IMG/VR virus record: IMGVR_UViG_3300036832_000469
Span: 1 to 41,098 of that record
From: a virus
Strand: one strand, 5' to 3'
DNA length: 41,098 nucleotides
Part shown: piece after piece, positions 1 to 41,098 of the stretch
Layout: each line of letters begins with the position of its first letter
Numbering within the stretch: the stretch's first letter is position 1
Program-made: the position numbers and the translations under genes
Notes under the pieces: model-generated
What the model saw: the letters and a program-made list of their open reading frames with translations, nothing else
What the model was told of the DNA's origin: nothing
Databases searched by the model: none

Positions 1-48
1 GTCCAATTTCGCGCGGCCAAAAATGGTTTTATTCCCCCCGCCGATATT

Positions 49-429
49 TCAAAATAATTTTTTTCTACTCGGGTGGGGGATGGCAGGCAAGGCGTGCCGT
101 GTATTGGCTAGATGATTCACATCACTAGGCCAACCGTCTTTGTCCATAGTGGGCAGGTAGCCGCGGTGCTCCTGCCTCTGCTTATGCATGTTGTGGCATG
201 GAATACATAAGGCTTGCCAATTAGTTATGTCCCAAAACAATGTAGGATTACTGGCATGTGGTGTTATGTGATCAACCACGCGTGCTGACGCCACATAGCC
301 ACGCTTGGCACATAGGACGCATAGGGGATTGGCTTGCAGGTATCGGTATCTTTCCCGATCCCATCTCCTGGAGTATCCACGTTTACGTGGGCTTAGGCGT
401 GGGAATCCGGACTGCCCCCTTGTTGGCAT
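49..429 (-). CDS. HNH endonuclease next to terminase
   Basis: This 126-residue protein has the HNH nuclease pattern: a CxxC pair at C37/C40, a D53-H54 metal and catalytic centre, a conserved N70, and a second Cys pair C75/C78 followed by H79 and H82. These are the zinc-knuckle and beta-beta-alpha-metal parts of phage HNH proteins. In HK97-like phages such a nuclease lies next to terminase and assists DNA packaging. If the window is circular, the large terminase begins 81 nt downstream across the junction, which fits that role. The start at 429 follows the stop of a possible small upstream ORF (TGA AAC ATG) and has no clear ribosome binding site. Family call is firm; the packaging role is inferred from context. 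Confidence 0.9.
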   Translation of the reverse strand: MPTRGQSGFPRLSPRKRGYSRRWDRERYRYLQANPLCVLCAKRGYVASARVVDHITPHASNPTLFWDITNWQALCIPCHNMHKQRQEHRGYLPTMDKDGWPSDVNHLANTRHALPAIPHPSRKKLF

Positions 430-708
430 GTTTCACGTGTCACAAACCGGGTTGGACGGCCGCCATGCGCCTTGATTCTCTGTGGGAGTCCAAGTGACGG
501 CCGTCCGCTCCACCACCGGATCGGTTGTCATGCACGCTCCGGATCGGTCCCTTGAAGCAACCAACATGCGAGCTTGGCTGAATTCGGCGCCGATGACAAC
601 GGGCGGAATCCCCTGAATGGACGAATAGGCGAGTCCTAGTATCCCTCAAGCCGCCATCCACCAGCGATAGCGCTTTTCCGGCAAAAACGGAACTTTGTCA
701 AGAATCGG
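430..708. repeat. Intergenic region with palindromes and direct repeats
   Basis: This 279-base stretch lies between the HNH gene and the next minus-strand gene. It holds two copies of a near-palindrome, GGACGGCCGCC at 454-464 and GACGGCCGTCC at 496-506, which can also pair as an 11-bp stem (one mismatch) with a 31-nt loop. A 10-bp direct repeat, CCGGATCGGT, occurs at 516-525 and 539-548. A TTGACA hexamer on the minus strand at about 684-689 has no convincing -10 partner. Such repeats near terminase could be a packaging site or regulator binding sites. Only one weak ORF (433-567, minus) is seen. Confidence 0.5.
433..567 (-). CDS. Possible 44-aa hypothetical protein
   Basis: A short ORF of 44 codons starts at an ATG at 567 and stops three bases before the HNH start. 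Its composition (for example RTAVTWTPTENQGAWRPSN near the C-terminus) looks more protein-like than the other frames here, and the frame stays open further upstream without a good start codon. No family is recognised and there is no good ribosome binding site. It overlaps the palindromes described for this interval, so it may simply be open non-coding DNA. Confidence 0.3.
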   Translation of the reverse strand: MLVASRDRSGACMTTDPVVERTAVTWTPTENQGAWRPSNPVCDT

Positions 709-990
709 TCATTGGGGACGCATCATCGGTTTGGCGTTGCAAACCTTATGGATCAATTTGCGCGGCGTTTTAGGATCGTGAATCCAAGCAAATAGGTTTT
801 CTTCCGAAACGGTAAACTCGTCCAGGTCAAATTTGGAGCGTAAGAACACATCCGGAGGACCGTGCGCCCTCAATCGCCCGGCGCGCAATTCGCGGAGCAA
901 TTCATCCGGCGTTAGGCCGATGCTTCGGATCATCAGTTCGCCCATCGGGAGACACATTTCCGAATAGGTCGCCTTGGCGTTTTTGCTCAT
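709..990 (-). CDS. Hypothetical protein, 93 aa
   Basis: The first 89 bases overlap the end of the upstream gene in another frame. The protein is unrecognised. The middle (residues about 25-45) has the pattern of a short helix-turn-helix or MerR/excisionase-like stretch (LTPDELLRELRAGRLRAHG) followed by an acidic segment, so a DNA-binding role is possible but not shown. Because the overlap is unusually long, an internal ATG at 945 (MGELMIRSIG) may be the real start, which would shorten the overlap. It belongs to the minus-strand early operon. Confidence 0.6.
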   Translation of the reverse strand: MSKNAKATYSEMCLPMGELMIRSIGLTPDELLRELRAGRLRAHGPPDVFLRSKFDLDEFTVSEENLFAWIHDPKTPRKLIHKVCNAKPMMRPQ

Positions 991-1216
991 GATGTTGATT
1001 TTCGATGATGAGACGAATCCGCGGCTTCATTTCCTCGGGATAGAGCGCGAAGCAGTGCGAGCCGCGCTCGTTGGTTTTCGGACGCAAGTGCTTGGGCGGT
1101 TCCACGCCGTATTGCCATTCGTAGGCCGCGCGCGCTAATGCGCCAACGCGCCAGCAAAGTTCATTGTTGGGCTCAACGCCCATTTCCTTCATCACGTCGA
1201 CAATGGTCACGCTCAT
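902..1216 (-). CDS. Hypothetical early protein, 104 aa
   Basis: The start at 1216 forms an ATGA overlap with the stop of the upstream gene, supporting both the start and operon membership. Residues 1-85 look well ordered, with a block of the form PPKHLRPKTNERGSHCF followed by a charged helix. Similar short blocks occur in unassigned phage and plasmid proteins, but I cannot name a function. The C-terminal 20 residues lie in the overlap with the next gene and look less constrained. Soluble; no membrane segment. Confidence 0.7.
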   Translation of the reverse strand: MSVTIVDVMKEMGVEPNNELCWRVGALARAAYEWQYGVEPPKHLRPKTNERGSHCFALYPEEMKPRIRLIIENQHHEQKRQGDLFGNVSPDGRTDDPKHRPNAG

Positions 1217-1500
1217 TTACCAGCCGCTCTGCTGGCGAGATCGTCCTTGATCCCTTGCACGATCGCATCGATTCCCTCGCGCGCCTCTAGCAGATCATCG
1301 CCGGACATAAACCAAACAACCTCAGTGATCGTGCTGGCGCAACATGTTGCCAACAAGAATAACTTTTCGTGCGTGCTCAATGTCTCGAGTTGCGCAACCG
1401 GCAATGTAGGACGTCCCATCGGCATATCTTGCAATAGCGCCATCAACATTGAGCGCACTTCGCGCGGATTGTTTGTTAGGCCAGTATCGCGAATTTTCAT
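1213..1500 (-). CDS. Hypothetical early protein, 95 aa
   Basis: This small, mostly helical protein is linked by ATGA overlaps to both neighbours, the NusG-like gene upstream and the 104-aa gene downstream, so all three are probably translated together. No motif is recognised. Two hydrophobic helices (around residues 45-65, with adjacent cysteines CC) are too short and polar to be called membrane segments. The co-translation with a transcription elongation factor suggests a regulatory or accessory role, but that is only context. Confidence 0.7.
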   Translation of the reverse strand: MKIRDTGLTNNPREVRSMLMALLQDMPMGRPTLPVAQLETLSTHEKLFLLATCCASTITEVVWFMSGDDLLEAREGIDAIVQGIKDDLASRAAGK

Positions 1501-2012
1501 AAGCCTAATGCCTGATGCAAGGCGCTGATGCGGGCGACCGGATCCGGGTTGGCAAATCCGTGATCAGGCGAGCGCCATGTTGTGATGGTCCATTGCTCGT
1601 GGCGTTTTCGCCTGCGAAAGAATGCGCGCGGCAAAGCCGCAACGTAAAGCTCAAACTCGGCATCTTGGATTTGTTTGATGATGCGATCCGAAACCAGCAC
1701 GGGTTCACCATCGGGCTTGCAAAGGAAGCCATGCACACCCGGACATTGCTTGACGCGTGGGAGGTTATCACCAAGGCCCCAAAGGAAGGTGAACAAATAT
1801 CCGGAAAACAGCGCAAGCCTGCGATCGAGGATAACCGCGCGGCCCGGGCGCCACAAATCCAATTGCGGGCAATAGATCCCAAAGCGGCGATCAGCCAAGC
1901 GATCAGCCACGATGCACTCGTAACCGGCTTGCACCCGCAGGATATGCCAAGAGCCGGGAACGTCGGCAATGCGGGCGAGGCTTTGGTTTGCCGCCGTGAA
2001 GCGATCGTGCAT
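1497..2012 (-). CDS. NusG-like transcription factor, NGN domain only
   Basis: The N-terminal half fits the NusG N-terminal (NGN) domain: WHILRVQAGYE at the first strand, a P-rich turn (IYCPQLDLW), the hallmark ALFSGYLF strand, and a GVHGFL turn followed by P and a helix. NGN proteins bind the RNA polymerase clamp and stop pausing and termination; RfaH and other specialised paralogues act on single operons. Here no KOW domain follows; the last 70 residues are basic and unassigned. ATG at 2012 is preceded by GGGG at about 7 nt; an in-frame TTG at 2024 is the alternative. The gene follows a phage promoter/operator element and overlaps the next gene by ATGA. Likely a processive antiterminator for the long late operon (inference). 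Confidence 0.85.
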   Translation of the reverse strand: MHDRFTAANQSLARIADVPGSWHILRVQAGYECIVADRLADRRFGIYCPQLDLWRPGRAVILDRRLALFSGYLFTFLWGLGDNLPRVKQCPGVHGFLCKPDGEPVLVSDRIIKQIQDAEFELYVAALPRAFFRRRKRHEQWTITTWRSPDHGFANPDPVARISALHQALGL

Positions 2013-2026
2013 GACATGCCCCAACG

Positions 2027-2052
2027 GTGACCGCGCGTCACGCGGCTGTCAA
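2027..2052 (-). promoter_or_regulatory. Promoter/operator element copy 3
   Basis: On the minus strand this reads TTGACA, 5 nt, GTGAC, 5 nt, GTCAC. The GTGAC-N5-GTCAC part is a perfect inverted repeat. The same 26-bp layout occurs at 3844 and 5682. It lies immediately upstream of the NusG-like gene. If GTCAC overlaps a -10 (CACCGT, 17 nt after TTGACA), the transcript would have a very short leader, so here the site may serve mainly as an operator. Confidence 0.65.
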
Positions 2053-2067
2053 GCCACCGCGAGATTA

Positions 2068-2334
2068 TCAGAACGGAATTTCGTCGTTGTCATGGACGTC
2101 GGTCAAATCCGGCATCTGGATTTTGCGCGTCTGCAGTGGGCGGATCGGCTTCTTATCCGATCCTCGCTGGCGCTCGGCTCGATCCTTAAACCAAGCCTCA
2201 TCGGCCGCGTCCATCTCCGACATTGTTTGATTTTTCCGGAATATCCGCGCGTAGCCTTCCATGCGCTTCTTGTGGTTCTCGTCGGACCAATATTCCTTTT
2301 TTTTTGCGTCACTTAGCTGGGAATAATCGGCCAT
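2068..2334 (-). CDS. Small protein with SSB-like C-terminal tail
   Basis: The 88-residue product (ATG at 2334; a GTG at 2364 would add ten residues) is highly charged and predicted helical, with no OB-fold pattern. It ends in DVHDNDEIPF, which closely resembles the acidic tip of bacterial single-stranded DNA binding protein (E. coli SSB ends DFDDDIPF). That tip is the docking site on SSB for many repair and replication proteins (RecO, RecQ, PriA, exonuclease I, Pol III chi). A phage protein that is not SSB but carries the tip could recruit or sequester those host proteins. It sits between a VRR-NUC nuclease and the NusG-like gene. The tail is plain in the sequence; the role is inferred. Confidence 0.75.
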   Translation of the reverse strand: MADYSQLSDAKKKEYWSDENHKKRMEGYARIFRKNQTMSEMDAADEAWFKDRAERQRGSDKKPIRPLQTRKIQMPDLTDVHDNDEIPF

Positions 2335-2533
2335 TTTATGAACCCGCGCGCGGAAGTTATCCACAGCCCGATGGAAAGACTCTCCAAGGCTTTACCACGG
2401 GGCAAGGCCTAGACTTTTTTGCCCGCGGCTCGCTTCGCTGCGCTTCGCGCTGTTGCGCTCCGCTTGCTCGCCGCTTTCTTTCTTTCTTTGGGGAACCGCG
2501 CCCGCGTAGCATCAGGCGTGCCAGAAAACCCTG
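2335..2533. other. Intergenic segment with hairpins and low-complexity tract
   Basis: Between the VRR-NUC gene and the SSB-tail gene. A 6-bp stem GGGCAA/TTGCCC (2400-2405 and 2419-2424) sits about 65 bases before the start at 2334. Next to it, 2425-2474 is a low-complexity run of GCTTCGC/GCGCTT-type units bounded by GCGGC and GCCGC arms and followed on the plus strand by a T-rich tract (2475-2489). A minus-strand TTGACA lies at about 2532-2537, just at the end of the VRR-NUC gene. It may hold a leader structure or an internal promoter for the SSB-tail gene; nothing is proven. Confidence 0.4.
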
Positions 2534-2956
2534 TCAAGAGTGATTCGTCATGACCGGCGCCATAAGCGGGAGATATCCACTAGATCCTTTCAAAAGTCGC
2601 CAGCCTTCCAATATGGCAAGGGCATTGTCCAATCCATATGCTACCTCTACGGCATGGCCTGCAAGCCAAATGTAATGCATTGTCTTTACTTGCTCTGGGC
2701 TTAGAACGCCTTTCTCGGCCTTTAGTTCAAGAAAGTATGCTTGCCCTTTGTGCAGCAAGCATAAATCCGGAACGCCGCGCTTGACGCCTAACCCTTGCAG
2801 GATCGCGCCATCAAGCTCGGGACGCTTGCCGCCATTCGGAATATGAAACCAGAACAGCCCCGGAACGCCGCGCGCCTTGAGATGCGCAATCACCGCGCGC
2901 TGAATGGCTTGCTCGGCTAGCCGCGGTCGTCGCCTATAAGCTGGTCGCTCTTGCAT
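2534..2956 (-). CDS. VRR-NUC domain nuclease
   Basis: The 140-residue protein matches the VRR-NUC branch of the PD-(D/E)xK nucleases. Seen in order: an upstream E14, the N41-G-G-K-R substrate/active-site stretch, D64 in GVPDL, and E77-x-K79 in the FLELKAEKG strand, followed by the usual helix SPEQ. Stand-alone VRR-NUC proteins are common in phages and are thought to act on DNA junctions or branched intermediates. It may work with the RecT-like protein encoded on the other strand. The first 40 bases overlap the zinc-ribbon gene. Family call is confident; the exact substrate is unknown. Confidence 0.88.
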   Translation of the reverse strand: MQERPAYRRRPRLAEQAIQRAVIAHLKARGVPGLFWFHIPNGGKRPELDGAILQGLGVKRGVPDLCLLHKGQAYFLELKAEKGVLSPEQVKTMHYIWLAGHAVEVAYGLDNALAILEGWRLLKGSSGYLPLMAPVMTNHS

Positions 2957-3090
2957 AGCGCATACTTAATGGCTGGCGCACCACATTCCTCGCAGCCGTC
3001 CTCCCAAACATTATCTTGACACCAAAGTCGATCCTCGCCGCAACATTTGTCACATGATGGCTCAAGCCAGATTACCGCATGCTCGCTCAT
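2917..3090 (-). CDS. Small zinc-ribbon-like protein, 57 aa
   Basis: The start at 3090 makes an ATGA overlap with the HTH gene, so it is preferred over the longer in-frame GCG-rich extension. The product has two CxxC pairs, C13/C16 (followed by C17) and C33/C36, plus C24 and C46, the usual layout of a small zinc ribbon or knuckle. Such proteins bind nucleic acid or act as adaptors. It overlaps the VRR-NUC gene by 40 bases in another frame, suggesting coupled expression. No specific family recognised. Confidence 0.65.
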   Translation of the reverse strand: MSEHAVIWLEPSCDKCCGEDRLWCQDNVWEDGCEECGAPAIKYALCKSDQLIGDDRG

Positions 3091-3296
3091 AAATCGCGCG
3101 CCCACTCTTCGAGACTAACCGCCCCATTGGTCACTTCCGCAATCCGCATTGCTAGTTTCCACGACGGACGTCGCGAGCCGCCCCGAAGCTTGGTAATGGT
3201 CGAGCGATCAACCGTGATCTCGCCATTGCAACTCACCAACTCGGCAAACCGCTCATCGGTCATCTTCTTGCGCGATATATAATCGCCGAGGGTCAT
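3087..3296 (-). CDS. HTH (XRE/Cro-like) DNA-binding protein
   Basis: With the ATGA-linked start at 3296 the protein has 69 residues. It fits a minimal Cro/CI-type fold: helix 1 (LGDYISRKK), a T-D-E-R-F-A-E-L helix, a recognition-like stretch VDRSTITKLRGG, then S-R-R-P-S-W followed by the closing helix and a G-A-V-S turn. It is the only clear sequence-specific regulator seen in the window and is a candidate for binding the three GTGAC-N5-GTCAC elements or the AATTGT repeats at 3807-3822. A single small repressor without an integrase fits control of lytic gene timing rather than lysogeny. Confidence 0.75.
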   Translation of the reverse strand: MTLGDYISRKKMTDERFAELVSCNGEITVDRSTITKLRGGSRRPSWKLAMRIAEVTNGAVSLEEWARDL

Positions 3297-3487
3297 GCGA
3301 ACATGTCGCCCTGAATTCTTGCGCGATATTCCGCCGCGATCGCTTCCATGCATGCTATTTCGTGCTCCGCGTGACTCGGGCTCATTAACCCTTGCCGAAT
3401 CCGATTGGGGTAAACCTTGCGCCGCATCTCGATTTCCCGCTCAAGGCAGCGCAGCTTTTCTTGGTCGGTGAACTCCCGGCTGATCAT
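3293..3487 (-). CDS. Hypothetical early protein, 64 aa
   Basis: A short, charged, all-helical protein, with heptad-like spacing in the first 40 residues (EKLRCLEREIEMRRKVYP). It shares ATGA overlaps with both the upstream gene and the HTH gene, so it is a real part of this operon. It could act as a small coiled-coil accessory factor; no family is recognised. Confidence 0.7.
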   Translation of the reverse strand: MISREFTDQEKLRCLEREIEMRRKVYPNRIRQGLMSPSHAEHEIACMEAIAAEYRARIQGDMFA

Positions 3488-3798
3488 TCGCCCCAGCCTT
3501 TGCCGCCCGCGGCCTTGCGCTCCCGGATCGCCGCAAACCCGGCCCTCACCGATTTTGCGATATCATCGTAAACGATCAGGCGATAGCGCCGATCGCCGCC
3601 GCGCGCATCCGCAATGCGCCGATCCTCCCGGTTGATCCGGTTGACTAATACCCGCACCGTCAATTCCGGATCATTGGGCGCATCGAGGCGCCGCATCTCG
3701 CGATGCCGTTGCACAATCGCACACAGCCGCACCATCGGCACCCCGGCTTCCCGCGAGCGCGCAATCGCCTCAATGATCAATTGCTGCATCGTTACCAT
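3484..3798 (-). CDS. First gene of the minus-strand early operon, 104 aa
   Basis: This basic protein has an N-terminal helical part (residues 1-35) followed by a region of the form TVRVLVNRINREDRRI and then RRYRLIVYDD. The pattern resembles a small winged-helix domain, with two to three helices followed by a beta hairpin, so DNA binding is possible. ATG at 3798 is preceded by GGTGA; a second in-frame ATG is at 3789. The gene is read away from the divergent control region. Function not recognised. Confidence 0.65.
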   Translation of the reverse strand: MVTMQQLIIEAIARSREAGVPMVRLCAIVQRHREMRRLDAPNDPELTVRVLVNRINREDRRIADARGGDRRYRLIVYDDIAKSVRAGFAAIRERKAAGGKGWGE

Positions 3799-3806
3799 TG
3801 TTCACC

Positions 3807-3822
3807 AATTGTGGCTAATTGT
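3807..3822. promoter_or_regulatory. Direct repeats in divergent control region
   Basis: AATTGT occurs at 3807-3812 and again at 3817-3822, exactly one helical turn apart, directly upstream of the minus-strand operon. Such in-phase repeats are typical of regulator binding sites. It would suit autoregulation by the HTH protein, but no binding data exist. Confidence 0.4.
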
Positions 3823-3843
3823 CCGCGAAATGCAACGACCTAC

Positions 3844-3869
3844 TTGACACGCCTGTGGCCGCTTGTCAC
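3844..3869 (+). promoter_or_regulatory. Promoter/operator element copy 1 (early plus operon)
   Basis: TTGACA, 5 nt, GTGGC, 5 nt, GTCAC, with CACGTT placed 17 nt after TTGACA as a possible -10. It matches the copies at 5682 and 2052 (minus). The flanks also form an imperfect inverted repeat, CTTGACACGC (3843-3852) with GCTTGTCACG (3861-3870). It lies between the two divergent operons and 74 bases before the first plus-strand start. Confidence 0.7.
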
Positions 3870-3917
3870 GTTTGGCTACCGAGCAACGGTTGCCCGCCGT
3901 CGCCGCAGCGATGAACC

Positions 3918-4133
3918 ATGAATAACACCCAACGACGCAAACTCGACGCGTTTCAACGCACTGTCGTGATGATCTCGGAAGCCTGCGAACAGGGCGCCGA
4001 TGTGGCTGTCCCGCAATTGTCCGCCGAGAAAGTCAAAGCATTCGCCAGCGAATTGCGTGAGGCCAGGAAATTCATTTGGGCCATCATCGTAAAGCTAGAA
4101 CAGGGAGGACAAGATGCGGCAGAAGAGCATTGA
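3918..4133 (+). CDS. Hypothetical early protein, 71 aa
   Basis: First gene of the plus-strand early operon. The protein is helical and charged, with a hydrophobic patch near residues 52-60 too short for a clear membrane span. Its end overlaps the ParB-like gene by 20 bases, and the strong ribosome binding site of that gene (GGGAGGA) lies inside this coding region. There is little ribosome binding site of its own. No family recognised. Confidence 0.65.
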   Translation: MNNTQRRKLDAFQRTVVMISEACEQGADVAVPQLSAEKVKAFASELREARKFIWAIIVKLEQGGQDAAEEH

Positions 4134-4902
4134 ATATATCCCGGTTAAGAATCTCTCGACCATCTGGAAGGAATCGCAACGGCCGCTTAATAAAACAGCC
4201 GCTGGCGCAATCGCAGCAAACTTCGATGACGATATGCTCGGCGTCCTCGCCGTTACTCTCCCTAATGGACATGGAATCTATCACGTCATCGACGGCCAAC
4301 ATCGGCGCGCTGCGGTCGAAGAAAAATTTGGCCAGGATATGAAAGTACCTTGCGAAGTATTCGACGCAGTTGATCCGGCCCGCGCCGCCGTCCTATTTGA
4401 CGCCATCAATTCCAACCGGAAATCCGTCCGGCCAATCGACACGTTTAAGATCAGGCGCACAGGCGAATACGAGACCGAGGTTGAAATCGATAAGATTATC
4501 CGTGCCGCCGGTTATCGCATTGACAGCGCGCGCATCCCCAAAGTGATCGGCTGCGTCGAAGCCCTTAGATACGTCTATACGCGCTGCGGCGCCCAAACTC
4601 TTCAAGATACCCTCAAACTTATTCAAGCATCATGGGGCGTGAACGATCCTAACGCCGTCCACGCGTCGATCGTTAAAGGCTATGGCATATTCCTGCTGCA
4701 ACATGGGGCTGCGAATTGGGGACGTGTGAAGCAGGTCATGATCAAAAAATACACGCCCGGCAGTCTGATCGTCGCGGCCCGCGTGCGCGTGCAGAATGAG
4801 GGTGGTCAATTGCATGAGGCAATCAAATACCTGCTCGTGACCCGATACAACCACGGTACTCCTAAGCTTCCCAAGCCGAAGCAACTCGACGCAAACATAT
4901 AG
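4114..4902 (+). CDS. ParB/Srx-fold protein (DUF6551-like)
   Basis: The 262-residue protein carries the ParB-like motif at residues 57-67 (HVIDGQHRRAA), the CTP/ATP-binding loop of the ParB/sulfiredoxin fold, preceded by the usual strands with an L-A-V-T-L-P segment. Phage and plasmid members of this group often resemble DUF6551, and some act as nucleases or DNA-binding regulators rather than partition proteins. There is no ParA partner, so true partition is unlikely. Strong GGGAGGA ribosome binding site. It lies in the early operon, so a role in early DNA metabolism or host takeover is plausible. Confidence 0.8.
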   Translation: MRQKSIEYIPVKNLSTIWKESQRPLNKTAAGAIAANFDDDMLGVLAVTLPNGHGIYHVIDGQHRRAAVEEKFGQDMKVPCEVFDAVDPARAAVLFDAINSNRKSVRPIDTFKIRRTGEYETEVEIDKIIRAAGYRIDSARIPKVIGCVEALRYVYTRCGAQTLQDTLKLIQASWGVNDPNAVHASIVKGYGIFLLQHGAANWGRVKQVMIKKYTPGSLIVAARVRVQNEGGQLHEAIKYLLVTRYNHGTPKLPKPKQLDANI

Positions 4903-4913
4903 GAGCGGCTACC

Positions 4914-5657
4914 ATGTCACAGCGATATTTTGCGCACGACAGAATCACGATCGACGGTAAGTATATTCGCGCTTACCGGGTCCAATGCAGCCTCTGCCGG
5001 CGTACCGAAAAGGTGCAAATGAACACCCAACAATCATCCGGCGCCGGGCATGATGATGAGCAACTTGCAAGACGAACGCAACGCAAATTCGAAGAAAGGG
5101 GTTGGGCCATCGGCAAACGTGAGCGAGACGATCTCTGTTGTGATTGCCGAGTAGATAAACTTAAATCCGAAACGCCTTCAAAGCTCATTCAATTTACGGC
5201 CGCCGCTGCCGCCCCCGATCGAACTTCAGACTTTCCGCCCGCCCAATCAGTTCCGATCCCAAAAGCCAACGGCCACGCTGCGCCGCTCACCCGCGAAGCC
5301 CGCCGTCTGATCTATATGAAGTTGGAAGAAGTCTATGAAAGCGAGTCAACCGGGTACAAGGACGGCTGGAGTGATGACCATGTCGCCCGCGATCTAGAAT
5401 TATCCCTCGCTTGGGTCGAAACCGTCCGCAAGGAAAACTTCGGCGAATGGAATGATAACCCGACGTTGCGGGGGCTTATCGAGGAGACCGACAAGGCGAT
5501 CGCCGATTCCAAGGCGATTTGCGCCGCCGTTCAAACCCAATCCAATGAACTTCAGCGCCAATTTGACGTTCTCAAGGGCAGCTTGGCCGAATCGCAGCGC
5601 GCCGCACAACGAGTCCTGAATGTCGAGGCCCGCCTGCGTGCGGCGCAAAAGAAATAG
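4914..5657 (+). CDS. Zinc-finger early protein with coiled-coil end
   Basis: Two CxxC pairs (CSLCRR at about residues 26-29 and CCDCR at about 75-78) in the first 80 residues form a likely zinc finger. An Ala/Pro-rich linker follows. Residues about 125-185 hold a helical segment with an acidic WSDDHVARDLELSLAWV pattern ending in a VRKENFG turn, which looks like an HTH. The last 60 residues are a predicted coiled coil. AGGAG precedes the ATG. It may be a DNA-binding protein, possibly a replication initiator or regulator. No confident family. Confidence 0.7.
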   Translation: MSQRYFAHDRITIDGKYIRAYRVQCSLCRRTEKVQMNTQQSSGAGHDDEQLARRTQRKFEERGWAIGKRERDDLCCDCRVDKLKSETPSKLIQFTAAAAAPDRTSDFPPAQSVPIPKANGHAAPLTREARRLIYMKLEEVYESESTGYKDGWSDDHVARDLELSLAWVETVRKENFGEWNDNPTLRGLIEETDKAIADSKAICAAVQTQSNELQRQFDVLKGSLAESQRAAQRVLNVEARLRAAQKK

Positions 5658-5681
5658 TTAACCTTGTCCACAGGAGCCCTC

Positions 5682-5707
5682 TTGACTAGCCGGTGACTAT
5701 TTGGCAC
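5682..5707 (+). promoter_or_regulatory. Promoter/operator element copy 2
   Basis: TTGACT, 5 nt, GTGAC, 5 nt, GGCAC, with CACATT 17 nt after TTGACT as a possible -10. It has the same spacing as the copies at 3844 and 2052 (minus), and 10 of its 17 spacer bases match copy 1. It lies in the 81-base gap after the zinc-finger gene, 57 bases before a tiny membrane-protein gene, so it probably starts a second plus-strand transcript. Confidence 0.65.
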
Positions 5708-5738
5708 ATTCGGCCCCATCGCAATAGGGGAGTCTCAA

Positions 5739-5849
5739 ATGTTCCATACTATCAAACGCGGCGCCGTCGATCTTGCCGAACTTGTGCTGATCGAAGCCGC
5801 CATGCTGCTCGTGGTCTTCGTCGTCGCTCTCGCGGTCGGGGTGCTGTGA
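5739..5849 (+). CDS. 36-aa single-TM protein
   Basis: A very short ORF with a strong ribosome binding site (GGGGAG, 8 nt before the ATG). The last 16 residues (MLLVVFVVALAVGVL) form a clear membrane helix after an amphipathic start. Its stop overlaps the next start (TGATG). It is the first gene after promoter copy 2. It may be a tiny membrane-active factor; no known family. Confidence 0.65.
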   Translation: MFHTIKRGAVDLAELVLIEAAMLLVVFVVALAVGVL

Positions 5850-6082
5850 TGCATACCTTCGACATCAACGACAAGGTGACGGTCTTTAATTGCACGCTTG
5901 GCGGTCGATTCATCATCGAAGGCAAAGCAACAATCAAAGGCTATACATCAGATGTTGATGAACAGTATTTCGTCAAATTTGATGGTGAGCGCGGACTCGT
6001 CTCGCGCTTTGTTGATCCCGCCGGACAAGATAACCCCGAGGCTTTTGTCGCGCGTCTCAACGGTGCCGGCCATGGAAAGTGA
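5849..6082 (+). CDS. Hypothetical protein, 77 aa
   Basis: The start at 5849 overlaps the preceding TGA (TGATG) and is preceded by GGGGTG. The sequence predicts a small all-beta protein, rich in G and charged residues, with strand-like KVTVFNC and YFVKFDGE stretches; it resembles a small SH3- or KOW-like barrel, but that is a guess. The C-terminus (VARLNGAGHGK) overlaps the next gene by 11 bases. Confidence 0.65.
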   Translation: MHTFDINDKVTVFNCTLGGRFIIEGKATIKGYTSDVDEQYFVKFDGERGLVSRFVDPAGQDNPEAFVARLNGAGHGK

Positions 6083-6260
6083 AGGCTATGACGCGCTCTC
6101 CGCGCCAGAAGAGACGGCCGCAGCAAAAGAGCGTACCGCAATGACGACGTTCCGCAGTAAGGCAACCGTGCGCGATCAAATCCAAGAGTTGAAAGCGGAC
6201 CTGTTGCGCAAACTCACGGAGATCGAAAACCGTCTGCACGCAATCGAGCGGAGCCTGTGA
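6072..6260 (+). CDS. Hypothetical helical protein, 62 aa
   Basis: The ATG at 6072 lies inside the end of the preceding gene. The product has a Ser/Ala/Glu-rich first half and a charged amphipathic helix at its end (IQELKADLLRKLTEIENRL), which looks like a coiled-coil oligomer. It is followed by a TGATG overlap. No function recognised. Confidence 0.6.
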   Translation: MESEGYDALSAPEETAAAKERTAMTTFRSKATVRDQIQELKADLLRKLTEIENRLHAIERSL

Positions 6261-6475
6261 TGCACTCGCGATATGTAGCCAAGAGCTTGGATGATATCGC
6301 GGAGCATTTCAACGAACGCGCGGACGTACTTATCGCCAAGTCCACCAACATGCTGGTTTCCCAAAAGACCAAGAAAGCTATCATAATTGCGGAAGCCGGA
6401 GCTTGGCGCGAGGCGGCGGCGATTATTAGAAACACCGAAATAGATATGACTCTGTCGGAGGACAAAACGTCATGA
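6260..6475 (+). CDS. Hypothetical protein, 71 aa
   Basis: The start uses the ATG in GTGATG (6260); GGAG lies seven nucleotides before it. The protein is helical with a charged start and an Ala/Ile-rich middle (KAIIIAEAGAWREAAAII). It ends with an ATGA overlap. No family recognised. Confidence 0.65.
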   Translation: MHSRYVAKSLDDIAEHFNERADVLIAKSTNMLVSQKTKKAIIIAEAGAWREAAAIIRNTEIDMTLSEDKTS

Positions 6476-6645
6476 AAACCCGGCCAACTTTGGGAGCCGC
6501 TAAAGCTCGGCCGGGCCGGCCGTCGTCGGATGAGCGAGAACATCCGGCGGCGGCCGCTCGCCCCAAACTGATGACCGAACAGGAAATCGCGCTCGTGATC
6601 ATTCGCCTACGAGCTTTGGCATATAAGCCGCCCCGGCGCGGTTAA
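6472..6645 (+). CDS. Basic protein, 57 aa
   Basis: This ORF begins at an ATGA overlap and has GGAGG upstream. The product is rich in Arg and Pro (KARPGRPSSD) with a helix LMTEQEIALVIIRLRALA near the end, a pattern seen in small DNA-binding or host-modulating phage proteins. Not recognised further. It is followed by a 12-base gap. Confidence 0.6.
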   Translation: MKTRPTLGAAKARPGRPSSDEREHPAAAARPKLMTEQEIALVIIRLRALAYKPPRRG

Positions 6646-6657
6646 GGGACTCCCCCG

Positions 6658-6768
6658 ATGAAACCGCAATGGCTCGCATTGCCAAAGGCGCGGCACCTGC
6701 TGAAGAAGGTCGGTGCCGCGCTCCAATTCAAACTTGGCCAATGGCTCGGCGTGACGGCGCGGCGATGA
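6658..6768 (+). CDS. Basic protein, 36 aa
   Basis: A short ORF with AAGGGA upstream of its ATG. The product is basic and amphipathic (a run of K, R, W and L). It overlaps the next start by ATGA, which supports it as a real gene. It could be a small nucleic acid or membrane binding peptide; no family is known. Confidence 0.5.
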   Translation: MKPQWLALPKARHLLKKVGAALQFKLGQWLGVTARR

Positions 6769-7007
6769 CCGACCTAGATGCCTTGCGCAGGCGGGTGGAG
6801 CGTTTTCACCACTACGAGGATATGTTTTTGGTCCGCGACCTGTGGGCGGCGGTGCAGGAGTGGCGAGACTTATGCCTTGATGCACATAATATGCATTACG
6901 AGCCGGTGACGGCCGATATGTTGGCGATAGCATCGGGTTTGAACGATGTAGCCGTGAATAATGTTTTTGCGGTTCTTGGCCCGCTCTACCGCCAGAGGAA
7001 AACATGA
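6765..7007 (+). CDS. Tandem paralogue A, 80 aa
   Basis: The N-terminus MTDLDALRRR, the middle RDLWAAVQE, the EPVTADMLAIASG stretch and the identical C-terminus VLGPLYRQRKT are shared with the next gene, so the two are a tandem duplication. The protein has a helical N-terminal half and a conserved C-terminal tail. It lacks the CxxC pair found in its partner. No known family. Confidence 0.75.
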   Translation: MTDLDALRRRVERFHHYEDMFLVRDLWAAVQEWRDLCLDAHNMHYEPVTADMLAIASGLNDVAVNNVFAVLGPLYRQRKT

Positions 7008-7285
7008 CGGACCTAGACGACTTGCGCAAGCGGGCAGAGGCTTGTTTCCATGATACTTGGCCGCATGGGCCGTTGATCCGCGACCTGTTGGCGGCGGTGC
7101 AGGAGCTAAAAGAACAAAACAAAACACTCAGGGCCGCGCAAAAAGCCTGCGAGTTTTGCGATGAGACATTCGAGCCGGTGACGGCCGAGGAGTTGGACGC
7201 CATCATTGATGGCACAGAATTAGGTGGTGATGGCACCGATATTATCCGAGTGCTCGGCCCGCTCTACCGCCAGAGAAAGACATAA
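7004..7285 (+). CDS. Tandem paralogue B, 93 aa
   Basis: A diverged copy of the preceding gene, with the same start (MTDLDDLRKR), RDLLAAVQE, EPVTAEELDAIIDG and the identical tail VLGPLYRQRKT. An extra CEFC pair at about residues 49-52, inside an insertion of roughly a dozen residues, may be a zinc-binding addition. AGAGGA is seen before the start, and the ATGA overlap links the two genes. The pair probably forms related complexes; the function is unknown. Confidence 0.75.
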   Translation: MTDLDDLRKRAEACFHDTWPHGPLIRDLLAAVQELKEQNKTLRAAQKACEFCDETFEPVTAEELDAIIDGTELGGDGTDIIRVLGPLYRQRKT

Positions 7286-7864
7286 ATGGCAACTCCGTTG
7301 AGCCTTAAAGCCGGCGCCTCAATGATCAACTTTTCGCTGATGATTGGTGCTAGCATCCCGCTTTATCTGATCATGCCCGACGTCGAATCATGGCGCGCAT
7401 CGCTGATCGCGACATTCTTTATCTACAACTGGATATTCCGCGATCGTTGCTTGGGTATGCGCCTAATGGATACCTATATCGAGCGACCGGCGAGCGTTCC
7501 TTATATCGGCGCCTATACGACGGGCTTCGCCTCGATCCTCTATTCGCGTTGGTTTCCGTTCGATCTTGGCTTGTTGTACGCGACCGTTCAGGGCGCGGTC
7601 TATGTCAAAACCGGCAACACCTTGCACGGAACCATAACCGGGAGCTTCACCTTGACCCGTACCGAATACGTCAGAAACGCCAAGGACCGCGCGCTGCTTT
7701 ATCTGGAAAAGGGCAAGCTCGATTCGGCCGTCGTTTCTATGGCGCACGACATGATGAAATATGACCACCGCGCCGAGGCCGACTTGTTGTTCATGCCGGC
7801 GATGCAATCGGCCGCGCTCGGCGATAAGGCAGGCGTGCGCGCCTATATCGAGGGATTTAATTGA
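7286..7864 (+). CDS. RDD-like membrane protein
   Basis: The start follows the previous stop directly. Membrane helices are predicted at about residues 13-32 and 38-57 and again near 75-110. The motif DRCLGMRLMDTY and the later TGNTLHGT resemble the two conserved blocks of RDD-family membrane proteins (T-x-G-M-R and the second D/H-G-T motif). The last 60 residues are soluble and helical with a TPR-like spacing, as if a scaffold domain was added. It may alter membrane or ion homeostasis in the host. No family confirmed. Confidence 0.65.
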   Translation: MATPLSLKAGASMINFSLMIGASIPLYLIMPDVESWRASLIATFFIYNWIFRDRCLGMRLMDTYIERPASVPYIGAYTTGFASILYSRWFPFDLGLLYATVQGAVYVKTGNTLHGTITGSFTLTRTEYVRNAKDRALLYLEKGKLDSAVVSMAHDMMKYDHRAEADLLFMPAMQSAALGDKAGVRAYIEGFN

Positions 7865-7865
7865 T

Positions 7866-8054
7866 ATGATGAACGACTCGATTAGCGCACTCTGGATCAT
7901 GCGGCTAACCGACATGATCGATAAGCAGGAAGCCTTTACCGAGGTCTTAAAGGCCTTGCGTGATGATCTCCGCAACCATGTCGGCACGATGCAACAACGC
8001 AAAACCGCGATCGAGGCTAGTTCGAAATATTGGGCGAGCAATGGCCGACACTGA
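7866..8054 (+). CDS. Hypothetical helical protein, 62 aa
   Basis: The start lies two bases after the RDD-like gene stop; GAGGGA is upstream. Two ATGs are adjacent (7866 and 7869). The product is helical and charged with no recognisable motif. It overlaps the next gene by 14 bases. Confidence 0.6.
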   Translation: MMNDSISALWIMRLTDMIDKQEAFTEVLKALRDDLRNHVGTMQQRKTAIEASSKYWASNGRH

Positions 8055-8268
8055 TGAGCTTACGACGGAAGAATTCAACAAGCTTTCGCCGTTCATGCAG
8101 CAGGAACACCGTCGCCAATGGCTGGCAAAGCTCGATGCGTTGGGCGGCAACGTTAACCTTATGGACGATAATGACCCGGCTTGGTTGCGCGTGGGCTTGG
8201 ATGATGGCGCGCAAGAATGGGATGCGGGCGGAACACTAAAACACTTTTCCATGGATAGGCGCTTATGA
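8041..8268 (+). CDS. Hypothetical acidic protein, 75 aa
   Basis: Acidic, soluble, with helices at residues about 7-32 and a loop containing NLMDDNDPAW. GGGCGAG lies before the start. It shares an ATGA overlap with the RecT-like gene, so it may be an accessory to annealing or a DNA mimic, but there is no evidence beyond context. Confidence 0.6.
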   Translation: MADTDELTTEEFNKLSPFMQQEHRRQWLAKLDALGGNVNLMDDNDPAWLRVGLDDGAQEWDAGGTLKHFSMDRRL

Positions 8269-9128
8269 GCAACGAGATCATGACCCTCGCACTTCCGCAA
8301 ACGCGTGATCAGATGTTCAAGCTTGCCGAATGGATGGCCGGCGCGAGGCTGGTGCCGCGCGAGCTACAAAAATCCCCGGCCGATTGCCTGATGGTGATCC
8401 AGCAAGCCATGCGGTGGGAAATGGACCCATTCGCGGTGGCGCAGGAATGCAGCGTGATCAATGGCCGCCTCATGCATTCCGGCAAGTTGGTCGCCGCGGT
8501 GATCAATGCCAAGGGAAACCTGCGCGAGCGCCTCGACGTTCGCTATAGCGGGCAAGGCGATGACCGCAAGGCCCTCATCTTCGGAACCCTGCAAGGTGAA
8601 ACCGAGCCGCGCGAGATCGAGGTAGACATAAAAAAAGCCAGAACCAAAAACCCGGTCTGGCAAACCCAACCCGATCAACAATTATTCTATTTCGGCGCCC
8701 GCATGTGGGCGCGCCGTCACGTTCCGGAATTGATGCTTGGGGTTTATTCGCCCGATGAATTCGAGGACGAGGACAAGATTCCGACGCGACCAATTCGCGA
8801 TATTACGCCGCGCCGGAATTATCCGGATATCGACGAACATGATTCCCAAGAGGGGAATCTTGCTTCTGAACCGGAGCAAGCGGCCGAATCGTTCTCGCAG
8901 GAGTCACGCGTCGAGGATGATTCGGCCGATACAACGGGCTTCACCGAAACCCTGATGAAATATGACAGCGAACTAGCGGCCGCGGCCGAGTCGGGCGATC
9001 GCGTGAAGCTCGAAGCAACTTGGAAAGTCATTCCGCACGATTACCGCGAGAGCCTGCGCGCCGCCCTCGATAACCGCCATTGGCCGCGTATGCGCGAACT
9101 TGAGAAAGCAACAGGAAAAACCAAATGA
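8265..9128 (+). CDS. RecT-like single-strand annealing protein
   Basis: The first 170 residues follow the RecT/Red-beta pattern: a start with a hydrophobic helix (FKLAEWMAGARLVP), a P-A-D-C-L-M-V-I-Q-Q-A segment, the M-D-P-F-A-V-A-Q stretch followed by SVINGRLMHSGK, and the later YFGARMWARRHVPELMLGVYS block that is typical of RecT-family proteins. These bind ssDNA and catalyse annealing during phage recombination and replication. The C-terminal third is acidic and low complexity, then a helical end. There is no adjacent exonuclease; a VRR-NUC enzyme is on the other strand. The role is inferred from the family. Confidence 0.88.
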   Translation: MSNEIMTLALPQTRDQMFKLAEWMAGARLVPRELQKSPADCLMVIQQAMRWEMDPFAVAQECSVINGRLMHSGKLVAAVINAKGNLRERLDVRYSGQGDDRKALIFGTLQGETEPREIEVDIKKARTKNPVWQTQPDQQLFYFGARMWARRHVPELMLGVYSPDEFEDEDKIPTRPIRDITPRRNYPDIDEHDSQEGNLASEPEQAAESFSQESRVEDDSADTTGFTETLMKYDSELAAAAESGDRVKLEATWKVIPHDYRESLRAALDNRHWPRMRELEKATGKTK

Positions 9129-9652
9129 GCCTAATCGACGTTACCTATACGCTTTCCGGTTCGCCCGGCGCTTGGGTCTATAGCTTTAGCATTACCAACA
9201 ATCTGTCGCCGAGCCCCATCGCCAATTATGGCGATATATTTGCCTTCGATGTTTCGGTGGGATTGCCCCAACCAGCGCAACCCTATTGGCATTACCTTAG
9301 CGACAACGGCTGGTCTCCCGGCGGCATGATTCAGCCGAATGGCGTCGGAGATATCATTTACAATTATGGCTGGACAAACGGCACGCTTCATCCCGGCCAA
9401 ACGCTCGGCGGGTTCTCATTTCTTTATCAGGTCGCACAGCCGGTGCAGGGCGATATTGCGGCGCTTGCCATCACGTGGACTGCCGCGACTACGAATTGGC
9501 CGCCAATCGAGGACGTCTATATTCGCGGCGTTGCCACAAGCGTCCCCGAGCCCGCAACGTGGCTATTGCTATTGCTATTGCTAGGCTTCGCGGTTATCCG
9601 CCTCGCACGGGTGGTCCGTAAACCTGCCAGCCCAAAAGCAGGAACAGGATGA
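9125..9652 (+). CDS. Protein with PEP-CTERM sorting signal
   Basis: The first 135 residues look like a small beta-sandwich without an obvious N-terminal signal peptide. The C-terminus shows the exosortase signature: SVPEPATW, then a leucine-rich membrane helix (about residues 145-160) and a basic cluster RLARVVRK. PEP-CTERM proteins are exported and anchored or released by an exosortase in Gram-negative bacteria that make exopolysaccharide. The gene is linked by ATGA to the RecT-like gene and its end overlaps the holin-like gene on the other strand by 59 bases. A DNA repeat of TTGCTA units encodes the leucines. Signal call is solid; the phage function is unknown. Confidence 0.8.
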   Translation: MSLIDVTYTLSGSPGAWVYSFSITNNLSPSPIANYGDIFAFDVSVGLPQPAQPYWHYLSDNGWSPGGMIQPNGVGDIIYNYGWTNGTLHPGQTLGGFSFLYQVAQPVQGDIAALAITWTAATTNWPPIEDVYIRGVATSVPEPATWLLLLLLLGFAVIRLARVVRKPASPKAGTG

Positions 9653-9782
9653 ACAGCAGGATCGTATTTCCGAATATTCCAATGTGCGTGTAGCCGCCGA
9701 GCACGCCCGGCGCCACCGCGACCAGCATTCCAAACACGAACCATATTAACATCAGCACCCAAAAGATTAGACCGCGCGTCAT
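9594..9782 (-). CDS. Two-TM holin candidate
   Basis: A 62-residue protein with two clear membrane helices (residues about 5-27 and 38-54) and short termini, typical in size and shape for a phage holin. It follows a one-TM protein and the endolysin in the same operon (ATGA overlaps), and it ends that operon. Holins trigger lysis by opening the inner membrane to the endolysin. The 3' end overlaps the plus-strand PEP-CTERM gene. It could also be an unrelated membrane peptide. Confidence 0.6.
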   Translation of the reverse strand: MTRGLIFWVLMLIWFVFGMLVAVAPGVLGGYTHIGIFGNTILLFILFLLLGWQVYGPPVRGG

Positions 9783-10156
9783 GGCTGTTTGCTCCCTGGT
9801 TGCGCTTCACGTTTTGCAATCTGCGCCGCCGCAAGGGAATAAGCGCGGCGCGCAATTTTGAAACCGGCTGTCGCTTCCCTGGTGTTTTGCGCCTGACCTC
9901 TCATCCAAACATCAAATAAATGCTTGACCTGATCGTGATAGGCTTGCGTCAACGCCGCTTTGTCAATTTCAAGTAACATTGGATCGAAGGGAATATCGGC
10001 ATACATATCGAGCGGCGAGGCTTGGGGCATAGGCACCTGTTGCGCCGGTGCGGGTGACATGAAATAGACAATTACGCCGCCGATAACGCCAAGCCCCAAC
10101 AATGCGACAATTAACGCGGTTCCGATCCGCCAATCATCGCGAAATGACTTGCTCAT
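9779..10156 (-). CDS. One-TM lysis-cassette protein (spanin-like?)
   Basis: With the ATGA-linked start at 10156 the protein has 125 residues: a short cytoplasmic N-terminus, one membrane helix (about residues 12-33), a Pro-rich linker (SPAPAQQVPMPQASP) and a helical C-terminal part with heptad-like spacing. This topology is the one expected for an inner-membrane spanin (Rz), although no o-spanin lipoprotein is seen. It lies between the endolysin and the holin candidate. It may also be a second holin; the lysis context is reasonable but the function is not proven. Confidence 0.55.
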   Translation of the reverse strand: MSKSFRDDWRIGTALIVALLGLGVIGGVIVYFMSPAPAQQVPMPQASPLDMYADIPFDPMLLEIDKAALTQAYHDQVKHLFDVWMRGQAQNTREATAGFKIARRAYSLAAAQIAKREAQPGSKQP

Positions 10157-11190
10157 GAGGTTAATGGCTCGAAATACCAATCAACCTTGCCCTTGCCGAC
10201 GATGCCAATTGCGTCAGCAAGATCGGGGGAGAGATCAATTCCGGCGCCGTTGGTTTGACGGCCCGTCATATCGGTTCCGCTTTCGGCCTGTGGTCGGGTT
10301 CCTGTTTCCCAATACGGATCTTGCGTATTCCAGGGCCCGACATCTTCCACGCTTGCGGTTGCACTCGCGCCGGTGGCGTTGTTCACCACGATCACATTTG
10401 GGCGTGGGGTTTGTTCAAACCGTGCCGGCAGCGCCACATAGAACCCGCCGAGCAATGGACCATAGGGACTATAGGCGGAATTGTTCGGATCGTTGGGACC
10501 GCCAAACTCCGTAGCGATAATATCGGTTTGGTTGGCCGGGATAGTGGGCTCGCTCGGCGCCGCAATCTCTTCCCCGTTGATGATGATGCGAACCTTGCCG
10601 GTGGTTTTGATCTCGACGGTCGCGACCTCAGGCTCAGGTTCCGGTCCCGGGCCGGGTTCCGGCGTTACTGCAATATCGGCGATTTCCTCGGCGATGGTTT
10701 CGCAAAGTTCCTCGAAAATATCGTTATAGGTTGCGGCATCGCTTGCGCTATCGCAAAAGCAAACCTCGATCAGGATCGCGGGCTTTTCGGTATTGTTGAG
10801 AAAGAACAGATCGGTTCGCTTCTTGGCGCCGCGATTAGGCCATCCGGCCACGCTTGCCATTGCGGCGGAAGTTGCCGTCGCTATCCCATGCGCCGTGCTT
10901 TCCGTCACATATAAAACCTCGGTGCCCATCGGACCATCATTGCCGCCAGCGTTGAAATGGATCGACACATCGAGATCGCGGGTTTTGGAATTGTGAAAGT
11001 TGACGATTGCATTCAAGTTTTGGTTTTGCGTGCTACTGCTCGTATCGATAAATTTTGCGACCGCGGCGGACGGCGGAAGCAATTCAAAAACCCGATTCAC
11101 GACGCGGACGTTCTCGTCATATTCGTCAAGCTCGCCGGACGCGCCGCGCACCTTGGCGGAATGGCCGGCGCTGATGACAACCTTGCGCAT
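10153..11190 (-). CDS. N-acetylmuramoyl-L-alanine amidase with DPBB-like domain
   Basis: The N-terminal 170 residues match Amidase_3 (AmiC-like, zinc-dependent): SAGHS with H10, an E in the 23-27 region, SIHFN with H78, and E142 in ILIEVCFCD. This domain cuts the amide bond between muramic acid and L-Ala in peptidoglycan. A Pro/Glu-rich linker (about residues 177-188) leads to a C-terminal domain (about 220-345) with the double-psi beta-barrel pattern: V-V-N-N, a D-V-G-P turn, TNGAGIDLSPDLADAIG and a final V-D-W-Y-F strand. That fold occurs in RlpA and some lytic transglycosylases. SD is AAGGGAG. Probably the endolysin, possibly bifunctional. Confidence 0.85.
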   Translation of the reverse strand: MRKVVISAGHSAKVRGASGELDEYDENVRVVNRVFELLPPSAAVAKFIDTSSSTQNQNLNAIVNFHNSKTRDLDVSIHFNAGGNDGPMGTEVLYVTESTAHGIATATSAAMASVAGWPNRGAKKRTDLFFLNNTEKPAILIEVCFCDSASDAATYNDIFEELCETIAEEIADIAVTPEPGPGPEPEPEVATVEIKTTGKVRIIINGEEIAAPSEPTIPANQTDIIATEFGGPNDPNNSAYSPYGPLLGGFYVALPARFEQTPRPNVIVVNNATGASATASVEDVGPWNTQDPYWETGTRPQAESGTDMTGRQTNGAGIDLSPDLADAIGIVGKGKVDWYFEPLTS

Positions 11191-11217
11191 GGGAAATGCT
11201 CCCTTTACATTGAAACC

Positions 11218-11310
11218 ATGGAAGGCTTGATTGCGGGCGCCGTTGTTTTTGTTCTAATCATCGGCAGCGAGATCGCGATATGGGCTTATCTCTCATGGCT
11301 CGATCGGTGA
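11218..11310 (+). CDS. 30-aa single-TM peptide
   Basis: A tiny ORF on the plus strand between two long minus-strand genes. The product is almost entirely one membrane helix (MEGLIAGAVVFVLIIGSEIAI) with a short positively charged end. It has no good ribosome binding site, but two more small membrane ORFs follow at 2 bases and then in overlap. No known family; possibly part of a small membrane-active cluster. Confidence 0.4.
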   Translation: MEGLIAGAVVFVLIIGSEIAIWAYLSWLDR

Positions 11311-11312
11311 TT

Positions 11313-11420
11313 ATGGAACGCATCAAGACGTGGCTCGACGCAATCAGCATAGCCATGCTCATTTGGTTGATCATTTTCTTCATCGTCATGGCAGTCTGTT
11401 CATGGACACAATCGTTCTGA
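11313..11420 (+). CDS. 35-aa single-TM peptide
   Basis: This peptide has a charged N-terminus (MERIKTWLDA) and one membrane helix rich in I, L, F and V. The ATG lies 2 bases after the previous stop. It overlaps the next ORF by 19 bases in another frame. Such nested or overlapping small membrane genes recall lysis-gene pairs, but no lipobox is clear (a C follows M-A-V), so an o-spanin call would be weak. Confidence 0.4.
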   Translation: MERIKTWLDAISIAMLIWLIIFFIVMAVCSWTQSF

Positions 11421-11605
11421 TTCTCATCCTTTTCGCGCTATGGGGCATTGGGCATAGCCTGAAACGCATCATTTTCATGATCCGCCATCTGAAGGTCGAG
11501 GTTACGATCCCGATCTATGGGGATGACGGCAGCGGCCAACCGGTTGAGCTTCCCCCGATCGGCGACAATGTGGTAAGGCTCGAAGGCAAGCGCCGGGCCG
11601 GTTGA
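11402..11605 (+). CDS. 67-aa membrane-anchored protein
   Basis: An N-terminal membrane helix (MDTIVLILILFALWGIGH) is followed by a basic stretch and a soluble tail with VEVTIPIYGDDG, then a short C-terminal region with RLEGKRR. The codon pattern and soluble tail look genuine. It ends 29 bases before the stop of the convergent tail hub gene. It may be a lysis-related or membrane-modifying protein; no family is recognised. Confidence 0.55.
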   Translation: MDTIVLILILFALWGIGHSLKRIIFMIRHLKVEVTIPIYGDDGSGQPVELPPIGDNVVRLEGKRRAG

Positions 11606-11634
11606 CGAGTGGAAACGCTCAGGGGATGCCTAGC

Positions 11635-14598
11635 CTAAACCTGCGGCCCGCGCCGGTCGCCGGCCGTGCCGCTCGTGGTGATGAAGGAAATCCCGTCGAT
11701 CGCGATCCCGGCCGCGCCGCCCGTGCCAATATTGCCGTTCGAGGCCGCCAGCCCCGGCCCCGCGCCCGGCGATGCGCCCGCCGGGAAGCCCGCGGCACCG
11801 CCCGTCGTATCCGTTCCGGGTTGGCCCGGAAACCCGCTGTTGCTATTACCGCCGACGCCCGGCAGTGTTCCTGCGCCCCCGCCGCCGCCAATATCGTTCG
11901 GCCCGGCGAGGCCCGCACCGCCGCCGCCCCCGCCGCCCCATATCTGCCCCGAGCCGTCAGTCAGGGTAATGGCTTGCCGGGTAAATAATGCCGTGCCACC
12001 AGCGAGGCCGCCCTGCACCCCGAAATAGGTCCCGCCGCGGCCGCCGCAGCCTTCGAGCCGCCCGAGTACCGTCAAAGTCACCGTCACGCCGGCCGGCCAC
12101 GACCCAATATTGAGCGCTGGTGAGCTTTGCGAGGATGATCCGAGCACCACCCCGGCCGAGACCGTAAAATTGACCATATTGCCACTCTGAGGCGGCGTAT
12201 AGAGCGCGTCATGGGCGGTACGGGCGTTGACATCATTGCGCGAGGCATCGAAGGTAACGTTGCGAATGGTGGTGTCGGTGGCTGTAAATAGAAGCTCGTC
12301 GCCCTCGATCTCGATGATATCGGCCATCGGCTTGACGCGGGTAACCTGTAACTGCACCCCGGTCGCCGCGCCTTCATCGGTCTGGATCGGCCAACCGCGC
12401 AGCATATAGGTACGGGCAAGCTCGGGAATCGTGATCACGTCGCGGAACTGTTGGAACTTGAAGTGCCGCGGCGCATCCTGAAACCGCTGCAACAAGATTG
12501 AATTGAGCTTATCCGCCGTGGGCTTGGCGCCGGCCGGAATCCAGCGGCTAAAGATTTCCTTGATCGCCGCCGACCCATAATCGGCTTCCGCTTGGGTTGC
12601 GCTACCAACCGCGAGCGATCGGTAGTTATCCTTTTGCGTCAAGCTGACGGTTGGGTTGATTTGCCCAAAATAGGTGAACACTTGCGAGAGCCGCTTGTCG
12701 GGTTGGTCGGTAATGGTGAGACTATCGGCGAGCGTGTTATCGCTATTGAATTGTTGGGTGCCGGGAATCGAACCGCGCACGACTGCCAGCCCGACTTGCT
12801 GGTCCGCATCGTCCCACCATAGCACCAAACCGGCTTGCTCGATCAATTCCGAGACCAGATCCGCGACCGCAACCGGCGCCGGTATTACGGCGGTGTAAAG
12901 TTGGCCTAGGTAGGTTTGGGTTTCACTTAGCCAGCTTGCGAGTGGAATAAAGCTAGTCGGAATATTCGCGTAGGTATGCAACAGGTCATTAATGATAATC
13001 GCCGGATCTTGCGAGGTATATTGCAGGACCGTTTGCACCCGATCATCAACCGAATGCGATGCCGCGGTCGTGCCTAGTTGCCCGCGCGCCAGCAATGTGA
13101 GGCTATCGCCATCATCAAACGTGGTTGCTGGGGGATTGAAAACCGCGCTGATATAACCACCGCCAGTGCCAAGATTGACCCGCCAATTTGTTCCGCCGCC
13201 CGGCGCATTGAAATAGGCGAGCGGCGTTGAGCCGAGCGGATTTTGCCCGTTGGTTCCAAGATCGACCGGGCGCTTGTCGGCGGTGATAAATAGCCGGCGA
13301 TTGGCTACGACCGACAAATCCATATAGGAGAGATTGAACCACAATGCCGCAATGTCGGCGTTCGTTTGCCCCGTCCCGCTCTGATAGGTTCCGATGTTGT
13401 GATTCGCGAGGGTGAAATCAATGTTGCTATTCGTGTAGGTCGTATAGGTGCCAGCATCGGCGACATCGCTTATATAAATCCAGCGCTTGGCGGGATCGCT
13501 CAAATCAAACGACGCTATGACGTGATACCAAACATTGAGCAAGGTGGCGCTTGCGCTTTCAACATTGAGGTTTGCAACCGCTGAGGTATCGCGCGTGACA
13601 AAGCGAAATCTTGCGGTCGACCCATTAAAGGAAATATCGACCCGCGAATTCGTCTTATCGCCGGAGACCGCCGACGGCACGCCAACCCAAAACGCCATGT
13701 CTTGCGTGGCGTGGCGTTTAATCCAAAACGAGATCGTGAATTGTTTGCCGTCAACGGCGCCGACCCATGCCGTGAGATTATATGATGCCCCCCCTGAGGT
13801 AATCGCAATAGCATTCGGCCCAGCCGCCGGGCTGTCGCCGGTGTAACCTTCTTGATGCGTGAATTGCGCGATTTCCGAACCGCCAAGCGTCACATAGCCG
13901 ACCCCGATATAGCTCGCGCCGGCGCCGGTCGGTTTGAGCGTCACCGTGGTGTCGACGTTAGTAATCGCCGCATTCACCGAACCGGGACTCGTTGCCGGTG
14001 CCAGCGACTTGTCACCATCAGCGAGCCGCAAGATATCCTTCGCTGTGATGGTGAATTCGCCATTGCCGCTCGGCCCTTCGTAACTATCGATGATGTAGTG
14101 ATGCGTTTCCATTTGGGCGAGCGTTTGCCCAAGCACGCCATTGATCCAGCGCAGCGGCCGGCCGCTCAAGAATTTATTGCGCGCCCTAAACTTCGCCAGA
14201 AAGGTGCCTTGCTGATATGGATCATAAGCCCGATCGGCGAGATATTTGTCGCCGCCGGCCCCGGTGTCGGAATGCTTATGATCCTCGAAAGTGATCGTGA
14301 GGGCAGAACGTTGCCCGAGATTCTGGCCGAGCGATACCAACCCGGGCGAAAACGAGATCTCCTTAATGTTGGGAATCGCCTCGATTGAATTCGGCAGATA
14401 ATCAGTCGGGATCGCAAACCGCATGGTTATCGGGGAAAGCGTATAGTTCGCCCGATCCTGACAGGTACCCGGTGTATTAAAGCACTTCTTAGTCCCGGTT
14501 GGCGGCGAGCCGGTCAACGTCGCCTGACAGGGTGCCACCGAATAGGTGAGCGAGCAATGATCAAGGTCGATCTCGATATATTGCAACGCCTTGGTCAT
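11635..14598 (-). CDS. Tail tip/hub protein with inserted LamG-like domain and Gly-rich end
   Basis: A 987-residue protein directly after the distal tail gene, matching the position of siphovirus tail hub proteins. Residues 1-250 and about 500-800 look like the conserved hub: DITLE-type strands, a V-L-G-Q-T motif, the TLLARGQLGTTAASH block, and a later IPELARTYMLRGWPIQ segment. Residues about 258-490 are a beta jelly-roll of LamG/concanavalin type (WVGAVDGKQFTISFWIK, then a long strand series), which interrupts the expected hub sequence. The last 130 residues are Gly-rich (runs of G, GGAG, GFPGQPG), as in receptor-binding tail tips. It likely initiates tail assembly and contacts the host. ATGA-linked to the upstream gene. 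Confidence 0.8.
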   Translation of the reverse strand: MTKALQYIEIDLDHCSLTYSVAPCQATLTGSPPTGTKKCFNTPGTCQDRANYTLSPITMRFAIPTDYLPNSIEAIPNIKEISFSPGLVSLGQNLGQRSALTITFEDHKHSDTGAGGDKYLADRAYDPYQQGTFLAKFRARNKFLSGRPLRWINGVLGQTLAQMETHHYIIDSYEGPSGNGEFTITAKDILRLADGDKSLAPATSPGSVNAAITNVDTTVTLKPTGAGASYIGVGYVTLGGSEIAQFTHQEGYTGDSPAAGPNAIAITSGGASYNLTAWVGAVDGKQFTISFWIKRHATQDMAFWVGVPSAVSGDKTNSRVDISFNGSTARFRFVTRDTSAVANLNVESASATLLNVWYHVIASFDLSDPAKRWIYISDVADAGTYTTYTNSNIDFTLANHNIGTYQSGTGQTNADIAALWFNLSYMDLSVVANRRLFITADKRPVDLGTNGQNPLGSTPLAYFNAPGGGTNWRVNLGTGGGYISAVFNPPATTFDDGDSLTLLARGQLGTTAASHSVDDRVQTVLQYTSQDPAIIINDLLHTYANIPTSFIPLASWLSETQTYLGQLYTAVIPAPVAVADLVSELIEQAGLVLWWDDADQQVGLAVVRGSIPGTQQFNSDNTLADSLTITDQPDKRLSQVFTYFGQINPTVSLTQKDNYRSLAVGSATQAEADYGSAAIKEIFSRWIPAGAKPTADKLNSILLQRFQDAPRHFKFQQFRDVITIPELARTYMLRGWPIQTDEGAATGVQLQVTRVKPMADIIEIEGDELLFTATDTTIRNVTFDASRNDVNARTAHDALYTPPQSGNMVNFTVSAGVVLGSSSQSSPALNIGSWPAGVTVTLTVLGRLEGCGGRGGTYFGVQGGLAGGTALFTRQAITLTDGSGQIWGGGGGGGAGLAGPNDIGGGGGAGTLPGVGGNSNSGFPGQPGTDTTGGAAGFPAGASPGAGPGLAASNGNIGTGGAAGIAIDGISFITTSGTAGDRRGPQV

Positions 14599-15419
14599 GT
14601 GATCCCGGATAAATCAAGCTCGACCGCAATCAGGTTGGATGGTGGCGTCGGAACCGGTGCCGGCATGTTGGTGAGCCACGCATAGCCGACCTCTTCCGGA
14701 TAGGTTGCGGGTCGCCACGCAAAGAAAAATGGATGTTCATCGGAGACCGCGAGAAATGGATCGAAGTTGGTCCGATACCAAGCAGGATCGAGCAATTGGA
14801 ATGGAATCTTGTTCTTCTTGAATTCCTGCAAAATGATGCGGCCGAGAAATTGCCCGCTTTCCGTCATGCCATCGGTGGCTTTCCACGTCCGCGCCTGCGC
14901 GAGCGGCGTCATATTGGCATAGAGTCGCCGCTGCACCACCAAAAGCTTGCCGGTATAGATCGCAGCAATCTGCCGGATCACGGTCGGCGATAAGCCTTCG
15001 CTTACGCTGATAGTTAGGCTCGCGGTCGTTACTGGCGTGAACCGGAACAGCATCGGCCCGGTTCCGGTCGTGGTCGCGGTGACCAGGGTTATGAGATCCG
15101 AGGGCGAATTCGCCGTCGCCCAAGATATGGTGATGGTCGAGCCAATGCCGAAATTGGCCCCCACAAGCGCCACGTAATCAATAAGCTTTGCGCTCGGAAG
15201 CGTGATCGTCAGCGTATCGGTGCCAATCATCGATGATGATTGCCACTTCAGATAGGTCGCCGGGTTGGCAAGGTTGGAAACCGGGAAATTCGGATCGGAA
15301 CCGTTGCTTGAGGCAACGTTGCTGGTCGTGATGTTGCCCTGCCACCATCCCACAATCGGATGATCGTTAGTGAGCGTAGTTTCCGCCATCACGTAGGGCG
15401 AGCCGGTAAACACCGTCAT
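14595..15419 (-). CDS. Distal tail protein
   Basis: A 274-residue protein between the tape measure and the hub, the standard place for the distal tail protein that forms the ring at the tail end. Residues about 40-145 predict a discoidin-like beta sandwich (SNLANPATYLKWQSS, then a strand-rich region). The C-terminal half has more mixed structure with a PFQLLDPAWYR block. ATGA-linked on both sides. The name rests mainly on gene order. Confidence 0.6.
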   Translation of the reverse strand: MTVFTGSPYVMAETTLTNDHPIVGWWQGNITTSNVASSNGSDPNFPVSNLANPATYLKWQSSSMIGTDTLTITLPSAKLIDYVALVGANFGIGSTITISWATANSPSDLITLVTATTTGTGPMLFRFTPVTTASLTISVSEGLSPTVIRQIAAIYTGKLLVVQRRLYANMTPLAQARTWKATDGMTESGQFLGRIILQEFKKNKIPFQLLDPAWYRTNFDPFLAVSDEHPFFFAWRPATYPEEVGYAWLTNMPAPVPTPPSNLIAVELDLSGIT

Positions 15420-17392
15420 TTCAAAACCACAACTTGGACGTTGTGCCCGTCGAGCGTCACGGTATGCAGCGCGTTGGCGAGCCGCTCGACCGTCGCGCGC
15501 GAGTAAAACGGCTGATCTCCGCGCAAATCGATGTTGACGGTCGTACCGGTGGGTTCGCTCGCTGGCGTAATATCCACGCGCTCGCCGGCCGCAAGATTGA
15601 GCGGCACAAACCGGGTATCGTTGAGACTGGCGCCGCCCGGCACCCGGAACGCGCCGCCTTGTGCAAAATTCTGCGCCGCGATGGTGGCGATCGAAGCCGC
15701 GCCGGTCGCGACCGCGAGCGCAATTGCCGCAAAGCCCGCGGGCGTTGGCCCCAATGTTGCGAGCGCTTTCGTGATGGCAATTTGTGTATTGATGATTGCC
15801 TGCGAAATGCCGAACGCCTTCGACAACAGGCCGAGTGATTTGTTCGACTTGGCAAGGGTGCCGGTAAGGTTGCCGAGCTGGCCCAATGTCCCGGCCACGC
15901 TGGTGCCGATGCCTTCCCAGGTTTGCCCGGCGCGGCGCGCTGTCTCTTCGGCGACCGCGGCGAACTGTGTGGCACTCAATCCGCCCTGCTTATAAAGATC
16001 GCTGATCAACTGCAATTGGGCTTGATATTGCTGGAATGCCGGAAGGCTGGATTGAACAAGATTTGCGGCTTGCAATTGGTTTTGTGCCCCCGCCGAGGCA
16101 TTGCCGGCCGCCGTAACGGCGCCCTGATAATCGCCTAATCCTTTTTGCCCGTTTTTTGCGGCAATGGCTTCGGCTTCCAATTGCACGCGCAATCTTTCAT
16201 GCACGCCCGAGGTTTGCCCGACCGAAGCGGCTTGCGCGCTCGTTGCCGCCGCCGCCTTGTTGGTCTGATCGATGAAATTTTGCAGTTCATTATTTAGAGC
16301 TTTGAACGGCGCATCCGGTTTTGTGACTCCGATGCGCTCCAATACTTGTGCCAATGTAATTGCGGGCGGGACCGCCTTGGTAAACATCGCTTGCGCATCG
16401 GTCAGGCTTTGCACAAGGTTGGTTTTAATATTGTTGCCAAGTTCGGCCATGATGGCGGGTATCTTGGAGAATTCGCCGCCCGCGACTGCTTGGCCGATTT
16501 GAATTAGCGCGGACCAAATATCCACAAAGGTTTTCAAATTATCGGCCGCAACCAATACGGCCGCCGCAAGCCCTCTCATAATTGTCGAGGTAACTTCGGT
16601 GATTTTGCTAAACCTGTCGGAATTGGTTGACGCGTTGAGCATCGCGTCGGCAAATTTATCGAGAACCGGAAGCGCGCCCGCCGCCACCGCGTTGGCAAAC
16701 CCTTGCGAATTAAGCGAGAGCAATGTCAGTTTGGTATTGAACCGATCCGCCGCAACGGCGGTTTGGGTATCAATAATGTTGCCGGTTTTCGCTGCTTGGA
16801 TTCCGGCTTCTTCGAAACCTTTGCTACCCTGATTAAGCAGCGGAACTAATTCTTGGCCGCCCTTTTTGAATATCTGTTGTGCCAGTGCGCTTTTATTTGC
16901 CCCGTCGGCATAGCCGGCAAACTTATCGGCTATTTGTCCGAGCAAGGTTCCCTGATCTTTTACCAGCCCATTCGCATCGCGCAGCGGAACGCCCATCGCC
17001 TGCAAGGCGCGGGTTAGATCATTGGTCCCACCCGCGCCCGCTTCGGCTAATTGCTTGTCGAACTTGGCAACGCCTTGGGTGAGGTTCTCGAATGGAACAT
17101 TGGCAAGCTCGGCCGCAACTTTCAGCTTCGATAATTCTTCGACCGGAAGTCCGATTTTCTGCGCGGTTTTGCCAAGGCTATCGGCCGCCGTGAGCGCGGT
17201 TTTGATGCCATCGACAAAATCGTTGATGCCCTGCGTCAACAGGTTTCCGAGCGTCACACCGCCGGCAATGCGGGAAATACTGGCGCCGAATCCCGCAACC
17301 GAGCTTTGCGCTTGCTTCAATCCCTTATCGAGCGCGGCGGTGTCGGCGCCGAGCACAACCCGCAATGCGCCAATAACTGCGCCGGCTGGCAT
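15416..17392 (-). CDS. Tape measure protein
   Basis: The 658-residue protein starts just after the frameshifted chaperone gene, the standard position. It is long, helical and low in Cys, with a hydrophobic C-terminal third (around residues 520-600, Ala/Ile/Leu-rich membrane-like segment) and repeated ALA-rich coiled-coil stretches. Tape measure proteins set tail length and help genome passage; about 0.15 nm per residue predicts a tail of roughly 100 nm, which is short for a siphovirus. The C-terminal end (GATVERL-type) is typical. The family call is good on order and composition. Confidence 0.85.
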   Translation of the reverse strand: MPAGAVIGALRVVLGADTAALDKGLKQAQSSVAGFGASISRIAGGVTLGNLLTQGINDFVDGIKTALTAADSLGKTAQKIGLPVEELSKLKVAAELANVPFENLTQGVAKFDKQLAEAGAGGTNDLTRALQAMGVPLRDANGLVKDQGTLLGQIADKFAGYADGANKSALAQQIFKKGGQELVPLLNQGSKGFEEAGIQAAKTGNIIDTQTAVAADRFNTKLTLLSLNSQGFANAVAAGALPVLDKFADAMLNASTNSDRFSKITEVTSTIMRGLAAAVLVAADNLKTFVDIWSALIQIGQAVAGGEFSKIPAIMAELGNNIKTNLVQSLTDAQAMFTKAVPPAITLAQVLERIGVTKPDAPFKALNNELQNFIDQTNKAAAATSAQAASVGQTSGVHERLRVQLEAEAIAAKNGQKGLGDYQGAVTAAGNASAGAQNQLQAANLVQSSLPAFQQYQAQLQLISDLYKQGGLSATQFAAVAEETARRAGQTWEGIGTSVAGTLGQLGNLTGTLAKSNKSLGLLSKAFGISQAIINTQIAITKALATLGPTPAGFAAIALAVATGAASIATIAAQNFAQGGAFRVPGGASLNDTRFVPLNLAAGERVDITPASEPTGTTVNIDLRGDQPFYSRATVERLANALHTVTLDGHNVQVVVLK

Positions 17393-18072
17393 TTAATGCA
17401 CCATCTTTCCATCCGGGCCGGTCAATTTACCGGCGCCGCGCGCAACCCACATTTTTGCGATCTCCAATTGCTGTTGCCACGTCTGCGGTTTTGTCGGCTC
17501 CTTAAAAAGCAAGCTTTGCAAACTCGGCAATCGCTTGCTTCGTTCAAGGGCGGCCAAATGCCAAACAAGCGCGATTCGCTCGTTGTGATCGGCGACTTCG
17601 CGCTTGCGATAGGTTGTTAGGATGCGGTCGGTCTGGCGCGGTGTCAGATGCCAGAATTCATTTTCATTGAGTCGATATTGCAGCCAGACCGTTAGCCAGC
17701 CGAGCCAATCGACTCCCGTTGGCTCGGCGTCTGAGGGTTTGCGGTTTCCTCCAATACATCCGGGAATGCGGTCCCGATCGCGACATTCAGCAATGGCGCG
17801 AGCTTTGTCAGCCCACCGATTTGCCGAATCATTTCGCCGGCCTGTTGCTTGTTGATGGCCGGGTGATTGTGGCGCAAGCCATGATAGACGCAGGTCCGCG
17901 CATCCGAGGCCGACCATGTTTCGATCTTGGTGAGATCGGTCGCCAGCCGTCCGATCGGCTTGCCGGTCTCATGCTCGATGGCGCAGATCGCGTCCCAATC
18001 GAACAGCAATGTATAGACCACATTGCCAACTTCGAGATTGAATTCGCCCTTATGCGGATTTGCCATGATCAT
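17393..18072 (-). CDS. Tail assembly chaperone, frameshift fusion product
   Basis: The second chaperone frame (17393-17733) is open but lacks a sensible start of its own; it joins the first frame by a -1 shift at the slippery heptamer AAACCCT (17734-17740). The shifted product continues with S-D-A-E-P-T-G-V-D-W, then NENEFWHLTPRQTD, a helical stretch and an ending KLTGPDGKMVH. Such long chaperone forms bind the tape measure through their C-terminus during tail assembly, as lambda gpGT does. The reading-frame relation and the codon phase were checked by hand; the mechanism is inferred. Confidence 0.75.
17692..18072 (-). CDS. Tail assembly chaperone, short form (GTA gp10-like)
   Basis: This 126-residue protein resembles the gene-transfer-agent gp10 family: MANPHKGEFNLEVGN followed by a Y-T-L-L-F-D-W segment, a helix ending IEHETGKP, and a long helical C-terminal half. 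The first ATG at 18072 overlaps the upstream stop (ATGA); a second ATG is at 18066. The last codons (from AAC CCT) can slip into the -1 frame to make the longer form. It is upstream of the tape measure, as expected for the G gene of lambda-like tails. Confidence 0.8.
   Translation of the reverse strand: MIMANPHKGEFNLEVGNVVYTLLFDWDAICAIEHETGKPIGRLATDLTKIETWSASDARTCVYHGLRHNHPAINKQQAGEMIRQIGGLTKLAPLLNVAIGTAFPDVLEETANPQTPSQRESIGSAG
17734..17740 (-). promoter_or_regulatory. Programmed -1 frameshift slippery site
   Basis: On the minus strand the heptamer is A AAC CCT in the frame of the short chaperone, matching X XXY YYZ (AAA, CCC, T). Codon phase was checked from the TAA at 17692-17694. Slipping back one base leads directly into the open downstream chaperone frame. 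About 40 bases remain to the zero-frame stop. A downstream structure was not established. Confidence 0.7.
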
Positions 18073-18485
18073 GCCAGGGTTGGGGTTCCTACGATCTTGA
18101 AGGTCGCCGAGCCGGTAAGCCGGTCGCCGGCCGCTTCCGCGCTTTCAAAACCGGTGATAAAGCCCGCGAAGGAAAACTTCACCCCATTGGGAAACGTCAC
18201 GCGGCGATTGCGAACCGGGCGCGTCAGGAGCTCCGTCATCAATCCGGCCGCCGAAGTGTTGCCCGGGATGAAGTTGAATTGAATCTGAACTTCGCCCCAA
18301 TCGACAAACCCGCCGAACGGCTCGCGTGCGGAGCCCGGCGGCATTTCGTGCGAGGTATCGATCACATCAACGGAAGGTTTCGGCGGTGCAATGGCGCCGA
18401 CCTCTTCGAACGCGGTGAATGCTTCGGGCGAATTGCCGTCGCCCGTTGCAAAGGTTGAGCCATAACCGAGTAAGGCGTTCGACAT
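18069..18485 (-). CDS. Tail tube protein, second paralogue
   Basis: The 138-residue protein shares the same layout as its neighbour: IGYGT/LLGYGS start, APPKPSVDVIDTSHEMPPGSAREPFGG stretch, GEVQIQFNFIPGN, RRVTFPNGVKF, and G-F-E-x-A-x-A-x-D near the end. Tail tube proteins assemble the hexameric tube around the tape measure. Two adjacent paralogues suggest one is the main tube subunit and the other a minor or tail-tip variant. The start overlaps the previous stop as TAATG. Confidence 0.75.
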   Translation of the reverse strand: MSNALLGYGSTFATGDGNSPEAFTAFEEVGAIAPPKPSVDVIDTSHEMPPGSAREPFGGFVDWGEVQIQFNFIPGNTSAAGLMTELLTRPVRNRRVTFPNGVKFSFAGFITGFESAEAAGDRLTGSATFKIVGTPTLA

Positions 18486-18919
18486 TAGTTCGCCGTCACC
18501 GATCCGGTTACCCGCAATGTCACGGTCGCGACCATCGCGTCAGCCGTGGCGGAGGTGATTTCATAACCCTTCACCAGCGAAAGGAAGTCCCAATTGACGC
18601 CGTTGGGATAGGTGATGCGGCAATTGACGTTGGAGCCGCTGGTAAGCAATCCCTGCAAGCGGAGATCAGATTGCGAGCCCGGAACAAAGTTCATTTCGAA
18701 CGACGCCTCGCCCGGATCGATCAAGCCCGCGATAAATTCGCGGCGGCGCAGCGGCGAGGTGTTGTGGGTCACGTCAACTTCGTCGGTCTGTTGGTTGGGC
18801 GGTTTTACGTTTTTAATCTCGGCGAGCGGCACATAGGAGATCGGGCAATCGCCCGGGCTCGTGGTGCTTTCCATCGAGAACAAAGTCCCATAGCCGATCA
18901 TTGCCTGTGAGGCGGCCAT
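18485..18919 (-). CDS. Major tail tube protein
   Basis: The 144-residue product has the same fold pattern as the following gene (VPLAEIKNVKPPNQQTDEVDVTH, then FEMNFVPG, ITYPNGVNWDF, D-A-M-V-A-T-V-T-L-R-V). It has the strongest ribosome binding site in the tail operon (AGGAGG, 8 nt before the ATG), expected for the most abundant tail protein. I therefore assign the major role to this copy. The fold resembles lambda gpV-type tube proteins. Confidence 0.75.
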   Translation of the reverse strand: MAASQAMIGYGTLFSMESTTSPGDCPISYVPLAEIKNVKPPNQQTDEVDVTHNTSPLRRREFIAGLIDPGEASFEMNFVPGSQSDLRLQGLLTSGSNVNCRITYPNGVNWDFLSLVKGYEITSATADAMVATVTLRVTGSVTAN

Positions 18920-18951
18920 ATCAAACCCTCCTGATTTTTAGGAAAGCGGAA

Positions 18952-19404
18952 CTAGGATTGATTGAGCTTTGCGGCTTCGCGTTCCGCTTTACGGGCGAGC
19001 CGTTGCCGAGACTTTTCGATCTCTGCGGCGAGATCCTGCGCGATGTTATTCAGCACCAAATTGACATTCTGATCCCATGCCGGGCGCAAGTGCGGGTGCG
19101 CGGCTTGGTGCGCGTTGCCGAATTCGGTTTGCGTGGCTTCCGGCAATGGGCCGGGCCCGATGTAGACCTCAACATCGGACTCTTTCGAGTTGAGACTGCT
19201 TTGCCGGGCGGATAGCCGCGTTGAAACCGTGTAAGATTTTGCTAGGCGTCCGGTGAGCACGGGCGCATAGGAGCGGGCAGCTTCCGCTATCGGTTGGGCT
19301 TCTTTGGTCAACACGCGCACGAGCACATTGCGCGCAGTCGCCTTTGGCAATTCCTGCAACGCATAATCAAGATCGGATAAACCTTCGACTTTGATATTTG
19401 CCAT
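18952..19404 (-). CDS. HK97 gp10-like tail completion protein
   Basis: The 150-residue protein matches the gp10-like family: an N-terminal G-L-S-D-L-D-Y-A-L-Q helix, then a helix with A-R-S-Y-A-P-V-L-T-G-R-L-A-K-S, a beta region ending VEVYIGPG, then FGNAHQ and a long basic helix at the end. HK97 gp10-type proteins attach at the head-tail interface. It starts by a TGATG overlap with the upstream gene and lies just before the tail tube genes. Confidence 0.85.
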   Translation of the reverse strand: MANIKVEGLSDLDYALQELPKATARNVLVRVLTKEAQPIAEAARSYAPVLTGRLAKSYTVSTRLSARQSSLNSKESDVEVYIGPGPLPEATQTEFGNAHQAAHPHLRPAWDQNVNLVLNNIAQDLAAEIEKSRQRLARKAEREAAKLNQS

Positions 19405-19814
19405 CAGCGATCCGCGTACCAGATGAGGTAATCTTGCTCGCTGGAAAATAGCTTGGAAATATCGTCATAACTGTCGCGCTCGATGTCGAAAAAAATGCCG
19501 CGGAAGATCAGCGTTGAGGTTCCATAGGTGACTGGCCCGGTAAATCCGTTGATCTTTGCCTTTACCAATTCGATCAATTGCGCCGCGCTATCGACGCCTT
19601 GCGCCCAAGCGGCGATTTGAAAGCGCGGCCGGTCAAGCCCGGTCGGGCCATCATTGGCGACATCGGTAAATCCGGAAATGCGCTGGAGTACGATCGATGG
19701 CGCGGTGACGCCCTGCGGCAAGATGGTTGGATAAATGCGGTTGCCGCCGACCGCCGAATTGATCGCCGGGTCGGAGAGCATCAATGCTCGCAGCGCAGCC
19801 CGAACGTCGGCCAT
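19404..19814 (-). CDS. Tail terminator/completion protein (DUF3168-like)
   Basis: A 136-residue protein with the DUF3168 pattern: MADVRAALRALML start, a P-S-I-V-L-Q-R-I-S strand, the F-Q-I-A-A-W-A-Q strand and the C-terminal FSSEQDYLIWY strand. Members stop tail-tube polymerisation and join tail to head. It is placed in the standard order with the gp10-like protein. It overlaps the depolymerase gene by one base at 19814. Confidence 0.85.
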   Translation of the reverse strand: MADVRAALRALMLSDPAINSAVGGNRIYPTILPQGVTAPSIVLQRISGFTDVANDGPTGLDRPRFQIAAWAQGVDSAAQLIELVKAKINGFTGPVTYGTSTLIFRGIFFDIERDSYDDISKLFSSEQDYLIWYADR

Positions 19815-20818
19815 CAGGCTAACGGGTAATAATTAAACTCGGTGACATACATATCAAACGGCCCGGTGCCATTGACGAGCGGATTTGACCCGCCAGCCCC
19901 GCCGGCCGCCATCGTAATCAATACCGAATTGGGAAATTTGCTGTACTGATTACGCGGGCGAACACAGACCTGAATGTCATTGAAATAGGTGATGCACCAA
20001 TCCCGATCGATCAATTGCCCGTAAGTATTAAATTGGGTCATGCCGATATCCGCAGCCAACCCAAGCGCCGGTGTGCCGCCCGGAAAATTGTTGTACCAAC
20101 ATAAATTATCCGAGTTGAACGGAAAAATGTCGTTGCCGCTCGGATGCCACAGATGATAGCTAGTATGGAACCCGTTTGCGAAAGCGGCATACCATTCGAT
20201 CAGGTCAAGTTCAGTCGTAATGTTGTAACAGTAGAGTGTAGGCAACACGACATATCCACCTAACCAAAGGCCTACCCATGGGCCACTAACCGGCCCCGGT
20301 ACTGACGGGCTGGTTTGAACAGGAACTACCGGCAGCTTAACTTTATATTCAAAGTAGCCGTCGGTAGGTGCAAATCCAAAACCATTCACATCGGTTGAGC
20401 ATAGATTACCACCGCGCCAAGCACCTCCCGCAATCTGATGCAGGGAGATCTTCAGGCATCCACCGTTGAAAGTTGGATCATTGAATATCACTGTATTGGT
20501 GCCATCGCCCGGCTGACTCCATGCCGCATCGCCAAAGTTCAAACCGTTTGGAAGATTTGCGATCCAGCCAAGATGATTGAGGCCGGCGGGAATGACGGTC
20601 GCATACCATGCGGTCGGATCACGAAATCGCTCCTGCACGGTTGCGGGAGCAAGCTTGCTGCGGTCGAGCATGGTTAGATTTGTTGTCGCCGGCCGGGTGA
20701 TTTGACCGATCGCCTTAAGGGGTCTTTTCCAATTGGCGCCAGCAGTCGCAACGCGGACATATTCATCGCCCGACTCTGGCGATCGCAATGTTTCATTGAG
20801 CGTCGTTACATTCGGCAT
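19814..20818 (-). CDS. GH16-like glycan depolymerase
   Basis: This 334-residue protein sits among head-tail connector genes where no such protein is normally found. Residues about 150-330 form a beta-jelly roll with the GH16 active-site motif E-L-D-L-I-E (E203, D205, E208), preceded by GYFEYKVKLP and WVGLWLGG strands and followed by TSYHLWHPSG. GH16 enzymes cut beta-1,3/1,4 glucans, galactans or agar-like polymers; on a phage they clear host capsule or slime. The first 60 residues resemble an anchor to the virion. Base composition looks lower in GC than its neighbours, which suggests recent acquisition. Motif is clear; substrate unknown. Confidence 0.75.
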   Translation of the reverse strand: MPNVTTLNETLRSPESGDEYVRVATAGANWKRPLKAIGQITRPATTNLTMLDRSKLAPATVQERFRDPTAWYATVIPAGLNHLGWIANLPNGLNFGDAAWSQPGDGTNTVIFNDPTFNGGCLKISLHQIAGGAWRGGNLCSTDVNGFGFAPTDGYFEYKVKLPVVPVQTSPSVPGPVSGPWVGLWLGGYVVLPTLYCYNITTELDLIEWYAAFANGFHTSYHLWHPSGNDIFPFNSDNLCWYNNFPGGTPALGLAADIGMTQFNTYGQLIDRDWCITYFNDIQVCVRPRNQYSKFPNSVLITMAAGGAGGSNPLVNGTGPFDMYVTEFNYYPLA

Positions 20819-21223
20819 TCATTCCCTCAATTCAAACGAGCCATCTTCGGTTTGCTCGGCCTGCGTTGGAATGCTCGCGGCGCCGCTTGAGGGCGCAACT
20901 TCCGAGCGCGTGAAGGCGTCAATTTGAATGGTCTCGTTTTGCCGGGTCACGCGCACATCGGTGATGTCGTACTCGCGGCCATCCAATACCAAACGATCCT
21001 TGGTGGTGATGGTGGACGTGATCGGATACCAGCGGATTGAAAACGTACTGAGCGAGCGGCCGACAATCTGCGGATTCACATAGCGTTCCGGACCCGGCAG
21101 ATTGATTTGCGACGCCCAAACGGTAATGAGGTCGCCCCACGTGGTGGTGATCTCGCCGCTCGGCGATTGTGTTTCGGTGGCGCGTCGGATCGTGACTCGC
21201 CACACCATCGGCCCAGCCCGCAT
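20819..21223 (-). CDS. Head closure/head-tail joining protein
   Basis: A 134-residue beta-rich protein resembling the phage head-tail joining family (HK97 gp9/SPP1 gp16): V-W-R-V-T-I-R-R-A-T-E-T, a T-T-T-W-G-D-L strand, WASQINLPGPERY, then FSIRWYP and DRLVLDGREYDITDV. These proteins form a ring below the connector. The start at 21223 is chosen because a second in-frame Met (at residue 6) also occurs; either is possible. It follows the glycan cassette with a gap of 9 bases. Confidence 0.8.
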   Translation of the reverse strand: MRAGPMVWRVTIRRATETQSPSGEITTTWGDLITVWASQINLPGPERYVNPQIVGRSLSTFSIRWYPITSTITTKDRLVLDGREYDITDVRVTRQNETIQIDAFTRSEVAPSSGAASIPTQAEQTEDGSFELRE

Positions 21224-21232
21224 GGCGCCTCG

Positions 21233-22027
21233 CTAGGTCAAGAGCCGGAATAGCGTCCCATCCACAAGCTCGGTTTCGTTGAATTGCGAATAGGCGAGCG
21301 CATTCAGCCAAGGTTGCCGGTCAGGATAGATTGGTCGCTCGACCGCCGCGAGGTCGGTTAGGCCCACCAGCGCGGCCGCGCTATCGGGATGCACGAACAC
21401 CGGGCAGCCCATGATAACAGCTTCGACCGCGGCGTTACTGCCGTGGGTTACAAGGCAATGGGCGCCGGCCAGATCCTCGTGGAGCTTGCGGCCGAACCGT
21501 TGCATTTCCTTATCGCGCCAGACAAGCGGCCGGTCGGTCAGCCCGCGCAGTGCCGCCGTAGTCCGTTCCGCCCACCCCTCAATTCGATGAAATCGGCAAT
21601 AACTCGCGGATGGCTCGGCCACCACGATATGCCCGCCGCCGCGCTTCCAGACGATCACAGGCGTTTTGAGCGCATCCCAGCGGTCCGAGGGCAGGGAGCG
21701 GATTTCACGCAGCGCATAGGCGTTTATATGCCACCGGTAATAGCCGCCGGCCGAGCCGGGCGGTAGATCGGTGGCGAACACGCGCCGGGCATAGCCGCGG
21801 TCCCAATAGATCCATTGCCGGCCGCGGGCTATCCAGCGATCGATGATTGGCCGAAGTTCCGCGGTGCAGCCCACGATCGGGGTCAGATCATCGGGGAGCC
21901 GGTCGAGCGCCACAAAGTCATGCCGGATGACCCGCCCAACCTTACCGCCAATGCGCTCGAACAGGTTGAGCTTGAACCCCTTGAGGCCGGGCGGGATGAA
22001 CAGCACAACCCGGCGCGGGTCGATCAC
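21233..22027 (-). CDS. Capsule-type glycosyltransferase-like protein
   Basis: A 264-residue protein with a GT-B-like C-terminal half: HCLVTHGSNAAVEAVIMGCPVFVH near the end matches the donor-binding motif of capsule-polysaccharide and Kdo/KpsC-like transferases (H-G-S-x-x-x-x-E-A). The N-terminal half is unassigned. It is the last gene of the glycan cassette and overlaps the TylF-like methyltransferase by 4 bases. It may transfer a sugar to the virion or to a host polysaccharide. Substrate and family subclass unknown. Confidence 0.65.
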   Translation of the reverse strand: MIDPRRVVLFIPPGLKGFKLNLFERIGGKVGRVIRHDFVALDRLPDDLTPIVGCTAELRPIIDRWIARGRQWIYWDRGYARRVFATDLPPGSAGGYYRWHINAYALREIRSLPSDRWDALKTPVIVWKRGGGHIVVAEPSASYCRFHRIEGWAERTTAALRGLTDRPLVWRDKEMQRFGRKLHEDLAGAHCLVTHGSNAAVEAVIMGCPVFVHPDSAAALVGLTDLAAVERPIYPDRQPWLNALAYSQFNETELVDGTLFRLLT

Positions 22028-22668
22028 GCCTTGACCGCCATCACGGCGGTATAATCGATCGGCTGCAACGCGATCGGGCTTTTCCGGAAATAATCATTCA
22101 CCGCTTTGCGCGCCCCGAGCCAGTGTCCGTAGTCATCAACGATTAGGATGCCGCCGCGCTCCAGCCGCGGGTAAAGAATCTCAAGCTCAATCCGCGTTGA
22201 CGCATACCAATCGGTATCCAGCCGCAGCAATGCGATTTGATCCGGAAGGTTGTTGGCGTCGCGCAAGGTTTGCTCAACGTCGCCCTCGATTAGGAACATG
22301 CGATCGGCGTCCCATAGGTCGAGCGCCATAAAATTTTCGATCACCTGCCAGCGCGAAGCTTCGGCCCAACGATCGCCGCGCGTGCGCTTGCGTTCATAGC
22401 TCGCGATCGCGCTTTTGCCATCACGTTTCACATCGAATTTGCTCGGCTTAGTCATGCCGTGGAAGGTATCGTAAAGCCAGCAAGCCCGATCCGGGCAAAC
22501 CCGCCGCGCCAAAATGATGTTGCCGCCGCGCCACACTCCGCATTCAACCACCGCGCCGGGTACTTGCTTTTTATCGATCGCTTCCAAGGCGTGAATCATC
22601 GCCATGATTCGCGAGCGTGAACTTTTGGTGAACGGCGCTGCCTCTAGCGCCAGTGATGCTGCATCCAC
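22024..22668 (-). CDS. TylF/MycF-family O-methyltransferase
   Basis: The 214-residue protein matches the macrocin O-methyltransferase family (TylF): ECGVWRGGN for S-adenosylmethionine, then ALLRLDTDWYASTR and ELEILYPRLERGGILIVDDYGHW, which holds the metal-binding D residues, and RKAVNDYF near the end. The family methylates sugar hydroxyls of macrolides and polysaccharide caps. In this cassette it probably methylates a transferred sugar. The last 25 bases overlap the neighbouring transferase gene. Confidence 0.85.
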   Translation of the reverse strand: MDAASLALEAAPFTKSSRSRIMAMIHALEAIDKKQVPGAVVECGVWRGGNIILARRVCPDRACWLYDTFHGMTKPSKFDVKRDGKSAIASYERKRTRGDRWAEASRWQVIENFMALDLWDADRMFLIEGDVEQTLRDANNLPDQIALLRLDTDWYASTRIELEILYPRLERGGILIVDDYGHWLGARKAVNDYFRKSPIALQPIDYTAVMAVKA

Positions 22669-23285
22669 GGCATGAACGCCAAATGCTTCGGATCGGCCTT
22701 ACCCGGAAAGCAAACCATGCGCGCGTCAGGTGGTAGATGATCGCCCTGCGGCCAACCGGGTTTGCGGTAAGCATAGATCCCGCTCGATGGCCCGACTTTC
22801 CAGCCGGCGGCGTCGGGCAATTTGTGCCAATACCAACCCTGATCGTCAGGAAACGAAAAGCATTTGATATGCTCGGCCGCCTTCAGGCTGAAATCGGTCC
22901 AGAGGTTAGTATGGTATCCGGTGCGAAACATAACGACCGATCCATTGAATGGGCATGGGTTTGAACTGTTCGCCCCTTGCAGGATCACGAACGATTCCCA
23001 GCGATCAAATATTTGATCTAGCTTGCCGGTGATGACAAGGTCGAGATCAAGGCATATTACCCGCCCGCTGATGCCGTTGTCGCGTTGCCATTTCGGATCG
23101 AACATGCGCAGCCGCACAAAGCAGCCGCGCACCGCTATAAGCGGATCATCCTTATCGACAAATATCGGCAGAAAGCGATGCGGTTGCTTGAGGTTTCGCA
23201 TCAGCCCGGATGCGAGCTTGGTCACGTAATCGGTGGAGTACTTGGTTCCCCACAGCCATGTGAGAACCGTTAGGGCGTCCGCCAT
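22644..23285 (-). CDS. GT-A-type glycosyltransferase
   Basis: A 213-residue protein with an N-terminal nucleotide-sugar-binding half. The motif ICLDLDLVITGKLDQIFD carries a D-x-D pair, the metal site of GT-A enzymes, and the NGSVVMFRTG region fits the acceptor side. The C-terminal end is His/Trp-rich (LAFMPWMQHHW). Possible family: GT8-like or a small phage galactosyltransferase. ATGs at the start overlap the adjacent methyltransferase gene. Activity inferred from motifs only. Confidence 0.7.
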   Translation of the reverse strand: MADALTVLTWLWGTKYSTDYVTKLASGLMRNLKQPHRFLPIFVDKDDPLIAVRGCFVRLRMFDPKWQRDNGISGRVICLDLDLVITGKLDQIFDRWESFVILQGANSSNPCPFNGSVVMFRTGYHTNLWTDFSLKAAEHIKCFSFPDDQGWYWHKLPDAAGWKVGPSSGIYAYRKPGWPQGDHLPPDARMVCFPGKADPKHLAFMPWMQHHWR

Positions 23286-23839
23286 AGAATGCCGATCCCA
23301 TTATCGCGCTTGCAGAGATTGATTTCCTTATGCCTGTAATCGCGCTTGATTTCATTCCAGATGCGTGGAACCTCGATCGGCTTTTTGCCGGGCCGGTTCT
23401 CTTCCTTCCAACCGATATCATGGAAGGCGACCAGCCGGGCCATCGGCCCGTAGTTTATCCAATCCGCCCACACATATTTGGTCGTGTGATTTGCATCAAT
23501 AAAGCAGAGATCAAACGGCGCGAAGTTCAAAACCGATTTGACCACCGCCGGATCGGTACTATCGCCGATGATCAGGTGCGCGTCGTAGCGCATATTGCAT
23601 AAGGCTTCGACGCAGGCTTCTAGATGCGGTTGGCTCTCCTTAAAGCTCGCATCGCCGTGCGGGAGATCGACCGCAACGATGCGTGAGCCTTTCGGCAATT
23701 GGCGCCCAATATGCCAGAGCGAACCCCCATGTTTGGCGCCGATCTCCAGATAGCTTGATACTTTCTGTTCGCGAATAAAATCGATGAAAGCCGCCAATTC
23801 CTGCGGATCTTGCAAGGCTGCGGTTTCATATTTTGCCAT
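23270..23839 (-). CDS. Class I methyltransferase (CmcI/Methyltransf_24-like)
   Basis: A 189-residue protein with a Rossmann-type start YLEIGAKHGGSLW (SAM motif I), an acidic D in the VAVDLPHG strand, HLIIGDSTD and a FDLCFIDANHTTKY strand, which fits the CmcI-like methyltransferase group. Such enzymes are found beside sugar transferases. Overlaps at both ends (14-16 bases) link it to the neighbours. Substrate unknown. Confidence 0.75.
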   Translation of the reverse strand: MAKYETAALQDPQELAAFIDFIREQKVSSYLEIGAKHGGSLWHIGRQLPKGSRIVAVDLPHGDASFKESQPHLEACVEALCNMRYDAHLIIGDSTDPAVVKSVLNFAPFDLCFIDANHTTKYVWADWINYGPMARLVAFHDIGWKEENRPGKKPIEVPRIWNEIKRDYRHKEINLCKRDNGIGILWRTP

Positions 23840-24599
23840 TCAGCAGCCTTTGCGCCTCGGCCTCGACCTCTTCAACGCTGATGGCCTGCATCGCAGCGTG
23901 GCAATGCGGACAAGCAAATAGTGAACCGCAAGCCTGCGCGCCGCCGGTGAGGTTGGCATGGAAATCATAGCCCGTCACCTTGGGCGGTATAAAGCCGCCG
24001 AACAGAACGACGGCGGGTAATTGCATCGCTGCGGCGCCGTGATGCAAGCCGCCCTCCGGGCCAATAAAAAGCCGGGCGGTTTTCAAGAGCTTTAACGCGT
24101 CTCTGAATGTCGCGGTAGGGACGAAATCGACGCCTGATAATTTCACCAAGCCCGAACCATAGATCGGTTGCACGACGTGCCAGCCATCGGCAATGAGAGC
24201 ATTCGCCACCGATTGGTATCGATCGACGGGCCATTGCTTGTTCGCGGCTACCGATTTTGTTCGCGGCACATTTGGTTCAATTACCACAACATCGTCACGC
24301 TCGCGGTTAATAGGCTCGTGAAAAAATATCTCTCCGGGAATTGCGCGGAATTCATAATTCCATACCCAACGATCGCCATTGTGCCGGTTATAGATTCGGT
24401 TGCCTTTGTAATAGTGAATCCATTCGATATCCGGTGCGGGTTCCTGTCCGGGCGCTGCAATGTTGGGATTGCCGTAAAAGATTTTGGCCGAATACGGCCC
24501 CCAAATAATACGCTTGCCGTCCCCGAATGCTATGCGCTTGCCGCGCGCTTTCGCCCCGCGCGCCATGCCGGTGGCCATAATGTCATCACCGATTCCCAT
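23826..24599 (-). CDS. GT9-like (heptosyltransferase-type) glycosyltransferase
   Basis: The N-terminus MGIGDDIMATG resembles the start of GT9 heptosyltransferases. The second half shows the family pattern: AANKQWPVDRYQSVANAL, a V-D-F-V-P-T-A-T-F-R-D-A-L-K-L-L segment, ARLFIGPEGGLHHGAAAM (donor binding) and LFGGFIPP. A CPHC pair near residue 230 is unusual and may bind zinc. GT9 enzymes usually add heptose to LPS core. A phage copy may build a glycan on virion proteins or alter LPS. Overlaps the neighbouring small gene by 14 bases. Confidence 0.8.
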   Translation of the reverse strand: MGIGDDIMATGMARGAKARGKRIAFGDGKRIIWGPYSAKIFYGNPNIAAPGQEPAPDIEWIHYYKGNRIYNRHNGDRWVWNYEFRAIPGEIFFHEPINRERDDVVVIEPNVPRTKSVAANKQWPVDRYQSVANALIADGWHVVQPIYGSGLVKLSGVDFVPTATFRDALKLLKTARLFIGPEGGLHHGAAAMQLPAVVLFGGFIPPKVTGYDFHANLTGGAQACGSLFACPHCHAAMQAISVEEVEAEAQRLLNGKI

Positions 24600-24804
24600 A
24601 TCGCAACGCTAGGGTGGCATCTTTGTAATCGCGGATTTTCGCAGCCTGCTGTTCCGGCGTTGCCACCATCCAACCGTCCCAGTTGCCAAGGTTGCTAAAT
24701 GGGAACACCACATTGCAGTCGCAGGTGCGGAATTGCATATTGCGGATCGCGCACCCCTTTTCGTGATCCGTAATGCGATAACCATTGGGGCCCGTGATGA
24801 TCAT
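24586..24804 (-). CDS. Small hypothetical protein in glycan cassette
   Basis: A 72-residue protein with Cys residues at C18, C28 and C30 and a rich aromatic/polar middle (FSNLGNWDGWM). It is ATGA-linked to the methyltransferase upstream and overlaps the GT9-like gene downstream. It could be a small carbohydrate-binding or accessory protein for the cassette. No family recognised. Confidence 0.6.
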   Translation of the reverse strand: MIITGPNGYRITDHEKGCAIRNMQFRTCDCNVVFPFSNLGNWDGWMVATPEQQAAKIRDYKDATLALRYGNR

Positions 24805-25418
24805 TTCTTAACGTCTTTTTTATAGATCGCGGCCGGGCGTCCCGGAAAGGCAAGCTCCGACATATGAATCCGCGTCAAGCGGCATTTTGCCATTGCCTGA
24901 TCGATCGTTGCGAGATGCTCGGGGTAACCCATGAAGGCAAAATAATGCAGCGCACGAATCCCAAGATCAAGCAATAGATGATCGAGCGATTGCCGGTCCA
25001 TTATGCGCACGAGCTTATGATAGACCCCGATAAAGAGTACGATATCAAAAGCGTCGTTGCCGAATGCATTGACCATCGCGCCGGGCTTGGTGAGATCCAC
25101 AACCTCAAATCGGCTCTCCACTCCGGGGATTTCAGCAAACCAATAGCGCGCGGTCTGGATTGATGGCGCATCAATATCGCAGCCATAGACCAGCCGGGCG
25201 CCGTTGGCAAAGAAGTCCCATGCGGCGTGCCCTTTGTTGCAACCCACATCCAGCACCGAGGCGCCGCGGGCGCGCATCAAAAGGTCAGAGATCCCATCGA
25301 GGCGAAAATCGTGCAAGCCATGAACGCGGCGGCAAATATTTTTTTCGTCCATGAACTTGGCGCCGACGGCGTCATCCTGCCAGCGCCAGCCGGGAGCATT
25401 GCGCCGCTCTGCCTTCAT
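24801..25418 (-). CDS. SAM-dependent methyltransferase
   Basis: The ATGA overlap selects the start at 25418. The 205-residue protein has the SAM motif SVLDVGCNKGHAAWDFF, an acidic strand (YGCDIDAPSI) and a later F-D-I-V-L-F strand typical of Rossmann methyltransferases. The C-terminus is basic. It likely methylates a sugar or lipid component in the glycan pathway; small differences to TylF and CmcI families suggest a separate step. Start chosen by overlap with the upstream gene. Confidence 0.8.
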   Translation of the reverse strand: MKAERRNAPGWRWQDDAVGAKFMDEKNICRRVHGLHDFRLDGISDLLMRARGASVLDVGCNKGHAAWDFFANGARLVYGCDIDAPSIQTARYWFAEIPGVESRFEVVDLTKPGAMVNAFGNDAFDIVLFIGVYHKLVRIMDRQSLDHLLLDLGIRALHYFAFMGYPEHLATIDQAMAKCRLTRIHMSELAFPGRPAAIYKKDVKK

Positions 25419-26188
25419 CCAGTTTTCCGTGCGGCGAGCGCCGCCGGATAACTTGCGGCCCAGTGCGCAAGCTCGGCGCGCCATTCGTCGGTATATGGGC
25501 CGATCTCATAGCCCGGCATATCCGGAACGCCGCTGGTGAAGTGAACCAACCACGGCTTAATCTCAGGATTGGAATAGCCGGCGAGCCAGTTCCATTTCGG
25601 ATCAAGCTCGCCGATCTCGTCGTCCTGAAGCCAGCAGAAGCGATGCAGGTCGCGGCCGGGTACGTTGTTGATCATTTCAAGCGTTAGCTTGGCATTGGAC
25701 GGATGATCGACATTAAACAGCATGACGCTTGACCAATTCTTGCGCTCGTATTGCGTCTGCAATTGGCCATCCATTTTGCTGGTCGCAACCGGATGGTGAT
25801 CATGCTTTACGCAATATAGAGCGCGAGAATCATCCAAGCCGTCAAAAATGCGAGCAAGATTGCCACGCACCAGCACGTCGCCGTCCATAAATAGAGCCCA
25901 GCCGTGACCAGCCAGTCGCGGGACGAGAAACCGGGCGATGGCGTGTTCGGTCGAGATCCGGCCATCATATTCCGCGCGCGCCGAAAGCAAGTCCACCAAT
26001 TGCCCGCGGCCTTCGCTATTGGTGACGATTTTCGTCGGCCGGTCATAAAGCCCCATCGCGATTAGCTTATCAAGCACGATGCCGTAAATCGGGATTGCCT
26101 GCGTGAGATGCCGACGCGCGGAACTGCGCGCCACCGCATAGGCCGATGCCTCGCGTGGATCAAACCCGATGAAGATCGATTTCAGCAT
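25415..26188 (-). CDS. GT8-like glycosyltransferase
   Basis: With the start at 26188 (TGATG overlap) the protein has 257 residues. It opens with SIFIGFDPREA, and has a D-x-D-type motif in ALFMDGDVLVRGNLARIFD, the GT8 donor and metal site. Later a SSVMLFNVDHP strand and WLQDDEIGELDPKWNWL match the acceptor-binding part of LPS glycosyltransferases. The gene begins just after the DUF115-like gene. Likely adds a hexose to a glycan; donor unknown. Confidence 0.8.
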   Translation of the reverse strand: MLKSIFIGFDPREASAYAVARSSARRHLTQAIPIYGIVLDKLIAMGLYDRPTKIVTNSEGRGQLVDLLSARAEYDGRISTEHAIARFLVPRLAGHGWALFMDGDVLVRGNLARIFDGLDDSRALYCVKHDHHPVATSKMDGQLQTQYERKNWSSVMLFNVDHPSNAKLTLEMINNVPGRDLHRFCWLQDDEIGELDPKWNWLAGYSNPEIKPWLVHFTSGVPDMPGYEIGPYTDEWRAELAHWAASYPAALAARKTG

Positions 26189-26853
26189 CATAAGCCCCAA
26201 CCCCGTAACGCATCCTCGAGCCCGGCCCTGCGAAAGGCCGAAATGGCAGAGATCGGCGAGGCGTTCACCACATCGATCCCCAATGCTTCGACGGTCGGCC
26301 GCGATTCGTCAAATGCCTTGCGCCACCGGTTATAGTTGTGAGTGTCCGGGTTGGCGCAGCCCGGCCAATCATTGCGGCCATACCAGTGCGGACTATTGCC
26401 TTCCGCCGCCATATCAAAGCCGATCAGCAAGATCCCGGTGGCGCCGAACTGCACCGCCAAATTGAAGGCCTGAAATCCGGAATTGCCGCCGCTGCCAACG
26501 TGGCCCGGCTTGTTGAGAATAAGCCGCTCGGTATCGCGATCGATATGGATCTGATGCAGCCCCGGAAACTGCGGCGCCAGCGGGACCGAATAGGCGAGCT
26601 TGGCGCCCTTGAATTCCGGCAAGCCCTTGCGGTGTAGCCACCAATGCGCATCGCACCCATAGACGACTTCAGCGGTCGGGCAGAGATCGATGTTGCCCTT
26701 GATCGCAAAGACGTGGATGCGGTCGCGCAGGCAATTAAGATCCTGCCGCTTGACGGACGGCCCCGAGGCCACGATCGCGCAACACTCGCCGCGCCAATCT
26801 AGCCACCAGGACACATTGTCGGGCCCGGTCTCGGCCGCCTTGTTCTCAAGCAT
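26188..26853 (-). CDS. DUF115/MAF-like sugar-related protein
   Basis: ATG at 26853 gives a 221-residue protein. It has CAIVASGPSVKRQDL at the start, a FAIKGNIDLCPTAEVVYGCDAHWW block, then GGNSGFQAFNLAVQFGATGILLIGFDMA and HWYGRN. The pattern matches DUF115/MAF-type proteins, which sit with polysaccharide and glycosylation genes and may bind or transfer nonulosonic acid sugars. Many phages carry copies next to tail genes. It starts inside the last bases of the beta-repeat gene (8-base overlap). Function by context. Confidence 0.7.
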   Translation of the reverse strand: MLENKAAETGPDNVSWWLDWRGECCAIVASGPSVKRQDLNCLRDRIHVFAIKGNIDLCPTAEVVYGCDAHWWLHRKGLPEFKGAKLAYSVPLAPQFPGLHQIHIDRDTERLILNKPGHVGSGGNSGFQAFNLAVQFGATGILLIGFDMAAEGNSPHWYGRNDWPGCANPDTHNYNRWRKAFDESRPTVEALGIDVVNASPISAISAFRRAGLEDALRGWGL

Positions 26854-28168
26854 GGCGAATGTTGACTTGGTCGCCGTCGCGCCGCGGTTGGCCGCCGCGC
26901 CGTCCCGCGGTCGGTTGTGAGGTGACGGTGCGCGGCAAGAGCGCGTCGGGTATGGTCGGCCCGACCAGCGAATAGCTAGCCTTTTGAGCGAGCAAGCTGT
27001 TACGGAAGGTGACCGCGTTGCCGGTCTCAGTGAAGGCGCCGGTCCCGGCCGGAAGATTGAGCCCGCCGACCCCGTTGCCGACATAGACATAGGAAACGCT
27101 CGGCGCGCCCAGAACGGTTTTGAACGCGACCGCAATGCCAGTTTCCAGATAGGCGCCGGCCGCCGCGATTCCGGCCGCCCCGAAGCCGGCGGCGTTGCCG
27201 CTGAATGTGTAGGCGGTGAATTGACTAGCCAGCCCCACCGTCAGGGTTGCGGCGTTGCCGGTCTCCGTGAAGGCCCCGGGCGCTGCGATCAGGGCGAGCC
27301 CGCCAACCGGGTTGCCGGTAAACGCATAGGCGCCGGGCGCGGCCGCCAGCGTGGTTTTGAAAAGCGCGGCTTGACCGGTGAGCGTGTAGCTTGCGGCCGC
27401 ACTCGCGATCGAGATACCGGCGGTTTGCCCGGTGAGCGTGTAGCTGGTATTGGCCGCCGTTAGGCTGGTGGCAAAGTTCGCGGCGATCCCGGTTTCGCTG
27501 TAGCTTCCGGCCGCCGAGACGATCGAGTAGTTGAGCGCCGCAGCATTGCCGGTGAGCAGGAACGTTCCGGGCGCTGCCGTAAGGGTCGCGCCACCGATAT
27601 CGAAGATGACGACAACATAGGAACCGGTTTGCGCCGCGAGCGTGGTTTTGAAGGCGACCGCAATGCCGGTTTCGGCGAATGCGCCGGCGGCCGAGACCAG
27701 CCCCGGATTGAGGATCGCGGCGTTGCCGGTTTCGGTAAAGGTTCCGACGTTGGCGGTGAGCGTAAAGCCACCGACCGGAAGCCCCGTGAGCGTATAGGCT
27801 CCGGGCGCCGTGATGATCGAAACATTGAAGGCTGCGGCGTTGCCGGTGAGCGCGAACGTCCCGGTATTGGCCGTGAGGGTGAATCCGCCACCAGCCGAGG
27901 CCGTGCCGCGCGGCACAAACCCGAACCGGAAAATGCTGATAAGCGGATTTTGGCCCGGTATCGAATTGAGAAACCCAACCGGTCCGGCCGCGCCGGATTG
28001 GCCTTGCGGTTGCCAGCCAAACCGGATGATCGGATCGTTGAAACTGACTAGCTGATAAGGCCGCTCATGCAGAAAACCCGTCGTGCCGGTCGGCGGCGTG
28101 CCTTCCTGCGGCGTAAAGCCGAACCGCACATAAGTAAGTAGCGGGTTTTGGCCCGGTACATTGGCCAT
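26846..28168 (-). CDS. Beta-repeat virion surface protein
   Basis: The 440-residue protein starts with three short repeats of the form N/D-P-L/I-L/I, a few residues, R-F-G-F/W, then P (about residues 8-90). Residues about 92-400 hold about 16 units of 20-22 residues with core G-x-F/Y-x-x-T-G-x-A, rich in Ala, Thr and Ser, for example AAPGAYAFTGNP and AGAFTETGNA. It predicts a long beta-solenoid or fibre. The C-terminal end is Arg-rich. It lies immediately before the glycan cassette, with which it overlaps, so it is a plausible acceptor of the sugars. A structural role is inferred from context. Confidence 0.75.
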   Translation of the reverse strand: MANVPGQNPLLTYVRFGFTPQEGTPPTGTTGFLHERPYQLVSFNDPIIRFGWQPQGQSGAAGPVGFLNSIPGQNPLISIFRFGFVPRGTASAGGGFTLTANTGTFALTGNAAAFNVSIITAPGAYTLTGLPVGGFTLTANVGTFTETGNAAILNPGLVSAAGAFAETGIAVAFKTTLAAQTGSYVVVIFDIGGATLTAAPGTFLLTGNAAALNYSIVSAAGSYSETGIAANFATSLTAANTSYTLTGQTAGISIASAAASYTLTGQAALFKTTLAAAPGAYAFTGNPVGGLALIAAPGAFTETGNAATLTVGLASQFTAYTFSGNAAGFGAAGIAAAGAYLETGIAVAFKTVLGAPSVSYVYVGNGVGGLNLPAGTGAFTETGNAVTFRNSLLAQKASYSLVGPTIPDALLPRTVTSQPTAGRRGGQPRRDGDQVNIRHA

Positions 28169-28178
28169 TGGTTAGGCA

Positions 28179-28886
28179 TTACGGTTGCGTGATGAGTAGG
28201 ATATTGAGATCGTCCGCGCCCGAGGCGGTAAACCGCAACATGATGTTGTTGCCGTTAAGATCGTTGCCCGAGAGGTCGATCTTATAGGTGCCGGTGGCAA
28301 CTTCGGTGACCGTATTGGTGGTATTGGCGAAGGTGCCGCCGTCGATTGATCGCGTTGGTTGCCAACCTGACCCAATGCCGGATTTTGGCGCGTGGGTTGT
28401 TGAGTCGGTCATCACGAACGTAAAGGCCGCGAGCGCGGTTGAGGCGGTTGCGGTGCCGCGCTTCACCGCCGACGTTACGGGCACGGCGGTGTTTGCGGTA
28501 TTGATCCAATCAACCAGTTGGATTTCCAGCACGCACGGCGCCACATTGGTGCCGCCCGCAAACATGATCAAAACAAAATTCGATCCGGTCGCGAGCGCGG
28601 TCGTGGGAATGCCGAACTCGTAAACGCCGGGCAGGAACACCGCATCCTTTTCGACAAATCCGCCGCTGGTGAAGGTTCCGCGCGTTGCGCTCGTGAGTGT
28701 GATTTGCACGCCCCCGGTGTTGCCGTCATCTTGCCGGGCGCGGTAGCAGTGCAAGGTATCGGGCGAGTTTGCGGCAGTGAGGCCGGTTTTGCCGGCGCCC
28801 GTTGTGCTTGATGAATCCTGAATGAAAATATCGACAATCTGCGTCGCATTGGCTGCGGCGAAACCCTTCGGGTATATGAGTTTCAT
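28179..28886 (-). CDS. Two-domain beta-sandwich structural protein
   Basis: A 235-residue protein with two similar halves: residues 1-127 (IFIQDSSSTTGAGKTGLT, then GVYEFGIPTTALATGSN) and residues about 150-235 (FVMTDSTTHAPKSG, then GTYKIDLSGNDLNGN). Each ends with a long strand set. This looks like an internal duplication of a phage baseplate-type beta sandwich. It is likely a virion appendage. TAGGAT lies before the ATG. No exact family known. Confidence 0.65.
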   Translation of the reverse strand: MKLIYPKGFAAANATQIVDIFIQDSSSTTGAGKTGLTAANSPDTLHCYRARQDDGNTGGVQITLTSATRGTFTSGGFVEKDAVFLPGVYEFGIPTTALATGSNFVLIMFAGGTNVAPCVLEIQLVDWINTANTAVPVTSAVKRGTATASTALAAFTFVMTDSTTHAPKSGIGSGWQPTRSIDGGTFANTTNTVTEVATGTYKIDLSGNDLNGNNIMLRFTASGADDLNILLITQP

Positions 28887-28892
28887 GGCGAT

Positions 28893-29522
28893 TTATCCTA
28901 TCGGGTTGTCGAAGAATGGCCCGCCGCTTCCGAGGCCGTCGAGATTAGTCACGCGGAACAGACTCGTGATCACGCCGCCGGCCTGCGTTTCGACTTTGTT
29001 GACGATGCGAATGATGCCGGCTTGGTTGCTGCCAGCGCCCGGCGAAGCGCTGCCAGCGGTCGCATTCGCAGCATAAAACCACGATTGGCCGCCCGGCGGC
29101 GAATTGCCGGATTGATACCACGTCACGCCCGACCCGGGAGGCGATGCGCTCCCGGAAGTCATATCGAAGGTCACGATTAGATTATTTGCGCTGGTGAATG
29201 TGAGTGGGGTTGTTATCCAATCGGAAAAAAATTGCGTTGGGGTAAAAGCCGCAACAGAAACATGAACGAATGGGTTGCCAAGATATGTTAGTTGTACGGG
29301 CGTTGCGGTTGTCGCTTCGTTGCTTGACTGCACACCGATCGAAAATGCGTCAAAATCGTAGGTATTGGTTGCGCCAGCACTGTCAAACCAAAAGCCGACC
29401 CTGATTTGATCAGTCGATGACTTGCCGGCGAGTAGTCCGTTAAGTTCATTGCGAAACGAATAGCCCGCGTTGGATGCATCAAACCCGTTTGGATTGTTAA
29501 CCGGCACCCAAATATTTGTCAT
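28893..29522 (-). CDS. Hypothetical virion protein, 209 aa
   Basis: A secreted-looking Thr/Ser/Gly-rich protein with an alternating beta pattern and no signal peptide. It has AGGTGA before the start and lies between other surface proteins. It has the composition of a fibre or appendage domain (SPPGSGVTWYQSGN). No family is recognised, and its placement suggests part of the host-binding machinery. Confidence 0.6.
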   Translation of the reverse strand: MTNIWVPVNNPNGFDASNAGYSFRNELNGLLAGKSSTDQIRVGFWFDSAGATNTYDFDAFSIGVQSSNEATTATPVQLTYLGNPFVHVSVAAFTPTQFFSDWITTPLTFTSANNLIVTFDMTSGSASPPGSGVTWYQSGNSPPGGQSWFYAANATAGSASPGAGSNQAGIIRIVNKVETQAGGVITSLFRVTNLDGLGSGGPFFDNPIG

Positions 29523-29531
29523 TCATTTCAC

Positions 29532-31196
29532 CTATGTAGAATTCAAAATTGAACCGTCGCGCATCAGCACGTTGTTGACGACGGAGGGACTAACTACGTA
29601 CCAATAGGGCGAATTCGGATAGGTCCCGGCCGCGATGTTGCTTCCCATGCTGGGCGGCGAATTGCCCGAGGTTAGGTTTTGCCAATCCAAATAATTGTCA
29701 TGGAAGCTTGGATTGATGTTTGCATAAACGCCCCGAATGGTAATTGTCTCGGTATTGCCGGCCGTGGCCGGAGCGCTCATTGCGATCGTATGCGCGCCCG
29801 AATTGTTGCTCACGATCGTGGCGCCGGCCGGAATGTCTCCGCTCGATCCGAATAATGCGCGCCCGTTAATCGTGCCGTCGGTGTTGGCCGTGATATTGGT
29901 GAAGTTGGTGGCATCAAATGCAACCGAATTGCTGGCGTTGGTGGTGGTGCCGGTGACTACATTGGCGCCCGGCGTGGCAATCAAATAGGCGGCGTTGATC
30001 GCAAGGTTGGTTGGTTGCCAACTCGTGATAGCAAAGCCCGATCCCGAGGGTACGTTATTGCTGACCGTGATCGATGATGCGCCCGGGGTTTGGCCGGGGA
30101 GGATCGAGGTTCCGGCCGGAATTGGGCCACCAAAAATCCGCAGGTTGTCGATCGAACCGGCACCGGATATGAGCAGCGAATTGTTGCTTCCGGTTAGGCT
30201 GATGGTGGTCGTGCCAGTCGAGGTTCCGGTTGCGGTGCCGTTGACGCCGCCAGCATCATGATTGGAGCCGACACCCACCACCGTGTTGTAGGCGCATTCC
30301 GATGCCGCGATATTTCCGACCGTATTGTTGCCGACGCTGTAGAAGCCTGAGTTGATTGATCCCGGCCGTCCGGTCGCAGTGTCGCCGTCTGGTTGGTAGA
30401 GCATATTGAAGTTATAGATAACCGAGGTGGCGCCGGCGATGATTTGAATGGTTTCGTTGTGCTCGTCCGATCCCCAATTGCCTTGACTTTCCAAATTATA
30501 CTTGATCACCGCTGTGCACAGTGCGCCGCCGTTGCTGCTGACCAGATAACACTTACCGGCAAACTTCTTGTGATAGCAGTAGGTCGAGCGCACCGTTCCG
30601 CCCAGGAACGCGATGTTGGCGCCTTGCCCGCTGGTGTCAACGCGATTGTTGCAATCGAAGTTAGATTTATCAACGTTGATGGTTCCGGTCTTGCTCCATG
30701 ACGAGAACATTGGAACCGTATTACTGCCGATGGCAAAATTGCAATTGGTGACGTTGCAGGTTCCGGTAAAGTTGGTGTCAATGACCAGCAAATAACCGTT
30801 GTGCAGCGAGAAATCCCAGCCATCGATGTTGACGGTCCCGGAGCCTGCCGACACCCGCACGCAAGTCGTGCCATTGTTGCCTTGCACACTATCGGCCGCA
30901 TTCAGGGCGCAGCCGGCCGGAAACGACGGGTTGAGCACGCCGCCGCTCAGAAAATCTTTAAGCGCGCCATCCGTGGCATAGACGGCGCGATCGATCCCGA
31001 CATAGTAATCAACGCCGGCGACGTTCCACGGCGGTTGGCATCCATTGATTTTGCTGCGGCCCGCCGGCGAAACCCCGGTCGGATAATTGTCGAGAATGTT
31101 TGCAAATTGTACCGACCCGGTCGGCGCCCCGCTCATGCCATCGGCATAGGCCGAGCCCGCGACGCCCATCCGCTGCCCGGCGACAAACCCCGGCAT
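29532..31196 (-). CDS. Right-handed beta-helix tailspike candidate
   Basis: A 554-residue protein with short, repeated strand-turn units rich in N, T, G and S, especially in residues 110-330 (NIDGWDFSLHNGYLLVIDT, CNVTNCNFAIGSN, INVDKSNFDCNN), which is the pattern of pectate-lyase-type beta helices. Several Cys residues may form stacked disulfide or hydrophobic ladders. Tailspikes of this shape bind or degrade host polysaccharide. The first 50 residues and the last 130 differ in composition and may anchor it. It lies with other surface proteins; the enzyme function is not shown. Confidence 0.65.
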   Translation of the reverse strand: MPGFVAGQRMGVAGSAYADGMSGAPTGSVQFANILDNYPTGVSPAGRSKINGCQPPWNVAGVDYYVGIDRAVYATDGALKDFLSGGVLNPSFPAGCALNAADSVQGNNGTTCVRVSAGSGTVNIDGWDFSLHNGYLLVIDTNFTGTCNVTNCNFAIGSNTVPMFSSWSKTGTINVDKSNFDCNNRVDTSGQGANIAFLGGTVRSTYCYHKKFAGKCYLVSSNGGALCTAVIKYNLESQGNWGSDEHNETIQIIAGATSVIYNFNMLYQPDGDTATGRPGSINSGFYSVGNNTVGNIAASECAYNTVVGVGSNHDAGGVNGTATGTSTGTTTISLTGSNNSLLISGAGSIDNLRIFGGPIPAGTSILPGQTPGASSITVSNNVPSGSGFAITSWQPTNLAINAAYLIATPGANVVTGTTTNASNSVAFDATNFTNITANTDGTINGRALFGSSGDIPAGATIVSNNSGAHTIAMSAPATAGNTETITIRGVYANINPSFHDNYLDWQNLTSGNSPPSMGSNIAAGTYPNSPYWYVVSPSVVNNVLMRDGSILNST

Positions 31197-31198
31197 GA

Positions 31199-31639
31199 TC
31201 AGGTAATGGTCAAGATGCCGTTGGTCTGGTCAAGATCGACCGTGAAGGTGTTGCCGCTGGTGACCGTTAGGCCGGTGCCATAATCCCACCAACCAATTAA
31301 CGGCTTTGCGGGCGCGCTCGGGGTATCGTTATAGAGCACCGCATATTGAAACGGGCCGATGCTGCCGCCCGCGGCCGTAAAGGTGACATCGCCGGTCGCG
31401 GTGAGCTTGTAGGTTCCGGTTGTTTGCGCCGAGGTGACGGCCCCCACTGCGTTGCCGCCCGCCACGTACCCATTGGCAGCCGTGATTTGCGTGATCGAGG
31501 CCAATATCGTGTTGACGGTCGTCAGCGCCGCGTTTGGCGCGGTGTTTGACAGCGCAATCTTGAGCGAATCGGTTTCGAGGTTGTGTACCTTTTCGGCGAG
31601 GTGCTCGACAAACCCTTGAAACTTGTTGAATGCGGCCAT
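31199..31639 (-). CDS. Small virion protein, 146 aa
   Basis: The protein begins with a short helix (FNKFQGFVEHLAEKVHNLETD), then a beta-rich body with NGYVAGGNAVGAVTSAQ and GPFQYAVLYNDTPSAP, and ends DLDQTNGILTIT. This pattern resembles phage head-decoration or tail-fibre-attached proteins. A strong ribosome binding site (AGGAAGGGA) suggests high expression. It lies between the connector and the surface proteins. Exact role unknown. Confidence 0.7.
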   Translation of the reverse strand: MAAFNKFQGFVEHLAEKVHNLETDSLKIALSNTAPNAALTTVNTILASITQITAANGYVAGGNAVGAVTSAQTTGTYKLTATGDVTFTAAGGSIGPFQYAVLYNDTPSAPAKPLIGWWDYGTGLTVTSGNTFTVDLDQTNGILTIT

Positions 31640-31654
31640 GTTGGTTTCCCTTCC

Positions 31655-32305
31655 TTAGCCCATGCTGAGATCGATACGCTTGCGGCGCAGTAGTTGATCG
31701 GCGCCCCACGGGAGAACGACCGCGGCTTGCCCGGCGACGACTTGCTCGCGGTTGGCGTAAAGGCTCCCGAGCATCAAAAGCATTGCGGCCTTGATATCGC
31801 CCGGCACATCGGGCGGCGGCGAGTTGGTCAGATCGACGTAGCCGGCGCGAAACCGAATCCGCACCGCGTTGATGCCGGCGAAGGTCGCCGGCCATGCGCT
31901 CGGCGCGGTCGGCAAGATCCAACCCGGTTCGCGCGCATTATCGACAGTGTATTGATCGGTCGGCAATGTGTGTTGGACGCCGGCCGTGTCGTCATAGTTG
32001 ACTTGCGTGACTTGGATTAATGGCGGCAGCGGAATCAGGATCTCGTTAAGCGGGAATGTGTCGAGTATTAGATCCCATGTCTGATCAACGAGAGCACGAC
32101 CGAGGAACCCGGTCGGGCCATCAACGTGAGTTGTGGCGGCGTCGATCAATAAAGTGATCAGCGTATCTTCGTCCGGGGTATCGATGCGCAAATGGGCTTT
32201 GGCTTCGGTAAGGGTGAGCGGCTTAATTGAGGGCGGCGTGATTAGCCGCAAGCCGCGACCGCTGCCATTTATGCCGGTCGTGCCCGAACTTAGCCAGAAG
32301 CTCAT
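31655..32305 (-). CDS. Head-tail connector protein (gp6-like)
   Basis: A 216-residue protein matching the phage gp6-like connector family: IKPLTLTEAKAHLRID near residues 28-45, EDTLITLLIDAAT, a central LPPLIQVTQVNYDD strand, and a C-terminal helix DIKAAMLLMLGSLYANRE. Connector proteins of this kind form a ring under the portal. Placement directly after the portal/fibre genes fits. The first 25 residues are extra. ATGA overlap links it to the collagen-like gene. Confidence 0.88.
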   Translation of the reverse strand: MSFWLSSGTTGINGSGRGLRLITPPSIKPLTLTEAKAHLRIDTPDEDTLITLLIDAATTHVDGPTGFLGRALVDQTWDLILDTFPLNEILIPLPPLIQVTQVNYDDTAGVQHTLPTDQYTVDNAREPGWILPTAPSAWPATFAGINAVRIRFRAGYVDLTNSPPPDVPGDIKAAMLLMLGSLYANREQVVAGQAAVVLPWGADQLLRRKRIDLSMG

Positions 32306-33084
32306 TTCTTGCGCGCCGAGTTTGCCGCGGTGGTGATGGCATCGAGTCCGAACGCCACCATATCGCGGCCATCGTCGCCCTTCGGTCCGGGCGCGCCGGG
32401 CTTGCCATCAATGCCGTGCTTGCCGCGCTTGACCATCAGCGCCCAATCGTCCGGGTTGCCTTCGGGCTCCTTATCGGTGTTGCGGCGCGCGATGAATGCC
32501 GAGCCGTTTTGCGTGACGCAATCGCCGCGCACATAATTGCCGGGCCCAAATACGCCGCGATAGATCGGGTGCGCGAGTGTTATGGTTGATTTGTTGGTGC
32601 GCTCGCCGGAGCCGCAAACGAATGTCAGATTACGTTCGCCGTCGTACTCGACCGACCAAGCGTCAAACCCTAATGCGTCTTTCCCCGGCGCCCCATCCTT
32701 GCCGTCTCGACCGGGAAGTCCCGGGAGCCCATCGCGGCCACTTTCGCCTTTTTGACCAGCTTCGCCTTTTTCGCCGGGCGCACCGTCTCGACCTGCCGGC
32801 CCTTCTTTTCCGTCCTTGATATTTTTAAGCGCATCTTCGATCCTCTTCTCATGCTGGCGCGCCAAATCGGCGAGCTTGTTTTGTTGCTCTGCGATGATGG
32901 CCCGAAGCTCGCTAATCACTGCCTTATGTTCTGCGTCGCGAACTTCAAGCATGCGCTCATATTCGCGATCCTTATCGGCGATGACCATAACCAGCGCATC
33001 GGCCAGCGCATCAGGCAGCATTTTGACGGAATCGAAATTGCTTGGAACGGCGATAGAGGCTAGCGGCAAGGTTTCGGGTGGCAT
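32302..33084 (-). CDS. Collagen-like fibre protein with CBM-like domain
   Basis: The 260-residue protein has a coiled coil (about residues 20-90), a Gly-X-Y collagen segment (about 91-135; GRDGLPGLPGRDGKDG), a compact domain (about 140-220) with the Y-V-R-G-D-C-V-T-Q-N-G-S pattern of small CBM5/12-like carbohydrate-binding modules, and a short second collagen part near 221-242. Such trimeric fibres project from phage heads or tails and bind cell surfaces. The gene starts inside the portal gene with a 74-base overlap, unusual for an essential head gene. Confidence 0.8.
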   Translation of the reverse strand: MPPETLPLASIAVPSNFDSVKMLPDALADALVMVIADKDREYERMLEVRDAEHKAVISELRAIIAEQQNKLADLARQHEKRIEDALKNIKDGKEGPAGRDGAPGEKGEAGQKGESGRDGLPGLPGRDGKDGAPGKDALGFDAWSVEYDGERNLTFVCGSGERTNKSTITLAHPIYRGVFGPGNYVRGDCVTQNGSAFIARRNTDKEPEGNPDDWALMVKRGKHGIDGKPGAPGPKGDDGRDMVAFGLDAITTAANSARKK

Positions 33085-34459
33085 CTTGGTTCCCCGCTTG
33101 ATCAGGTTCCGGCGCAGGCGAATCGCCGGATTGCGCAGCGGGCGCAGCCGGTGCCGTAGTGCCGAATGGATCGGCTTGCGCGTCCCGCTTAGCTAGCGCG
33201 GACAATGAATAGTTTTGTTGTTGCAAATAGACTTCATCGCCGCCGTCTACCGGCGGCATATCGAATTTTACGCGGCCTTCATTGGGCGTATAAACACCGC
33301 CCTTGATGCCGGCCGTAATGGTGGTCATTTTGGTTGCCGAATCCATACGCAACAAATCATCGAGATCGAATTCGGTGTGGTAGGGCGGCGGCAATTGCAA
33401 CCCGTCGTCGAGCGATGTTTCAATGCTTTCGATCAAAATTTGCAGGCATTGCCCATAGTATTGCTGCATCAACGCTTCGATGTTGTTGATGTGGGTGGGC
33501 ATTGGTTGCACGCCCACCATATAGGGCGGAACGTGGAACGCAGTGCAAACCTGTTCGCTAGTCCATTTCAGTTGGTCAATCAATTGCGCGTCGATGGCGT
33601 TGACGCTCATACGCTCGAACTTAAGGCCGTCGCCGAGCACCGCGACCTTGCCGGAATTGGCACCCGTATAGTTATCGTCCCAATGCTGCTTGATGCGGCG
33701 CGCCACCTCGTCGGAGATCATGCCGGGCGCGGTGAGCACGCCGCCCGGATGCGAGCCGGTGGCGAAGAAATTCAACGATTGATTTTGGATTGACAAGCCT
33801 TGCACGGCGGCGAGGCCACAAGCCGAGAGCGGGGTTATTCCGCACAATGGATGATAGAGCGGGACGTAGGTGTCGTGAATGATTTCGCTGGCCGGAACGC
33901 GCTCGATGCCCTCTTCGATCCCAGACAGGTTATCGCGCCCGAGTTGATAGAACACCGAACCGTCGGGCGCGACCAGCGGGCGGGTTATGCGCGGGTCGAG
34001 GATATAGAGCGCGTCGAATGTGTTGCGGGCATTGCGCTCCTTCAACACATAGGTGTTGCCATAGAGCAGCTTCGACACCATCCATTGCTCAATGAATTTT
34101 ACGCGAGTCTGATAACGATTGGGTTTCTGCAATAACGGGCTATAGGCCGGGACATTAACTTCAGTGCAAACCCCGTTGTCATCCTCTTCGACCAGCCGCA
34201 AGCAAATCTTGGCGATATCGCTCGCGATCAAGGTCACGCAGGCATAAACCGCCGAATAGGTCAGCACATTTTCGGCACGCAATTCCATATTGCGTTGCCA
34301 AGCGCCGGTGAATGGCTCGCGGATGGTCGGCCATCCCCAATTCCACCACGAGCCGCCCGGCCCCCAGCCAACGCCGGTTGACGGCAAGGTCGGGGTAACG
34401 CCGGCCGGAATGCTTTGCGCTTTGCTGCTGCGCGTGATCTCGAGTCCGAGCAAGCGCAT
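33011..34459 (-). CDS. Portal protein (HK97-type)
   Basis: A 482-residue protein with the HK97 portal pattern: LTYSAVYACVTLIASDIAK, an early KLLYGNTYVLKERN, DPRITRPLVAPDG, DEVARRIKQHWDDNYTGANSGK, and LKWTSEQVCTAFHVPPYMVG, followed by an EALMQQYY region. Portals form the dodecameric DNA channel at the head vertex. The Ala/Pro/Gln-rich C-terminal 60 residues overlap the next gene. It follows the capsid gene via a small hypothetical gene. The order terminase-capsid-portal differs from the standard terminase-portal-protease-capsid. Confidence 0.93.
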   Translation of the reverse strand: MRLLGLEITRSSKAQSIPAGVTPTLPSTGVGWGPGGSWWNWGWPTIREPFTGAWQRNMELRAENVLTYSAVYACVTLIASDIAKICLRLVEEDDNGVCTEVNVPAYSPLLQKPNRYQTRVKFIEQWMVSKLLYGNTYVLKERNARNTFDALYILDPRITRPLVAPDGSVFYQLGRDNLSGIEEGIERVPASEIIHDTYVPLYHPLCGITPLSACGLAAVQGLSIQNQSLNFFATGSHPGGVLTAPGMISDEVARRIKQHWDDNYTGANSGKVAVLGDGLKFERMSVNAIDAQLIDQLKWTSEQVCTAFHVPPYMVGVQPMPTHINNIEALMQQYYGQCLQILIESIETSLDDGLQLPPPYHTEFDLDDLLRMDSATKMTTITAGIKGGVYTPNEGRVKFDMPPVDGGDEVYLQQQNYSLSALAKRDAQADPFGTTAPAAPAAQSGDSPAPEPDQAGNQDATRNLAASLYRRSKQFRFRQNAA

Positions 34460-34711
34460 TCAATCGGCTTTCATATCGCGGCGCAGGTAACGGCGCTTGC
34501 CATCGGGCGAAACTCGCAATGGCAAAGCGGGAATCTCATCGGCTTCGACGTAAGGCTGTGGTCGCGATGGCGAGTCGGCGGCTTGTCGGATGCGGCCGAG
34601 CGCGAGGTTCGCGCCAATTTCCATTGTATCTAGGGCTTGGAAACAATCACCGGGATTGAGCACGCGGCCTTCCCAGCGAAATTCAGGAACGCAAACGATA
34701 AAGCTTTGCAT
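34460..34711 (-). CDS. Small hypothetical protein between capsid and portal
   Basis: An 83-residue protein with GGAGGG before the ATG. Beta-rich start (MQSFIVCVPEFRWEGRVLNPGD) and a basic C-terminus. It abuts the portal start (TGA then ATG). It lies just downstream of an intrinsic terminator, so its expression depends on readthrough or on a cryptic start. Possibly a head assembly accessory; no family. Confidence 0.65.
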   Translation of the reverse strand: MQSFIVCVPEFRWEGRVLNPGDCFQALDTMEIGANLALGRIRQAADSPSRPQPYVEADEIPALPLRVSPDGKRRYLRRDMKAD

Positions 34712-34723
34712 ATGCCCTCCGGG

Positions 34724-34762
34724 AAAAAAGCCCGGCGCCGGACTGAGCTTACGACGCCGGGC
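34724..34762 (-). terminator. Intrinsic terminator after the capsid gene
   Basis: On the minus strand, an 8-bp GC stem GCCCGGCG / CGCCGGGC (34755-34762 with 34730-34737; 17-nt loop) is followed directly by six T (34724-34729). It lies about 18 bases after the capsid stop (TAG at 34781-34783). This is a textbook rho-independent terminator, and it separates protease-capsid from portal and later genes, so it could raise capsid dose relative to them or be read through by an antiterminator. Confidence 0.85.
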
Positions 34763-34780
34763 AGGCGGGTCCAGGGAGTG

Positions 34781-36763
34781 CTATTCGGCGTACTTTGCGT
34801 TCTGGATGAAGCCAACGCAGGCAGCGCGGCGCTTGGCCCAATTGATCCAACGCTCGGCCCGGATGCCGACGTAGTTCATCTGCCAGAACGACACCACGGG
34901 TGTCGCGGCGGTCGGCGGCGAGTCGGGCGCGGTATCCATTTGCACGGATGCTTCACGCGACACGTCGATCAGGGTTTGGCCATCGTCGGCAAGCAGAATC
35001 TCCGACGGGATGGCGAAGATGAGCGGATAGCCGTCAGCCGGCGACCCGCCGGTTGCCGGAAGGTTTTCCGAGGCGATGTAGGGATAGCCGAGCAGCGTTC
35101 CGCCGTTGCCGGTCATGCCGGGATAAATTTGGATTCCCAGCGAGGTCAGGGTCGTGGCAAAACCGACGGCTTGCTGTTGCCCGCCGATCCAAACGCCGTT
35201 GCCGAGTTGGAAGTTTTGAATCAGCATCGAATTGAGCAACGCACGGGCGTCGGCCCGGAACGCCGCCATCGTGGTGCCGCTCGCGGTGACCGGGGTGACG
35301 CCGTTGGTGATGCTGGCCGGGCTCACATTGGTGATTGCGGCCACGGTAGGATCAATGAACTGCCGATCCAAGAATTGCGCCATCTGCCGGGTGAGTTGAT
35401 TTTGCACCACGGTCTCGGCAGCCGGATTGCTAAACCGCACCAACTCTTCGGTGAGCACGCAGATGCCTGCGGCCTTTGCCCACGTCATGGTGATGGAATC
35501 GAAGGCGCCCTTGCTCACGGGCTTGGGCGCATCTTCGCCGACCCAACCGACCGTGGCGGAGGCGGTCTCGCGCGGGATTTTGATATTGAATGGAACCCGC
35601 GTGAGGCCGGGGATGCGGCCAATGATGGTGAGCGGCCGCAGGATCTCGATGAACTCCGCCGCCAGCACATTGAACGCGATCAGCGGCGAGGCATAGGTCG
35701 CGTCCTGCGTGGTGCCAGCGCCGACCGCGGCCTTCATCAAGGGCTCGATATCGACCGAAAGCGCGAGCGTGACTTCCGGGGTATTATCCCACGCGCGGTT
35801 TTCGCGGGCGATATCGTAAGGCGAGCGGCCGGAATAGAGCGAGCGCGCTTTTGCGATCGCGATCCGGGTAAAGCCGGTGCCGGGCGGTACGTTGGCTTTC
35901 ATCTGGATAATCGGATTGGCCCGGATTTGCGTTGCCAGTTCGCCGCTGTGGACGTTGCTAACCGGCACCGCCTTTTGGGCATTGATTTTCTCCAACCGGC
36001 GCACGTCGCCGATTTCCTTATCGATGGTGTCGATCTCCTGCGCCGCGGTATCGAACTCTTCGCGTTCCTTTTCGTCCTTGGTTCGATTCTCGTCGGTGCA
36101 TTTGGCCTGAATGGTGGCCATTATCTTTTCGCTTGTGGTGCGTCGGGCTTCGAGCACCTCAAGCTGTTCGCCATAGGTTTTCATCTTCGTTGCGTCCTTT
36201 GGGGCTAACGAAAGAGTTTTTGTGGAAGCGCTGAGGCGCGCGGGCGGGTCGATCTCGCGTGCGGAATTGCCGGCAGTGGCGCGCCCCGCAAGATCGATTG
36301 ATTTGATGGTGTCGATGGTGGCTTCGGCGTTGGCCGGAATTGTTACCAGCGAAAGCTCTAGTACTTCGGATTTGAGATATCGGATGCCGCCCCAAGGGTC
36401 TTTTTTGTCGATTGGCTCTTTGTCGATTGCGCGAAAACCGATCGAGACACCTTTGACAAGCCCGGCTTTCAGGGACTGCCAAACCTCGTCGAGCCGATCC
36501 TTCAGGGTTCCGGGCTCATCAAGGTTTGGAATTTTCGCTTGAAATTCGATGCCGCTTTTCGTTGGCTCGAGGAACCTCGCTTCGCCGACAGGCGCCGAAC
36601 TGTCGTGATGCCATAGCAGCGGTAACGGGTTCTTAAACGACACGCCGAGCGGTTCGACGATATCGCCGACTCGGTCTGGCGTCGGCGTAGTTGCGGTGCC
36701 CTCGATGATGCGTTTATCGTCCTGCACCGCTTTTACGGTGAGCAATGCATAGGCGCGATCCAT
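34781..36763 (-). CDS. Prohead protease-capsid fusion (HK97-type)
   Basis: Start at 36763 (MDRAYALLTVK) is chosen because GAGGT lies six bases upstream. The 660-residue protein has a protease domain (about residues 1-170; S78 type): H52/H53 in LLWHHDSSAPVGEA, S107 in VKGVSIGF, and the conserved LELSLVTIPANAEA strand. A coiled-coil delta-type segment (about 190-275) follows, then the HK97 capsid domain (about 285-660) with ILRPLTIIGRIPG, PVSKGAFDS, a TEELVRFS region and a C-terminal FWQMNYVGIRAERW. Protease and capsid are usually separate genes; here they are one polypeptide, which must be processed after assembly. Confidence 0.92.
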   Translation of the reverse strand: MDRAYALLTVKAVQDDKRIIEGTATTPTPDRVGDIVEPLGVSFKNPLPLLWHHDSSAPVGEARFLEPTKSGIEFQAKIPNLDEPGTLKDRLDEVWQSLKAGLVKGVSIGFRAIDKEPIDKKDPWGGIRYLKSEVLELSLVTIPANAEATIDTIKSIDLAGRATAGNSAREIDPPARLSASTKTLSLAPKDATKMKTYGEQLEVLEARRTTSEKIMATIQAKCTDENRTKDEKEREEFDTAAQEIDTIDKEIGDVRRLEKINAQKAVPVSNVHSGELATQIRANPIIQMKANVPPGTGFTRIAIAKARSLYSGRSPYDIARENRAWDNTPEVTLALSVDIEPLMKAAVGAGTTQDATYASPLIAFNVLAAEFIEILRPLTIIGRIPGLTRVPFNIKIPRETASATVGWVGEDAPKPVSKGAFDSITMTWAKAAGICVLTEELVRFSNPAAETVVQNQLTRQMAQFLDRQFIDPTVAAITNVSPASITNGVTPVTASGTTMAAFRADARALLNSMLIQNFQLGNGVWIGGQQQAVGFATTLTSLGIQIYPGMTGNGGTLLGYPYIASENLPATGGSPADGYPLIFAIPSEILLADDGQTLIDVSREASVQMDTAPDSPPTAATPVVSFWQMNYVGIRAERWINWAKRRAACVGFIQNAKYAE

Positions 36764-36773
36764 GGTGGACCTC

Positions 36774-37004
36774 ATGCGATATGTTGTGTTGGTGAAAGTG
36801 CCGGACGACGACAACCGGCTGCGCGCGGTGGAATACAGCCGCGGCGTTTCGCTATTCTACTCGCTCAAGAGTGCGCAGCGCTTTATTAAGGACACGTTCC
36901 CGGACGATGCCGAGACGATGATCGCTATGACGCTAGACCCCAAGCTTCGTGCGTCAGGAAGCCGAGCACGAAAGCGAAAATCGCGACCAGAATTATCGCG
37001 GTAA
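36774..37004 (+). CDS. Small plus-strand gene, 76 aa
   Basis: A plus-strand ORF beginning 11 bases beyond the start of the capsid gene and preceded by GGTGGA. Good codon pattern and a reasonable fold: YVVLVKVPDDD, then GVSLFYSLKSAQRFIKDTFPDDAE. It overlaps the 44-aa minus-strand membrane gene by 80 bases. No minus-strand gene fills the interval up to there, so it may be a small inserted gene (moron). Function unknown. Confidence 0.5.
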   Translation: MRYVVLVKVPDDDNRLRAVEYSRGVSLFYSLKSAQRFIKDTFPDDAETMIAMTLDPKLRASGSRARKRKSRPELSR

Positions 37005-37059
37005 TCCAGAATGAGCGATCGCTTTCCGGCATGATCGGCGCATGGCGCGGGCGCTTCAT
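36925..37059 (-). CDS. 44-aa single-TM protein
   Basis: The ATG at 37059 overlaps the stop of the TIM-barrel-like gene (ATGA), which strongly supports it. The protein has a basic N-terminus, then one membrane helix (SFWITAIILVAIFAFVLGF). It is positioned just before the capsid gene in the head operon. It may be a small membrane protein acting in head assembly or in the host membrane. No family known. Confidence 0.7.
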   Translation of the reverse strand: MKRPRHAPIMPESDRSFWITAIILVAIFAFVLGFLTHEAWGLAS

Positions 37060-39443
37060 GCGTCAACCCGATAGATGCCGATGCAATTGCCTTGCGGGAA
37101 TGTGTCGGAAAATGTCGAGCCGCCCGTCACCGTGATTACATGCTCGGCGATGAAGGCGCCGTGACCGGAACCGTTGCCGCTTGAGGTAAGCGCGCCGGAA
37201 AAGGTCAGCAAAACATCGAACGTCGTTCTGCTATCGGGACTGTCGGGAGAGCCACCGGAGCCGACCGCCATCACTGGCAAGCCGGTCGACGTATTGTTGA
37301 GACCGGGAACCCCGGATGTTCCCATAGTTCGCACGATATCGCCGACGGCTAATTGTTGGGTCTCCCCACATGTGATCCGGGTCCACGCGCCGTTTACCGG
37401 GCTGGTGACCGCGTTAATTATGCTATCGGAATGAAACCGCGTCACCTTGGTGGCGGTGACGCCGTTCGGGCCGGCCGGCGTCGCCATGGTGAAGTTAGCG
37501 GTGAGCGTGTTGGCGTTGATGCCGTTGGTGCCGTCATTTTGCGAACCGCGATAATCGCAAAACAACCAAAACCCGTTGTTGGTCAGGGTGACGCCGTTAA
37601 CGGTGATGGTTGCGCCCTGATAGTATTTCGCCATCACCTCGAACGCGGAGGCCAGCGAGCGATTAAAATTGGTCGTGTTAGCGCCGACATAGGCGCCCGG
37701 ATTCGCCATCGTGTAGGCGGCTTGCTGATTATAGGTGATGCCATAATCCGCAACCCGATAGGGCGCCCGGAATCCGGCCGTCGAGCCGCCCGCATTGTCG
37801 CCGGTTACGTGCACGAAGCCCGCTGATGTGGTTCCTTCGGCAAATGGCGAATTGATAATTCGCGCCAGCGTGTTGACCAACAAGTGCGTGGCCTTGCCGC
37901 GGTCATAGTAGGAAACCGTGTCGCCGGTTTTGATGGTGATATATTGATTATTGCCCGCAACATCGACCGTGTAGGTGTCGCCGCTGATTGTATAAAAATG
38001 CCGGGCCCCATGAATAAGCGCGCCCCACACCGCGGCGTTGTATTGATATGGGAGAATGGTTGTCCAATTATTGCCGGGACTCTGATTGTAGTTTTCAATC
38101 GAGCCGGTCATTGGGGTCTTGACTGAGTTGGCATGGCTTTGGTAGGCGCGCATTGCATCAACGCGATCGCCATAGTGCGAGCCGCGCGCGTGCTGATCGG
38201 GCGATAATGTAAATGATGCAATTCTCCAATTACTATGCGATCCGGACCCAACCGCCACGGTTGCGGCGCCGAGGGTTACGCTCGACCCCGGCGTAAAAGC
38301 GGTGACCGGGCACATCATCTCATCGCCGTTGGTGCCGTTGATCAACGTGGCAAGCGATTGATGCTTGGGGTCGCTGGCGTGAAACTCGAGGACGCTGTTG
38401 TCGGCAATCGATCCGGATGAAAATGTCACCACGCCAATTGTCGTTCCAACTCCACAAGTGAATGTGCCGGTGACTGAAATTTGACTCCCGTTTACATACC
38501 ACGATCCATAAAACGCCCCAACCGCACCGCCGATCCCTTCGTTATTGATGATGTTGGATGAGGGAGGATCACTAAACCAGTACATATCCTCGCCGGTGAG
38601 ATCGATGTGGCGCGGATTGCCGTCGCGATTGAGTATTTGCGTATAGAGAATTTCGGTCGGCGTCATGGCGTTGATCGAAGTGCCGAAATTCACGCCCGCC
38701 GTGCTATTGTTGAGCGAATTCGCCGCCATCGCCGGATAATTGCCCTGATTATAAAAATTATACACGGTGCCGATATCGTTGAGAATGTGGTGGGTGAAAT
38801 TGACCCACGCGAATCTTCCATCTTGGAAATTCGCCGGCATCCGGACACTCGGCGCCCACGTGCTGGTTGCGGCAAACGAGTGAACCAAATCGGTGGTCGC
38901 ATCCGAATTCCACCAATTCGGTTCGTCAACCGGCAGAAATCCGATGGTTTCGGCGCCCGCCGCCGTCATCCAGCCAATCCAGCCATTACTGATGAAGGGC
39001 GGACTATCCACCGGGCTATTAACGATTGGATCGCTGCCGCCATAACAGCCCTGGATCAGATAAACCGGCGTCGGCACCGTGCCGTTGGCAACGCCGGCCG
39101 GGCCCAAATAGGTCAACGAATTGGCATCATTGCTTCCCGCGCCCACCGTCGAGGCGGAAAGCGCCCCCCAGACATTGACCCCGACGTCGCACATGTTTTT
39201 GACGTATTGGGCATTACTGAGCCCCGGCCACCACGCGATGATCATAACCTTGTCGTAATCAAATCCGGCGGCGGCGGCGTAGCTAAAACCATTGCGCGAC
39301 CAATAGTTGTTACTCTGCACCCCGCTGCTGATGGTTTCCCCGTCGGCCGCAACCAAGCTGACACCGCTGGGCAACCCGCCGCCGCCGGTTGGACTATCGC
39401 CGCTCGGATCATGCCCGCGGGCGCGCGAATAGAGCGCAGGCAT
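37056..39443 (-). CDS. Large glycoside-hydrolase-like protein
   Basis: A 795-residue protein between terminase and the capsid genes, an unexpected place. The first 420 residues look like a TIM barrel: a strand VMIIAWWPG, then a NAQYVKNMCDVGVNVWGALS helix, FLPVDEPNWW, HIDLTGEDMYWF, and a WGALIHGARHFYTI segment that resembles the last strands of a GH barrel. The remainder is beta rich, with Gly/Ser/Thr repeats and a TFDVLLTFSGAL ending. It could be a glycanase or a catalytically dead sugar-binding protein. TGATG links it to terminase; the role is unknown. Confidence 0.6.
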   Translation of the reverse strand: MPALYSRARGHDPSGDSPTGGGGLPSGVSLVAADGETISSGVQSNNYWSRNGFSYAAAAGFDYDKVMIIAWWPGLSNAQYVKNMCDVGVNVWGALSASTVGAGSNDANSLTYLGPAGVANGTVPTPVYLIQGCYGGSDPIVNSPVDSPPFISNGWIGWMTAAGAETIGFLPVDEPNWWNSDATTDLVHSFAATSTWAPSVRMPANFQDGRFAWVNFTHHILNDIGTVYNFYNQGNYPAMAANSLNNSTAGVNFGTSINAMTPTEILYTQILNRDGNPRHIDLTGEDMYWFSDPPSSNIINNEGIGGAVGAFYGSWYVNGSQISVTGTFTCGVGTTIGVVTFSSGSIADNSVLEFHASDPKHQSLATLINGTNGDEMMCPVTAFTPGSSVTLGAATVAVGSGSHSNWRIASFTLSPDQHARGSHYGDRVDAMRAYQSHANSVKTPMTGSIENYNQSPGNNWTTILPYQYNAAVWGALIHGARHFYTISGDTYTVDVAGNNQYITIKTGDTVSYYDRGKATHLLVNTLARIINSPFAEGTTSAGFVHVTGDNAGGSTAGFRAPYRVADYGITYNQQAAYTMANPGAYVGANTTNFNRSLASAFEVMAKYYQGATITVNGVTLTNNGFWLFCDYRGSQNDGTNGINANTLTANFTMATPAGPNGVTATKVTRFHSDSIINAVTSPVNGAWTRITCGETQQLAVGDIVRTMGTSGVPGLNNTSTGLPVMAVGSGGSPDSPDSRTTFDVLLTFSGALTSSGNGSGHGAFIAEHVITVTGGSTFSDTFPQGNCIGIYRVDA

Positions 39444-41065
39444 CAGGCAAAAAACATCTGGAACGTCGGCGTGGGTTTATTCGCGCGCGCCTTGATGCCC
39501 ATCAGCATCGCCAGCGCAACCGCTGGATCAATGCGAAACCGCGCCTTGTCCTTATCGAGCTTGCGATAGCCGCCCGGCGATGTGGTCGCCACCGCATTGG
39601 CAATCGACCATGTCAGGACCGGATTATTCGGATGCTTGAGCTTGCGATTGATCACCGCCACCTCGAACGCTTCCACCGCCGGCCCCATGTCCTTGTAACC
39701 CTGTCCCCACGGATAAAGCCGCAAGCCCGAGCCCTTGTTTTTTTCGTTGTGCTCGAACGCCGCAAGCCCGATGCCGTCGAGCGCGCGCAGAAGCTCGCCC
39801 ATGCCCCACCGGTCATAAACCAAGCCCTGCACCTTGTAGCGCTTCCAAAGCTCGCCGATCTTCATCGCGATAAGCTCCGGATCAATCGAACGGCCCGGCG
39901 TTGCCAGCAAGTGCCCTTGCTTGAACCAATCCACATAGCGGGCATTGCCGGATCCGAAATCCCGGTCGGAATGCTCCAACAGGAAATCTTGCGGCTTCCA
40001 GATGTAGGCGGCGATCCGGGTGTCGTCGCCGGCCGAGCCCATGATCAGCGCCGTCAAGTCAACTTTGGCCGACATGTCGAGCGCTAGCCACACTGGCTCG
40101 CCATCCTCGAAATCAGCGCCGCCCTGACATGCCATCCAATCGGCGCGCGAGATCAGCGAACTTTCCGCCGAGACCCGTTGATTGAGATAAAGATTGCGAA
40201 ACTTTGGCTCTTCGGCCGGCAGCCGCTTCGCCTTGGCGGCAATCGACTTGAGATCCTCTAGGCTACGGAAATCGCCAAGCGCCGGATTCGCCTTTTTCCA
40301 GCATGCCGGATCGAACACGTCCGGCTCTTCTAGCGGGACCTCATACAAATGGCAGACAATGCTCGGATCATTGGCCTGCAAACCGTCATCAATCAGGCGC
40401 GAAAAGATATGTTCCGGGTCGTTACTCTGCGTTGATATGGCAATAAATAGCGGCTCTTCCCGCGCCCCCATGCTGGTATCGAGCACATCATAGAGATCCC
40501 GGCTTTTGCTCTGCGCTAGTTCATCATAGATCACGAGGTTGGGGTTTAGCCCGTGCTTGGTCCCGCTTTCCGCGGTGATAGCCTTGTAGAGCGTACCGTT
40601 GAACTTGTTCCGGATCTCCTTGCCGAATGTCTTAACCTTGAGCATCTCGCACAGACGTTGATTGCATTCGACCATCTGATGGCAGAACCGGAATACGATG
40701 CCGGCTTGCTCGTGGTCGTTGGCCGCGGAATATAGCTCGCCGTTGGCAATGGCTTCCGGTCCCTCCAGGTGCGCCAGCACGAGCGCCGCAATCAATGCGG
40801 TCTTGCCATTCTTGCGCGCCATCGAGAGGATCGCGCGCCGCACAATCCGGTTCCCGGTCCCCGGGTCGACCGGATCGTACACATCCCGGATGAATTGCTT
40901 TTGCCATTCCCGCAGCCGGAATGGCTTGCCGGCCCCGACCCCACTCGGCACCGTCAATTCCTGAATGTAATTGATGATCGCGCCCGAGCGGTTTTTGGCC
41001 CGTGGGCTTGAAGGCCGCAGCGATGGCGGCGGATCAATCAAGGGTTCCAGAAAGTTGAGTGCCAT
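39443..41065 (-). CDS. Terminase large subunit
   Basis: The 540-residue protein has the packaging ATPase and nuclease parts: Walker A ARKNGKT (83-89), Walker B LVIYDE (177-182), the coupling motif ISTQ (210-213), and the nuclease acidic residues near D330 (LALDMSAKVD), D336 and D418 (VYDRWGMGELL). It resembles Terminase_1-type large subunits of HK97-like phages. The frame stays open to the right end of the window upstream of this ATG, without a clear ribosome binding site, so the real start may lie further upstream across the join. A matching small subunit was not found. Confidence 0.93.
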   Translation of the reverse strand: MALNFLEPLIDPPPSLRPSSPRAKNRSGAIINYIQELTVPSGVGAGKPFRLREWQKQFIRDVYDPVDPGTGNRIVRRAILSMARKNGKTALIAALVLAHLEGPEAIANGELYSAANDHEQAGIVFRFCHQMVECNQRLCEMLKVKTFGKEIRNKFNGTLYKAITAESGTKHGLNPNLVIYDELAQSKSRDLYDVLDTSMGAREEPLFIAISTQSNDPEHIFSRLIDDGLQANDPSIVCHLYEVPLEEPDVFDPACWKKANPALGDFRSLEDLKSIAAKAKRLPAEEPKFRNLYLNQRVSAESSLISRADWMACQGGADFEDGEPVWLALDMSAKVDLTALIMGSAGDDTRIAAYIWKPQDFLLEHSDRDFGSGNARYVDWFKQGHLLATPGRSIDPELIAMKIGELWKRYKVQGLVYDRWGMGELLRALDGIGLAAFEHNEKNKGSGLRLYPWGQGYKDMGPAVEAFEVAVINRKLKHPNNPVLTWSIANAVATTSPGGYRKLDKDKARFRIDPAVALAMLMGIKARANKPTPTFQMFFA

Positions 41066-41098
41066 CAGCGGTACGGTGGTGTTCTCACGAAATTTTCT

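Follow-up and report, generated by a model that had tools for sequence, protein, structure and literature searches.

An ordered glycosyltransferase and methyltransferase cassette in a phage head-neck gene module: a candidate virion-glycosylation island

The window analyzed here, a stretch of 41,098 nucleotides of viral DNA, carries nine intact ORFs (c1 to c9) on its minus strand, running from position 26853 to 21233 and each free of internal stop codons. Neighboring ORFs overlap by 4 to 25 nucleotides, several of the overlaps having the form ATGA or GTGA. Five of the products are glycosyltransferase-like, three are methyltransferases and one is a 72-amino-acid orphan. Directly downstream lies the gene of the head closure protein Hc1 (20819..21223; PHROG 25, E 7e-12), followed by the tail terminator, neck and tail tube genes. 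Directly upstream is the gene of a 440-amino-acid repeat protein (26846..28168) whose end overlaps the start of c1 by 8 nt; no convincing family match was found for it in Pfam or PHROG. The insertion junction is marked by the head-tail adaptor gene (31655..32305; PHROG 442, E 1.5e-27), next to which a collagen-like protein is encoded (32302..33084; Pfam Collagen, 5e-12) that follows the portal throughout the lineage, as seen from synteny. These flanking genes are likewise on the minus strand. The cassette is thus bordered by the head-tail adaptor region on one side and by the head closure gene on the other. An earlier note on this DNA had placed nine overlapping genes here, which the reading frames and family assignments bear out, within a “late tail operon”; the virion operon stands, while “tail” is approximate, because the neighbors belong to the head-neck module. 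A promoter and terminator scan gave counts at or below those of shuffled sequences and was uninformative.

The first cassette gene, c1 (26188..26853, minus strand; 221 amino acids), encodes a DUF115/Maf- and GT42-like glycosyltransferase (PHROG 4603, “alpha-2;3-sialyltransferase”, E 3e-34). Its AF2 model (pLDDT 93.7) has a predicted sialyltransferase fold of the GT42, CstII type: only bacterial sialyltransferases, four in number, match it in the PDB at E ≤ 0.001, among them CstII (1ro7; E 1.5e-4, the best, TM 0.53) and the Pasteurella multocida enzyme (9c08; E 7e-4). The sequence profile comparison with CstII reaches only E 0.03. A GPS motif is present in 35 of 35 sequences. The c2 gene (25415..26191, minus strand; 258 amino acids) codes for a GT8-like GT-A glycosyltransferase (PHROG 28018, E 4e-46) that scores 19.1 bits against Pfam GT8, under the cut-off of 24.3, and whose DxD motif is found in all 34 sequences compared. 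Its start was refined to 26191 and that of c3 to 25418, the latter being suggested by the ATGA overlap with c2 that this position creates; longer versions of both ORFs reach back into the genes upstream. The product of c5 (23826..24599, minus strand) is a GT9, or heptosyltransferase-family, enzyme (Pfam PF01075, 6e-11, 42.6 bits, cut-off 22) with a conserved C-terminal cysteine motif, CGSx3CxHC, and a profile match to the ADP-heptose LPS heptosyltransferase II 1psw (E 3.5e-7). It does not score as an LPS heptosyltransferase I/II equivalog in NCBIfam (36.1 bits versus a cut-off of 185.3). A further GT-A glycosyltransferase is encoded by c7 (22644..23285, minus strand; PHROG 1962, E 2.5e-8); both aspartates of its DLD motif, D80 and D82, are invariant among 34 sequences.

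The last gene, c9 (21233..22027, minus strand), was assigned from the structure match of its AF2 model (pLDDT 94.0) to the GT-B-fold transferases of KpsC/WbbB type (KpsC 6mgd, E 1.1e-5; WbbB 8csd, 6e-4). In retaining beta-Kdo transferases of families GT99, GT107 and GT140, QXXXD is the nucleophile motif (PMC10148158, PMC12887879). It is not conserved in the c9 family, where P/TxxxY occupies the position as judged from sequence order and 17 of 35 members lack any Q...D. The CMP-binding motif (K/R)XHP is found in none of the 35 members, 33 of which have RxKE instead. A Kdo transferase assignment was rejected: the fold fits, but the signature motifs are absent. KrkA (GT140) also lacks the K/R of (K/R)XHP, but keeps the HP.

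Three genes, all on the minus strand, code for methyltransferases. That of c3 (24801..25418; 205 amino acids) is a class-I SAM enzyme of Methyltransf_25 type (Pfam PF13649, 29.3 bits, cut-off 27), that of c6 (23270..23839) resembles CmcI and rhamnosyl O-methyltransferases (PF04989, 31.3 bits, cut-off 23.2), and that of c8 (22024..22668) belongs to the TylF family of sugar O-methyltransferases (PF05711, 124.7 bits, cut-off 23; PDB matches NovP, 2e-18, and MycF, 3e-17). The 72-amino-acid product of c4 (24586..24804, minus strand) has no match in Pfam, PHROG or NCBIfam and matches only itself in the locus set. These assignments support the proposal of a multi-enzyme cassette for glycan transfer and O-methylation within virion genes. 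The pathway can hardly be called complete, as had been suggested: no gene for sugar-donor synthesis was recognized in the window, so the host would have to supply the donors.

Seven core families (DUF115/GT42-like, GT8-like, GT9, class-I methyltransferase, CmcI-like methyltransferase, GT-A and KpsC-fold GT-B) were followed through other viral loci. Profile alignments with distant members yielded no stretch fit for searching. A set of at least four of the seven is present in 86 non-redundant locus groups, in all of which the cassette and the structural matches are on one strand. One exact order is found in 29 of the 37 groups where all seven are visible, and gene-pair order agrees across groups in 1241 comparisons versus 55 that disagree. 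Within the head-neck module, three junctions (MCP|portal, collagen-like|adaptor and adaptor|Hc1) hold the cassette in most cases, its internal order being kept; as the marker panel consists of structural genes only, being flanked by them is partly given by construction, and the short distance to them is the informative part. The median dN/dS of the cassette families ranges from 0.07 to 0.31 (portal, 0.09; MCP, 0.21), and all of them are under purifying selection. Dozens of other viral contigs show these families in the same order, with such median values, which puts the cassette far beyond what chance would give. The earlier note had called for a check of conservation in related phages, which this ordered recurrence answers, and had implied that such a cassette is rare; it is common in viral contigs and is also present in a Mesorhizobium genome, where no Pfam Capsule_synth match was found; a candidate prophage of Mesorhizobium sp. 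CA8 is among the cassette bearers. No description of the ordered seven-family island was met in the literature searched.

The cassette is accessory, since relatives without it exist, and its gene content varies among loci; an NDP-sugar epimerase and a hexapeptide acyltransferase are among the optional add-on genes. Long collagen runs seem linked with the cassette, an observation that proves nothing with two cassette-less loci for comparison. For the seven core genes, pairwise distances show moderate mutual correlation (rho 0.23 to 0.56) and a variable one with the portal (−0.04 to 0.69). Strict co-inheritance as one sealed block was rejected, the correlation among core-gene distances being only moderate; single cassette genes are probably exchanged while the order stays.

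The best explanation of these data is, in our judgment, a late virion-glycosylation island, which would probably serve cytoplasmic glycosylation and O-methylation of virion proteins; late remodeling of host lipopolysaccharide (LPS) is its main rival. The nine genes would be co-expressed with the head-neck genes and translated along with their proteins. Soluble glycosyltransferases would then work successively, in the host cytoplasm, on a virion protein under assembly. Starting or capping the glycan chain would fall to a single transferase, for which the widespread DUF115/GT42-like c1 is the most plausible candidate, and the GT9, GT8-like, GT-A and KpsC-fold enzymes would lengthen the chain with host nucleotide sugars. 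The TylF-, CmcI- and Methyltransf_25-type enzymes would O-methylate the sugars, and the benefit would probably be a masked or altered particle surface. The same internal order at several head-neck junctions suggests that the cassette is functionally tied to the virion module as such. For the nine proteins, Pfam, PHROG and NCBIfam gave no match to a family of flippases, polymerases or lipid-linked initiating transferases, and no protein rises above the hydropathy threshold set for transmembrane helices, which c1 reaches (1.60).

Several candidate acceptors were discarded. The C-terminal Ser/Thr content of the major capsid and tail tube proteins is not raised in cassette bearers (three cassette-poor loci in each comparison), so Ser/Thr-rich tails of these proteins were set aside. 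The collagen-like protein was dropped for its low Ser/Thr content (7%). For the T/N-rich proteins encoded at 26846-31196, the locus set yielded no relatives beyond the window, and they therefore cannot be the acceptor across the cassette family.

In late remodeling of nascent host LPS or capsule, the enzymes would modify lipid A-core or lipid-linked glycans on the cytoplasmic face. The altered receptor would then keep progeny from being wasted on debris or shut out superinfecting phages. The best PDB profile matches of c5 are LPS heptosyltransferases, and the fold of c9 is that of the KpsC/WbbB capsule and O-antigen Kdo transferases. Enzymes of KpsC and GT9 type classically use lipid-linked acceptors at the cytoplasmic face and need no membrane segments, so the lack of such segments is compatible with an LPS acceptor. 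We nevertheless consider this remodeling rather unlikely, given that the cassette stays in the head-neck module at several junctions (the Caulobacter phages excepted), that the nine proteins showed no sign of a flippase, a ligase or a membrane protein of Gtr type, and that a late gene would touch only LPS made late in infection. A serotype-conversion module of Gtr type, with its membrane-embedded flippase and lipid-linked glucosyltransferase, was likewise not recognized among the nine proteins.

The accessory nature of the block, with its cassette-less relatives and varying gene content, would also suit lysogenic-conversion or auxiliary-metabolism cargo that hitch-hikes in the late operon and has no virion function. 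This is improbable: random cargo would not be expected to keep its gene order so strongly, to be under purifying selection and to turn up repeatedly in one module, and a lysogen does not normally express late genes. Glycosylation of modified phage bases, brought to mind by virus-encoded glycosyltransferases that reportedly hypermodify DNA with diverse glycans (Pyle 2024, cited in PMC12619734), is more improbable still. Among the main ORFs scanned in the window, which may be a partial genome, none was recognized as coding for a hydroxymethylpyrimidine synthase or for a TET-like or thymidylate-synthase-like protein; the methyltransferases belong to sugar O-methyltransferase or general class-I families, and the cassette sits among head-neck genes, not replication genes.

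A broader form of the virion-glycosylation reading is put forward only tentatively, and we hold it to be somewhat doubtful as a whole. The cassette may be an undescribed, widespread island of proteobacterial phages. In it, seven ordered core enzymes and exchangeable modules would assemble a methylated glycan on virion proteins of the head-neck region, perhaps drawing on LPS-core precursors of the host such as ADP-heptose, and c9 may represent a new transferase family of KpsC fold with neither Kdo-transferase signature motif. Should virion glycosylation be borne out, phages of Gram-negative soil bacteria, and not those of actinobacteria alone, would commonly glycosylate their particles in several steps, with a conserved gene order by which the trait can be recognized. 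It would account for many hypothetical genes in phage head-neck regions and add candidate new glycosyltransferase families. Laboratory phages of Caulobacter, and possibly of Mesorhizobium, would allow a direct test of which phages sugar-coat themselves, with what and why. Even with LPS as the acceptor, an ordered seven-gene glycan island in a virion operon would need explaining.

Among known systems, virion glycosylation of mycobacteriophages (Corndog/cluster O, Che8, Myrna) is said to have been described by Freeman et al. in 2023. In these phages, capsid and tail tube are reported to be modified by glycosyltransferases plus an O-methyltransferase (PMC11600133, PMC12619734, PMC12363180), which is a precedent for the function proposed here and analogous to it. 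Phage glycosyltransferases next to an O-methyltransferase are common to both systems, c1-c9 included, whereas the present cassette belongs to another host phylum, is larger and has a conserved order; when c2, c7 and c9 were searched by tblastn in a phage collection, the organisms counted included no mycobacteriophage. Tetraselmis viridis virus S20 carries a similar cluster at the corresponding site: a methyltransferase gene, a GT-A gene and two genes of DUF115 homologues lie between MCP and Hc1, but only the DUF115 and GT-A families are recognizably shared and its portal is distant (26% identity). The Pseudomonas aeruginosa phages PAJU2 and D14Q carry a DUF115 homologue and a methyltransferase in the head-neck module, with an annotated GT9 as well in D14Q, but these sets have two or three enzymes only. 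In PAJU2 the set (DUF115 homologue, unidentified gene, methyltransferase) lies between head closure and neck; gp11 of this phage has no Pfam family match, and the depositor's label of the DUF115 homologue is “structural protein”. A further precedent is the cytoplasmic O-glycosylation of flagellins in Caulobacter crescentus (PMC7591256). The Caulobacter phages CcrSC (laboratory strain C. vibrioides CB15) and CcrColossus (C. crescentus) have a single run of DUF115-like, KpsC-fold-like, GT8-like, methyltransferase and GT9 genes, as in the present cassette, at about 26-36% identity; their cluster, however, lies between the tail genes and the endolysin rather than in the head-neck module, and this position outside the head module counts against the virion-glycosylation reading.

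The minus strand of the 41,098-base IMG/VR virus record carries genes for the terminase large subunit (39443-41065), a major capsid protein (MCP) with a protease domain (34781-36814), the portal (33011-34459), a collagen-like protein (32302-33084) and a head-tail adaptor (31655-32305); a 795-aa orphan without Pfam or PHROG match lies between terminase and MCP (37056-39443). The collagen-like gene shares 74 nt with the portal gene, behind which it is found throughout the lineage, with a highly variable repeat length. Five function-unassigned proteins encoded by the same strand separate the head-tail adaptor from the cassette: a protein of PHROG 644 (unknown function; 31199-31639), three T/N-rich proteins spanning 28179-31196 (29532-31196, 28893-29522 and 28179-28886) and, immediately upstream of the cassette, a 440-aa protein with many LTGNAAAF-like repeats (26846-28168). 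For the last four, neither a PHROG match nor a relative within the locus set was found. The nine-gene cassette (26853 to 21233, minus strand) is followed on this strand by head closure Hc1 (20819-21223) and a 334-aa protein (19814-20818) that has a weak PHROG match of unknown function and no relatives in the locus set, and then by the tail terminator, neck, two tail-tube paralogues (neighbours at 18069-18919), tape measure and fibre genes.

Every one of the nine cassette ORFs is intact, with overlaps of 4-25 nt between adjacent ones; the refined starts of the second and third genes (GT8-like c2, 26191; c3, 25418) each yield an ATGA overlap. Pfam matches above cut-off identify TylF (c8), CmcI (c6), GT9 (c5) and Methyltransf_25 (MT25, c3), while PHROG matches were obtained for c1 (DUF115/'alpha-2;3-sialyltransferase', 3e-34), c2 (PHROG 28018, GT8-like, 4e-46) and c7 (PHROG 1962 glycosyltransferase, 2.5e-8). 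The DxD motif is conserved in both GT-A-type proteins (c2, c7). The TylF protein is related to the antibiotic-sugar O-methyltransferases NovP and MycF, and weakly to CalS11. The closest solved structures to c5 are LPS heptosyltransferases, and it scores far under the heptosyltransferase equivalog cut-offs. AlphaFold models of c1 and c9, built from 35-sequence alignments, are confident (mean pLDDT 93.7 and 94.0). Their PDB matches at E ≤ 0.001 are bacterial sialyltransferases for c1 (4/4; CstII, P. multocida) and retaining Kdo transferases for c9 (9/9; KpsC, WbbB). Retaining Kdo transferases carry the signature motifs QXXXD and (K/R)XHP (PMC10148158, PMC12887879). Among the 35 members of the c9 family, (K/R)XHP occurs in none, most having RxKE instead, and QXXXD is not conserved, Q...D being absent altogether from 17. 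The KpsC fold is present in the c9 model but, since both motifs are unconserved, we name the protein for its predicted fold and not as a Kdo transferase.

Viral contigs were searched for loci using the portal, c2, c1, c9 and c7 proteins as queries, and bacterial genomes using c1; phage-collection records were added and all were then scanned locally, giving 147 non-redundant groups (threshold 95% identity over 1.5 kb). At least four of the seven core families are present in 86 groups, window included, with cassette and structural hits all on one strand, and all seven can be seen in 37 groups. The conservation as a block that the earlier note had proposed to look for in relatives was found as an ordered set: the exact order DUF115-GT8-GT9-MT25-CmcI-GT-A-KpsC-fold is shared by 29 of these 37 groups, and ordered gene pairs over all groups are concordant in 1241 cases versus 55 discordant. 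The window deviates slightly, MT25 standing ahead of GT9 and TylF being extra. Cassette genes served as bait, which biases presence frequencies but not gene order. A portal-centred count of 37 loci with at least 6 kb downstream (not de-duplicated, some from other searches) gave 10 with at least four core families, 15 with one to three and 12 with none; the cassette is therefore common yet accessory. Some relatives are cassette-free from portal through tape measure (e.g., locus L005, Rhizobium phage RHph_X2_26).

The nearest structural marker to the left is the collagen-like gene (20), head-tail adaptor (18), MCP (12) or portal (1), and to the right Hc1 (19), head-tail adaptor (17), portal (12) or a tail gene (6); otherwise the contig end came first. 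The cassette thus sits mainly at three junctions of one and the same module. Optional parts in relatives include TylF, a hexapeptide acyltransferase with a second GT-A gene, and an NAD-dependent NDP-sugar epimerase (Pfam 2.6e-22), among others; several relatives have a second DUF115 copy between Hc1 and neck. Locus L028 (IMGVR_UViG_3300045391_000974) has a weak Peptidase A4-like gene within its cassette (6925-7542; Pfam E 0.0017). Pairwise distances of cassette genes correlate only moderately with one another, which suggests exchange of single genes inside a fixed order; distance saturation might also weaken the correlation. Median dN/dS is 0.07-0.19 by cassette family (TylF 0.31, from two pairs only), compared with 0.09 for portal and 0.21 for MCP.

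A scan of ~85,000 bacterial and archaeal genomes returned only seven c1 loci. Of 200 genomes sampled from the Mesorhizobium host's family, 5 contain c9 relatives, one of the five being of cassette type. Given this rarity, the families look phage-borne rather than host LPS genes lately captured. The best genome match, L217 in Mesorhizobium sp. CA8, has the full cassette at an MCP-portal junction with an adjoining terminase gene and is a candidate prophage. Named phages with the closest clusters are Caulobacter phages and Tetraselmis viridis virus S20; P. aeruginosa PAJU2 and D14Q have reduced ones. ORF010 of PAJU2, a DUF115/GT42-like homologue (locus L304, AP009624, 2486-3055; locus L224, 5986-6555), carries the depositor's label 'structural protein'; a glycosyltransferase remaining in the virion would be notable.

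The cassette enzymes would be produced together with head-neck proteins late in infection and act in the cytoplasm, where a virion protein would receive sugars by sequential transfer, with O-methylation as the next step. We regard this as the best reading and a fairly probable one. A virion-protein acceptor is favoured by the steady link to virion genes and because no flippase, polymerase, lipid-sugar initiating enzyme or clear membrane segment was recognised in the cassette. Enzymes of the GT9 and KpsC types, both represented here, use lipid-linked acceptors and need no membrane helices, which makes modification of nascent LPS the strongest rival, albeit a rather unlikely one; that the enzymes modify DNA seems very improbable. 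Searches for the acceptor by sequence did not find it, the attempts being negative or underpowered.

No description of this ordered island was recognised in the literature searched, from which most subscription papers were absent. Phage-encoded virion glycosylation has been described in mycobacteriophages, with reports of a modified capsid and tail tube (PMC11600133; also PMC12619734, PMC12363180) and of a locus with an O-methyltransferase and three glycosyltransferases downstream (PMC11600133). A tblastn search of the phage collection found no homology to mycobacteriophage proteins for c2, c7 and c9, the three proteins with complete tallies of organisms. The cassette, known from its genes, would resemble the mycobacteriophage system in its mode of working rather than by established membership.
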